DNA of 64,000 bases from Steinernema hermaphroditum (lineage: Eukaryota > Nematoda > Chromadorea > Rhabditida > Steinernematidae): contig CM059625.1 of the NCBI GenBank assembly GCA_030435675.1, positions 10,850,001 to 10,914,000 of the forward strand, given 5' to 3'. The notes under the pieces were generated by a model. It worked only from the letters and a program-made list of their open reading frames with translations. It had not been told where the DNA came from and ran no database searches. Positions 1 through 64,000 of this stretch are shown one piece after another (the stretch's first letter is position 1; each line of letters starts with the position of its first letter). The translations under genes were made by a program, and so were the position numbers.

Positions 1-855
1 CGCTTTCATAAAAACATTGCATGTGACGCACCTGAACGTGGCCCTGACGTGCTGCTAGATGAAGCGCCGATGCTTTGTGGTACTCACTTGCCCTGCGGAA
101 GCTCTGCCACATATACCCGCTTTCCAAAAGTGTTTCCACCAGCTGGAAGCTAAGGACCTTTTTCGAAATTTGATGATATAGCTACCTTTACTCGACCGTT
201 TTCGCAAGCAACGTCAAACGCTGTCTTGCCCGAATTATCCACAGCTGTCAGATCGACCTTATAGTAGATCAAAAGTTTCATCTAAATGTAGAATTGCTTT
301 AGAATTACTGTTGTTTCTGTGTTTACAGCATCAATCATCCCATCCCGACAGGCAAGATGTGCCGGAGTGATGCCGCTGTAGTCGACACAATCGACATTGG
401 CGCCATTTTTAAGGAGCACGCTCGCCACTTCTGTTGACAATTGAATCACTGCGTAGTGAAGAGGTGTTCTTCCTGCAGTCGTTTAAGTGCACATTTTGTT
501 ACTGATCGCCCTTTACCTTTGCGATCTTCAACATCTATAGACACAACACCATTTTCAACAAGAGACTGCGCCATAACGGCGTTTCCCATTTGAGCGGCAT
601 GATGGAGACACGATGAGCTAAAGATAATAACAAGTTTTCAAAACTGTATTGTTTTGACGCGGTTTACCGTTCTTCGTCCCTCGATTCACTGATGTCATTC
701 TTGCGTTGGATACTGAGCAAATCTGCAAAATGCAAATTAACGCTTTTCAGAGCTGTGTTTATGTTTGTGCTTTGCGCCTCCGGCTTTGCATGGCAAGAGG
801 AATATGATTCCAGCGGCTTCCGAATAATATCATCGAGTAAACAACACATTAACAT
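1..855 (-). CDS. Ankyrin-repeat protein, 5' part (runs off window)
   Basis: Read on the minus strand from ATG at 855. Exon 1 (668-855) encodes a 62-residue leader without an obvious domain. Its GTAAAC donor joins in frame to an exon beginning at 617. The following exons give consecutive ankyrin repeats, with hallmark stretches SSCLHHAAQMGNAVMAQSL, RTPLHYAVIQLSTEVASVLL, GITPAHLACRDGM, DNSGKTAFDVACENGRV and ASALHLAARQGHV. At least five repeats are visible and the gene continues beyond base 1, so its C-terminal domains and identity are unknown. Ankyrin repeats are protein-binding scaffolds, and nothing visible here points to a particular subfamily. The introns are 40-60 bases, as elsewhere in the window. 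The ankyrin call is firm; the start is the first in-frame ATG and could be preceded by another exon. Confidence 0.8.
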
Positions 856-3800
856 GATCCGTCCTCTTCACAACAGCTGTTTCCATGCCCGAGCTATACA
901 TTCGCATTTTCGCGTATTGAATTAACCTCATTAGCACTGACGCACTTAAGAACATTGGAAGCAAACCTGATATGCTGGCCGAGAAGCGACGAAGAAGATT
1001 TTTACTGGACATTATCAGGGACTCCTTGGTCTCATAACTGAAAGGCCCTAAAAGAAATGGAATCAAAAGGGAAACGCGTAGCATAATGCAGTAAAAGTTA
1101 CTCGCGAACGTACAACCATGATGATACCGTTCCAATACACGACGTCACTCTAAGGCCGACACCGAGAGTTCGACAGTCAACGACAGACATAAGGCATTGA
1201 TACCGAACTCAAACAACAGACCGAGCACGCGCATTGTCTTAATCCTATTGCTCTCGCTGTCATCAGAGTGATCAATTATAAACAAAGCCGTTACTTGGAA
1301 CATATTCGTAAAGAACGCCGCCTCACAACGCAAATCGTCACTTGCTCTCACCGATCGCCGTATTGCAACTTGAACAAGTTGCGTGCTATTGTACTGAGAC
1401 TTTCATAGGATAACAGCAAGAAGATCAACACGAGAATTCGAGCTGGGCGTCGAGCTAAGTTGAAATTCGACACCTGCAGATCTACTTCGTATAGCCATAG
1501 GTACCATCGCATTATTAAATAGTTAAAACACGATCTTTATGCTCAAATAAAGGCGAACTTCGCTGAGAATACATCGGTAGAGCACATATAATTAACTCCA
1601 CAAATTTCCAAATTGAAATTGAGCAGCTGGGTGCGCTAAGGTCTTTACAAGAGAAAAAGCGAGCGCAAAGTGATTGAGGTTGCGGACTACTGAGAAGAAC
1701 CACTCGGAATCCCGATCGTGCGGTAAACCCGGTCGCACAAAAAAGTACGCACAATATAAAGAGGGAATGGGATTTGTGCACTCGTACACGTATTGCAACT
1801 TTGGGTGCTCGACAGATTTGGATTCACACATGAATGGATTTTGCGCTGCGGACATTTTTAAAACCCGTCGGCAGAAAAGGTAAACGAAGACTCCCTACAT
1901 AAATAGCAATATTGCAGACGTTTGCTGCGTGAATATTCCATCACTTATCAAGTCAAAAGCTGTATATTGCTATGATTCGACTTGATGGAGGCAGTGCGAA
2001 GGCATTTTCAATTTGTGGGCTCAGCTCAAGCATATTGGAGTCACGCTAACAATGGGCAATCAACGTTGTTTTCAGTGTGAACGAGAGAAGACAAAACCAT
2101 CTGCTCTCACGAAAAGCAAAGCTCACTGAGACTCAAATAACTCACACTTCACTCGAATGGGAAAGTGGAAGTTCTCCCAAAAGTACTATCGCATTAAGCT
2201 TTTAACTCTGCCATGCAACAGCAGTCACTGAAACATTGAAATTTTGTTCCGACAAAAGTGAAAGTGATTGTACTGCTCTCTCTCTAATAAGGTTTTAAAT
2301 CAACATTCCGCAATATTCAAAACCAAGGTCAATGGTTTCCCACAGACTCGCCCCTTTCATCCGCCAGTATACTTGAAAGCGCCTAATTAGTGCCTTCCGG
2401 GTACTTTTAAGGGGTATTCGCGCAAGTTTGCGCTATGCCGTGGAAAGTTTGTTGCAACAATTAATTTCGAGTTCTGCCAACCGCATCCCGCTGATCGCGA
2501 GTGCAACTCTCTCATTAACACGTCAACACGCCTAGCAGATTGCTCTTTTCATTGGCAAAAGGCAAAACTGGTGAATGGGTCGCGCACGATCAGCGGTTTA
2601 TAAGGGTTTAATAACCGATTGGCGAAAATGCGAAAGAGAGACAAACTCCCCTTGGCGGAGCCATATCGCTTGCGCTTTGTAACGAACAGGTTTTCATTCA
2701 TTGGCTCATTCATCTGTCTAATTACAAACAGCGCTGAAATGTATGCAAATTGAATTCTTTCCAGACGCAAACAAATACACGAAAAGGCGCACGGATTGAT
2801 CACTAAATTGAACACAAAATTTCAACAAAACTCATTTTCTGCAAACTGGAGTACGTCAGTCAAAGTGATACGTCTTGAGCGATTAACGGGTAATAGACAT
2901 TGACCAGAGTGATGGAAAACTTGTAGGTGGGTGTGAAAGGGAATCAGAGCTATCAATTAACCCGACTTCATAGAGACAGCCCGCGCATGTGCGGGATCAT
3001 TTCAGTCGCAAAAGCAATTAGAAGAAATTGAGTGATACACACGGAGACCATTCGGATAATGACTGAAAGACCCATTCTGTATCATTCTGTCGGCGTTCGC
3101 TGAGAGTGGCGGCGCGTGGCATCGAGTGAGTTCGGTGTGGTTGTGCTCCTGATCTCTTAATTGCAGGTTGGATAAAGCAAACATAAAATCTAATAGCGGT
3201 GTATTCTCAAGTGCTACACTCAGTAAAATGATGCGCATTGATTAACGAAAGACGTACGCATTATGGCGCAGAGTATTGTGGGTCGTCGCCCATAACTGTT
3301 GACACACTGTGGCGATTAGTTCGTTCAATCATCTCGCTCGCATAAGGAATTCCGAAAACAATTTGCACCGTATTGGGTTCACGCTTGGCTAGCGGTTACA
3401 GATCTGCCCAGATAGCTTCTCAGGGCAGGAAGTGTTAAACAGATTGCGTCAACATAGAGCCGTTTGTGTTGTCTTTTACGTCTTTCGTGTTTGCACTTTC
3501 CCGTTTTTATGTCTACTTCTTAGCAAAAATTCAAAAGTGAGTGGTGTAAATTGCGGACTTGGATATTTCAGGTATGTGCTTGATTGTCATCTAAATTAGT
3601 CTAGCGCATAACATGGAAGTGCTGTACGAATAAGTCGCACACGAACTAGAAAGTCAAAAGTTGACACACAACATAAATATTAAATTCTTTACGAATGTCA
3701 ACTATACAAAACAATACTCATAAAAATTTATATTACGCAAAGGCACATGTAGAAGAACGACTGAATTACATTTAGAAACTTTACAACTGGACATGCACAG

Positions 3801-3988
3801 CTAGAAATAGGACATTGAGGATGTAGACTGTAGATATGTGGCCACAAATGGGGATATGTGGCCACCAGGAGGGAAAACACACATTTAGTAATCGTCTTAC
3901 AAAGGTAACACCACTAAACGTCTGAAGATGCCAGTCCGTCAAGGCTGCAGTCGGGTTTCTTAAATTCAAATTTGTTATTGTGTCCTTT
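856..3988. other. Intergenic region, no supported gene
   Basis: About 3.1 kb between the start of the ankyrin gene and the liprin-beta stop codon. It holds only short open frames (under 90 codons) on both strands, with no splice continuity or recognisable motif. It presumably contains the ankyrin gene promoter and the liprin-beta 3' UTR. Confidence 0.6.
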
Positions 3989-6900
3989 TCAAGCCGGAGC
4001 ACCTACAGGTAGCATATGTCGTCGATAAACCGGATCCACGGGCTCGTCGGGTTCGACGAGAACTTCATTTTTGGTTTTCTTTCGCGTTATAGAAAATCCT
4101 TTTTTCACCAGCTGAACAACCAACGGTGTTATCGGTTTTCGACAATGAACATACCTTTATCTTCAACAGTGGCGTTAAAAAGGTGACTAGAGGCTGCGCT
4201 AGCACCTCTCTCTTATGACTGACAATCCGTGGACCCAGCAGATTATTGAAGTGTGTTGTTAAATGTCTCCTTAAGAGTGTCTTGTGAGCAGGAATTTGAA
4301 GAACTTCGGCAAGGGATTCGGCAGTGAATGTTGGCTCGTTGACCTGAAAGCAACGGGACGCTTACAGCTTCGCTCTTTGTTTAGCTCACCATTAAAGCTC
4401 CGTGGATACCCGCGCAATTAAGATTTGGAGTGAATTCACCCAAGTCGATCGTCTTCAACCACTCGACCACACACTGTTGAGACCACTTCTCAACCTCATT
4501 AGCAATTGGGCACTTTTGAATGAGATCCTAAACAGCGACTTTGATTTAAAGCGCGCGAATTGTAACGTACTGCATCAAATTTACGTTCTAATCTATGAGG
4601 GAGGAAAGAAATATTGTGGAGGAATGCAATGCCTCTGGCAACTGCTGCATGCTGCAAGGCTGAAGTGATTTTCATCTGGAATTCACATTGACTGTTAGAT
4701 CGCACCCATTTAGCACTTACCTCTACAAGCTCGGCAGCAGTCAGTGTGACCAGAAGTGGTCCCTCGATCATGTTTTCGGTAAATACTTCTTTGTACTGCG
4801 GTAAACCGATTTCGTCCAACCATCGAACTACCTGAACTGGTCTTGTAAAACTTAATAAGATAGACGCCAAGGTTCAACCTGATAAGTGTCCATAATTTCG
4901 CTAACATCATTTCTGGGTTGTTCAATGCTGTGCAAAAAGAGCAGCAGTCTCTTCCTGTGGAAGGGATTTCTGATTAACAGGTCCTTTTCTAGTTCCAATT
5001 GAGACATGTTGAGCAGATGTCGACCGGACCTCACACATCGTTCAACTTCAGGGACGTAAGCAGTGAATCCTATTTCTGCCATCCATTCACACACTTGATC
5101 TGTAGTAAAATCGACGAACAGTTGTACTTGCGGACGTCTCGGCATAGCGCCAGAAACAGGACCAACTAATCGTGCGCTTGCCGATGATCTGAAGATTCAG
5201 CCGTTTTGTACTCATTCAATAAGTGGGTATACCGGATGTTTGAGTTTCTTCTGAATTCGCCTAGCCGATTCTCCTGCGAATTGCTCCGCGAGAACTTCCC
5301 GAGAAGATTGCGTATAGTGGATCTCGTACGACCTCTGCGGAATCTTTCCGTAGAGGCCCCAGTTGATTGCTGCCGTCCTCGTGTCAACTCATCATCACTT
5401 TCAGCTATAAAGGAGAGATCAGAAATGGAAGTGATGGATGCGAGTCGTGCAGCTAGTCAGTGCTAAAGACGAGGACTTGCTGTTGATGAGTTAAACCGCA
5501 AAAGCTGAGATTTCATGTTATGAACGCGACGGACGAAGGGTTAGGTCAGTTGTTATGTAGGGTAAGTAAATGTGGCAAAAGAGAAAATCCGAAAGGCATG
5601 CTCACGCGAATGATTATTTTGGTTGCAGTAGTCATCATCCATAAGGGACTGCATTGCACGCGGACCTAGGTTGGGCGCTGAGGTGCTTCGCTTGTTCGAG
5701 CGTCTCTGACGGTCACTACGAAATTTCTCCTGAATCCAGCGGTTTATGTGTACTTTGTACGATCGACCCGCCGATGGCGGCTTTCGCGAACTTCCGCTGA
5801 TAACACTCGGAGTTGCTGATGGGCGGTACTCACCACTTATGCCCGAACTGGCGATAGAAATCTTTTGAAGTGCATTACTTGACTCTCTCTGAAGACATAA
5901 CTCTTCTACTAATGCACGAAAACGTTTGCATACCTTAGTATTTACTGATCGCGGTAATGAGTTGCAGTTGTAAGAGCTGTTTATCTGCTGCTGCATTTGA
6001 AGTTCTCCACCAATTCGGCGTAATTCGTCCAGTTCGGCTGCAAGTTGTCTGGCTGCGGGCGATGACGGAGATCGATAGCTCGAGGGTCCTGGAGAGGCTG
6101 ACGAGCATGGGACAGTACCCATCATATAGTAGTTTGAGTGCGGCTTAATCAAATGCCTTGGCGTTCCTGATGTCGAGGACCAGGAAGAGTGTTGAGGGCT
6201 GGCCGCGGAAAGTGATGATGTGTAGGAGGAGGACGAAGGCATCTGTGACTAAAATAAGTAACAGTTCTGAAACCCGGAAACGTGAGCTTACCTGAGCAGG
6301 TGATCGTGTCGATAGATGCATTTGGGGAACATTACATAGACTGGTTGGATAGGACGAGGAGTGGGCAATGGGATCCAGTGTGTCTTCCTGCACAAAAGCA
6401 CGAAAGTTTGTGTCAAGAGAAATATTGCGTACTGTGAGTAATTTCCGTATTTGGGCATTAATGTCGAACGGCTGGTTTTTGTCGTAGGTGCCGTGCCGCG
6501 CCAGAGGAAACGAGGGAGAATTTCGCATCTCCATCGTCGACGAATATTTTTCCATTTCGCGCTCCTTTGCTTGTTCGTCTAGCGCGGACCGCAAAGTGTT
6601 GATCTCCATATTCTGAAACTCTTGGTAATACTGAGAGGCACTATAAATTAACCTTTTGTTCGTTGTCAGCAATTAGTTTCTGCACAGTCAACCTGAGTTT
6701 CTCCATTTCATCTTCTATAATTCAACTCATATGACTCAGTGCATAAACAACAACAACATACGTGGCTCGGATGTACCGTGGCATGATTGGACAGCGTGAG
6801 TGTTGAACTGTCCCTGAGTGTTCAGGTGAAGCCCTTGCGCGAGGACGTTGTGCATCGACTGAGTGAGCCTTTCCACTTCCGTCTACAATTATCTTGCTGT

Positions 6901-9900
6901 GGTTTAGCTTTCTTAGGAAACTATGGGAAACACAAGAGACACGATAGGCATTAGAGTGACATACCTGGGAGAGTCTTAGTTTCCTCTCGGTTTCATTCTT
7001 TTCGCGCTCCATAGTAGCGTACATTAACTTCAAATTGGAAACTTCCGCCATCAAACCCAGTTTTTGGCTTTCCAAATGGCCGCACTCATTCGGTCGCTAA
7101 GATTATAAAATATGTCTGAGATCAAAAAACGTCGGACATACGTCGTGGATAAGTTCTTCCGTGGAGTCCAGCTTGCTTCGTTTGGCCGCCAAGAGAGATT
7201 CGAGGTCACTGATCTTTTCGCGCTGAGCGCCGACCTGCTCCGTAAGCACGGAAACCTGCAGCGATAGGCTGTCCCTGGCCATAGCCAGCCTTTGGAACTT
7301 CTCCGGTATCTCCGGGTATTCGGGGCAGGATACGGTAGACATGGACGGCGAGGGACTCTAAAAGCGCGAAAGATTAGCGGCACGTCAATTCAGTTCAATG
7401 GAAAGGGGTGTTAGCGTAAAACAAAAAGCTAGTAGCAAACATACAACAACGCTGTTAGAGTGGATGTCCGTTCTTTAAGTACGGTATTTAATTCATTTGA
7501 TTCTCTCGCAAACAGTTGCACAATATTGCTTCGTTTTTTCATAAAAAAGAACTGAGTGGGTTTGATCCAGGCACTTATTTTAGCTCGGCAAAGTTGCTTT
7601 GCAGAAATGAATAGAACGCTACTAAGACAAGCGTCTGAGAAGATTATGCAATTATACCAATGTGTTTCTGCTTTCTCATCTGCTCACAAACGGGCGCACC
7701 CAAAATGGAAGGGCCAAGACGCAGTCATCGCGACGACATCGACCCGCTGCTTAGCTACCGAAAGATGGATAAACAGCTATTATCTTTATCCTTGGCTGTC
7801 CACAGAACGATTTTAGGCGCATATATATTCGCCGAAAATTGAGCGCTCGCTCATTAGTTACAGGATGTGTTAGTGGTACATTTCAATTGGAGGCACAGAC
7901 AAGCACAGACCCAATAGGGAGATCGTCAGAAGTCATGTCCGCCGAAAACTGCCAGGAAGAACTACAGTATTGATTGCATATCGAACTGTCCAACACTCAG
8001 ATCATGCTTGGGGTCATGCACCGCAGATCTTGGCACAAACGCCTACCAAACTGATCCGCGACGTCCAGCTATTTACACGGTTAGAACGCAAGTTATCTTG
8101 TGCGAACGGAGTCACCCCCATATGGAGAGAAAGTTGCGAATTGCCATATTTCGAGTCTGAAAGGCTGCGGTGGATCCTATGCTGGTGTCGACCTGGTGCA
8201 CCTCCACCAGTCGTTCCTGGCCGGATACGGTACGGTGGAGGCGGTGGCAACTGAGAGCAGCTGGATCCACTGCTGAATCCCGAATCACTGTAGTGCGTCA
8301 CGTATGGGACGACTGGCCTGGACGAACTGGCGCTTGTTGATGTGCTTCTTAAGGAGATCGATGATTATTAGCGCAAAGCGGATCGAATCGCTTTGATTAA
8401 CACCAATTTGCAATTATGCTGGAGTGACGGAAATTGAAAGGAGATAAAAGTGCTGGATCTAATCGAGGGTCTCTGCCGAGAACAGCCGACCACACATATC
8501 GGCGAGAACAAATGGACATGTGGGAGCAATGGGGGCCAGTCGCAGTGTATAAAACCGACCCAGAAATACGCTACTGAGCGACCTTAATTGAGTTATGCAA
8601 AACATCCGTGTTTTCGCTCGCCTTGTCTATCTAATTATCAATGGACGGCTTCTTGCAGATGCCTATTTCAAACTTCCAATGGTCGGTCGCCTCTTATCAA
8701 AGAGCAATTGACGTTTCCGTGGCCGTGCTAATTATCGTAATGCTTATTACTCGAAACAACTACCTTATGATGCTATTGCGGCTTTCTCTGAGTATTGATC
8801 CACTCTCGCTGTTCTTCAAAGCGGCGATCGAATCGTGGGACATCACTTTAGATGGAAAAGCGGCGCGGTGATCAGCAATTCGGAAGTCAGGTGCACCTCT
8901 GTTAAGGTGATCAGGGATCGAGGACATTCCACGGAGTTCGGAGTTGCCGGATGGAAGTTGAGGAATGTTTAGAGAAGAGCACAGGTCATCGCACAGGTAA
9001 TATAAACGGCTTCGAAGGAACTAGGAGAGCCGCTGACGGACGGGGGGCCAGCCGCCACCTTCGGTTCTCGGACTAGCGGCAACGAGCGGCCAGACAGAGA
9101 GCCGTAGTCTTTTTCACACTCAAACATAGATATGTGATAGCCAACTGCTAACAAAACTCGCTTTTGAACAATTCGCACAAATTTTACAAAATGCGCGTCA
9201 AAGGTCACGTACACGTCGCATGACACGGTAGGCGGAGTACGCTTGTTTCAAAGTTACATGGGTTCGACCTTTCCTCGTAAAAAAAAGAGTTCGGCGGACC
9301 CTCAGAGAGAAAGGGCGGTAGTGCGTAAAGGGACAAGGATTCCGCTTGACGAGGCTCTGTTGCTATTTTTCGCTCTATATTGGTGCCACCGCATTAGTTG
9401 AGTAGCGTTGACTCGCGTTCAGGACGAGTCAAGTTTTAATTAGCAGTTAAACCTTGTAGTCAAACAGCACAGATGCCCGAATGAGGTTCACTCGCGCTAA
9501 TTCAGAATGCGCGTCTCAGCCCTCGTTTTCCGCCCTTCATTTATTCATCTGTTTCCCTCGCATTTCGACTTCATTTGCACGCGACTTGCTTATCTTCTCT
9601 TTTACCCAAACTAAGACAATGACAGAAATAGCGTTGAAGAAAACCAGAAAGGAAATGGTAGGTCCCGGAGCATTTTGATTATCGAATTACCCACTCAAAA
9701 CGCGTTGGGTCCCCTGCGCGCAATCACTTAACTATGTATTGCAACACAAAATAATAGTCAACACAGTGCGCGGACAAGTAAACGTCCGAATAATATCCTT
9801 GTTGCATTCATCTATGTCCGCAACTAGGCTATAATAGACTCGAGAAAGAGGCGAATCAAAACTATTACAGCTATAATCTCCTAGCCGACGTTCGCTTTCT

Positions 9901-12008
9901 CTCGCTCACCGCTGCTCGCTCTCTTGGCGCGCCTGGGCCATCTTCCTGAATTTGCTTGAAGGCACTTGTTACAACGAGCGACGGCCGATTGGTTAGTCTC
10001 ACCTAGCAACAACCACATTCCTTCCATTCCTCAAACGTAATGATTGATGGTAGTCACAGGCCATAGGGACATACCGGACGCTCTACCTGCAGTCCACTCT
10101 CCCCATTAGGCAATGAAAACTTATGTGCAAAAGCTTGCATAGCGTGAAAAAGGAATAAGCACTTAGAAAATTGAAACAAGGCAGATAGATCAAAAGGCTA
10201 AACTGACCATATGTTTTTCCGTAAAGCGAGAGAGCCAAGTGATTATTTTGAGTTGTGTTTCCAGATCGGGCTTTTCGAACTGATCGTCCTCAATTGCCTG
10301 AAAGCAGCACACCGAAATAGATTGATTGTTGGCAGGGTGGTAGCTGCATAATGTCAATCTGTTGTTCAGCAAATCCATTTTCGCAAACCCTCAGACACGT
10401 AACATCTTATCGAATTCTCGTTACGAAAGGGGAAAATTACATAGTGCAAACAAACCAATACGATTTGAGGGGTTCGTACAAACACAGCATGGCCCTCAAG
10501 GTGGCCATACTCATTAAGCAATCTGGGCTTCTTGAAAATTACACGTGCGAGAAAGGCTTACTTTAACGAAAATGTTGAGGGATGGAACTGGCGGAGTTAA
10601 CGGCGATAGTACTCGGATATCCGAAGGTGGGCTTTCGCCTCCCGATACATCGCTTGCATCTGAAATGCAACTGTCAAAAAAATACCTGTCGTTTAAAAAC
10701 TACCGTTTCCGTCACATTCTTCCCGTCCTCTTCCATTCCAATTGGCAACAGCTGAGTTCCAGGAGAAGTTGGCAAACTGTTTTTCCGTGTTGCCATTTTC
10801 AAAGCAATTAGATGCTTCACTGTCCGTGAGACTGTCACACACGCTCTGTTTCGGTTCCATCGCCTCTCTTACTGCGGATTGTTCCACATTTGCGGAGAAG
10901 TCGGACATGTTGTTGTTGATGAGGGAGGCAGTGACGTCGGCGGAAGAAGCCGATTTCGACGCTCTTGAACCTAGATAACGACAAAATTGTATGACATAAA
11001 AGATACACAATAGATGGGGGACCCGATCAAAAGCTAACAATCTCCTTCGCGGGCGCAGAAAAGTTGTGCAGGTCGAAGGTGTTTATTGATTCGTTTTAAG
11101 TGACAGTGCAAGTGCAAACACGAACAACCACGCGACCATGAAAGGAGGGTAAAATTCAGTCGGTGTCGTTCGTTGATTGCGATACTCGGTAGATAGCCTC
11201 AAGTCGTAAGAGTCATCCGTTTTGATCGACATTGACGATATCTCCTCTTTACTGCCACGCAGACGGAAGTGTACGGTGTGCGCGGTCATTGTTCGCGGTT
11301 ACAGATACACATGGCGTTCGCAAACCAGAATTCAATTAGTCGACCAAGCCTTAACTGTGCTAACGTGCTGGTTTACCTACCAAACTGCCGTCGAATTCCT
11401 CTTTCAAACGAGAAGTAAAACAATTGCGGGCTTGCGTTTGGGCACAAAATCACCACTCGATTCTTTCCTGCTACGAAGAAAGATCGAATTTCAGAAATTC
11501 TAACGACATGAAGAACAAGCATGACCCGCGAACGAGTGTGATGGCAAGAAAGTAACGATGGTCGAACCGCGGAAACAGTGCTGCCGAAACCCTCATCATG
11601 CGTTCGCTATTAAATTTTTGTCGCAGCAGTAATTTAGATGTAATACACAGGCGCCACACAGCAGTATTTTACTGTGTGGTAAAAAATGAAATAAGAATCT
11701 ACGAGAAACGCCACATATGCAGTGCGCCTACCATATGATGCGGCATAAACAAAGACACAATTAGTCAAGATTTTGCAAAAAATCGCGACAAAAGACAAAT
11801 GACCAATATCGTATTATTTAGTCTATTCGTTAAAATGTTGTCCTCAGATCAAAGATTTGATTTCAACTGCAGAACGACATAAGGACTTACCAATGAATTC
11901 ATCAATCTGCTGAAGAGCTGAACTCAGAAAAAGGTTTGCTTCTTCAAAGCCATCTGCCGAAAAATTCGGGAGTAGTTCCGATCTGCATTGTCCATTCGTG
12001 ACTTCCAT
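3989..12008 (-). CDS. hlb-1: Liprin-beta (coiled coil plus three SAM domains)
   Basis: Liprin-beta is a scaffold of synapses and cell adhesions. The start is ATG at 12008; this exon contains LFLSSALQQIDEFI, matching the liprin-beta N-terminus. Further exons lie near 10700-10978, 10208-10297 and 8049-8390 (Ser/Pro-rich). The coiled coil at about 7000-7360 reads SLQVSVLTEQVGAQREKI and LGLMAEVSNLKL, both family signatures. The exon near 5650 has NKRSTSAPNLG, and 5170-5390 has IRNLLGKFSRSNS. SAM1 (4860-5145) contains TTDQVCEWMAEIGF and HRKRLLLFLHSIE; SAM2 (4499-4870) contains WLDEIGLPQYKEVF; SAM3 (4180-4360) contains IPAHKTLLRRHLTTHFNNLLG split over an intron-free stretch. The stop is TGA at 3989-3991. 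Order and content match animal liprin-beta, and the ortholog in C. elegans is hlb-1. Introns between 8.4 and 12 kb are unusually long for this window and may hold regulatory sites or alternative starts. Confidence 0.9.
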
Positions 12009-14238
12009 TTCTTCCGTTGTTTTGTCAAATCATAAATGAAAAGAGGACTGCAATCGTGATTATCAGAAAAGAATAAGCATTGCCGCGTCATGAAAACAAG
12101 TGGCATTACCTAGGCGCAAAGATATCGCGGATCACGGTGCCGAGAATCAATCAATAGTGCAGCTTTGGATGAGAGTCGAAGGCATGCAACTTGCCGACTG
12201 TGTCAACCCTCTTGCTTTTTTAGATCATCGAAAGATACATGATTCTAAATTTCAGTGTCACACTTTTTGAAATTTCGGAAGCAGGGTCCATTACTGGGAA
12301 TGTGTTAAACAATAGTAGTAACCTAAACTGGGATAACGATGAAATAGTCATCGAAAAGCGCTCTGAGGGTTAGGATGCATCTACGGTCGTCGAGTTTGCG
12401 CGACAGTGCAGAACGGGGCATAGTGCAAACAGTGAAAGTCGCGTACCCAAGCGAGCCGGCTGCATTCTATACGGACACCTTTGGGTCAGCTCAATAAAGA
12501 AAACGTGAAGATTGAAAAATTTGTTTTTAACGATAACCGCGACAGAACTGCTCGCACGAAGCGAAAAATGAGGCCAATTGAGGAACGAGTCTCCGGTCTC
12601 TGGAATCGAAATGGACTGGAAGAACGTTATTCCGCCTGTTTTGCTTCGTTACCGTGAAGGTCTTCTCACTTTTTGGCGCGCACTCGCGAAACAAGTGTGA
12701 ACTGGATCAGCAATGGTTGTTAACCTACCGACTGCAAAAACAATTACAGATTTTGTTTCATCAAAATATCTCGAAACACGTTTGCGCTTTTGATTCGCGG
12801 AGTGTCGGAAAAGAAGGAAAAAGAAATCTGTGCTTTGTAATTGTGCGATTAGCTTTGAGATAAGTGATGTGCGAGGCAGACGACACAGCGGAGCCTCGAT
12901 TCAGTTGTTAGCGACCACATAGCGGTGAACGCTGAGAGGCCAGCACAGGTTGGTTGCTTGACGTCTTTTTCTATCAGCCGGGTTAAAGAGGTCTAGAGGG
13001 TTTGTCGCAACAACAAGTTCAAAGAATACTACTGCAGGAGTGTCATAAAATATAGTGGTTGGTTAAACACAGTCTGACTACTCATACAATGTATTAGCTT
13101 TATGAATCTTGTTGTATAACGGTAAAATAATATAACTAATCATAATCTTAAGTAGGCCTCAGAGAGCACTGCTGTTCGTAGCTGCCCATCACGCTGAAGT
13201 ACAATTTTGCAGCTTCTTTGGGTAAGTTAAGCGCATTAAAGGAGTCCCCAGAACAGACAAATTTTATGCTTGACGCTTTAGATGTGTCGTGCCATGTCTC
13301 TTCTAGATTACGACAAGACAGTTGATCAATTGTGTGATAAGGACAACTGAGTAATCGAGAAATCTCCCTTGGGTCCATTTGTCTTTATTAAATGCACTCA
13401 AAACTTACTATCGTGGCGCCTCTTCTTCGCCACAAAAGGGCAGTAAGTGACAACTGAATTTTCACATAATTAAATCATTTATGTGCTGGCCATCTAAATT
13501 ACATCATAGGATAATGAGTCAACCGTCCTTGGCTGTTGGAAAAAAAAACTAGACAATCGGAGGAAAGGGTGAGGAAGCACGTATTTCATCGCAGTCAGCA
13601 CATAAATGAGTCTTCGCGCGCGCAGTATGCTAATCCACGACCGTTTGTTCGATTTGCGAACCAAAAAATGACCCTCTATGGGATTCGAGTCACCGTTTGC
13701 GCGAAAGGACACCATGTAACAATTAGAAGCAAACAACACCGCAGAACATTCGCGAACAGAGTGAGGAACGAAGCTTTTCAGATGAACGATGCTCTCTCTC
13801 TCCGCACCAACCGTCACTGTCATCGTACCGCCGCGCGCAATTACTCCTAAGCCGGCATCCTACCGACTCTCGCGACTGACTGCTTTGACCTCTAGCTCGT
13901 AGTGCACTCTCCTGTGGAGTGCATGCACTGTTGTTCTGCGCATCGTCAAGCGCCGGGTATTTCAGCTGTGGCCACAATGCTGGCACATCTGTACAGTAAT
14001 GCGTGTGAGCGGTGCCTGTGGAACAACTGTTAGTCATTTTCATCTCCTTAGCGCGATGTCGCTGGAACATTAACTGGTGTTGTTTTTGTTGCTCTTCATT
14101 GTTTTTCTGCCTATGTCAACTTTCAGTAATTTAATAGTTATATGTTACATATCTAGCGATCTCTGATCTCCGTTCTTCCCGCTTGTTGGTGACTGCGATA
14201 TGGCTCTCTCTTCGATCCTCGGTTTTGATACCCACTCA
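12009..14238. other. Intergenic region upstream of liprin-beta
   Basis: Roughly 2.2 kb between the liprin-beta start and the SGSM3 stop. Apart from the weak minus-strand frame at 13148-13378, I see only overlapping short frames on both strands with no domain or splice support. It probably contains the liprin-beta promoter. Confidence 0.5.
13148..13378 (-). CDS. Possible small or terminal exon, unrecognised
   Basis: A 76-codon minus-strand frame beginning ATG-GAC-CCA and ending Ser-Leu-Arg-Pro-Thr-TAA. The composition is protein-like (for example LNLPKEAAKLYFSVMGSYEQ) and contains no long low-complexity run. It lies downstream of the SGSM3 stop codon and upstream of liprin-beta, so it is not part of either. 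A putative upstream exon near 13425-13470 ends in GTAAGT, but the phase does not join cleanly. No family is recognised. It could be a short gene, a last exon, or chance. Confidence 0.25.
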   Translation of the reverse strand: MDPREISRLLSCPYHTIDQLSCRNLEETWHDTSKASSIKFVCSGDSFNALNLPKEAAKLYFSVMGSYEQQCSLRPT

Positions 14239-17203
14239 TCAAAGATCCCAGCTGAACAGATGGTGTTTGATGAGCATGTCTCGAACCCCCTCCTTAAGAG
14301 GCTGCTTCGAAATAGGACCGCTTCTTTTTGTGTTTCCATCGCGACTGCCGCCAAGCGAGAGCATAAATCTTCGCTGACCATTTGCGCATTTCTTCTTTGC
14401 TTTTTCTGTGCTGGAGATCTCATAGTCAACGTCCAGGCTGAATGAGAATTGAGTCAATAGGCGCAATTCGCACTTTATCTGCAAAAACAGGGTCAATTGA
14501 GGTCATTCGATGGCGTTCGCTCACCTGCATCCATGCGGGAGATCGAATGAATGAGTCTGAATGATAGTACTGTTTTCTGATGACATCCTGCATGGGATTC
14601 TTGCACATTAGTTCCAACCACAGGTGAAGACACTAAATCGAGTCAATCACGCTGTGAAAAGTTTTATTACCTGTTCATTAACGGCGTATACAACGAGAGA
14701 CCGCACTTTCACATCCATTAGTGCTTTCGACCCACTATGTGACTCGTTGATCTCTTGCACAGCTCGATACAATAATTCTTCGGGCGTTAAGATCTGAAAT
14801 AAGTTTCGAATGAGATGCAATGCAGAAGTGGCTGGTTGCCTTTCTGTCTTGATCAAGCTTGAATGTGTCACATAGGGTTAACCTTGAATTCACAGCACTG
14901 AAGTGGCACTGCACGCTGCTCTTCGCAATTTCTTCTGGAAAGAGCCTTGTCACATATTCGAGTCTTCAGTGGTCACTTCATACCGATAAACAACCAGGGA
15001 TGCAGTGCAAATGAGTACATGGAGTGCCGCAGTCCGTGCTCCAAAATCTGTTTGAACGTAATTGCCAATTGGCCTCTGATGAGCTCCGTTACTTCGCTAT
15101 TAATGGCTTCGTCTCCATAAACGCTGTACTTCTTCCCTCTGTCGTCCACGATCTGAAACCATGATCGACTAGAACTTTCGCCATTGTGGACAGGTACCTC
15201 AACAAATTTCGCAGGGAACCAGCCTCTCAAACCGTTCACTTCTCCAACCCAGCAATGCTCGTCTTTCTCATCGATCACCAGGATAATGTCGTTCTTTCTT
15301 AACATTTTGTGAACTTGCAAAGAACACTACGAATGATACCTGAATCCAAGCTCGTCTTCTTCCTGTCGTTGGAAATCAAGAAGAGCACGTGCACGTTTGA
15401 ATCCTGATTTCTGGGCATTCACGAAAACATGACGGTCGTTCTCTTCTTGATCCAGTGTATAATTAGCCTGAATATTATGCGGATGAGAATAAGTGATTTG
15501 TGTTTTCTTTACCTGAGTGACCACTGTTTTAGCTAAATTTTCGTCACAGCTAATAAAGTATTGACAAATTTGGTAAACTGCGTTTTTGAGATCAACAAGG
15601 TGTTCTGTTTGTCGTACGTTCTTCAGTTTCGGATCATTCTCCTCCGACTAGAAACATACGCAGTGCGACAGAAACACAACTAAATCTACCTCCTCCCTGC
15701 TAGGTAATATTTGTTGAATTATGCTTTTCGATCTGGTTAGTTTACGGCGATTTAAACGTTGTTTTGGTAGATTTGTCGGAATGTTCGTGTTGATTATTGC
15801 TCCACGATCAGCCATTAAAACTGCCTGAAGTGTTTTACGAGATTATGCCGGAATGGAATATATCCGCGTACTTGGTATTTTTTGCGGAGTTGTGATATTA
15901 GGTCTTCGGTAATGGAAAACTCGAATGTTGTCATCATTTCAACCAGGTGGTCAACTCTTTCTACTTGCGACGGAATCTGTGCGAGAACGTTGAAGAGCTC
16001 GGCTGAGGCACCATCAGCGGTCGATACATCAAGAACGTCTTGTTCATGCAGTTTGAGCATAGAGAGGATAACCTGAAACTTTTGCGTAGCGGCAAAAGAC
16101 ACTGAAACCGACCCGAAATATGGTCACGCCTCCGAACACAAACAACATGTCCCAAACTCGCAATAGCACTGGCATTGGAAACGCCGAGGCGAGAAGTGTT
16201 AGAAGCCAATTGACACTGATAAGCGACAGCTCGACGTCATTCTCGGTTAATTTCTGATCGATGTCGGGAATGTGAACGCGAAGAAGATGACGAGCAACCC
16301 GATCGTCAGCCTAAGACAACTTCATAAACATTCTCATCGAATCTGTCTTACCTGAAGCCCAAGCAGAGAATGGCTATAATAGTTTGACGGAAGAATGTCC
16401 TCTATGAGAGCGCACATTATCCAAAAGGTGTTCTCTTCACTGCAAACCAGAAGGAGCGATGCAACTATCACGCCCATTCCTTGACAGTAACCGAGATCAG
16501 GATACAGATAGGCCACAGCTTTCAGTACTCTTCTGAGTGCTTCGATTCCAGGAGATTGCTCATTTGAGAAACATATATTATTTGGAATGGTACGAAGAAG
16601 ATCCTTCTCTATTTGTATTCCGATACAAGGCTTGTCAGTGTCTGCTTGTGCTACAGCCTTTGAGTACTGAAAGACGGCATTTTGCCTCTTCTTCGTTGCT
16701 CCAATCAACCGAGGCCATAGGAAGGGACGCATGGAATGAGGGATGCCTTCTGCTTTAACCATATCATTTAGCTTGCAGTTCGTTATCTTGGATATGTCGA
16801 TTTTGTCCCATGTCAGCTCGCCTTCAATGTCATCATGCGCGAACTCTAAATGCGCAATCCACCGGAGGCGGTTTTGGGATGATTCCGACTGCGTCTTAGG
16901 CGTTTCGTCCGATGAGAATGGCTCCGAATTTTCGCATCGAAATCCATATTCATCAAAACTAAATCAGAGTGAAAACATGCCTGTTCGTCATATGTCATTC
17001 TACCGTCCAGGGATCCCATCGCGGTCGACAGGAACAATCTTGTGGTTAATCGAGGAGCAGCTTGCTCCATTCATAGAAAAGACACACGTGTGGATGGGGA
17101 GGTTTCCATTGGTGTCGCACAAATCCGGTGATGGTTCAAATACATCGTCTTCACCCACGGTGTCGGCAAACTTGGCGTCCTTCCCTTTCTTATATAAGGC
17201 CAT
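14239..17203 (-). CDS. SGSM3: SGSM3-type RabGAP: TBC + SH3 + RUN domains
   Basis: A small-G-protein signalling modulator of the SGSM3/RUTBC3 type; in C. elegans I recall the ortholog as tbc-18. ATG at 17203. Exon 2 begins FDEYGFR and includes RLRWIAHLEFAHDDIEGEL and LTWDKI, the family's N-terminal block. The TBC domain (about 15815-16770) has both catalytic fingers, arginine in IEKDLLRT and glutamine in LGYCQGMG, so it should be an active GAP. SH3 follows (RARALLDFQRQEEDELGFR, then KNDIILVIDEKDEHCWVGE and GLRGWFPAKFVEV), then the RUN domain (LTPEELLYRAVQEINESHSG, SFIRSPAWMQV, RCELRLLTQFSFSLDVDYE). The protein ends QPLKEGVRDMLIKHHLFSWD-Leu-stop at 14239, nearly the same terminus as the vertebrate protein. 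Domain order and end points therefore support a complete gene. A Ser/Arg-rich insert of about 20-25 residues lies just before the last block. Confidence 0.93.
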
Positions 17204-17685
17204 TCGATTGCCTATGTACTTAGCTATCGTATAGCCACCCTAAATAAGTGCGTTCTAAAGCAGCGGTCATTCTGCGTTCAGAAGTACGAACAGTATTATC
17301 GCGAGAGCATATTTCCAGAACGAAACACTTCTTGGCATCCGATGCGCTACCGACTAGAACGAAATGCGTGGTTCCCGCGCGCGAATGCTTCTGCCCGGCT
17401 TTAGCATAGAAGAAAAATCGATTCGAGACTAGCCACTCATGCCAGCATGACGTAACCCATTTCCAAAACAGCGAACATACGTTGCCCTATTTATTAGTAA
17501 CATTCATAACCAAGAGTTGTCTCTCACGTTCCTCCTTGTCATTAACAAGTTAACTTTATTTACGTTCTAACATCATTTACAGCGAACTTAGAAAGATGGA
17601 GCCACAAAATACAATGCATATAAATTCTTATCTACTGTCTGCATGTTTAACCAGAAATTAAATATATGTTGCACAAAGAAGTGAT
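17204..17685. other. Short intergenic region
   Basis: About 480 bases between the 5' end of the SGSM3 gene and the 3' end of the next minus-strand gene. It should hold the SGSM3 promoter or trans-splice site and the 3' UTR of the His-rich gene. No other feature seen. Confidence 0.5.
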
Positions 17686-20600
17686 TTAGAAGGTGGCTTC
17701 GACCTGCTTCTTCCAGTCTCCGATGCTGGACTCAGATTTCTTCGTGGTCGAGCTGGAATGCTCATCGGATGTTTCGGAAGCGGCGACTTTTCGCACGACA
17801 ACAAAGTTGCGCTTCGGGGCAGGGGTCACCTCCGATTCGAAGACACTCTTGCGCTGACTAATCGGAACCTTTGCAGCTGCGTTATGTCGGTACTAGAATG
17901 AAATTATTTCTTGCCATTCTGACTGAAACATACGCTGATGGTGCTGCTAACTGAAGAGGGCTCAGTCTTTGGCACGGGCGGTTTGTACTCATATTTCTGC
18001 TCGACGACCTTCTTCACCTCAGTGTTGGTGAGAGTAGCAGAGGAAGCGACCGAAGTACGTCGCGAGGCCGACTGTGAAACCAGTGTGGATCCATTGCTGA
18101 CAACGGACGACACAGATGAACGCTTCGAGGCTTGTCCGACAGTAGAGGGCGCACGATGCGAATGCTTCGACGGCTGAGAAACGCTGGAGAACACAGAATC
18201 GCGCTTTTCTGACAAGACAACGCGTTCCTCCTCAACTTGCTTCGAGGGCTCCTCGAACAGGGTTCCAATATTGGTAACATGTGAAACGCGACGCGAATAA
18301 TGACGCGGCTTCAACTCCTGTCCTCCCCAGATGCGAACCTGGTTACGCACGCTCTTGACAACGCGGACGGACTGGAACTTTTCCGGATTGAACTTTGCCG
18401 AACGAGGAGTGGTAACGCCGCGCTCTGGTGGAGTGTATGCGGGCTCTGAAAAGTATGTCGTGCGAAATATAAATGCAGACTGTTGAGTACTCTGTGAGGA
18501 AGGAGCCTTAGCAGAACTCTGTTGAGTATTGACGGAGGATCGACGGGATGATGCAGCACTGGGAAGACTTTCCTAAAGAACACAGAACGTAGACTCCAAG
18601 CGTGTATTACTGTACGCACCTGCTCAATTTTATGAATTGACGGGGACTGGTTGTGGTGCAGGAAATCATTCACCTGGGAATCATCATCGGAGAGCCCGAG
18701 CACTTCCTGAAGGATTTCGCGAGCACGGCCTTCGTACACGCTTGTCTGGAGAGAGCTTCGGCGGCTGTCGTTCACGAAGGTCTCTTCGTCCTAAATATTT
18801 GTGACGTCACACTAGCAAATGTACGGAAGATGTTCATTTCAGAACTGGCTCCAGAGTTTTGCAAATGTTGTGTTCTACTCACATGAACGACATTGCCGGA
18901 TTCGAAGCGGTTCAAGAGCGAACGCACACCAGGAGCCTCACTGACTTCGCGCTGAGCATCTTCGTTTAGTGGAATATCCTAAATTTCAGCTTCAGCTGCT
19001 GCACGAACACTAACTCTGAGCTATTACCTCCGATCGGGTCGAGATAGTGCGAGCGGCACGAATTAAACCAACGGGCTCTGACTCATGATGATAATGATGC
19101 TCTTCCTCGTGGTGGTGGTGGTGGTGGTGGTACTCAAAGGGCTCTGCCTCAGTGTTGCGGTCGTCTTCATGGTGAGGCTCCTCGTAGTGCAATTGTTCTT
19201 CGACCTTTTCAGTGACATCTTTGACGTGATGAACAAAAGTGCGTGGGTTAACGACTGGATGGTCTTTGACGGATTCTGCCTTTTCTTCATGTTCGACGTA
19301 TTCTGGGTGCTCGTAGTCTTCTTCGGTTTCAACGTTCTCATGTACGTTCTTAAATGTTCCAAATCAAACAGTGAGGGGAACGTGGAAAGCTAAGCAGGGC
19401 AATGCAGGTGCTCTAGCTGGTGCGCTTTTGGTTTAGCTATTGGAGTTGTGGCAGTGCCTTGTGGCTATTGCTCTTTAGCGAAATCGCTTGACGTGCACGT
19501 AAGCAGTAAAACTACCGGATTACGTTTTCATTATCCAAAGGATTGCGCTGTCGCAGCGCCGCATGAAGCGCGGTCTGGAAACTGTCGTGATGCTTCTTGG
19601 AGTGCGTGAACTTGCTAACTAGATTAGAGTCAAAGTGGTATTGCACATGGCGTACAGCAACCACTCGTTCGTCTTCCCCATCATCTCCTTCCTCCAAACA
19701 AGAGTCAGTCTGCAACATGCGGCAAAACGATAACCCTTATACGGTAGTGTGTCCGTCTTCCAAGCACCTCCAAATGCAGCTCCAAAAACCCTGATAACTT
19801 ACATCGTGCCAGCAAGTAACCTTGTACCCATCAACATCGGGAGCGACCTGATTCTGCTGAGCCTTCAATTCTTGAATGACACGGTCATGCTCCTCGGACT
19901 TTGCTGGGACCACTTCTTCGCTCACTGAGTGGTGATCATGAACATTGTAGCTCTGCAGCAGGATACTCATAAATGATTAGATTATGCCGACACACTTACC
20001 ATGTGACTTTCACCTTCATCGTCGTCGTCAGTGGAAACAACCGACTGATGTTCAACTTCCAGCATGAAACCGTCAGCGGGCCGACTGAAGTTCTCATCGA
20101 TGGCCTAAAAATGTGGGCATATCGCTGCATCCGCAGTCGGAATTGCCAGGTTATGTACCTCAATGTCGTGCTCGTGGCAAACGATCTCAGGTTCATGGTC
20201 CGGTTCAGGAACATCTGGCTCCCCAACATTCTCGCGATGGAGTTCCTCATCGATATATCCGGGTAGGGGTTCGGGCTCTTCGTAACAGTGCTCTTCTGAG
20301 ACATGTTCCTCGTATCGAGTAATGTGAACAATGTGCTCGTGAACGTTGTGTTCTACGTGTTCGTACTCCTCCTTAAGTTAAACGGCATATTTTTGTAAAA
20401 GAGAAGTTGATATTACATGATGATGATGATGCTCGTGTTCGGGGTACACCGAAGGTTCACTCACACTGGTACAGTTTGAGAGGGGCGACTGACTACGGTG
20501 AATCTCATCGTGGTGGTGGTGCTCCTCGTGAATGTGCTCGTGCTCCTTTTCGTGATGACAGTGTTCCTCCTCGGCCACCTCTTCAATAGATTCAGTAAGG

Positions 20601-20810
20601 TGATGATTATGGTGCTCCTCAAGTTTGGTGTGCTCATGGTGGTGATGGTGGACCTCTTCTTCCACATCCTGTTCTTCTTTCTTGTTAGGGTAGAGCACAG
20701 GGCATAAATGAATTGGCGCAGAGAAAACCATTTTCACAAGTTCTAAAATCTCGATTGAAAAGGGCACTATGTAAACTTATACCATCCGAATTGGGTTCCA
20801 AGGTGGCCAT
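17686..20810 (-). CDS. Histidine/glutamate-rich and Ser-rich protein, function unknown
   Basis: Starts at ATG 20810 (MATLEPNSD), followed by a GTATAAG donor. The second exon (about 20420-20690) is built of His/Glu runs such as EEEVHHHHHEHTKLEEHHNH and YPEHEHHHHHV. The middle exons (19500-20330) are acidic, for example EEPEPLPGYIDEELHRENVG. Another His cluster lies at 19010-19140. Later exons (17900-18780) are Ser/Thr/Arg-rich with AREILQEVLGLSDDDSQV, EAPGVRSLLNRFESGNV and FNPEKFQSVRVVKSVRNQVR. The C-terminus is SSIGDWKKQVEATF-stop. No signal peptide, membrane segment or catalytic domain is seen. The His clusters could bind Zn, Ni or Cu ions, but this is inference from composition. The two conserved-looking blocks (SLLNRFE and KSVRNQVR) may be short linear motifs of a cytoskeletal or muscle protein. 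Family not recognised; the splice structure of the acidic part is approximate. Confidence 0.7.
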
Positions 20811-22483
20811 TTTAGTTGAGGTGAAGAAGAGTCCGAAATGAGCTGAAATGAAAAAAGGAATGCTTGTTTAACCGTCTCACTGGTACAAGGGAATTGTGAA
20901 TCAAACACGTGTCTCTATAAACACCAGTGTGAATCAGTCGTTGCACTAAGAAAAATAGTCAAATTACTGATAGCAAATATTAAATAAAGTCGGGCGGCTT
21001 TTGTGTTCTCACGCAGTTGGATGACTGGAACAAAATGTGGCTTTGAAATAAAGTGGCGTTATCGAAAGCTAGGTGGACGTTGAAGAGCCAATGACTAATT
21101 ATCGGTCCCTGTTCGTCATCGGTTTCAAACCACTCCGGCCGCGGAAGGCTGCTCGAGAGCTGCTTCGTCTCATAGCTGATAAGAGACCACGACGCTGCGT
21201 CAAGCTTCATTGCAGCGGTGCGGCTAGTTTGCAAAAAAATAATCGTACACAGAATGCACATCCGTTCTTCTACGTTAAAAACTGTGACACCGTTGAGAAT
21301 ACTTTCTATCGTCAATGTTTTTGCATCATTGATCACCTCTTTTTAAATCGCTACAGTATCTATTTTGTTTGCATATGGATCAGTGGAAAGATGTTCGCGA
21401 AGCCACGCTTGAACTTCAACAACAAATAAAGTTTAATGTCAAACAAATCTGGAAATCTTGGAGAAGAATGAACTAGAAGCTAAAGCGTTCTACATGTCGC
21501 AGAGCTTGTGAAGAAGAACGGAGATGTGAATAGTGGTGAGCAGCAGCAAAGTGCTGAAGTGCTGTAGAAGAAGAAATGATAAGCGAACAGTGATAATTAT
21601 TATCAGGGTGCGCTTGGGAACCAATCTGATGATGTAAGGCCTTAGGAAGTGTCCAATAAATTATTCCAACTGTTGTCGCCGCTCACAACACACAACTCAC
21701 TGTTGTTGCATTGTAGACTTCATTGCAGAAAAAGGATTACCACGCCTTTCGTAAGGATACTGAAGAGCGATGCATTTATCGGCCATACTGTTGATTGTGC
21801 GTAGTGTATCCGACCACAGTGTTTCATCTTTCAAGAACTTCAACATTTTAGCCGACTAAGCCTTTCAATTCAAAACTTTCCTTCACAATAAGGCATTTTG
21901 GCTGGAATAACAAAGTAGCTGCACAGTGTCATAGTTACGGTGGCCATTTTCACCTTCTAACATTTACCATGTTGTCACTCACTCTGGTATTGATGAAAAA
22001 GTCGTGCCTGTGAGAAATTCCGAACCTCTTGAAATTAAACAACTCATTACAGAACACACCATGCAGGAACTAAGATTTGTCAAATGCATCAGGTGTCTAG
22101 GTGTCTTGAAAGTACACGCAAGTTATCGACTTTAGCTGATTCATCAGTTCGATTCGATTCGAACCTTCGAATATCGAATATTCGATTCGATTCGATATTC
22201 GAGGATCTGCGAATATCGAATATTCGATTCGATTCGATATTCGAAGATTTCCGAATATTCGACAACCCTACACGCAAGCGAGCGAAATCTTTTCAGTATG
22301 CAACGTACGGTTCTGAAGCTTACAAGCGAAGATTACTCGCTGATAGCACTGAGTGGAAGTCAACATGTTTGTATTTTCACGCGACTTATCAGTAGACTCT
22401 TTTTGGTTGTCGCTTTCTCCTGGCTCATTGACGGCACAATCTCTCGTCCTGTCGGTTCATTATCCTGTATTCTCTTTTAGACT
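20811..22483. other. Divergent intergenic region
   Basis: About 1.7 kb between two divergently transcribed genes. It should hold both promoters. It contains a 118-codon minus-strand frame at 20980-21336 overlapped by a plus-strand frame of the same size; neither has recognisable content, so neither is called. An AT-rich palindromic repeat near 22142-22271 is listed separately. Confidence 0.5.
22142..22271. repeat. TTCGAATA-type palindromic repeat, possible hAT terminal remnant
   Basis: A stretch built from GATTCGATTCG, GAATATCGAATATTCG and similar self-complementary words. One unit of about 42 bases is repeated nearly exactly (22169-22210 and 22211-22252), followed by a partial third unit ending in CGAATATTCGACAACCCTA. 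Read in reverse, this end begins TAGGGTTGTCGAATATTCG, which resembles the terminal sequence of some hAT-superfamily elements. No matching partner end or transposase was found nearby, so this is a remnant or a local satellite. Confidence 0.5.
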
Positions 22484-24028
22484 ATGAAATTCAAAGTGCT
22501 ATTGGTGTTGGTTATTCTCGCTCTACTGGCTGTAAGCTTCAGCGAAGCTGGCAAGAATCGTCGCAAGCACAAGCACAGGCACAACTCAGATGACAGCCAG
22601 GAGGACTCGGAGCTCCAGGAGAAACATGGTACCATCTGGTGGATGCGTATGTAGTTCAAGTGTTATGTGTTTAGGATCTGCGAGAGAAGAACAAGATCGA
22701 AAAGAGAAGACTGAAAGAGGTAATGTACCTTGTCTGTAATACTGTCAGCTAAAAACGTTTAGAACGAGAACGAGAGCGAGAACATAAGTGGAATGATGAA
22801 GAGGACGATGATGAAGACGACGATAAGGACGAGAAGAAGACAACAAATTCTACCGTCTCTTTGGTCTCCTCTCGTCATCGCCGCACCCATACAGCTGAGA
22901 AAGTAGAACATGTGTGTTGTCTGTTTCAATTGACACCACTACCTTGAAAAATTTAGAGACCGGAAGAAGCGGAGCAGACACGCGCGCGACGTCACCATCA
23001 TCGTCGCTTTCAGGTTTAGGAAGAAGTCACATAAATAGCTTCTCTTTCGCTAGTTTAGGTCCATCGTCATCGCAGGGAGCACAAGCGTGCAGAAGTAAGA
23101 CGCGGCTATTGTAACAAATCCTTGTTGAAACGAAAAATTTCAGCGCCTTGCAGACCGCTATCATCGCCACAGACGTCAAGAAACCTTGAACAAAGCGACC
23201 GAAGTACGGATCGTGTCTTGCCTTCGTTGTGACGTAACTGTTGTAGCTCAATGACGGAACCCGCCATGAACTGCCGTCGGCAAAGCATCAGCCATCTGGC
23301 AACGGAACGGTAAAGAACAAGATACATTTCATCGGTATCCGTACTTTGTTTAGATGCGCCGTCTTCGTCGAACTCAGCATCACCACGAAAATCGTGGACA
23401 TCATCACGAAGTTCCTTGAAAGAACGTCCAGCGGAGGTGACAGATCTTGATTTAGGAAGGGGTCCGCCGCAAGCCCGCTCAAGGCATTCTCAACATGAGA
23501 CGTCACGGAAAAGTTCATCCCGACGGAACGCGCGTGCGTCGCTCACTCAATCCCCACATGCGTCTGGGATATCCCCTTCGTCATTTGAATCCCGAAGTTA
23601 GTGGATGCTGTTAAGTAAAGGGCTAGAGTTCCTTCAGTATCGTCAGAGCAACAGCGAGCACCCTGACAGTACAAACTCGTTAAGCCCTCACATGCGTCTT
23701 GGGTATCCCCTGCGTCATTTGAACCCAGAAGTTAGTTTCTTTCGGAAGACAGGCAACTAGTTGTATTCATAGAACGCTGTCCATGGAGGCCAGGAACACG
23801 CGCACGACAACTCTCTGAGCCCTCATATGCGTCTCGGTTATCCACTTCGCCATTTGAACACTGACGTTAGTTGATAACCAACTTAGACATCAAGCAACAA
23901 AGAGTTTTTCAGTACCAACAGCAGAATGGGCAAGAAGGTCACCGTGATTTTAAGCCGGTGAGCTCTGTTCCATGGCATTCATTGCTTAACGGTATTAAAT
24001 TTAGGCCGTCTTCGACCGTATGTATTAA
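22484..24028 (+). CDS. Secreted Arg/His-rich precursor with repeated 17-residue cassette
   Basis: ATG at 22484 follows a TCTCTTTTAG acceptor by three bases, a spliced-leader site. The N-terminus MKFKVLLVLVILALLAVSFS is a clear signal peptide. About a dozen small exons then join in frame, many in phase 0, across introns of roughly 40-80 bases. The early mature region is acidic (DEEDDDEDDDKDEKK) and the middle is Arg/His-rich (RARRHHHRRFQ, RLADRYHRHRRQETLN, RTQHHHENRGHHHE). The last large exons each end in one cassette: LNPHMRLGYPLRHLNPE, LSPHMRLGYPLRHLNPE and LSPHMRLGYPLRHLNTD, each followed by a GTTAGT donor. The final exons give YQQQNGQEGHRDFKP and AVFDRMY-stop. An RVRR site precedes the first cassette. 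No known family is recognised. It could be a peptide precursor, an antimicrobial or metal-binding secreted protein, or a matrix protein. Confidence 0.7.
23546..23596 (+). repeat. Peptide cassette, copy 1
   Basis: Encodes LNPHMRLGYPLRHLNPE, directly preceded by RVRRS, a candidate furin-type cleavage site. It ends at a GTTAGT splice donor. Copies 2 and 3 share 16 and 14 of the 17 residues. Confidence 0.85.
23680..23730 (+). repeat. Peptide cassette, copy 2
   Basis: Encodes LSPHMRLGYPLRHLNPE. Synonymous differences from copy 1 (for example GGG for GGA and CTG for CTT) show the peptide is kept while the DNA drifts. It again ends at GTTAGT. The exon begins YRQSNSEHPDSTNS, unlike the lead-in of copy 1. 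Confidence 0.85.
23815..23865 (+). repeat. Peptide cassette, copy 3
   Basis: Encodes LSPHMRLGYPLRHLNTD, with the last two residues changed. It is preceded in its exon by NAVHGGQEHAHDNS and followed by a GTTAGT donor. Confidence 0.85.
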
Positions 24029-24990
24029 AAGAAAACAACCCCGAAGACTGTCTGCATGCAACATCTTGTTCGATCACTTTTTTAAATGCTCATATCAATT
24101 TGTTATAATGACCGATAATCTTTCAACGTTTAATTCCATTGATCGCGATTTATTTGGGCACTTTACACAACAAAACCCACTCAGCCAGCGCATTGTCTTC
24201 AAGGTCGCTTGGTAAACTGATGTTTCCGAAGCAAGATCTAATTTCGGATCGATCACAATAACGTGATGAAGAAGTTTTCCGAGATCGAAAGTCCTCTTTC
24301 CCGAATTCGCTGACAAAAATAATCCATATATGAAAACATCGATGATATCATCTTGCTGCAAAGACGACATAATGAGCGGCTTAAATTGCACTTTTAATGG
24401 GGAACTATAAAGCACCAAATATAAGATATCTTTAAAATGCACTCTAGAGCAGTTTCTCTGTTGTAAATTGTGATCACAGGCGATTTTCTTACAGTGGGAG
24501 GGGTATATTTGAACTTGATGAAGTGTGTTGGCTTCGCACACTCCCAGGTTTCCCCTTTCGCTCTCAGCAACAGCTTTGTTTTACCCTTGATCACTTATAA
24601 GTATTTCGTGTTCTTTCCAGTTTTGCCGTTACCGAAGGATAGCGGTTGCCGTTCGATGAGCGATGTTCTAGAAAACTCGTCTGCTCCGTTCTCATCCACT
24701 CCTCGATGGGATTTGCTCTTTTTCATCGTTTTTCCTCACCGATTGCGGCGCGACTGATCTTTTACAGAGGGCATACAAGTAGTGTTTATAACGATTCCCG
24801 TTGACAATTTTGTGCGCAGAGTTTGTGATCATAGTGAACTCGCGCGACTAGCGGATGGCGGTGTAATTATTACGTGATCGTTCCGTTTGTCGCACACGCA
24901 CTCCCTTCTCGTTGGTCAATGTAATTGCACTGGATATGATCGGCTCTCTTCCCGCAGTCATTCGGCTTTCTTAAATATTTGCATTTTAGA
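24029..24990. other. Intergenic region upstream of SLC17 gene
   Basis: About 960 bases. A 148-codon minus-strand frame at 24095-24541 has no domain, no splice context and AT-rich composition, so it is not called as a gene. The segment ends with GCATTTTAG one base before the next ATG, a trans-splice acceptor for the transporter gene. Confidence 0.5.
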
Positions 24991-26872
24991 ATGAGTGAGA
25001 AGAAGGTACACCCCGGCAAGGTGTACGAGCACCGTACTCGCTACTTCATTCTCTTTCTGGGAATGTTTTGCCTGTCCTCCATTTGCTCGAATATGATCTC
25101 GCTGAACTTCACACTGATCTGTATGAATGAGAAAAGTCCGGAAGGAGTTCCTCAAGCCATTTCCCCAAACACAACGGAAAACGTATGTTCTTTGAGCTTC
25201 CTTCCAGGCAATGAATCTAACTTTTAAGTCTCTCCTGAATCTCGACATCAGCAATCTTTCGGTGGTTCCGGGCCCCGAAGGCGAAACTGTCCACCAATTT
25301 GATTATACACAAAAAGAAAAATCCATGCTTCTTTGGGCAGTAGCAATAGGAACACTTCTCGGTAAATGCTATATCATAGTTGCCTTAAATATCTTGTATC
25401 AGCTGCTTTTCCGTTCAACTACCTCTACCAGTGCTACGGAGCGAAGTACGTTTTCTTCGTCGCTGGAATACTCTCGGCAGCAGCCACCGCTGCAATCCCG
25501 ACGATGGCATACTGGAGCCTTAACTGGTTTCTCTTTGCGCGATTCCTTCAGGAAAGTATTAATCTCCTTAAAAATCTAAACCTTCCCAAACGGCTTATCG
25601 TTAACCAACATTAAGTCTACAAAATTCTGAACTGTCATTGGAAAATCCCAATTTTTTCAGGGTATTTCGTATGGTGCCGACTTTGCTGCGATCGGCTTGA
25701 TCACTGTGCGATGGGCATCACTTAAACAGCATGGAGTGTTCATTTCTGTTCTCACAAGTTTCTCCCTCGTTTCGGTTATCGTAACCATGCCTGTATCAGG
25801 ATTCGTAAGTTATTCACAAAGCCAATGTGAATTATGAACACTTTTGAAGCTTTGCGAAAACTATGGTTGGCCTTCTGTCTACTACGCACACGCGTCTTTT
25901 GGAGTCTTTATTTTCACTTTGTGGATAATCTGCTATAAAGATGATCCGCGCAAACATCGTGCGGTCAGTGCCATCGAGCTTGAAAAAATCGAGAGGAACA
26001 AGAGCGAAGCTCACAAGAACCATGATCCTTACGTACCGTACTGGGTAAGATAAATATGAACAACGGTAAACATGTTTATAAACAACATTTGCAGGCCATT
26101 ATCAAGAACCCAGTGATCCTTACTGTTTGGTTGAACGCCTTTGCGGAAATTCTTTCTAGCCAGCTGCTGGTCACCTATGGACCCACGTACTTGAAAGAGG
26201 TTCTCAAGTTTGGAGTGGCTAGAACTGGAACGTATGTTGCAATCCCTGTCGTTGTCCAAATGGCCTGCAAGCTGAGTTCAGGTTATCTCAGTGATCAGCT
26301 CAAGTAGGTTAAAATCTGGGAGTGAAACGTGATCTTCACATTTCAGGTTTGCATCGGAACGGAGTAAAATGATTTTTTTCAATACAATTGCTCTTATGCT
26401 CTCCGGACTATTCTACGGCTATCTCGGTTTTGTGCCGCAGGACAAGCCTATGCAGGCCGTTTTCGTCATCGGATGTGTGACTTGTTGCTTAGGCTTCAAC
26501 TGCGGTGGGTTCTACAAATGCGGAACGCTTGTTGCAAGGTGAGTGATCGTTATTAGAAGATGTTCTTTAAAGTTCTCATTCAGACAGTACAGCCACTTCG
26601 TCATATCCAATATCCAATTCATCAAGTGTCTTTCGTTGTTTATCGGACCTTTGCTCGTGGCGATTTTTGTTCCGGACAGCGACAGTCAAATTGAATGGAG
26701 AACGGTATTCATCATGCACGCCGCTGCACTGATTCTGGGTAATGTGGCGTTCTGCTTTGCCGCCACGGACCAACCTGCATACTTTACCACTCTCACCGGT
26801 CCACAAAACAAAGTGGCTCCGGCGGCAGTGGAAGCTAAAGAATCAAAGACGAAAGATATCACTCCTGTTTAA
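24991..26872 (+). CDS. SLC17-family MFS transporter
   Basis: A 12-helix major facilitator of the SLC17 (sodium/phosphate cotransporter, sialin, vesicular glutamate transporter) family, which transports organic anions. ATG at 24991 lies one base after a TTTTAG acceptor. A short cytosolic N-terminus leads into FILFLGMFCLSSICSNM (TM1). The glycosylatable loop (NTTEN, GNESNF) is followed by KSMLLWAVAIGTLLG, the inter-helix stretch AKYVFFVAGILSAA, then FARFLQG-ISYG joined over an intron, GVFISVLTSFSLVSV, ENYGWPSVYYAHASFGVF, the central loop KDDPRKHRAVSAIELEKIE, and later helices including GLFYGYLGFVPQDKP. The C-terminus is hydrophilic, ending KTKDITPV-stop. Nematodes have expanded this family, so the substrate cannot be assigned. 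It is convergent with the metallophosphoesterase gene, only about 60 bases away. Confidence 0.88.
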
Positions 26873-26931
26873 GATCACTCATTTAATTATGGTTCTTTAA
26901 ATGAGTGTTAACTGTATATAGATGTGAAACA

Positions 26932-28393
26932 TCAACACTTTCCCCACGGCATTTCCTCCACATCCATAATCTGGGTTGGGCGATTGTTTCGGGCGCTCAT
27001 CAGATAGACTTCCACCGTAGCTGCATCACTTAGGAACTTCATGGTTGTGTACCTAGAAAAACGAGACTGTACTCCCATAATGAGGGCAGATTTCATACCG
27101 ATTGTTGGGCACTGATCCGACGTAAATATAGTGAACGACAGTTCCGGCTATGCACTTTTCTGTAATACTGTGCTCGTCGTGCCAATGTGCGTAGAGAACG
27201 GCAATCCGGAGATTAACACCTTGGTTTCGAGGATGACTAATCCTAGAACGTGCATGTGATTACTTTATAGTGCGGTAACAATCTACCAGTCCTCCAGCAG
27301 GGATTGCAACCGTTCGCCGGCCTTTGGACTGTGATGGTGCAAATTGATGAAGATCGGGTGACTTAGGTTTTTGATGGAATTCAGGTCGTGGAGAAGCCAC
27401 TGATAGGAACCGTGAATGTCCCAGTCCGAGACAGCTCGAATGTTGGCCACGTAGTCGGGTCGATTGTTCAGTTGAATCAAATGCACACAGGTCGCACCTG
27501 AGAGAGCAAAGGATCAAAACGAGTTTTGCAAAGGTGAACAACAAACCTTGTCGGTTGCAAATGTCTTTGGAGTAAGCAAAACTGCCTCGATATACCGACT
27601 TGATTAAATACTCTTGAGTCTTCACGTAGTCTAACGTTAGATTGTGTGCTTTGGCGTACTTTACAAACCTGACGGTGACCTTTTAAATCAGTAAAGATAA
27701 GAGCAAATTACCAATAGAGCATTCGATTGGCGCACTGGTTTGCCACGCAGTCATTAACGTTGTTTTCATAATCGTGATTACCGAGTCCAGGCAGAATGGG
27801 AATCGGCATGGTTAGCCATTCATCCTTAAACATATAGTGCTTCTTCTGTGGTACACAAAAGCCTGCGTAATACCTTGAAGAGATCGAGTTGCTCCAGCAG
27901 ACCATAATTTGTCAAGTCACCGTTGATTACCATCACGGCTGGTTTGGTAAATAGGTTCCGGTTGAGGTCAAAAATACTTTTTCGTTGCACCTGATTTGCA
28001 AAGTTGCCCTCCTCTCTGATGCATTGCTGTTCAAGCCGGTGAATGGCCTCCCTGGTCAGTCCGGTCCGGTTTACCACTTGTGTGTTCTAGATATCATCTC
28101 ATTCAATAAGGAGTTGAAAAGGTTCATACATAATCGAGCCCATTTCGCAGCCGACAATCGCGGCTGTGCTTCTTGCAGTCCGCATTAAACTTCGTGCACG
28201 GAAAGTGGTACTGAGGATCTCCCAGAAACAGAATGATCAAGTCGTCGGGGTCGAATTTAAAAAGCCGTTCGGAATGTTCTTCAGGGAGAAATTCACCTGA
28301 AAAGAGGTTAGAAATGGCGCAGAAACTCAGCTTACCGGACAACAAGTTAATAAACGACGCCAACAAAAGGACTTTATTCATGGCGGTTGACAT
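26932..28393 (-). CDS. Secreted calcineurin-like metallophosphoesterase
   Basis: A binuclear-metal phosphoesterase with a signal peptide, so probably secreted or lysosomal. ATG at 28393 begins MSTAMNKVLLLASFINLLSG; a short intron (GTAAGC...TTTCAG) follows and the next exon reads EFLPEEHSERLFKFDPDD. Metal-site motifs appear in order: LGDPQYHF (usual GDxH replaced by GDPQ), VINGDLTNYG, LPGLGNHDYENN, FINLHHHSP and YAHWHDEHS. These correspond to the five conserved blocks of the superfamily. Cysteines in CTKFNADCKKHSRDC and NDCVANQCANRM suggest disulfides. The C-terminus is EEMPWGKC-stop at 26932. The GDPQY and GNHDYENN variants point to a particular subgroup whose substrate I do not know. The gene is convergent with the transporter and lies downstream of the TBC1D16-like gene on the same strand. 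Confidence 0.85.
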
Positions 28394-28839
28394 CTTGCGG
28401 GCGTCCAGTGAACGCAGCCTTCGCGCCTATAGTTTCAGTTTAGCGTTGCGCTTTCGAGGACACCCAAGGCCAGATCGAATGACACAAATATTATCGCCGA
28501 TTGTTTGAGTGAGCATGCACTGCCCGAAAATAGTCGACCGTCAGTGAGGCAAAGAACGGCCCCCAGCGCCCTTCATGAACACTGATATATGATGACCAAT
28601 ACCTTGAAAAAGGTCACTTGGCAACGGGGCGATGTAATTTGTCGTTCTATTCTACTCTGTGGCAAATAGTATCGGGATAAATCCGACTTAAACCAAAAGG
28701 GAAATGAGATCACGGGTATATGAGTGGAATGGGAAGTTAGCAAATAGAGTACATCCAACGACGTATAGATAACGAACAGACACAACCACTTCGAAAGTTC
28801 ACTAAATATCATAACATGTCCACCCTCTAATTACACATT
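28394..28839. other. Short intergenic region
   Basis: About 450 bases between the TBC1D16-like stop and the phosphoesterase start, both minus strand. A 79-codon minus-strand frame lies here with no support. Expected to hold the phosphoesterase promoter. Confidence 0.5.
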
Positions 28840-31600
28840 TTAACTGTTAGCAAATGGGCAAGGTTCGTTGTTGCCATGTACTCGAGTGCATTGGAAACTC
28901 TGCTGCGGGACGTGACTGCTCCACTGATCAGCATTAGTATCATATTCACACAGTCCAGCTAGCGTGCATGGTACCTTCTCGAGTCGACTAAACTGATATA
29001 AGAGTCCTCTTGCCTAAACAAACGAGATAGTTGGAAAGTGACATAAACACTAACTTTTTTCAATACGACTCTGGCGTCCATGTGGTTTGCAAGCGATGAA
29101 AAGTAGAAAAGTATCTCGTCGTGTGGGAGATTCTGATCCATCGCATCTTTTCCGTAAATAGAAACGATTGCCACACAAACAAATAAGTGGAAATATTGAG
29201 TACGATATCTTGCCCAGCAAGCCTAAACTTTTGTGCTTTTGCAAATGAAGAATACAGTCCGTACCTCCCAAATATGGTGCGCATCTTTTTCGGGGAACTC
29301 CCGCTTGAAAAACAGAAGAATCCATCTGTGGACAAACATAAGCTGGAGGGAGTCACCGCCAAGCGACGCAAGATAATTGAAGAATTCTGGCAAGAGAAGC
29401 TTCAAAAGCTCCCTCAGGTATTCCTAAATTCGTTGTTGAATCGAATATGTCATCATTGCAGGTGTACCAAGTTCACGTCCATCATGTTGTTCTCTTGCGT
29501 TGGCGCTGAGGCGAAAAGCGTTTGTTGCATGAGACCGGCAAAGCACCAATAGGTGTCTGACTCGTTTTTCAGTGTCACCAGTAGAGGGGCAAGAAGATCT
29601 GACATTCCTTGAATGTAGTTTATGTCCGGATATACTGTAGCATAATTGAGTAAGATGTTTCTGAAACTCAAATTGTGTCAGGAAAAATATGTAGACTAAC
29701 TTCATGGTATCCATATTAGGATTCTGATCACCTGCGAAGAATGGGTTTTTGCGGTCAGTACGAACAACATCCTTTATTATTGTGTTTTCAACGCTGGTCC
29801 ACTTGTTGTTACACGAAGACATCGTTATTTTTAACCTTGAAAGGACATGATGCATCATAAGTAAATTCACCTTCTTTTAGCGTACCTTCTCTTTCTGATG
29901 TTTTGATATTCCAGAAAAAGATCATTTCTGACACTTTCCTTTTGTTCATAGGTTAGCGACCAGGAATACACTCGTAACAAATAGGGCCAAATTTCCTTCC
30001 TAAGAGAAGGATCCATCGACGCAAAGAATATCGCTTTTCTTATGGTGAAGCTATCATCGATGCTTCCATCCTGGTGTATGTACGACTTCCAGAAACCCCA
30101 GTTCACTGTTTCGTAGAGACCGTCTTCTGGATCGAGTTCACTTTTGCTGACTGCAGGGTGACAGATGAGAAGGTGTCTGTCCGGCATTGGTGACGGTGAT
30201 CCCTGCAGAACGTAACAACTCAGAGAGGGCCAGATTCGCTTACATCTTTAACTGATTTTGTTTTGACGACGTTCCATTGTTCGAACAACTGTGCCAACTT
30301 GTCCATGCCTCCATGATGGAAATGCAAAATCTTGTACTGTGAATCCGGACTAGCGATAACCAGTTGCCCGCAGGTACATTCAGGATTGGAGTAAAAGAGT
30401 CGCATTGAGCGCATTTTCCCTAAATATTCATCGACATCCAAGAAAGAAGTCGCTTCTCGTTTCGTCTACCTAGATTGACAGAGAACAATGATGGGTTGGT
30501 CATTTTGGTCTGAGTGGGCAGTTTCGCAAACTCCCCATTACCATATTCCAATGTTCGCTGATCAGCCTCCAGAACCAAATTGTGTTCGCGAGCAAACTGT
30601 TCTGGAGTGCGCATGAACAAACTCTGTCTATACTTTTCGATGGCGGACTTGTTGGTGGCTAAAGGTAGCCAATGATTTTGTTTTGTCACTAAACAGGAAC
30701 TCAACCGTGATATGATCTTTCTTCGTCGGTTTCATCACACGAGGAACTCTCGGCCAAATCCTCCTTGTCGGATAATTCGTCGGCTCCTGAGGTCGTCGCC
30801 GAACTTATTGAATTTCGGTCATCGCCTTGTGCGTCTTCAATGCTCCTTGCATCGACAGGTGTGTGTGGAATTACATTTATGGATGGCACAAATAGCCCCC
30901 CTTCGTTCCCGTTGCTGTACGAAGCCTAGGATTAACGGAACGTCAGAGCGCGTTAAACATTCTCGACGCACCGTTGTTACTAGCGTTTGCGGTCGGTCAT
31001 TCATCGAAGATACCGTAATCATATCGCCGTTCATCTCAACACATATGTCGGTCGACGATGTTGCTGCACTCGCACTGCTCTCTTGGGTTATGGTGTCTTC
31101 GTCCTCTTCCACTTTTTCTTCCTTCGCCACTTTTGTGCCGCTCTAAAACGAGAGGTTACGCGAATCGCTACAGATTCAAAACCTTCTTCGGAACGCTTGA
31201 TTTCTGCTGATGCCGCGGAGACACACAACGAATGCTTGCGGGATTCTTCTCCAGTGTGGTGTTGGGCAACCATTGAAGAACAAGCGTGATACCCGACTGC
31301 TCATCATTTAAGCAGTGTATTGTCATGTAGCCTGGTGTATGCGAGTCATCGCTTTCATCCTGAAATGCGTGGGTTACTACGACCGAGTGCTTCTAAATGG
31401 ATTCAGACCGGTGATTCCGATGGTCTCAGGTCATGAATGCAGACGTTATTCTTCGAATACACAATTTCCCCATCCTTCCCAAAGAAGAAGTTATTTGCGC
31501 CTGAAAAACAGCTTGTCGTTAATTAGACAGGTGTCAACGAACCTCGCAAATTGGCAATTGCGCCGTGAGCTTTCTTGAAAAAATCAGTGAAAGCTGACAT
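28840..31600 (-). CDS. TBC1D16: TBC1D16-type RabGAP
   Basis: A TBC-domain Rab GTPase-activating protein; the vertebrate TBC1D16 acts on Rab4-type endosomal recycling. ATG at 31600 (MSAFTDFFKKAHGAIANLR). Exon 2 has GEIVYSKNNVCIH and exon 3 HTPGYMTIHCLNDEQSGITL then VLQWLPN, the family's N-terminal block. An acidic Ser-rich linker (30700-31150) is followed by LGKMRSMRLFYSNPECTCGQ, LVIASPDSQYKILHFHHGG and the TBC domain: FTIRKAIFFASMDPSLRKEI, the arginine finger in IIKDVVRTDR, the glutamine finger in YIQGMSDLLAPLL, FAGLMQQTLF and MFVHRWILLFFKREF. The C-terminus ends GNNEPCPFANS-stop at 28840, like the vertebrate Cys-rich tail. Both catalytic fingers are intact. The protein looks complete. Orthology is strong over the whole length. 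Confidence 0.93.
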
Positions 31601-33133
31601 CTCGTTGATTAAAGTTTCGCTTGGAAACGCATTCCATAAGCCTTGCTTTGGGTCGCTGTGAGATGCTTGGAGCGACTGATGACCTGAACATGCTAAATAA
31701 AGCACAGGAAAGAGACGTAAAATAAGACGTAGTGTGGGATATCGCAAGTGGCACCAAGCCACAGTCAGCGAAGAATGACGCATGAAACGTAATGCCGCTT
31801 TCCGATAATCATTAGGGACACATCCACTACGGATACATCCACGGGAGCAGTTACGTGATTCCTTTTATCTCTTTCTTCTTTTGTTCGCGAAAGTAGAAAA
31901 TGTCTCTTTCTAGGCAAAATCGCGACTGAAGCCGAGAACGTGTCAAAATAAGACAGGCGCAATGCAGTGAATTAAAAAATGCAGCTGAGTGATGGAATGT
32001 GGCGTGGTGGAATAAGCCGTTTAATAACGCTCGATGAAGGCGAGGGCTAATCAGAGCAGATGTGTTACGTGAAAAATTCTGCGTGGCTTGGCGCATATCA
32101 GGGCGGGGCAATATCTGGAGCTGTAGAAACACTCTGGAATAGGAGAAACACCGAGAGTGCAAATGTTTAAACGAGCCGAAGTCTCCGGGAAACGGACGCA
32201 ACAACGCGGAAAGATGAAGATTTTCTGAAAACGTCTAGAAATAGACACATGCGCATGTAATCATAAGCGATCCATCATGTGCCATGTTGCACATCCGCCA
32301 GCCACGTCAGCATGCACCCGCCGGACGTCGTCCACGAAAACAAAGTTACGAGCTAATGAAGAGTCAGAGAGGCGCAACTCGAGAGCCAAGCGGTGAATCA
32401 ACCGCATTCAAGCACTCGAGTCCCGACGACCAACGAAAAAGCGGTTTCATGGTGAGAGAGTAATGTCCCGAAGCCCACAACGGAAGATCGATACGTTGCT
32501 GCGGATCTTATGAACATTAATTCTCGAGTCATTGCCTTCGACGCAAAACGAAGCCTAGCCCTGGCGGAGGGCCGTTGTAGTCTCTTCCGTTCGTAGCTCG
32601 GTAACGACGGCCATCGATGGAAATGTGGTTGAGAACACTCCCAGAGTCGGAGTGAACGCTGCTCTGGCATCGCGTCTATGGCTTTTGCCGAAATCAACCA
32701 CCCTCCCTCATTGAACAACAGTCACAATTCAATTTAAAAAATTACTTTTAGAGAAACAACTCTTTTATTGATGCAAATTAGTTTCTTTGTTCGTGGAAAC
32801 AAAGGCGTGTGACTGAAAACATTTTTAATGAAAAGCGGAAAATACCGCCTCGCGAACATATAATTAAAAGCACAGGCTAATAAAGAAAACAAATGCATGT
32901 GACAACGCGCCAAAACAGCGAAATTGTGGTGAACGGAAGAAAGGAATTCCTTTGTCAGAAAGCCATAATTACGCATTCAATAAGGTTTGGACACGATTGA
33001 CGCCAAGAGCGCCACAGCACAGTTGACGATGACGGGTGTGCTGATTTTAGCTAAGCTCTCTCTGTCCTACTATTATATTTTCTTTTACGGACGTCTTCAT
33101 CATAACTTCACCTCAAAGAAGACCTTTATTGAA
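31601..33133. other. Divergent intergenic region
   Basis: About 1.5 kb upstream of the TBC1D16-like gene and upstream of a small plus-strand gene. Only short unsupported frames on both strands. No repeat or RNA gene recognised. Confidence 0.5.
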
Positions 33134-33543
33134 ATGAATTCGCGAATTCGTAATTGGAAAGGGGTGCGCAATCTAGAGCTTGTACTAATGCTCCTCCTCG
33201 CGCACGACGGTACTTGCACTGCAGTAGAGTTGACAACGTTCTTCGGTTCTGAGGAAGGCAATGATTTTTTTGCACCCGCACTTTTCATTGCTCTTCTTTT
33301 TCTTGTAAGGATCCAAACTCTGTCCGTAGTTCGACTTGTTAACTGCAGCTAATCACGCAATGGACAGCTGCTTCCTACTTCTTCATCGGATTCACATTTG
33401 AACCCATTCCCAAGGGCTGTACGAGAAAGCTGAACTCTTTGAAGAATCAGTTCGTAACATGTGATGATCCGAAATGCGGCTCTTGTAGGCACAAGCGAAC
33501 CGTTCGAGGTGCGGAATCTTCGGTAAGAGAATTCTTGCAATGA
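33134..33543 (+). CDS. Small membrane or secreted Cys-containing protein, unrecognised
   Basis: ATG at 33134 gives a basic start (MNSRIRNWKGVRN) followed by LELVLMLLLAHDG, a plausible signal sequence, then a second hydrophobic segment FFAPALFIALLFL. A GTAAGG...CTGCAG intron (33306-33352) joins in frame to an exon beginning LITQWTAASYFFIGFTFEP. It contains four clustered cysteines in VTCDDPKCGSC next to a basic RHKRTVRG stretch. Reading on gives REFLQ-stop at 33541-33543; alternatively GTAAGA at the end may be a donor to a short exon. An in-frame upstream ATG exists at 33029. No family recognised. Two hydrophobic segments suggest a membrane protein. Confidence 0.45.
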
Positions 33544-33761
33544 ACATCAGATGAATTTAGCAAACAGCCATAACAATACGCCATTATTAAAAATCAGTTT
33601 ACGACAGAATTTGCCATCATCAATTGTATGTGGATTTATCGCAAGCCATATAATTATAGCCCCTGAACGCATTAAGCTGCACAACCCAAAAATGTTTGTG
33701 CGGCCAACGAAAATCCTGCCGTAGAAAACTTAAATAGCTTCCATTATAGTGAACACATTTT

Positions 33762-33805
33762 TTACGCATTGTGCAAGGGCCACTTTCGATCTCATATTAG
33801 TTTGT
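33762..33805 (+). repeat. 44-bp direct repeat, copy 1
   Basis: Begins TTACGCATTGTG and ends CTCATATTAGTTTGT. A second copy lies 282 bases downstream and differs at about four positions by eye. It is located 3' of the CPEB gene. Confidence 0.75.
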
Positions 33806-34043
33806 ATTCACCGTTTTCGCTTCTTATGACGTCCACATTTCCCAGCATTCGCTTTAATTGATATTCTTCGAGTACCAAAAAGGGACATTTTAGGATCCTT
33901 CGTCAGTCTACCTTTGCGGACTATGCAAAGAATCAGCGGCAACTTGTTTTTTGGTTGAGTGTCGCCATTCGCTCTGTGAACCTTGTCTACGCCGAGGAAA
34001 GGAATGTCCCTTTTGCAGCCGCCGAATTTCGTCCATCCAACAC

Positions 34044-34087
34044 TTACGCATTGTGAAAGGACCACTTTCGACCTCATATTAGTTTGT
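34044..34087 (+). repeat. 44-bp direct repeat, copy 2
   Basis: Second copy of the repeat at 33762, in the same orientation. The 238-base interval between the copies is spanned by an 89-codon minus-strand frame with a very basic end (GKCGRHKKRKR), which has no other support. Confidence 0.75.
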
Positions 34088-34202
34088 TCTGTCCTTAGAA
34101 TGCGATAAATTCAAGCGTTTATTCACAGCCAAATGAGTTCGTTTCACCATACAAGACAAGAGCAGACAATGTGTATGGAAGCCAAGATCTCAAGAAGGGC
34201 TC

Positions 34203-35372
34203 CTAAAAGGTGGCTTTCATTTGAAGGCTTGCGATTGAGCACACAAAATTGGTGTTATATGCATTTCGTGGACAAACTGGCCATGAGGTACTTTCAGACG
34301 TAACAGTTCTGACAGGATTGCAAACAGCTCGCACGAATTGATGAGGTGGTATCTGTTGCTTTCTTGTTCGACGTGACCGTTTCGGCCCCACAACGACGGG
34401 CTCGTGCATATCGCTCTCGTGTGCCTCTTCCCAGCATGCAGTGCAATAGTAACTGAGACACTTCGAAGAGCCACAAAACTTGGCTTCGTCACTTCCACAC
34501 TTGTCACATTTGGCGTCGTCAACAACGAAGGGCTTGATTTCCATCTAAATAAACTTCCGTCAAAAACATTTCAGGCTTGTGTTGTGCATGCATTCTTCTG
34601 ATGTTCGGAGTTGTCGAAACGCAAAAAACGTTTCCCGACCGCAGCCATATAGCTATGTAAGAAGGCAAAGCGCACTCGCGCCGACCCCCGAGGATAAAGC
34701 AAAGACGAGTCGACGTCGATGGTTACTTGAAGCACACAGCCAAAGTTCGTTTGCAGCAGTGCCGCTAATTGGGCTACAACGAAAATGTGTTGTGCGAAGG
34801 AAAAGATCGACATACCCGCTGTGGTGGGCCGAGGAACTCCGCCGACGAAAACTGTCAGTCGGTAGTTTGGAGGGGGCGCGGGTGCATAAATGTAGAAGCA
34901 GTCAGATAACATCCATGGCCTTACTTGCACCTGAATGACCAACTTTACGCATCACTCAATTTTGTATGAAAATGGTACCTGTTTGTTTCTGACAGACAAA
35001 CTCGACAGAGTTATTATAAATTTACCACCAACATGAGCGCACTGTGAAAGTAGACTGACAACGGACGACGTCTTCTCAAATATCACGAATGCGTACCCTA
35101 GGCTTTCATCGAGAATAGTTGATGAGGATACAATATACCTTGAGGGGGAAATTGGTAGCAGCTGTCATTTTTGTGAGGCCAGTCGATCAAATGCTTTCCA
35201 AAAACAGAAAAACAGTGAGTAAGTTGCCCTTTAAACAGTTGCTTTATGACAAGTTATCAGTTATTCATACGTTCATCAATGTCCGGTGGAAGACCGCCGA
35301 GGAAGACCTTTTTCGAAAACGTGGGACTGTGTGGAACGGTTGTAATTCGGAAGGTTCCAGCATGCATCTGCA
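34203..35372 (-). CDS. CPEB-type cytoplasmic polyadenylation element-binding protein, C-terminal core
   Basis: CPEB proteins bind U-rich 3' UTR elements through two RRMs and a C-terminal zinc-binding ZZ domain, controlling poly(A) length and translation, often in the germ line. RRM1 is encoded by exons ending near 35290 (FSKKVFLGGLPPDIDE), 35100-35200 (LIDWPHKNDSCYQFPPQG) and 35040-35110 (LGYAFVIFEKTSSVVSLL). The linker and RRM2 follow (VQVRPWMLSDCFYIYAPAPP, RLTVFVGGVPRPTTA, an intron, then LLQTNFGCVLQVTIDVD and YPRGSARVRFAF). The ZZ domain has CDKCGSDEAKFCGSSKC and YYCTACWEEAHE with spaced Cys/His ligands. TAG stop at 34203. The N-terminal exons upstream of 35372 are not resolved. Nematodes have several CPEB paralogs, and I cannot tell which one this is. 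Confidence 0.88.
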
Positions 35373-36281
35373 CTGAAATGATAAAGCATTGGATATTCGC
35401 AAAGATTACTTAAGGGACGCGGCTACAAATCAAAATGAAATAAACAGTATCATCGTGCAATACTACAACGGCAGTTCCAACAAAGAAAATTCTGTTTTGC
35501 TTTCCGGTGTGCATTTAGGCGAATCCATCAGCGAGCACCGCCAGCCATTTAGCGACAACATCAGTTTATCAGCTGTCGAATTGTGATTAACTTTGAACGC
35601 TAAATCAACGCTCCCTCCTTTATTTACGCGCCTGCACATATGCAGAATTGAGACTCCGCACTTGCCGTTTGACCACAGTATAATCAGTGAGTAGTGGAAA
35701 TGTCTTGAAGGAGCCAGTAGTACTCTTTTCAGTGAGGGTCGGTTATGAAAGGATTGTCGTTAGGGCGGCTAGATCGTGAGTGCTAACAAGTGGCACAGAG
35801 TTCACTCGACCTTTTGCATCCTTTTTTAGGACTCTCACGGATCACCAAAAAAGACTTTTACTGACACAGAGTGCGCAGAGAGAATTCCCGTGGATGTCAT
35901 CCAGAGGGAGAAGCTCGTGGCTGTCGCAACCATGTCTCAAAGAAATATCGATTCGCACTCTAGGCGCACTTTCGTCAAAGTTATCTTTTGCAAAAGAGGC
36001 AACAATATTACGACCTGTCCTCAGGTCACAAGTGCAAAACCATTTGCTTCGAATGTTCTATTCCAGTGTGGTGTGCACTGTGCCAATCGCAACAATAATT
36101 ATGGGTGTCGTGGGAAACTGAGCTTATTGGCATAATGATCGTATCAGATTTTTAATTAGTTTAGCTGTATTGCAAGAGTTACGACATAGAGGTCGTGCAA
36201 CGGCAGTGCATTATGTTTTCTCTATTGAGGGGGACAACACACATTTTGCGTAAAAAGAGTGATTGGAAGCTTTTCTAAATA
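35373..36281. other. Region between CPEB core and inverted-repeat element
   Basis: Possibly the 5' introns of the CPEB gene. A minus-strand open stretch at 35480-35586 (LMLSLNGWRCSLMDSPKC) could be a CPEB exon, but no clean splice joins were found. A plus-strand frame at 35830-36135 is listed separately. Confidence 0.4.
35830..36135 (+). CDS. Cys-containing plus-strand exon or ORF, unrecognised
   Basis: Begins right after a CCTTTTTTAG acceptor and runs open for about 100 codons to TAA at 36133-36135. It reads DSHGSPKKTFTDTECAERIP, then FVKVIFCKRGNNITTC, and ends LFQCGVHCANRNNNYGCRG followed by KLSLLA-stop. The Cys spacing and basic content look protein-like. The CGxxCxNR end faintly recalls Cys-rich pre-SET ends, but the similarity is too short to claim. 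The upstream ATG exon (MKGLSLGRLD near 35747) does not join in a compatible phase, so the start is unknown. It lies opposite the presumed CPEB 5' introns. Confidence 0.3.
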   Translation, partial: DSHGSPKKTFTDTECAERIPVDVIQREKLVAVATMSQRNIDSHSRRTFVKVIFCKRGNNITTCPQVTSAKPFASNVLFQCGVHCANRNNNYGCRGKLSLLA

Positions 36282-37545
36282 TTGGGTTGGTAAGTTGAAA
36301 ATGCACCATTTTTAAAAATGAATCCTTATTGTTGCAAAGGCACAGATTTCAATGGGTGTATTCACCACTTAAGTACTCAGCCTCTGTACACTTTCTGGCG
36401 AGAAGTCTGGCCATTTCACTGCAGAACAGGAGAGATTTCGGGTCGAAAAGTTCCATTTTGTCCGTTTTTGACCTCATTGCAAACTTTGGCTCAATTTATT
36501 CGTTGATGTTTCCGACAGTACCGCACAAGTAGGTACCCGATAGAGCTGTGGGAGACCTACATGCATAACAAGTACCTGAGTCCCAGCTGAAGATGAGCAG
36601 CAGTTTTGTGTGCAATCAAAAATATCAAACATTCATGCTCCTGCTGGATCTGCTGAAATCCCAAAACCAGTTACTAGTTCTTGCCTTATCTTGAATAAGA
36701 GAACGAGGTTTTTCTAGATGTTAGTCGCAAACTATAGCTGAGAGATTGCTCTATCCTATAAATACGTTTCAGCCCCGTGCTTCTATAATATCGCATATAA
36801 GACAGTGCAGCATTACTTTTCAACCTGGTTCTGACCGCAGCACAATAGTTGACTTCTCTTCCTTATCCATACCCTCAAGTAGTTCTGGGGATCATATGGC
36901 TAGAACCCCCTTGAAGAGTCACGAAAAATAAAGGAAAAGATTTTTACTTAGAAATACAAATAAAAGCAGGGGTCAATGAGTTGCGATGGCGGATCAAGGG
37001 CTCGGAGAGTCGTGAGAAATCGGAGTTCCCGATTTCCACTTGTAGCCAAAGGCATCGGAGCATCAGCCACTATGGCATTGAAGCACCCTAGCTGGCCGTC
37101 CATGTTGTCTGTACACCCCCAGCTGGAGTTTGTTAAATCAACAAAAAGTTTAACTACTTTCGGGTCAAGTGCTTTATGGGCAAATTTTTTATCTTCTTGG
37201 AATTTGTTCTCACTGTGACATTGCAAGAAGAGATCAGCGTGTGCGCTTGGAAGCTAAGCTCCTGCTGTATGCGCAGCTAAGACAGCATACCGCCTTTCAA
37301 ATAAATAGTCCCTCGGAGAGGTTGTCGAAGGTTCGGTGTTTCGGATGCCCAGGTGGTGCTTCGCGGACCATGAATATAAAAGGATTCAAAGAAAGCGGAG
37401 GGCATGCAGGTGGGGCATCGGAGCGTACCGACTGGAAAGTCAACCAATCGCCCATACGAACGCACTATTCCATCTGATCCAAGGATCACACAGTGCGAAA
37501 ATCGACGCGAATCAAAAATGGTGCATTTTCAACTTACCAACCCAA
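36282..37545. mobile_element. 1.26-kb inverted-repeat element, Tc1/mariner-like ends, no recognisable transposase
   Basis: The two ends are a perfect 32-base inverted repeat (36282-36313 and 37514-37545) starting TTGGGTTGGTAAGTTG. Both are flanked by TA (36280-36281 and 37546-37547), the target duplication expected of Tc1/mariner elements. The length, 1264 bp, is typical of an intact mariner, but I find no DEKW, HDNARPH or DD34/37 motifs in any frame. A 92-codon minus-strand frame at 36948-37226 (LGCFNAIVADAPMPLATSGN) and another at 37277-37489 look weakly coding but are unrecognised. It could be non-autonomous, a decayed copy, or carry captured sequence. The perfect ends suggest recent activity. 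Confidence 0.75.
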
Positions 37546-37603
37546 TAGAAGGTGCTTGCACCCAGAACATTTGAGTACCGATATATCAGCACTCACGTTT
37601 TAC

Positions 37604-37797
37604 CTAGATGTTTGAGATAAATGGTCGTCAATTGGACTATGATTAAGATGTGTACTTTGATACTCATATGACTGGTACTCAGGTGTACCGTACTCAAATG
37701 GTGTGGCGACAACAAATGAGCCAAATGAAGAAGACCAGTTTTGATGACCGTCAATGTCCATGAGTGCTCTTCCAGCAAACATATGTTCATTTTGCAT
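37604..37797 (-). CDS. Candidate first coding exon (possibly of the CPEB gene)
   Basis: ATG at 37797 opens a 64-codon stretch (MQNEHMFAGRALMDIDGH, then FGSFVVATPFEYGTPEYQSY, ending HSPIDDHLSQTSR) that stops at a GTAAAA donor. The Tyr/Ser/Gln-rich, low-complexity content is like the disordered N-termini of RNA-binding or transcription regulators. It is the nearest upstream coding-like exon on the CPEB strand, so it may be that gene's first exon, with the inverted-repeat element in the intron. No intermediate exon joins were proved. Confidence 0.35.
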
Positions 37798-39126
37798 GTG
37801 TCTTAAACTTGGCTCCTGCCTAAGACTATGTCTACATATGTAAGGTTGCTTTCATTTTTGCGCATGGTCTAACAGTCTCGGTGGCGTCGTATAAGGATCA
37901 CATTAGGGCATTCATTTCCTAGCGATCATTGGAATTGGCGCTCATCATTTGGCGCTCATCTTTTGGAACTCTCTCTATTTAGCGTTCTTGTTTTGTCGCT
38001 CTTTTTGTGTTTTTGTGCGCTGTTGTCATGTAACTACTCAAATGTCTATGTAAAGCCGTGCTCAGTAACAAAAATGGAATGTGCGTGTTTAAAGATCAGA
38101 TCTAGCAGGAACATTCAAAGTGCGCTGCAGACGTTGTTCTGTAAAGGCACCGTCCGCTTTCAGCTGACAGACGGTGCAATGTCCTTGACAGCCCTTTCAA
38201 ATTCATGCACTTAAACGTCTGCCGGTGCGAGCCAAAGTACAAAAAAGCCGCACGAATCAGTTCGTCGCTTTTTTGCGTTGATGTAAGAGTACAGCACGTG
38301 TTTTCCTTCTACAGCGAGGTGTTGGTCCATTTAGTAGTCAACACGTAACCTGTTTATATGGAATCTGTTGTTTCCTATATCCGGATATTTACCTTGAGTT
38401 CACTTGTTCAACAGTATTTTTAGAACTGTATTCTGTTCTCTACTAAAACGGCAATTTTAATGCACGTGAAAGGCGTAGGTGGAGACGGTCTTTTTTTATC
38501 TCTAATGTTCTTGAATCGAACGCGATGATCTTCGCTTCTGTTTACTTACACCGATTATCACTTCAGTTCTTACCCTCTTTGACGTAAAAAACGAGCAGCT
38601 TTATTTGAAACAGCTATCGCCTAAAAAGCAAATGCATTTTGAAGTATGCTCCGAAATACGAAGTAAGCCATGCCGTTTTTCCTCTTTGGCATTGGCCGAG
38701 TAAAAGATGGTTGCCATCGCGTGTCACCCAAAGCCATGCAGCCTCTCGCAGACTTGTCTGGCCGCTCGGTCTCTCCGAGAGTTTGCACTTTAACTCTTCC
38801 TGGTAGGCGCCGCACCATCCATATAATCACAGCTCAGTGCTGCTGATTTATTTGATTACCAGAGTGCATACGTCCTGGTGCACGAACTCGAGCGGTTGTG
38901 TTCCACTGCACTATCTTCTGTCCAGCAATTTGGTTTTTGCTTATTGTTACGATTCGTGTCGTCATATAGCTAATCTGGTTTCTGGGTGTTCTTACATCAC
39001 AAGTTATACAAATATGTCGCTACTAAACCGGTTTCGTTCGTGTTTCTCGTGAACATATCGTTCTCCGTTCTCTTCATTCACATCACAGTAGATAGCGTAC
39101 AATTGTTTCCAGCAAAGAAACGAATT
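37798..39126. other. Intergenic region, no supported gene
   Basis: About 1.3 kb. A plus-strand frame at 37963-38214 has a hydrophobic start but begins with TTG and has no ATG or splice support. Nothing else recognised. The segment ends with TTTCCAG 14 bases before the next ATG, a possible trans-splice acceptor. Confidence 0.45.
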
Positions 39127-39882
39127 ATGTCATCGACTACGAGCAACGGCCAAACGGCGTTGTCTTTTGCAGCCGTTTCCAAGGATAGCTGCGCATCTTC
39201 CGCTGCTCAATCAGATACGTCTCCAAAAGCAATCGGTGAGCTCAATTCCACTTCTCTTCTAATCCCTAGGACATGTTCTCTTTCCAACTTTAATTGTCGT
39301 CATTATCCTTAATTAATCTGTGAAGAATAGCAAAAAATGCCCGGACGATCTGAAAGTGTATAGCAGAAAGAGTTTCGACGTCACTTTGTGCTTGTGCCGA
39401 AAATCACGGATCAGCTGTTGTTTGTCTTCACGCTGCGAAAAATCGAAAAATGAAAGAACTTTGAGCTATTAGTTCTTTGATTTGCTCTCAGAAGAGCCTG
39501 TTCTCATGACCGAACGCTCTTCTGCGGGGGTGTACAGAAGATGTTGACAGTAACTGGTCATAGTACGATCTCTGATTAGATACTGCTTATGGTTCAAACG
39601 TTTCCCGCCCCTTCGGTCCGCCATTAAAAGCACATGTCTGTTATCACTTCCCGCACGCTAATATGTCCTATTTCGTATTGCTGCTAGACACCTATGTTTC
39701 TTTTCGCTTTAGAAACCGCATTAATCCCTTACTAATTATGTTTTTCAGACAACATGTACACCTCAATTCGCTCTTTCTGGACCGAGCGACGCCGAAGCTG
39801 GTGGAGCTCTCGCAAAGAACTTGACGTATCCAGACTCAACGATTCATACCTCTCAACCTATGGAAGCTTAAACATGCCTTAA
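39127..39882 (+). CDS. Small two-exon protein (80 residues), unrecognised
   Basis: Exon 1 (39127-39235) encodes MSSTTSNGQTALSFAAVSKD and a Ser/Ala-rich tail up to a GGTGAG donor. A 513-base intron ends TTTTTCAG, and exon 2 (39749-39882) continues in phase as NMYTSIRSFWTERRRSWWSS, RKELDVSRLNDSYLSTYGSL and NMP-stop. The Trp/Arg-rich block followed by Ser/Tyr-rich sequence looks like a short cytosolic regulatory protein. No signal peptide or membrane helix. An AATAAA at about 40053 could be the polyadenylation signal. The phase match across the intron is the main support. Family unknown. Confidence 0.55.
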
Positions 39883-41848
39883 TTCATCTTTATCTTATGC
39901 TTTCTTCCTTCACGATACTCCCAATGATTATGCGTGTCAAAGTGTTCCTGTAACTACTGTTCTTGGGTGCATATTGTTGATATTACAGCTTCTGCCTATT
40001 ATTTCACTCCATGTTTGCCATTTGAGTTATTGACAGATAATAATTTTGCCAAATAAATTTTGCTATTTTGTCTTGTTTATACTGCTTTTTAAGGGAACTC
40101 CACACAGTGGTTGATTAATTTTGCAATAAAGCCCAAAGCAACAATTTCCTTGCAGTTTCGCTTTCAAATGCATTCCAAAAGGAAACAGACAAAGCTGTGT
40201 TGTGAGTTAGTGTTATATATACCAGTTTGAAAATGTCGCTTTCTTGTTTGACGTCTATTTTGGCACTGTCTACTCTGCTTGCAAAACCGACAGGGTTCGT
40301 TCGTCACTCATGTGCGCGTGTCGGTCAACCATGGTAGCTTCTTATTATTGTGGCACATATAATTTTTTTTTATCTTTGATATCACAAGACGGATTATTTG
40401 CCACATGGGCATTGCAAATTGCACAGTTATGTACAGGTTACATATGGCACTAATCGCCGTGCTCGTCACATATCGAAACACGACCAACTCCCAAAAAAAA
40501 GGTCCGGTCGAAATGTCCGGTCGAAATTATCTGTTAATTCCAAGATTTTCAATTGGTTGAGTACATAAGGCTACGGGGACATGCTGCATGTAGGTGACAC
40601 TTACAGCCACTATACCCACATAGCGACTCTATGAACTCATTTGTACTTTTCGGAAATAGATGGTAAATGTGGACAATGACCCCTGGATTCACAAAAAAGC
40701 AAGACTATCCGAGACCGTATCTTTCCAAGTTCACCTCCTTAATGGCTATCCGAGAAGCAGGTTGCAGCTGTTCAGTCAAAATAGTGAATACCTTGAGTGA
40801 GATATATGCCTTTTTAATAATAAAAATTCACTTTCAAAATGCGAAAATTTGCACTCATTAGCCCACCAAATGAAATAGTTGTACGCCTGCTCGAAAGCTG
40901 TGCTAACTTCATCATGCAGAAGATCTATGGAAATACCAAGCTCCGGTTAACCACAACCATTTTGCGACATTATAAATGCACGTCAATAGTCATAACTCCC
41001 TATTTAATGGCCTATTGGATAGAGTTGCCGTAGTCCGCAACAAGGTAATTGCCAAAGACCGAAGAGTTGAAGACCTAGAACATTCTGTGGTTTTTGAGAA
41101 CTTTCCTGCGCACGCTCGTTCTGCTCCCAGTTCCACGTATAACAGACGTGTTTTTGAAGTTACGAAGCATTACGTAATTGAATTTGCTCGTTCTAAGATG
41201 AGCCTTGTGTCCTTAAAATTATTAACTTCTGTTTGATTGCTGAAGCATCCTATGCCCATTTTGTGGATTCTACACCAACACTGTGTTACTTGTTTTTGTA
41301 CGTGGAAAAAGCGCCCTTTCTCTGGAATACCAGTAATGCCGGATTATAATTTGGTCCCGATCCGGCGCCCACCCAGATTCTCTCCTTTTTGTTGTCCCAC
41401 ACGCACGCACACGGTCGCGTCTGGGACAATGACACAGAAATTCAATTGGTACAATATGTGCAGATGGTGCGAAGTGAATGCAATTAGCGAATAACAATAT
41501 GGATATGACGTACGAGTGTTAGGAACGCAGAAGAGGCGGAACCACGAATTACTGTATAAAGCGTTGCCAGTCGTGTGTCAGAGGCGTGAATTCGGATTCA
41601 GTCGCTTCTATCTACTTGTCTTCGTGCGCCGCATGGCGCTCGGAAATGCTGAACTCTGTCCCCCATTGTCCCTTCTTATGTGAACGAAACTCACACTGCT
41701 AATTGTTCGAATCCGACCCTAATGCACTTGGGACTGACTCGATGATCGCCTTCACCATGTGCTTTTTCGCATTTTTTTTTTCACAAGGGGCTTTACTGCT
41801 AAAAACGTTGTATTTTCCACTTGCAGGTACACTAGAAAACAGTAAATA
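39883..41848. other. Intergenic region, AT-rich, no supported gene
   Basis: About 2 kb with short frames only. A small tandem duplication of the word GTCCGGTCGAAAT occurs near 40501-40527. The last part, with a CACTTGCAG acceptor at about 41826, should hold the promoter or 5' leader of the neuropeptide gene. Confidence 0.5.
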
Positions 41849-42168
41849 ATGAAAAGCTGTCTGTTCGCTATTCTTTGCTTCTTCATCTTCATCTCTCAGG
41901 TCATGTGTTGGCCGGCTGGCGTAAGTGATATTCAGAGTTCCACGAAGTAATGGTTCATTCAGGAACCTGTCGATGCTCTTCCGGATGAGCTTCTCGCTCG
42001 TGTCTACCGTACCGTCCTTTTGAAAGCGAAAAGAAGTCGTGAGTAAAGACGGCTAGACCCATTGTAAAACGAGTTGTTCCAGCAAGCATCGGATTGTCGC
42101 TTGCTGAGTACATGGCGAGCCCGCAAGGACAAGACAACTTCCATTTCATTCCATCTGGGAGAAAGTGA
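41849..42168 (+). CDS. Neuropeptide-like precursor (amidated peptide), NLP type
   Basis: Three exons (41849-41920, 41963-42038, 42083-42168) join in phase into a 77-residue protein. The signal peptide is MKSCLFAILCFFIFISQVM. A spacer (EPVDALPDELLARVYRTVLL) is followed by a dibasic KR in KAKRSPS. The mature peptide starts SPSIGLSLAEYMASPQ, continues GQDNFHFIPS, and ends GRK-stop, so the 26-residue peptide is predicted to be C-terminally amidated with Gly as donor. The SPSIGLSLAEYMASPQG core matches my recollection of a C. elegans NLP-49 peptide; that identity should be confirmed by search. One peptide per precursor, at the extreme C-terminus, is typical of conserved nematode NLPs. Intron positions are clear. 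Confidence 0.85.
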
Positions 42169-42564
42169 AAAAGAGCGGCGACAACGTCATGTTCTTTTTG
42201 ATCTTTCTTGAAATGTGCACGTCCTTTTGCATTAGATCTCTAGACTCGCCCTTTGAGGCGATGGTCCGAACTGGATCTCAGATCGAATTCATTTGTTTAC
42301 TGTTTCCCAATCTCTCGTCGTTCCACTCATTTGATTGTCCGCTGTTTGCATTCTGGTAATAAAGTTGGCACTGGCAAATATGTAACATTAGATGACGTTT
42401 ACAAGTGAGTTCCACAACACGCAACAATGAGCAAATCTTACAAACAACAATGATACACTATATGCCTCATTTGTTAATCTTGTGATCTTCTAATTATTTT
42501 AGAACCGTTCATTATACAACAATTTTAAAGACCTTAGTAATGAACCTTTCAGATAAAACACTAA
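42169..42564. other. Short intergenic region
   Basis: About 400 bases between the neuropeptide stop and the left end of the first inverted-repeat element. Likely the neuropeptide 3' UTR (AATAAA at 42358). No other feature seen. Confidence 0.5.
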
Positions 42565-43655
42565 AGGCCTGTTTATACTCTGCGCGACTGCGCGACAGCA
42601 AAACGTGTCGCACAGCGCGGCGACCGGTCGCACAGCTGCGCGACACGTTTTGCTGTCGCGTAGGCGTTTATACTCTGCGCGACAGCTTCGATCGCAGATA
42701 TGACAGATATCTTGCTGTTTCATGGTAAGATCTTGTGGAACTATCACTGCAATCATGATTATTGGTGATATTCTCTGCAAGGCACTTCGCCTTAAAAAGT
42801 GTTTGGGTGTTCGTGGCGGGACCAAGGTGGATCGCAGATTAACCTAACCTCACCAAAAACCGGCAAAGTTGGCATAAATCACCCTTCCATGGTGATTTCC
42901 AGCTTAACCGAACGTGCCAACTTTCCAAATTATAACCTGCTGTGAGCAGGTCGAACCTACGAAATTTACTACCAAAGTAGCAAAGGCTTAAAATCTTCCC
43001 GAAATCACGTTCCCGGGGTTTCCCAAATTGGTACGAACCTACGAAATTTACTAACAAATTAGCCATGCGCTAAAATCTTCCCAAAATCACGTTCCCGAGG
43101 TTTCCCAAATTGGTACGAACATGCGACATTTACCTAATTGTGGCCCGTTCCTAGCATCGGCTTACTGTAGGTCAGAGTGATTGTCGAAAACAAAAGTATG
43201 CCCGCCGCTCTGCGACAAGAAGAACATGTACTCCCAAAAACAGAGGGATTCGTAGTCAATGAACGTGGACGAATCTAGCAAAACCCAAGAAACCTACACG
43301 CGAGTCATCAACCTGCACAAAAAATACGTTGAAACAAAAAGATCCGATGAATTTTGCACAAAAAACTGACTATGCAGCTGCGCGACACACACCCTGCAGC
43401 TCAGCGAGCTGAGCGGCAGCAAAATCGGTCGTCGCGCTGCGCGACAGGTCGCACAGTCGCGCAGAGTATAAACGCACTCACTGTGTCGCGTAGCTGCGCG
43501 ACTGCGCGACAGGCAACAATCGGTCGCCGCGCTGCGCGACACGTCGCGCTGTCGCGCAGAGTATAAACAGCTACGCGACTGCGCGACTGTCGCGCAGCGC
43601 GGCGACCGATTTCACAATGCTGCGCGACACTGTCGCGCAGAGTATAAACAGGCCT
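42565..43655. mobile_element. Inverted-repeat element with TGCGCGAC subterminal arrays, copy A
   Basis: Ends are AGGCCTGTTTATACTCTGCG at the left and its reverse complement at the right. Just inside both ends are dense clusters of TGCGCGAC and its complement GTCGCGCA, many copies in both orientations, like binding sites for a transposase. The interior includes an 82-bp tandem repeat and a minus-strand open frame (VPPRTPKHFLRRSALQRIS) without a recognised domain. From about 42635 to the right end it is identical by eye to copy B 7,440 bases downstream. The left 70 bases differ. TA lies one base outside each end, so the target site is not certain. No transposase motif is seen; probably non-autonomous. 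Confidence 0.8.
42952..43140 (+). repeat. 82-bp tandem repeat inside copy A
   Basis: Units start at 42952, 43034 and 43116, each opening CGAAC(CT)ACGAAATTTACT or a close variant and ending in the TTTCCCAAATTGGTA phrase. The first two units are complete and diverged; the third is partial. The same array is in copy B at 50392-50580. Confidence 0.8.
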
Positions 43656-43771
43656 GTATGCTGACACGCCGTGTGTCTGAAACAGCATACTCGACTTGAC
43701 AATTCCAAATATCCTGACACGAAGAGTTCAAATCCCTACCGTACTGGTAGGTCTCACTATCATTTCGGGTG

Positions 43772-46700
43772 ATGCAAATGAGTCGATTGCCAGGTGAGTT
43801 CTGATTTTTGCAGAATCGTGTCGCCTGCAGTGGAACGCATTTTTTGTTTTCAATTTCTTGCCGCGTTTGTTTTGCGTGATGTCCTTCCGGTCAAGGAATC
43901 AAGTGAGTCAGTCAAAAGTAAGTCACCTGCTTTCAGACGACCAATGGGGCCTGTTAAAAGCTTGATTAGCGTATTGACCACGCACTTTCTTTCCGTTGGG
44001 GATATTCCCGACGATGTAGTTGACAAAGCGTGAGACTATCATCTGTTTCCATTTAAATAACCACTTATTTATAGCTTTGAAAGCTTATTTAGCGATTATT
44101 CCGAGCTAGGTGACGCCGCTGAGTCAACGATGATCACAAATCTCGAATTTAACGATCAACTGGAATCATGTAATCTGCTTTCCTGTATATTTGTCATAAT
44201 GACTTGCCTTGTAGTGACAAACGCCTTAGAGACATTCCTGTTGGCCTCCACGGAACCTATCTTCGACCGTATGAGTGAGGAAGGTGTTCCGGCGAAAAAA
44301 CTTGTTACGCTGGCATGGATGGCTATGGAAGAATCACTGAAGAATCCGGCGGATATAGCCGGTTTACGTAAAGGTGTACAGGCAGCGAGAATGTACACAT
44401 TGCTCTGCTGTCTGCCCGGTGCCGGCGCTTTTGAAATTTATTCGAAATTTCTTTATCTGGTATGGAAATGTTCAGTATTCTTGAGCATAAATTTTTAGAG
44501 AGTCACCGAGCTGGCCCGCCATATCTACCGTTTGGTTGTGTTCAAGCAACCAATCGGCTCGATCGCCACACCACAAACCACCGGTCGCAAAAAGAAAATC
44601 AGTTCAGCAAAGAAGAAGAGTTTATCGCGTTAGTCTCTATTTTTAAACAGCTTCGTGTACAAACCATCGTTGTTTAGGAAGCGAAATATCGCCAAAAGAA
44701 CAGGAAGCATGTCGTCAATTGCTCCGTCACTTTCTCGATGGTGTGTTCTCGTTCGTAGGGCACGTCAGCCTCTTTGACAAAGATGTAATTGTCGCCACTG
44801 CCTTGCTTCTTCGCGACATCATCTTATTCGACCTGCCAACTGGGACAAAAACTGGTCCCGTTGATTCGTTTCCGGACTTCTTGGCGCTTCCGACTCTCGG
44901 CGACAAGTGCTTTGGAATACTTCACCGTCTCATGGACGATCGTCACCCAGAAGGACGCAAAGAAGTTATGGGCAGGGTGCTTCTCCCACAAATTATGTGC
45001 TACGGAACTGCAGATGAAGTTCTGCCATCGACGTCGATCATTTCCAGCCAGATGATCCGTCATCGAGATGCCATCATGGCTTTTCTAACGGCTCGTGCTG
45101 AGGTGATTCCAGCCCTCCCGGAAATAGATGTAAATTTGTGGTTTTATCTAGATGGATTCGCCCAAAGAAAGTCGTATGATATATCAACTCGTGCAGAACA
45201 CCTTCAGATGTCCCGACCGCAGCGACTACAAAGCAAGAGTGTCCGAGGGTGTCATTAGTTTGCTGCGTTTAATTCCGACACCGTTCCACTATGTAAGAAA
45301 AAAGAGATGCAGTCCGGTGAATAAGTCATACGTTTTAGCAGTTCGTTCAGTTCATGGACATCGTCTACAGTCAGCCTATGGGGTCGATGCGCAGTTTCCT
45401 AGTGGAGGTTTTACCGCAGTTCATCAATAGCTTCGGTTAGTTCCAATGGAGTGGCTCTCCCATCCCATGATGTTTCCTTTTAGATTTGTCGGGTGCCGAT
45501 CCTGGACCGATTGCCAATACGAATGACACCACAGAAGAGGACGAATCGGAAGCGGAAAATAGTGACCATCCAGAGGACAGTGACGATGAAGAGGAAGAAA
45601 TAAATCGGTCCTCTCAAAGAAAGCGGCAGCCGAATAAGCGACAGGAGTCACCCCTTCCCCGCATGGACGCGGTCCGAGGCCCAGTGGATATCCTTCTCGA
45701 AGCTGTGTATGACAAGTCATCGTCCATTCGAGCCAGGGCGGTGCTGCACCTCGGTAACCTCCTGAGAGATGCGCAGAAGCTCGAGCTCATTCAGAAGATC
45801 TGCGCCGACAACTCTGACCTTGAAGAGCACCGCAGGAAAGAAGCGAGAACAGGCCAGAAATATCCATCGCCGTTGCTCTTAATATTGCTGCACAAATGCG
45901 ATGACGAGAAGGTTGCTGTGCGCAAGTCGGCTTTGGTCGCTCTCGGACACCTGTTTCCTTCCATCGAAGATCCGGACCTCATAAAGTACATGTTTAATGA
46001 AATGGCTGTATGAAAATTAATTTTGCGTTCTTGATTTTGACCTCATTTTTTAGGATTCGACGAGAGATATGGCCATTTCTGTCCGAAAGCAGGCTGCAGA
46101 GACGCTTAGTGAAGTCTACAAGCTGAATCCAGGCTCTGAAGTTATCCGCACGACTTGGCTGGAATCCATGATGCCCTTGCTGATTGACCGGGAGCAGAGT
46201 GTCCAGCAAATGGCTTCCAAGATCGTCATGGTACATAGGGATCTTCCATTTACGGGGTGTCATCGGACATGTTTTCAGGACACCATATTCGCGGAATTGA
46301 ACTCAACGTCACCAAACGAATTCGTGTGGATGGTCTTGTCCGACATTGAAGCAGACTTCAATTTGCGACGCCTTCTCTATCGTGCCATGAGAGCGTTATT
46401 GGACCAGGGTTTGCTTCCAAAGTCGCTGGTCAAATCGATGTTGTGTTTTGCCGAAGACCCATCCAAAAGCCAACCAGTTTGGTTGGTACTCTCGTTGCTG
46501 GCCAAGATTTTCCCGATTGAAGCAAAGGTGGCGTTTGAGTATTGGCTTACTCTTGACCAAGAAATGCACAAGACTCTGGTGCCAACTTACGTCATTAACG
46601 TGCTTGTCGAGTCTTGTACCAAACTTAAGCAGCACGACCGAGACACATTGATGCAAGATCTGAAGGCTCGTATTGTCCGTTTCGGTATTAAAGCGCATAA

Positions 46701-48997
46701 TATCCCTGCTGTGTTCTATCTGTACGCGAAGCTCAATGACGCCATCGGAGAAGAAGCCAAGGGACACAAGAACTTTCTCCAGTTTTGCAAGCGCCTCGTC
46801 ACGATGGTCTCACACGCCGTCTGCGAAGCGGTGTACGGTAGGCCGCTCAGTGAATTGCCGTTCGGTGGAGAAGTGTTATCGAGCCATGGAGTCTCGCAGC
46901 CGACTGCCCCAGCATCAGCGCCAGCGCCAACGATCCTCCCAGAAGACCTGAACGAAGAGACGGTTGTTTCCATGCTGCAGATCGTTGGCGAATGTGTGCA
47001 GTACGAGCCGAAATCATGCACTGATAAGCTGGCTAAGGTGTTTAAGTACATCTTCGCCTCTGAGTATGCCTTCTCGGGTAAGAGTTATGCACGTATACAA
47101 TAGTCTTAAACACATTATTTAGAAAATGAAGAGCCCGTGAGCAATGTCCGCGCAAACATGGTGATGTCTCCAGTGCGTCCGAGTCAGCCGCAGTCTCAGG
47201 CTACGCAGGTCTTCCTTCGCGAACATCGACAGTTAGGCACTTTGACGACAAGACGAGTTCGAGCGGCGTGCGCAGTGGCCTTGTGCCGTATCTGCCTTCA
47301 GGTAACGACACTAGAATGACACTAAAACTAATGTAGCTAGTTTTTTTTTCAGAATGAAAAGCTGGCTAAGGAGGTCATTCCTGTGTTCGCGAGAGAACTT
47401 CGCAACAACCGCGATCATATTGTCCGCAACAACTTGATCGTTGGCATCGCTGATCTGTGCGTCCGCTACACACTCATGGTGGATCGTTACAGCACTGTGA
47501 TGGCATTGTGCCTCACAGATGCGTCTGTTTTCGTTCGCCAGCAGACGATCACTCTGCTGACGATCCTGATCAAAGAGCAGTACCTTAAATGCGAAGGACA
47601 AGTAAGATGCGATGAGTCGATGAAAATCGATGTTTTTTAGATTCTTTATAAGCTGATTGGTGCCCTTATCGATGACAACAAGAGTATTCGGGACTACCTT
47701 AACTTCTGCCTCGTCGAAGTCCTTCTCGTGCAGTTCCCGGAAATGTTCTTCCACCACTTCGTGCAGTGCGTTTTCTACTTCAATGGGATCGACAACCGTC
47801 ACATGACATCTGAAGAGAGTGAGTCGATCTACTATCTAACTTCATATATCATCGTTGCTTAGGGGAGCTGCACGAGTTGGAGAAGAAGAAGGACAAGGCC
47901 TACGTCCACGAGCACATGAAGTCGAATCTCCAAGGGCAAGAGAACTTCGTTCGCAGAATGCGTCTCTACAGATTCATGGTACTATCTTATCTTCCTCATG
48001 TGAAATAATCATCTTTTACAGCTGGGAGCGATGAACGACATCCAGAGATTCGCGGTTTGGGCGCGACTCATCATCGAGGTGGCCCAACCGATCAGCGATG
48101 GCACCATGGACTATAAGAAGAAGGCCTTCGAAAGTGTGCTCGTCGACAGCTTGAACGTAAGCACCTTACTATCACCGCTGTCTTATGTTTGCGTTCTTTA
48201 TAGGTCATGTGCTGCGCAGAATTCCGAATGCACAGTGTGATTCAAAAGAAACAGAAAGACGATGATGAGGAAGCAGCAGATGACGCAGCGCTGCCGACCC
48301 AGAATGAAGTGAGATTCAGTGCGGAGAGGGCGCGCTGCCTGCGAGTGGGAATTGGAGAGATGATCATTCCCGGCATGCTGAGCCTGCGCGGATTCTTGAC
48401 TGAAAAGCGCTCGCCGATCTTGAAACTAGTTATGAAGGCCTTCATGTAAGACTGATGTGGTTCATTGCATTCGTTCGAACATCATCATTCAGGGTGCTCG
48501 TTGGTGACTACGAAGAGCAAGTGGACACATTTTTTGCCAATGACCGGCAGGTGAAGGCTGAACTCTTGTTTGACATCCGCTGCGCGAAGGAGAACGAACA
48601 GAAGCAGCAGCAAGAACAGGAGATGACTCAAGCCGTCGAAAATATGCATGTGACACGTGCCACGTCCGTCAATCGGAATCGCGAAGTTCCTTCAACGCCT
48701 CTTGCGTCCAACCTCCGAGCCATGTCAGTAGATCTATCGGCGAGAAGAGCACGAAAACGGAAATCCTCTATGTTTTCCAGGAGGGAAATGGAGAAGTCGA
48801 CGATATACGGTAAGACTTAAGATCGTGGAAACGTCAACTTAAGCGCTCTATTTTTAGCCGAGGACGATGAGCAGAATCCACTGGCTGAGTACACCAATAG
48901 AACCCAGCGTGATGGCGATCCCGATGCCGATATTCCCTCCCGCGCTTCCATACTCAAGTCACCTGCCTCTTTTGCTGGGCTTGCGTCTTATTTGTGA
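43772..48997 (+). CDS. hcp-6: Condensin II subunit NCAPD3 / HCP-6 type
   Basis: A HEAT-repeat, non-SMC subunit of condensin II, needed for mitotic chromosome compaction and centromere organisation. About a dozen exons join in frame. N-terminal exons include RRPMGPVKSLISVLTTHFL and FLDGVFSFVGHVSLFDKDVI. The central HEAT region contains SSIRARAVLHLGNLLRDA, KVAVRKSALVALGHLFPS and ISVRKQAAETLSEVYKL. The family's D3 block follows: FARELRNNRDHIVRNNLIVG, DLCVRYTLMVDRYSTVMALC, FVRQQTITLLTILIKEQYLK, FPEMFFHHFVQCVFYFNGID and RRMRLYRFMLGAMND. The C-terminal part (IPGMLSLRGFLTEKRSPILK) leads into a charged tail ending ASILKSPASFAGLASYL-stop. Its length, roughly 1,150 residues, is shorter than vertebrate NCAPD3, mostly at the tail. 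The start is uncertain: ATG at 43772 requires a very short 37-base intron. The gene is bracketed by element copies A and B. Confidence 0.88.
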
Positions 48998-49650
48998 GAA
49001 TCATGCTTTGTTTTTGGCCTTTTGCCAGGCCCATGCTACTGTTGTACGATGTAACGAGGAAGTAAAAGCTGTTGCTACTTGCTTTGTCTTTCCTATTGTT
49101 GTGGAGGTGTGGTAGTCGGCTGGATTTGGGGTTGTGGTTCCGATAAAATCGTGATTCGAAGAACCCGACTTGGCTGATGTGGTCAAATCGTTTGAGGCCG
49201 AAATAGAACTTGCTGTTATTCAAGCCGTTCATCGGATTGTGAACATGTTGTAACCTGCAGTAGACGACACTACACTTTCTGGATTATGCACTGGAGCGTC
49301 GGAAACGAAATACGAAACTGATTACAAATCAAAGACGTTCGCAATGAGCCACACAGGCGTTTGGGATTGAGCGGTTCACTGTCGCTATGCCTTTGATACT
49401 GATAGAGCACCAGAGGCCATGATATTCATTCTGTAGATGTCCAGTAGTATAGGGTTGTCCTGGTTACTATAGAAATGAATTAGTGAGGAAGAGTCGCAAC
49501 ACTTCGATGCTGCGGTCCTATATGACACGAATTGAACAATTGTGGTATTTCGAAAACAACATAGACATATTATTTCTCCGACACAATACTCTATCACAGA
49601 TTGCTATCACCGGCACGTTTTGGCAATATGTACAGGAATGCACATGTTCT
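48998..49650. other. Convergent intergenic region
   Basis: About 650 bases between the NCAPD3 stop and the stop of the claudin-like gene. It should hold both 3' UTRs. Only short frames, none supported. Confidence 0.5.
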
Positions 49651-49936
49651 TCAGAGGCAAGACTGGGCGAGAGTGACGGTGAGGATGCCAACGACGATGT
49701 CGGCGATACAGGCGGCTAAGGCTCCGCAGGCCAGATAGAAACTGTAGGAGATGGAGCCGACCATTTCGTGCTGAGCGTCATTCACAGAAACTGAAAGAGT
49801 CAGGGGTGACCGTAGGCAGTGGGTTCTCTTGCTAACCGATACTGTCTTTGTGACTGACACCGTAGATTCCGACAGCGATGGCAAGAAGAACGCCGGCGAC
49901 GAAGGCGAGTGCGGGAAGGGGATGGATCAAGCACGA
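49651..49936 (-). CDS. Claudin/Clc-like four-helix membrane protein, last two exons
   Basis: The exon at 49837-49936 follows an ATTCCAG acceptor and encodes the hydrophobic LPALAFVAGVLLAIAVGIYG. A GTTAGC...TTTCAG intron joins in phase to exon 49651-49790 (VSVNDAQHEMVGSISYSFYL, ACGALAACIADIVVGILTV and TLAQSCL-stop). Two transmembrane helices separated by a short loop, with a SYSFYLA entry to the last helix, fit the C-terminal half of claudin or nematode Clc-like proteins. The 5' exons are not found: only 27 bases upstream of the acceptor lies element copy B, so either they are far upstream past the element or the gene is truncated. Family call is tentative. Confidence 0.5.
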
Positions 49937-49963
49937 CTGGAATGAAGAAGTTGGGTTACTTTA

Positions 49964-51095
49964 AGGCCTGTTTATAGTCTGCGCGACTGCGCGACAGCAA
50001 AAATACTCTGCGCGACAGTCGCCTGGAGTATAAACGCCCCTTGCCTGTCGCGCAGCTGTGCGACCGGTCGTCGCGCTGCGCGACACGTTTTGCTGTCGCG
50101 TAGGCGTTTATACTCTGCGCGACAGCTTCGATCGCAGATATGACAGATATCTTGCTGTTTCATGGTAAGATCTTGTGGAACTATCACTGCAATCATGATT
50201 ATTGGTGATATTCTCTGCAAGGCACTTCGCCTTAAAAAGTGTTTGGGTGTTCGTGGCGGGACCAAGGTGGATCGCAGATTAACCTAACCTCACCAAAAAC
50301 CGGCAAAGTTGGCATAAATCACCCTTCCATGGTGATTTCCAGCTTAACCGAACGTGCCAACTTTCCAAATTATAACCTGCTGTGAGCAGGTCGAACCTAC
50401 GAAATTTACTACCAAAGTAGCAAAGGCTTAAAATCTTCCCGAAATCACGTTCCCGGGGTTTCCCAAATTGGTACGAACCTACGAAATTTACTAACAAATT
50501 AGCCATGCGCTAAAATCTTCCCAAAATCACGTTCCCGAGGTTTCCCAAATTGGTACGAACATGCGACATTTACCTAATTGTGGCCCGTTCCTAGCATCGG
50601 CTTACTGTAGGTCAGAGTGATTGTCGAAAACAAAAGTATGCCCGCCGCTCTGCGACAAGAAGAACATGTACTCCCAAAAACAGAGGGATTCGTAGTCAAT
50701 GAACGTGGACGAATCTAGCAAAACCCAAGAAACCTACACGCGAGTCATCAACCTGCACAAAAAATACGTTGAAACAAAAAGATCCGATGAATTTTGCACA
50801 AAAAACTGACTATGCAGCTGCGCGACACACACCCTGCAGCTCAGCGAGCTGAGCGGCAGCAAAATCGGTCGTCGCGCTGCGCGACAGGTCGCACAGTCGC
50901 GCAGAGTATAAACGCACTCACTGTGTCGCGTAGCTGCGCGACTGCGCGACAGGCAACAATCGGTCGCCGCGCTGCGCGACACGTCGCGCTGTCGCGCAGA
51001 GTATAAACAGCTACGCGACTGCGCGACTGTCGCGCAGCGCGGCGACCGATTTCACAATGCTGCGCGACACTGTCGCGCAGAGTATAAACAGGCCT
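49964..51095. mobile_element. Inverted-repeat element with TGCGCGAC subterminal arrays, copy B
   Basis: Same family and same orientation as copy A. It is flanked directly by TA on both sides (49962-49963 and 51096-51097); the wider context is palindromic (TTTAAGGCC...GGCCTTAA), so TTAA is an alternative target. The right 1,021 bases match copy A without a difference by eye. The left 110 bases are rearranged, containing an extra internal copy of the ACTCTGCGCGAC end word and a GTATAAACGCC segment. It sits just 5' of the claudin-like exons. No transposase domain is seen in either strand. Confidence 0.8.
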
Positions 51096-51529
51096 TAAGG
51101 CTACACGTTCACAGAAGTCTATCTGAACGCCAAAAAGTTACTATTTGATAACATTCCTTTTGCATATTAATATATTTTGAGCTACTTTCATTTGAAGTGC
51201 TTCGAAGGCAGGCGTTTACATTTGCGAAGGAGCCAAACCCACTGTCCTCTCATAATTCGCAAATCAAACACGTTAAGCTGCTTTGGACGGCAGCCCGCTA
51301 CAGCTTTCATCGCTACATTTGCCCTTGGTACTGTCTGTGTCGTCTGCCCCGTCCTTTTTATGCACCCACGCGGCTGATTTCTTTCGGTACTATTGTGACC
51401 GTTGTAACGGACATTGAGATTACGAATGGCCGGCTGCATCGTTCACAATATTAACGGAAGATACCAGTTTCTTTTATTATATTACAGCGCAATTATTAAT
51501 TACTTGATCCATTCGAATTTGTCACATCA
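51096..51529. other. Gap between element copy B and DM13 gene
   Basis: About 430 bases with overlapping open frames on both strands (51188-51439 minus and 51177-51454 plus). Missing claudin-like exons would be expected here on the minus strand, but I could not fit one with a hydrophobic helix and proper splice sites. Confidence 0.35.
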
Positions 51530-53946
51530 TTATGCTTCTTCAGAGCAGGGAGGAACGAGTAAGCTTGGCACGTTTGTGTAGGCGTACGTTTTCTGCTCTA
51601 CCTCGTTGAATACGGAGATGAAATCTATGTCAAATGTGCGATAGCTTTTGGGTAGACGAAGCATGAGGTCCTCCAAGCCGTAGTTCTTTTTCAGTTCGTT
51701 GCTGCAAACAGAATACCAGTCTTCTGGTGTTCAAGAAACATCTTACTCTTGTTGACCGACGATCGTAGTCTTAACCAGCTTTTCGATTCCATCAGGGAAA
51801 CGACCAATTCCAACCATAATAAATGTTCCTGAAAGGCATGCTTAGCATACATTGCTGTAACGATAAACATACCCCTGGGGGCTAAGGTCGCGTTATACAC
51901 AAATCCAGGGATAAGAATTGTGTTGCAGTTGAGAATCTGCACGCGATAGGAAGAAATATTGTGTTTCCATCCGCTGAGAGGGTCAATTTTCTCTTCCCTA
52001 GGTGGATCGATTCCTTGGAGAGAAACCAGAGGAGTCGCTTTCTGAACGATATGTACGGATCATAAGCAAGAAACAATCACCGCTTACATCCTCACATTGA
52101 TCGTAAAGTCCGATCCACTCATAGTCGGTCAATTTTGCTCCATGTGAAAGAGTAAACGCCACCGTTTTGTCCTCGGCGACCGGGAGTTCGTATTTGCGCT
52201 CGAAGCGCTGACGTACGTCCTGCGGAGCAATTTCAATAGCAGTCTGATGTTCTTTACTGTTTAGAATTGTGTTTTTCTGCGCGTGTTGTTCGCTGGCCTT
52301 CTTCCGCTCCGCCCGAAGTCGCCTTCTCTGCTCTCGAGGGTCTTCAATTACATAGAACAGCGGAGTTGATGCAGCATCACTGTGCGATTCTGTTGATGCC
52401 TCAGTCGTCGGGCTCCAAGTTTTGCGCTCTTGTAAGATTTTGTCCTTGTCAGTAGCCACTATAAATATGTTTTAAAAGTTGTGGAATTGAAGCATTTGTT
52501 ACCAAAATTTGGCTTATCATCGTAATTTCTGTGCGACGGAGCGCGGCGAGGCCAGTCGGTAGTTACTTCCGATTGCGGTGCTCCGAAATAGGCGATGTAT
52601 CCGTCTTCCGTAATAATATCACGAGTGAAGGGAAGTTTGGAGGGTGGTGTTGTTGAGGTTGTCTTCTGACTTTCCACCTCCTTAAGCGTCACTTAAAGGT
52701 TTTTTTTCCCAATTAGTCTATTTTCACCTTGCTTCGGGCAAGAGGACCGTGGAAACTAGGATGAACATTTCTAGGGCGAGGTGTGATTCTTTCCGAATTA
52801 AACACAACTATGCCCGGTCCTTCCAATTCTAACTTTTCTCGGTTTTTAGCCGCTTCGGTTTGTGACTTTGTGCTAAAACAACAAAGGCTTTAGATACGAC
52901 ATGAACTGAAGAGCTATACTCAAAGAAAATGATAGGTTTTGTTGCCTGCTGAACAGAGCTAGTTGTAGGCTTGGCTGTGGTGGTGCGCGTCGTTGTTACA
53001 TTCGATCTTGCGTCGGTTGTACTATAAGCAGCTTTGGCTTTCGGAACCGAGTGTACCCTGGACGGCTTTGCTGTGCTTGCAGGGGTAGTATTGGACGTCA
53101 CTGTACCAGGTGTCACCTTCTGCGCGGACTTTTTCGGCGCTTTAGTAGCCGTTTGTTCTCCGTTCTCTTGGACTACCTTTTGGGATTTACTGAAGATGCA
53201 CGTAGATCAGTACCTCCTCTGTAGCTTACTCGTCTTTATGATTATCCTTCATGACTGAAGTGTCAGAAACCATCTCTTCTTCAATATTGACGTCCTTTGC
53301 AGCTGGCTCATCGATGGAACTACCCACATGCAGTTCAATACCGGCAAAAGCGTCTTCAGGTTGATAGTTCAGGTTTTGCGGTTTGACGCCGCTCTGTGCT
53401 ATAATATGACTTATAATTAACCATTTATTATCGACAGAAGAACTCACAAGGATCCATTCTCAGATGAGCGAACTCGGTCGGCCAGTTAAATCCATGGAAG
53501 AGGGTGAAGGGATCGTTGCGTTTTGACCGAGCTTTAGTGTGTGGAGTGAGTAACGGCTGTGTTATAGGTATCAGGACTCCTATAGATCGAATCGCATCTC
53601 TGTCAGTACTTCTAGGAGGCCCAATCATTACAGACGTACCTAAAACCCTTCTAGAGTGGTAGAACCTTTTAACCTTTGCTCACATCCGGGTTTTGTGGGC
53701 GAGTGAGAGAAATGGTTGAAGATCACCGTGTACTCGTCAGCAGCATACATTTCTGCTTTTGTCCTATCAGCACTGTGATGAAGAGCTCCAAGCGGAACAC
53801 CATAGTAAGCATCGCTTGGTTCTTCCTCTATGAAAATCGACAGAATGTCTTGTGACCAAAAAGTGGTATCTCTTACCTGATTGTGACCATGCCGTATGGA
53901 TTATGAAGGATACAAGACAGATTTTGCCTATCATTGAAGCATGCAT
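51530..53946 (-). CDS. Secreted DM13-domain protein
   Basis: ATG at 53946 (a second at 53934) lies nine bases after a CTCGTTTAG trans-splice-type acceptor. The signal peptide is MIGKICLVSFIIHTAWSQ. The first DM13-like block reads YYGVPLGALHHSADRTKAEM then YAADEYTVIFNHFSH. It is followed by RSTDRDAIRSIGVLIPI and FTLFHGFNWPTEFAHLRMDP. A Thr/Lys/Pro-rich linker (52830-53116) is probably O-glycosylated. A further block has KYELPVAEDKTVAFTLSHGA and KLTDYEWIGLYDQCED, and the last DM13 block has QILNCNTILIPGFVYNATL and DIDFISVF, ending LLVPPCSEEA-stop. DM13 domains occur in extracellular proteins such as insect Skeletor/Knickkopf, and some act in cuticle assembly. Exon joins in the linker are approximate. 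Confidence 0.7.
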
Positions 53947-54334
53947 GAAGAGCAACTAAACGAGGTGTCAGTTTTCCTGCAGGCTAAGTGCATTATGCAA
54001 GCGGGTCAATTGCGATATTATCTGCATAGCCATGACCCTCTTTCTTCAAAGAGCCGTGCTCAATAAAACAGAGATGAGAATAGATTACTATCATTGGTGA
54101 TAATGTCTGACACCAAATAACAGCGCTTGAACGTGAAAAACTGCGTGAGCTTCCGGATGGATGTTGCGTCTATCACCAACAATTTGAAGTATGTTTATTG
54201 TACATTGAATAGTATTAAATTCTTTTCATGAGACCACATTGTACATACACTGCATGAGTATGAACTCTCTCCGAAAGATAAAGCTGACAGAGCCTTTAGT
54301 TGAGGTACAGCAAAAGTGTGCATGTGGGCTAAAT
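53947..54334. other. Short intergenic region
   Basis: About 390 bases between the start of the DM13 gene and the FAM184-like stop, both minus strand. The DM13 promoter and FAM184-like 3' UTR belong here. No other feature. Confidence 0.5.
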
Positions 54335-57300
54335 TCAAAACTTCCACGCAGGTCTCTTCTCCGACTTATCAGCAGTGAGTACAGAAGAACTCGAAGTTGA
54401 CTCCTTTTTTGATCGGGAGAAAAGCGGTCGAGAGGGAGAGCTGCGTCGGCGTTCGTCCATGTTCGTCGGTCGCTCGGCGTCGTTAGGAGACAGTAAGTTT
54501 CTAAAACGGAGTTGTCGCCTTGTGGAAAAACGGAAGCGCTTACTGACTTTGAACCCGAATAGGAAGAGGCTTCAAGGGCTGGCGATTTGGCCTTGGCGGG
54601 GCTGCGATCGCGGAGCCGCGTTAAGAGACTTGGAGATTTTGATCGCTGAATCGTGGCTGGCTTCTCAACGGAGCTGCACAAGAATAATCTTGAACTCAAA
54701 GTACAAACACAATCACCTTTTTGCTTCCTTTGCAGACTTTTTGGACTTTTCTGGTTTCTCAGATTCCGCCTGTTCTACTGATTTGCTTTTGGACTTATCG
54801 CGCTTTTCGGAAATCTGATTCATAAGGCTCTGCAGCCTGCTAGTTGATCTCTGTCCAACGGCCAGCTGATCGCTCGATGCGTTGAGCTAAATACTAAAAG
54901 GTAAAGGGCAGCTGGAGCATGTTAAGCCACCTTTTTGCGATCCAGCGATTCATCTTCTTCGGCACATAAGTGTTTCGCCAGCTCTTCTTGGAGCTTTTCT
55001 ATAATGTTGTTCTTTTCCTGAAAGTAGTATATGTACGCTGTCGTATTGCACTGAATATTTACGGAAAGCGCTGCTTCCAGCTCTTCAATCTTTCCATTGA
55101 GCTCTTTCTGTTTTGCCAAATCAATGATGGGCTTCGGCTTTTCGAAATCATCTGTCTGCACGTCGATCTCGGTGACCTCAGTTCTGAAATAAACACGTCA
55201 CAACGGTATACTTTCCCAATGTTTGGTTTAAAGGGGAAAGCGTGGGTTAATCGCAAAGCTTTGGGAGGCAGAGTCCACTAACTTGACAGAACGTTCGGCC
55301 TTCAGGGTGCTCAGTTCGGCGATCAACTCTTGTTCGTGCTTGCGAAGAAGCTCAATCGTCTTTTCGTGTTCTTTGTTTATGGTCACGATTTTTTTCTCAA
55401 ATGCCAAACCTTGCTGTTGCTCCCGCTTCCTTAAATCACACAACTGTTTGACTGCAACAATGCAATAGTGTTGTAGACTCAAGAAGGCATCACATCAGTA
55501 TCTTAATGTGAGTTAAATACCCAGTTATGTTTTCGTCTAATGTTATCAATCTGACTGGAAACCAATAGTTTATAAAAGTTGATGGTATCACTCCGAATTC
55601 TTGAGCCACTAACCTTAGGTACTCATCTGTTTTGCTGCTGAAGCGTTTGAGCTCCTCCGTTTTACTTTCGAGTTCATGTCGAATAGTATCCACTTCCTCA
55701 CTAAGAGTTTTAACCCGTTCATGTAAATGTTCAATCTGCTCTGTCTTTTCGTCGGAAGCCATGTTGAGTGACTTGATTTCCTCAAGCAGGAAGGAATGCT
55801 GAAACACGAATAGTATCGTTCTAAGCCAAGCGCTCACCTTCTTGTCCGCTTGTTGTTGTGAATCTTCAATTTGCTGAGTATACTGTTCTTTAACCTTCTC
55901 AACTTCCGTTTCTAGGCGCTCACTAAGGGTCTTCTCCAACATTTCTGAATTATGATGAGGTCCTATCAATCCTTGCTTTATGATCTTACCATCTGCGTTT
56001 AGCTGATTTTTCTCGAGATCCTCAATAGTCTTCGTTTGTCGTTGGAGATCTGTTGTCAACTGCGTCACCTCATTCGTCTTATTTTCAAGGAGCTTTTGAA
56101 ATTCTTCCCCGTTAGTGCACATATCACGCTTCAGCCCTTCAATAACTTCCTCGAGTCTCTTCTTCTCATTCTCCACTTGTTCTGCACGTTCAAGGTATTG
56201 ATCAGCGAGTTTTTGGTTAATATCGCGTTCCTTGTCTGATTCAGCAATCTGGAATTCAATGCTTGCATGCGCTCTCACTTCGATCATATTACCTTGGCTT
56301 GAAGCTCCTTGATTTCATCGTCTTTGCACGCAAACGTAGCAGAACAAAGAAGTTCAGTCCTGAAATGTCGTTCTCAATCTCTATAATGTGTACCATTCCT
56401 TTACCTAATCTCCTCACGTATCTCATCTCTTATGACATCGAGCTGATCGTCGGCTAATTCGTTCTCCTGTTCGAGCTGTTCCTTGAGGCCGACGATTTCA
56501 TTCTCTCTGTCTCGTGTCAGCTGTACAGATTCTTCAAGTTCACTCTTCAGCCGATTGATCTCTTCTTGGCATTCTGATAGCTCATCCCGAAGCTCCATTG
56601 TCTCCTCATTGGCCTGCCCTTCTCTGTAGGCCTTGCGCAATTTGGATTTCAACTCGGCGACTTCGTCAATCAAATTCGCGTTTTCGTTCTTTAGCGCAGA
56701 AAGTTCGTGCTTCATCTCTTGCGTATCGTCCTTAGCGCTCTGTTCGAGCTGCTCTTTCAGGTTCGTGTACTGCTCCTCAAGTTCGTTGAGTTTACTGGTG
56801 AACTCCTTTTTCATCGCGTACTCCCGTCCCTCAGCTTGTTCTCTTTCTTGTTCTAAGAGCTTCTCATAGTTCTCTTTTGCCGTTTCTTTCTCTTTCGTTA
56901 CAGACTCGAGAACCTGTGCAAAAAAAATTATTCGTTAAAGGCCTTTTCAATATTCACTTACAGCTTCGAGGGCATTAACTTGAGAAGTCTGCAGTTGGTT
57001 TTGAGATTCACTTTGACTTTGCAGATTTTCCCTTTCCCGCTCAAGGAACTCCACTTTGTTTTTGAGAGCTTTGACTTCATTTTGCAGGTCCTTAATGACT
57101 GCTTCTAATTTTGTTTTTGCCACCTCCACGATGTTCAGAAGGTCTAAATATATGACATTCAAATATCAAACTTTTAACTGCAGCTTTGGAGCTCTTTCGC
57201 TTGATGAGCTTTCCAATGCCTAGCATGCCTTAGGAAGAAAAACTCACTAGCTTTCCGTTGAAGTTCCTCCTCTTGCTCGATATACTGTAGTCGAGTTTTT

Positions 57301-58637
57301 CTGAGCTCGCTCTCAACTTCCGACAGCTTCTTTAAAGAATCATTGGTTTCGTTCTTAGCCTCTTCCAACTAAAAGTCTTGTAAGCACTTTCAAAGCAACT
57401 GCTATCAACCTCTTTTGAAATCGCTTGAACTTCAGCTTCCTTCAGTTGTAATTTCTTTTCTAACGCTGATACTTCGTTTTTACAGCACGCCAACTCCTCA
57501 CGACTTCTTTTCGACTGATTCTGAAGCTCCTGCAGCCTATCGTGGAATTCGTCTTGCCTAAGTATATTTGCAACATGTGCGTGTGTAATGGGATAAGCTC
57601 ACCTCGCTAGAAGTTCTTCCTTTAGAGCCTCCTCGTGATCTCTCAGAGCTTCTAGTTCCTTTGAATAGAGCATCTTTGCTGCTGACAGCTCTGTTTCATA
57701 CAGGCTTTGGGCCCTTCTCAGCTTAATTTCGAACGTTTCACCCAGGCGTTCCTTCTCAGCTTTGAGACTTTTCCTTTCTTCTTCCAGTCTTTGAATTTCG
57801 ATCATGTACTTTTGCTCGAGATTCAGTAACTGCGATTCAGAAAATCGTTGTTCCAGAAGTTGTATTTCCTTCTGATGTTCTTGTCGCAGCTTCTCTAACG
57901 CCTGTTCTTTCTCTCTTTCGAACTTATCCTAAAGAAGACATGGTAATGCCAAAAGTTTGCTAACTACAATGAAAACCTGTAGGGCTTGAAAGCTTTTCAT
58001 CCGAGCTTCAAAATCCTTCTTCGCACCAAGCACTTCCTCGCTAAGGGCAATAATCTTACTCGAATACTCCGCTTCCAGCTTTCGCTCCCTCTCTGCTACC
58101 CTTTCTCTGTACTCGCTAAACGTTCCCATGACGTTGTATTTCTGCCGCTCATATTCAGCTACAGTATCTTCTAATGTCTGTATTTTCTTCTTTAATTCTG
58201 ACTCGCGACCCCTCGGTGCCCCTTAAAACACAGGCTGAACGCGATCGATGTCGTCAAGGCCCCTACCTGGTCCGGTAGCAGCTGCTACTTTGATCATAGT
58301 CAACAACTTTCCAGATTCCTCCATGACTGAAGTGTCTTGATTGGCGTTATTGTTTTGGTTGCTGCCGTTAGTACTCGGTGGGGCTGGCCAGGCCGCGATG
58401 TCTGGTCGCGAATCGCGCACAGGGGCAGCTGACTCGGCTGTGCTGGAAAAATATAAGTTAACACTCTGACCGTAATGCAGGAAAGAACATGTAGATAGAC
58501 GCTTACTTGTGTGGCCTCGGCGAGCGGCTACTTCGACGGGGAGATCGAGATCCGGCGTGTGGACTAACCGATCGGAGATGGGACACCATTGAGCGATCGT
58601 CAACGTCGTCATTTAGATAACTTAGCTGCGACGACAT
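54335..58637 (-). CDS. FAM184-type long coiled-coil protein
   Basis: ATG at 58637 (MSSQLSYLNDDVDDRSMVSH) opens a disordered Arg/Ser/Pro leader, then STAESAAPVRDSRPDIAAWP. The coiled coil begins LKKKIQTLEDTVAEYERQKY, FSEYRERVAERERKLEAEYS, SKIIALSEEVLGAKKDFEAR, and continues with FEIKLRRAQSLYETELSAAK. These align in order with the start of vertebrate FAM184A. The heptad pattern runs through about 15 exons to 54900, broken by short introns. The tail is basic and Ser-rich (KSKSVEQAESEKPEKSKKSA, RSKSPSLLTRLRDRSPAKAK) and, after a GTCAGT intron, ends SVLTADKSEKRPAWKF-stop at 54335. Function of the family is poorly known. The alternative, a generic golgin or myosin-like coiled coil, is less likely given the N-terminal match. 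Confidence 0.75.
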
Positions 58638-59320
58638 CTTCAACCACTACTCATTGGAAACTAACCTTTTCGCGAAATTTTTCACTCATAACTTTTAGAA
58701 CAACATGAGCAATTATGTACAGTAGCTATTAAATAAATTAGATTATCTGAAAAAAGACATTAAGAGTCTTAAGCAAAGGGGCGCATAGGTGGCACGGCCG
58801 GTCAGCATCATTGTGATAGTCGTTCGGCGACAACTGCAGAGCGGAACGAGAAATACTTTTCGAGGCAGTCGAAGGGAGCAGTAAACTTTCGGAGGTAAGG
58901 ATAGACGGCCGCGAGCGGGCGGCTGTTGGGAGATGGGCGAGACGTCCTTATCCCTCAGGTGATAATGCTAACAACAATACAAGCGCTCTCCTCCGTTCTC
59001 GCCGATTGCTTTCGTCGTTTCACTTTGCTGTATTATGGCGATCATCGGAGAGCGATTAGGCACCACAATTCAATCCACAACAAAAGAGTCAAACATCAGA
59101 GAGGTGATCAACGAAATCTTCAAATTTATAACTCATCTGTTTTCTTTGTTTAATGTTGCAATCAATACATGTTTTAAAAAGTACAATACAACTGTTCTTT
59201 GAATTCTGCTGGAAACATGTTATAAGGTGAGGAGCTCCCGGTTTAAGTAGGGCACGCGATCCTTTACCGTCATCTCTCGGCTCTCATCTTGTGCGATCTA
59301 CGTCGACACAGGTCGTTGGA
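58638..59320. other. Divergent promoter region
   Basis: About 680 bases between the FAM184-like gene (minus) and the first PAN-domain gene (plus). Only a 75-codon unsupported frame. Should hold both promoters. Confidence 0.55.
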
Positions 59321-60955
59321 ATGAATCTCGGATCGTTCTTGTTTTTCGCTCTTCCTTTCTTGGTATCATGTCTTGAAACGTCAAGATTCGGTTTGTTAGC
59401 TAAACATTCTAACAAATGTCTATCTTTTTAGCTACCCAATGTTTTTTGCCCACCTATCATCGTGGAATTTCCAACTCAGCGCCACTGGCCGAGTTATGGA
59501 AAGTGACCCCCTATGACTGCCTCACCTACTGTGTGGTAAACTCAGCTAAGATGGGAGTAATTCACAGTTGGCACAAACACAATAGTTTCAAAATCCCTTT
59601 AGAATACATGTCACTCTGTCGTCTATCATCGCCACTTCTCCACTTGTCAGCTCTACAGCCATGATGGAACAGCGAACGGCTCGCAAATAGTTTATGCGAC
59701 GGGTCATGACTACTACAACCGCACCAGCTTTGAAGAGCTGTGCCAAGACCGTAAAGGTTTCTTCACCTATAATTTCGATTCTCATGCACGTTTTCAGCTA
59801 TCGTACGCAACAATGTAAAGAATCCCCCCGCTTACAACACTGAAAGTAACCTTCGTTATGCTCCTCCAAAATATCGGCATCATAACCAAAATCCTAACCT
59901 GTTTACTATTACCGATCCTGTGGAGAAGTCTCAAATTCAACCTGGCCAGCAAGAACCACAACGTACAACGACTACAGAACCAAAAAGTACTGTTGGCAAT
60001 GTCGATATCGACCAAGTTGTCCAAGAAGATATAGAAACAACCACTTCTCCACCCAGAACAACGCCAACTCCTACAGCAATGTTTTACAATCCTAATAGAG
60101 ATGAAGGTTTGATCATTAGTTTCAAGTGCCCAACTCTATACTATTCACAGTTTGTGCAAAAACCGGCGCTGGGTATTTCTTAATCCCTGAGTTTGAAGTC
60201 GTCACAACGGAAATTTCCAAGCCGATAGTTGGAGTCGATCATGAAGCCTGCCTCAATTATTGTTCTCAGAACATTGTAAGCACCTCAGTGCATTCTACGG
60301 TGAGAAAAAAAAAAACTTCGTTTAGGACAGCAGAGGCGACAACCACTTGTGCTCATCAATTAACTACGATCTCCAAACAGAGGAATGCCACCTACTTTCC
60401 TCTGCTTCGAAATCGGATGCTCAACTGTTGCCTATTCTGACAAGCCCACGAGTGGCTGTTTTCGACAAATTCTGCCTCCCGAGTAAGGACTACGGTGGAA
60501 CTGTGAAGCATGGACTGTTTTAGGTGACGCTCTGTGCCAGCGCGACGGCATTTTTAAGGTCCATTTCTTCCAACAATTGACCAAGAAGATCATTTCGCAT
60601 TTCAACGATAAAAAGTCGGCAACAGAGTGTCTGGCCGAGTGCATACAGACTGCCACATGCCAGGCGGTCACATATAAAGCCAATCTGTGCATGTTGCACG
60701 GCATTGGAACGTCTGATCTTACTGATGCTGACCTGAAAACAATCGTCATCGAAAACGCATGTGCGAAGACTGCTTCAAGTAATCACATACCGCACACTAT
60801 TGCTTATAAATCGGACATTTTAAGATAACGAGGAAGCTTTCTGGAGCGAATGGAGTGAATGTAAATATCGTATGCGTGGACAAAAAGTGCGAGTACGAAC
60901 TCGTGAGTGCCAAGGTTCCGCAGACTGCCAAGGCATCCAGACTGACTCCTGTTGA
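59321..60955 (+). CDS. Secreted protein with PAN/Apple domains and a C-terminal TSP1 repeat
   Basis: Signal peptide MNLGSFLFFALPFLVSCL. The first PAN/Apple domain has CFLPTYHR, TPYDCLTYCVVNSAKMG, then NTCHSVVYHRHFSTCQLYSH and FEELCQDRK. A Thr/Pro-rich linker (QQEPQRTTTTEPKST, TTTSPPRTTPTPTA) follows. The second PAN domain has CAKTGAGYFLIPEFEVV, HEACLNYCSQNI, LCSSINYDLQTEECHLLSS and FDKFCLPS. The third has DALCQRDGIFKVHFFQQL, SATECLAECIQTATCQAVTY and NACAKTA. A short thrombospondin type-1 repeat ends the protein (FWSEWSECKYRMRGQKVRVR, then CQGSADCQGIQTDSC-stop). PAN domains mediate protein or carbohydrate contacts, and this layout suggests apical matrix or cuticle. The last exon joins need confirmation. 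Confidence 0.75.
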
Positions 60956-61615
60956 TCATAATTAAATTTACGTTGATTGTCTTAATGGATGCCTAGTAAT
61001 AAAGAATGCTTAATAACTGTGCAAAATACATCAGACAAGTGCGGCATAGAAATTGGAGGTCAGTCGATTATGATTCGATTATACACCGACAGCTGTTAGG
61101 AGGCATTCCAAAGTGTGCGCATATCTTTTCTCCACGCATCTTTTCACTTCACTTAATCCAATCTTCATTAAACGTTCGTGTCAGTCTCAAATTGTTGCTC
61201 TCATTCACTTTTTTAATCCATTGGATGCACTCGCGCTGCGCACCGATTGCTGCAACTCCTTTTGTTGAACAACGGTTAAATTAGACAAAAGAGAACACAA
61301 GAGGTTCGTTGTAAAGCGCGGTCGCGCAATGGATTGCGTGATTCGGTGTTTCATGAAATAGTCGAGAAGTGGAGTTGCGTGGACGATGGGTGGACGACGC
61401 AGACCGTACCTGTCCTCTCACTATCAGCTTTCTCGAAATAGACACGTTGATGATATGATTGATAGGTGAACATGTCCTCGGGATCCACGCCCGATGACGA
61501 TAGTTGCGGTTTCTGGATATCGCGCGAGGAGATTTCAGAGAAACAAAGGCGCTGACCCACTAAGTCTAGCGAACAATTGCAGACCGAGAAGTAACAGTAA
61601 ACAGTGCGGTGCGTT
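60956..61615. other. Intergenic region between tandem PAN genes
   Basis: About 660 bases with an AATAAAG near 61000 that may end the first PAN transcript. Remaining short frames have no support. The second PAN gene promoter is expected here. Confidence 0.5.
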
Positions 61616-64000
61616 ATGGACTGTCGCTTCCTCATCTCGGTGCTTCTGCTTCATGCCCTCATCGAAATTTCTGCTTCTAGCCCATGTAAGCAAAATGTAT
61701 TTATGACTGTTAACCTATCGTATCTCGTGCAAACTTCAGACATAAGATGCTTTCAAAAGACGGTTCGCCGTTCTATTGACAACTCCCAGCCTATGACTGA
61801 ATTATTCTACGTGACGCCCTATCAATGTATGGATCACTGTATTGTAGCTACCAATAATCATGCTCCCAACGTAAGTGAAAGCCTATTATGAATAATTCAA
61901 TGCGACTCGTGCTCTGTGCTAAGCTATATAGAAGGTTTAACACAAAGAGAAATATTGCATTCTCGCGCCACATTATTCTGAGTGGGCGATCTCTGCACGC
62001 GACTGATTTCAATGGACGTCTTAATTCCAATGGAAAAGTGACGGTCGAATAAAAGACTGTTCATTAATTAAGTCACTTTTCAAAGTGATCCGTCGACGGG
62101 GATTCCTTTATTTTCGTATTCCACTCTTGAAATGTGCACTGAGATCAACCTACAACTCAGTAAAACATAATTTTTTATCAAACCTAAGCAGATTACGCAA
62201 GGCGCAAGCCTTTGATACGAGAAATAAACTCCTAACCTGAGGAGTCTAAAACTTGAACAGACTTACAAAGTTATGATATAAATTTTAGCGAACAAATCCT
62301 TGATCAACCTAAAACTTAAGCGGCTTTTCAGGCCCGACTATGCCGCTCTTTTGTTTATGATCACTTACAACATAGTTGTCGATTGTATGAACACGACGGC
62401 AACGAACCCCCAGCGATCATTCATCCGGCCAACGGATACGACTACTATCGGCGAACGGCTGTTCTCAATCAATGTGCAGGTTAGTGGAGAGGGCAAAGTG
62501 CATTTCCTATTCTGTGACAGGTCCCGGATCACCATCCGACGGCCCGCTGACAGATGCTACCAACAACCCAAACTTTTACCAAGTCAAAGCGACGAAAAAA
62601 AATAAAGCTCCTGGCTTCTATGAGAATATCAACTCTGCCTCGGTGCAAGCGAAGGAACTCCCCCAACCCGATGTCTATGGAGCTGATAGTTATTCAGGAC
62701 AATCAGTAGCCACTGAAACCGGAAATAAGGTGAGGAACCTTTTACATTTTTCAAATAGCGACGGTAAATTTAGAAATTAGCAGAGGCACCCTCGTCGGAT
62801 GCTTTCCCTTCATCAGACTTTAAAAAGCTTACTGCGAACTCTGTCGATCAATCAAGTGCTGGAAGCAAAGCCAAGCCTGCACAGAGGCTTCATTCGCATA
62901 ATCCATCAACAGATAAGGTCATTCCAAGCTCTCTGCAAGATAACCTTGCTGATAAAACAGAACAATCTCTTCCAACGCAATATATAACAAAAGTAAGGGG
63001 CACCGCATAAATGCTATAAATCGCTATAACTTACAGCTCGTTAATGAAGTGGACATTCGAGATCCTATTCCTCCAAACCCGCCAGCGAGGAAAGTTCGCC
63101 CGCACAGTACTGCCGGGCTGCCGGCCGGAAGTGATCAAGTCGTTCACTTACCCAATAGGTACAACCTGTATGTGGAAAATATTAGCCAATGCAACTTTTC
63201 AGTGCTGCTGAGCTCGGCTATGAGACACCAAAGAAACCAAAGAAGCACCGGACCACAACAACTACTTCTGCGCCAGCTGTCCCTGAATTCCCGAGCGAAA
63301 CTATTCCTGAACCTCTGGAGATTCCTGAACTCCCAGTTCAACCAGCATCCACTCGTCGCCCTGTTTCTGCTACTCGTCGACCGATTACTGTACCACCAAC
63401 AGTTCGGACAACTTTCCGTACATCTACCCCACGACCGACCACTCACAAGTTGACTACCACTCCAAGTCAGTTACTTTGCCCATCTTGTGAATTAAGATCG
63501 TCTTCAGAACCAGAGCCTGCCTCCGAGTGTTCTACCAGTACAGCATATTATGTCGTAATTGGAAACGAGATAATCCTGCCAATTTCTGGAGCTGAGAATG
63601 ATGTCAAAGTGATTCAAGGTATCGAGCAGTCGGAGTGTGCCAAACACTGCAGTTCAAACAAGGTAGGTACAAGATTTTATAATCGCAGAACATTTCTTGT
63701 ATCCTGCAGGGGCCCAGAGGTGATCATATCAAGTGCTCTTCCATCAACTACTTCCCTGTAACTCAAAAGTGTGAGATGTATTCCATTCTTGCTGAGCCAC
63801 ATGGACCTGGCAATCTGGTTGAAAATGATGATGTAATCTATTCAGAAAAATTCTGTCTTCCACGTGAGTCAACGGTACAAGGGCACAGCTAAAGAGTCAA
63901 TTTAGCAAACACCGCGGACTGTCATGACGATGAAATTTTCCTTCTGCAGGTTCAAAAGAAAGTAGTTGGAAGACAAATAAGTGTCACCAGTGCTACAAGT
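61616..64000 (+). CDS. Second PAN/Apple-domain secreted protein, 5' part (runs off window)
   Basis: ATG at 61616 gives the signal peptide MDCRFLISVLLLHALIEISA. After a GTAAGC intron the first PAN domain reads CFQKTVRRSIDNSQPM, TPYQCMDHCIVATNNHAPN. Then, after a long intron (61871-62331), it continues LCRSFVYDHLQHSCRLYEHD and YYRRTAVLNQCA. A long low-complexity, Ser/Pro/Thr-rich region follows (62520-63480, including TTTTTSAPAVPEFPSET and STPRPTTHKLTTTPS). A second PAN domain begins YYVVIGNEIILPISG, with SECAKHCSSNK, IKCSSINYFPVTQKCEMYS and YSEKFCLP. A third starts ADCHDDEIFLLQVQKK as the window ends. It is a tandem paralog of the preceding gene, with the same TPY-C-C and EKFCLP landmarks. Whether it also ends in TSP1 is not visible. 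Confidence 0.75.

What the first reader, a model, noticed from the sequence alone, without database searches (positions are those of the whole stretch)
22484..24028. Secreted basic precursor with three exon-encoded copies of one 17-residue peptide
Three consecutive exons each end in L(N/S)PHMRLGYPLRHLN(P/T)(E/D), directly before a GTTAGT donor. Codons differ silently between copies while the peptide is kept, which suggests selection on the peptide. The gene has a signal peptide, a spliced-leader site, an acidic segment, Arg/His-rich segments and an RVRR site before the first cassette. I know no family with this layout. It could release a new peptide group (neuropeptide, antimicrobial or metal-binding) or form a repetitive matrix protein.
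Basis: partly seen in the sequence, partly recalled or inferred. Interest (0 to 1): 0.75.

Follow-up and report, generated by a model that had tools for sequence, protein, structure and literature searches.

The report
Secreted worm protein with repeated module
A roundworm gene with a counterpart in the insect-killing worm Steinernema carpocapsae appears to encode a secreted, cut-to-size protein whose tail carries the same 18-residue module three times, kept by selection, while the annotated counterpart carries it once; it is an undescribed but not revolutionary gene.

Summary
A 13-exon gene is read at 22484-24028. Exons 9-11 each end in SL(N/S)PHMRLGYPLRHLN(P/T)(E/D) before a GTTAGT donor. 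The copies differ at 11-14 of 54 bases but 1-3 of 18 residues; silent sites are saturated (dN 0.05-0.08; random placement matched in 0, 1 and 0 of 5000 trials). The peptide is constrained.

One clear homologue was found: S. carpocapsae L596_004053, 45% identical, annotated with ONE copy. Its 5 R-X-K/R-R sites and 2 sequons all align with sites of the window protein, which has 6 and 2: good support for a convertase-processed secreted proprotein. Only copy 1 follows such a site. The 102-residue tail after it has no adjacent K/R pair, so release of three separate peptides is not supported. Likely product: one tail with three modules 31 residues apart, or fewer if the symmetric 93-nt exons are skipped (inferred).

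Strongylid proteins share the layout, but homology is unproven. No Pfam match passed its cut-off; no solved structure matched the last 131 residues. Function is inferred: most likely a multivalent secreted or matrix peptide.

The parts
22470..22480 (+). Splice acceptor (TTCTCTTTTAG) ending 3 nt before the ATG; probable spliced-leader acceptor
   Evidence: Sequence; trans-splicing inferred, not shown
22484..22628 (+). Exon 1: signal-like peptide MKFKVLLVLVILALLAVSFSEAG and basic start
   Evidence: aligned with P0001
22675..22719 (+). Exon 2
22763..22911 (+). Exon 3: acidic stretch, sequon NST, RHRR site, start of THTAEKVEH
22957..23013 (+). Exon 4: QTRARR site
23059..23094 (+). Exon 5: H/R-rich; holds the one RHRR site without an aligned partner in P0001
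23144..23203 (+). Exon 6: RHRR site, QETLNKATE
23247..23309 (+). Exon 7: LNDGTRHELPSAKHQPSGNGT, with a sequon just before MRRLRR; absent from my first 12-exon chain
   Evidence: Matches P0001 residues after KATE
23354..23410 (+). Exon 8: MRRLRR site, H-rich
23456..23596 (+). Exon 9: RVRR site then module copy 1
23531..23542 (+). RVRR convertase-type site, aligned with RSKR of P0001
23543..23596 (+). Module copy 1: SLNPHMRLGYPLRHLNPE
23638..23730 (+). Exon 10 (93 nt, phase 0-0)
23677..23730 (+). Module copy 2: SLSPHMRLGYPLRHLNPE, no dibasic site before it
23773..23865 (+). Exon 11 (93 nt, phase 0-0)
23812..23865 (+). Module copy 3: SLSPHMRLGYPLRHLNTD, no dibasic site before it
23913..23957 (+). 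Exon 12: YQQQNGQEGHRDFKP, aligned with YQQSNQVKNGHYHHDLKP of P0001
24005..24028 (+). Exon 13: AVFDRMY and stop
   Evidence: not confirmed in P0001, whose model seems to run into the intron here

Best explanation
An apparently single-copy gene with a homologue in Steinernema carpocapsae encodes a secreted, N-glycosylated, largely disordered proprotein. A furin-type convertase cuts it at five conserved R-X-K/R-R sites, removing the acidic and R/H-rich segments. The last cut, at RVRR, frees a tail of about 102 residues in which the constrained module SL(N/S)PHMRLGYPLRHLN recurs three times, 31 residues apart, in one chain. The module is probably a short binding segment for one partner (matrix component, glycan or receptor), and repeating it raises avidity. 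The two extra copies sit in symmetric 93-nt exons, so splicing could set the module number at one to three. Shown by sequence: repeat, constraint, conserved sites, one copy in the annotated relative; the exon chain is read from splice signals and the relative. Inferred: secretion, cleavage, glycosylation, variable splicing, multivalent binding.
For: Constraint: dN 0.05-0.08 against saturated dS between copies; 0, 1, 0 of 5000 randomisations match, while the sequence just before the module is at chance level between exons 10 and 11. Five of the 6 R-X-K/R-R sites of the window protein and 5 of 5 of P0001 are at the same alignment columns (0 of 2000 shuffles at each of two window sizes), as are 2 of 2 sequons. 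The 102-residue tail has no adjacent K/R pair, and modules start at tail residues 1, 32 and 63. The pre-module part of exon 10 aligns with that of exon 9 (HPDST---NSLSP against HPDGTRVRRSLNP; 3 of 3000 shuffles, one of eight such tests), a hint that a duplicated unit lost its site while the module was kept. Ten of 11 internal exons are multiples of three and 10 of 12 introns are phase 0. Charge-hydropathy puts the chain after the signal peptide in the disordered range.
Against: No transcript, peptide, localisation or phenotype data. Under the looser convertase consensus (R/K)Xn(R/K), n = 0, 2, 4 or 6, quoted in PMC10538796 (passage), the tail has two candidate pairs: RHLNPEYR, between copies 1 and 2, and RDFK near the end; a cut at the first would free copy 1 from copies 2 and 3. 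No K/R at all lies between copies 2 and 3. The exon 9/exon 10 upstream match is short and one of eight tests; the like test for exon 11 gave nothing (1346 of 3000). A single-copy relative shows that repetition is not essential to the gene. Single Arg residues inside the module could be cut. The structure prediction failed, so disorder rests on composition only.
Confidence: 0.5

Rival explanations
1. A neuropeptide-like precursor: the convertase releases the peptide after RVRR, possibly trimmed further at single Arg residues, and it signals through a receptor.
For: Secreted-type precursor with conserved dibasic sites. A loose convertase pair lies between copies 1 and 2. S. carpocapsae infective juveniles yielded 19 neuropeptide-like genes with no nematode homologue already annotated as such (nlp-100 to nlp-118; PMC9881375, section 21 read); whether L596_004053 is among them could not be checked.
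Against: Copies 2 and 3 are not bounded by dibasic sites; no amidation signal by eye; the freed tail would be about 102 residues.
Confidence: 0.22
2. A cationic antimicrobial or host-directed secreted peptide precursor, the acidic segment acting as a neutralising pro-part.
For: Acidic segment (residues 49-95, net -9) followed by strongly basic H/R-rich segments (96-165 and 166-240, net +11 each); insect-killing life style of the homologue's species (general knowledge).
Against: The constrained, repeated module is in the neutral tail (net 0), not in the cationic part; no cysteine; no Pfam match above cut-off.
Confidence: 0.13
3. On ancestry (compatible with any function above): a member of a wider nematode family that includes Nippostrongylus Q1695_001402 and its Haemonchus and Trichostrongylus relatives, in which 31-codon cassettes were amplified in different parts of the protein.
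For: Profile hits to four N. brasiliensis models, E 1.1e-4, 3.6e-3, 0.011 and 0.18; same order of signal, basic, ERERER, acidic, sequon, RR segments; KATELNDG against KAQEINDG; strongylid models differ by net 62, 31, 30 and 31 residues. 0 of 500 shuffles reach the window score against the strongylid profile at each of three window sizes.
Against: Mostly low-complexity and signal-peptide score; other pairs fail: P0006 against the Steinernema profile is reached by 148, 58 and 5 of 500 shuffles; alignments outside the acidic part are reached by 7, 191, 300, 187, 753 and 92 of 1000. Strongylid proteins P0006 and P0005 find other places, weakly, not this locus, in the genome.
Confidence: 0.4
4. The repeat is a recent or neutral exon duplication without functional meaning.
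For: Single copy in the annotated S. carpocapsae protein.
Against: Silent sites are saturated while residues are kept.
Confidence: 0.05

Closest known systems
Steinernema carpocapsae L596_004053 (hypothetical protein, P0001)
   Same: Homologue whose only places in this genome are here: 45% identity, covering 75% of the query, five convertase-type sites, two sequons, the module SLNPHMRLGYAMRHLNPE after RSKR
   Different: One module copy instead of three; its last 25 or so residues look like intron read-through (my reading)
Strongylid Q1695_001402-like proteins (N. brasiliensis, T. colubriformis, H. contortus; two records named 'Alstrom syndrome protein 1')
   Same: Layout, ERERER and acidic stretch, sequon, several R-X-R-R sites, 31-residue pieces that differ between models
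   Different: In N. brasiliensis the repeated piece is another segment (RRTKELVKAQEINDGEQKPLEKRPTQTHQ); homology not proven
Nematode neuropeptide-like precursors (nlp)
   Same: Secreted type, basic cleavage sites
   Different: Repeated module not bounded by dibasic sites, no amidation signal
Schistosome micro-exon genes (MEG)
   Same: Secreted product from many symmetric exons; MEG-26 members show a tandem repeated motif, taken as internal duplication (PMC5825161, passages)
   Different: MEG exons are 6-36 bp; here internal exons are 36-149 nt; no sequence relation claimed; different phylum
Cuticle collagens with an R-x-x-R site
   Same: Furin-type site in secreted nematode proteins (PMC10538796, abstract and passages)
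   Different: No Gly-X-Y repeats seen

Membership tests
S. carpocapsae L596_004053 orthologue group | Collinear similarity over the whole protein and mutual best match | tested here: met
   with P0001, 5 of 5 places found in this genome lie at this locus. The reverse check in the S. carpocapsae genome was not possible; P0001 was the only Steinernema protein returned
S. carpocapsae L596_004053 orthologue group | Conserved cleavage sites and sequons | tested here: met
   5 of 5 R-X-K/R-R sites of P0001 and 2 of 2 sequons aligned
Neuropeptide-like precursor (nlp) | Signal peptide | tested here: inconclusive
   Hydrophobic N-terminus seen in sequence; no signal-peptide predictor was available
Neuropeptide-like precursor (nlp) | Mature peptide between two dibasic sites, or between signal peptide and a dibasic site | tested here: not met
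   For the module: copy 1 has a site before it, none after; copies 2 and 3 have none. Other segments of the protein do lie between sites
Neuropeptide-like precursor (nlp) | Peptide detected by mass spectrometry | not testable with these tools
Cysteine-rich antimicrobial peptides (nemapore, CS-alpha-beta) | Cysteine pattern | tested here: not met
   0 cysteines in the 335-residue model
Strongylid Q1695_001402-like family | Sequence homology beyond composition | tested here: inconclusive
   mixed results
Strongylid Q1695_001402-like family | Same intron positions | not testable with these tools
Micro-exon genes | About 80% of coding region in symmetric exons of 6-36 bp | tested here: not met
   10 of 11 internal exons are multiples of three but only one of the 11 is 36 nt or shorter
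Cuticle collagen | Gly-X-Y repeats | tested here: not met
   None seen by eye in the translation; no Pfam match above cut-off

The most novel reading that the evidence does not exclude
An undescribed secreted proprotein family spanning clade IV and V nematodes, in which phase-0 cassette exons of 31 codons were amplified independently in different segments and are spliced in variable number, so that each worm sets how many copies of a short binding module one secreted chain carries: a nematode counterpart of schistosome micro-exon genes.
Probability: 0.2. Interest if true: 0.6.

Novelty: new variant of a known kind. Interest (0 to 1): 0.36.

Why it matters
The module is under strong constraint yet matched no named family here, and the annotated relative carries one copy where this genome carries three. 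That makes it a clean natural case for asking whether copy number of a short secreted module is tuned by exon duplication and splicing. If the strongylid link holds, parasites of livestock carry relatives.

Tried and rejected
Three separately released peptides: rejected as the leading reading, since the tail has no adjacent K/R pair; a loose pair between copies 1 and 2 keeps a partial version open. Gene conversion or recent duplication as the cause of identity: rejected, silent sites are saturated. Paralogues in the genome: none convincing; of 9 places found with the 335-residue model at E up to 1, 7 lie at this locus and the other two (E 0.03 and 0.68) match only query residues 37-155, the charged part. 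A separate strongylid-type gene in this genome: none found; others (P0006; P0005) gave one weak place each (E 0.52 and 0.13). Of the first place I read bases 1-2000 of 3246, which hold long simple-repeat runs; I did not locate the match in it. Known names in print: no paper of the held library holds any of nine peptide strings (three, six) or the locus tag L596_004053. Contaminated prokaryote or viral contigs holding relatives of P0001: none. Profile homology with strongylids: kept as unproven; all shuffle results are in the full report. Other relatives may have been missed: the profile searches scored only the 7989 and 7975 candidates sharing most words, and a protein far longer or shorter is not a candidate.

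Papers that gave nothing used here: listings beyond those cited; passages of PMC12629237 and PMC10506718. The paper on the S. hermaphroditum genome was not held, so the species was not identified.

Row selection: the strongylid profile used P0005, P0006 and P0007, and the reverse test P0003, P0005, P0006 and P0007, of seven strongylid proteins found; one search used P0005-P0007. P0001 was cut to its first 275 residues, dropping a probable intron read-through of 25 residues; the whole of it has the same 5 sites and 2 sequons. Protein searches and the Pfam scan used the 314-residue 12-exon model, before exon 7 was found. The search of solved structures used the last 131 residues of that model only.

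Full report
What is there. The window is C5:10850001-10914000 of a 90.6-Mb genome in 60 contigs. The closest protein found is from Steinernema carpocapsae, so I take the species to be a Steinernema or close kin; the species was not established. A gene of 13 exons is read from 22484 to 24028 on the + strand. My first, 12-exon chain gives 314 residues; the 13-exon chain, with exon 7 at 23247-23309, gives 335. Exon 7 was recognised because the S. carpocapsae protein continues KATE-LNDGKRHDVVASKEVSASSTNST-MRRLRR where the 12-exon chain jumps from KATE to MRRLRR, and the gap encodes LNDGTRHELPSAKHQPSGNGT between an acceptor TTGTAG and a donor GTAAAG. Introns are 41-49 nt. Ten of 12 introns are phase 0 and 10 of 11 internal exons are multiples of three.

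The repeat. Exons 9, 10 and 11 end in SLNPHMRLGYPLRHLNPE, SLSPHMRLGYPLRHLNPE and SLSPHMRLGYPLRHLNTD, each followed by GTTAGT. Over 54 nt the pairs 1-2, 1-3 and 2-3 differ at 11, 14 and 12 bases but at 1, 3 and 2 residues. Nei-Gojobori counts are 9, 11 and 10 silent differences on about 13 silent sites (dS 2.05 for 1-2, beyond the correction for the others) and 2, 3 and 2 replacement differences on about 41 sites (dN 0.050, 0.077, 0.050). Placing the same number of changes at random without stops matched the observed residue conservation in 0, 1 and 0 of 5000 trials. The duplications are therefore old and the peptide is constrained. Outside the module little likeness is left: the 39 nt before it in exons 10 and 11 align no better than shuffles (668 of 2000 reach the score); the introns after the copies score above shuffles with their first six bases (GTTAGT) included (46, 3 and 0 of 2000 for pairs 9-10, 10-11, 9-11) and less so without them (626, 98 and 20 of 2000). 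The module was found nowhere else in the genome (3 of 3 matches here), and the whole gene seems single-copy: of 9 places found with the whole protein, 7 are at this locus, the other two have E 0.03 and 0.68. These genome searches score only their best candidates.

The relative. A search of 5.77 billion proteins with residues 175-314 of the 12-exon model returned one protein at E up to 10, among 1431 candidates: L596_004053 of S. carpocapsae, E 1.9e-5. Pairwise it is 45% identical (123 of 272 alignment columns), and its only places in this genome are here (5 of 5). It has one module, RSKR-SLNPHMRLGYAMRHLNPE, joined directly to YQQSNQVKNGHYHHDLKP, which aligns with exon 12 (18 of 3000 shuffles reach the score). 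Its final residues look like intron read-through after DLKP (my reading). Whether its genome holds further module exons could not be checked.

Processing sites. R-X-K/R-R sites number 6 in the window protein and 5 in P0001, and 5 fall on the same alignment columns; 0 of 2000 local shuffles reached this at window sizes 8 and 15. Both sequons coincide (NST with NAT, NGT with NST); the second directly precedes MRRLRR in both. This is what a convertase-processed, glycosylated proprotein would show; neither cleavage nor glycosylation was observed. In C. [quoted passage not shown]

Why not three peptides. Only copy 1 follows a dibasic site. After RVRR the remaining 102 residues contain no adjacent K/R pair, and the modules start at tail residues 1, 32 and 63, so a convertase acting at such sites would leave one chain with three modules at a 31-residue period. 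Against this: by the looser consensus (R/K)Xn(R/K), n = 0, 2, 4 or 6, quoted in PMC10538796, the tail has two candidate pairs, RHLNPEYR between copies 1 and 2 and RDFK near the end. A cut at the first would free copy 1 alone; no K/R lies between copies 2 and 3, so these two would stay together. The stretch before copy 2 aligns with that before copy 1 (HPDST---NSLSP against HPDGTRVRRSLNP; 3 of 3000 shuffles), which hints that the duplicated unit once had the site and lost it. This was one of eight comparisons: exon 11 against exon 9 gave 1346 of 3000, exon 10 against exon 12 204, exon 11 against exon 12 2296, exons 10 and 11 against the S. carpocapsae tail 536 and 363, exon 10 against exon 11 706, exon 12 against the S. 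carpocapsae tail 18. I take it as a hint. The module has no Gly-Lys/Arg amidation signal (by eye) and the protein has no cysteine.

Wider relatives. A profile of the two Steinernema proteins retrieved four Nippostrongylus brasiliensis models (three named Q1695_001402; E 1.1e-4, 3.6e-3, 0.011 and 0.18), and a second round added one Trichostrongylus colubriformis and two Haemonchus contortus proteins (E-values of that round are partly circular because Nippostrongylus proteins were in the profile). They share signal-like start, basic patch, ERERER run, acidic patch, a sequon, and several R-X-R-R sites. Successive Nippostrongylus models differ by net 62, 31 and 30 residues, the H. contortus pair by 31, as would be expected of whole-codon cassette exons; that they are splice forms is inferred. 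Controls are mixed. Against the strongylid profile, the window protein (33.4 bits) was matched by 0, 0 and 0 of 500 local shuffles (window 8, 15, 30; signal peptide left intact), P0001 (19.6 bits) by 9, 5 and 2. Against the Steinernema profile, P0005 was matched by 32, 1 and 0, P0003 by 25, 3 and 0, P0006 by 148, 58 and 5, P0007 by 5, 0 and 0 of 500. Removing the first 24 residues cuts every score: to 16.2 (window), 2.0 (P0001), 11.4 (P0005), 6.1 (P0003), -19.2 (P0006) and -13.4 bits (P0007). Local alignments outside the acidic part were matched by 7, 191 and 300 (window protein with P0005, P0006, P0007) and 187, 753 and 92 (P0001 with the same) of 1000 windowed shuffles. Homology is possible, not shown.

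Family searches. Pfam: five matches to the 12-exon model, best E 0.013, all below cut-off; P0001 none, and P0005, P0006 and P0007 only below cut-off. Solved structures: none at E up to 10 for the last 131 residues of the 12-exon model. Composition places the chain after the signal peptide in the disordered range of the charge-hydropathy plot.

Mechanism. I favour a multivalent secreted or matrix peptide (0.5). A neuropeptide-like role is next (0.22). S. carpocapsae infective juveniles gave mass-spectrometric support for 19 neuropeptide-like genes with no nematode homologue already annotated as such (PMC9881375, section 21 read and other passages seen); whether this gene is one of them is the quickest decisive check. 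The antimicrobial reading suits the cationic middle but not the neutral tail that carries the constrained module. The wider-family rival is about ancestry and can be true together with any of these, so its figure is not part of the same sum.

Verdict. The claim of a polyprotein releasing several copies is not supported. It is a gene without a name in the sources searched here and of restricted known distribution; the interest is moderate.

Noticed in passing
22168-22258: Tandem 42-bp CGAATATCGAATATTCGATTCG unit just upstream of the gene; a dispersed repeat (145 matches listed genome-wide, a lower bound). Elsewhere copies often come as pairs about 1.2-1.5 kb apart (such as C1:6583397 and 6584722), as if they bounded a small mobile element; no second copy at such a distance was listed here.
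   Followed up: partly
42606-42905 and 50046-50345; 42952-43133 and 50392-50573: Duplicated segment, 97% identical over 300 nt plus matching 82-bp tandem arrays, 7440 nt apart, flanking a gene at about 44.0-48.8 kb (looks condensin subunit-G-like from memory; the one ORF scanned, 46054-47103, had no Pfam match).
   Followed up: partly
18311-20776, minus strand: Neighbouring ORFs, some very rich in His-Glu runs (HHHHHHHEEEHHYHHE in 19010-19363); no Pfam match above cut-off in the two ORFs scanned, 18311-18790 and 20378-20776. No relation to the finding shown.
   Followed up: partly
4852-5196, 14973-15326, 16334-16963, 34203-34544, 60487-60828: Neighbouring ORFs with Pfam matches above cut-off: SAM, SH3, RabGAP-TBC, CEBP_ZZ, PAN (5 of 10 ORFs scanned).
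   Followed up: yes
L012 1-2000: Runs of TTCGGGTTCGGTTTCGGGTACCCGAAAA type simple repeat beside what looks like exons of a multi-exon gene.
   Followed up: no
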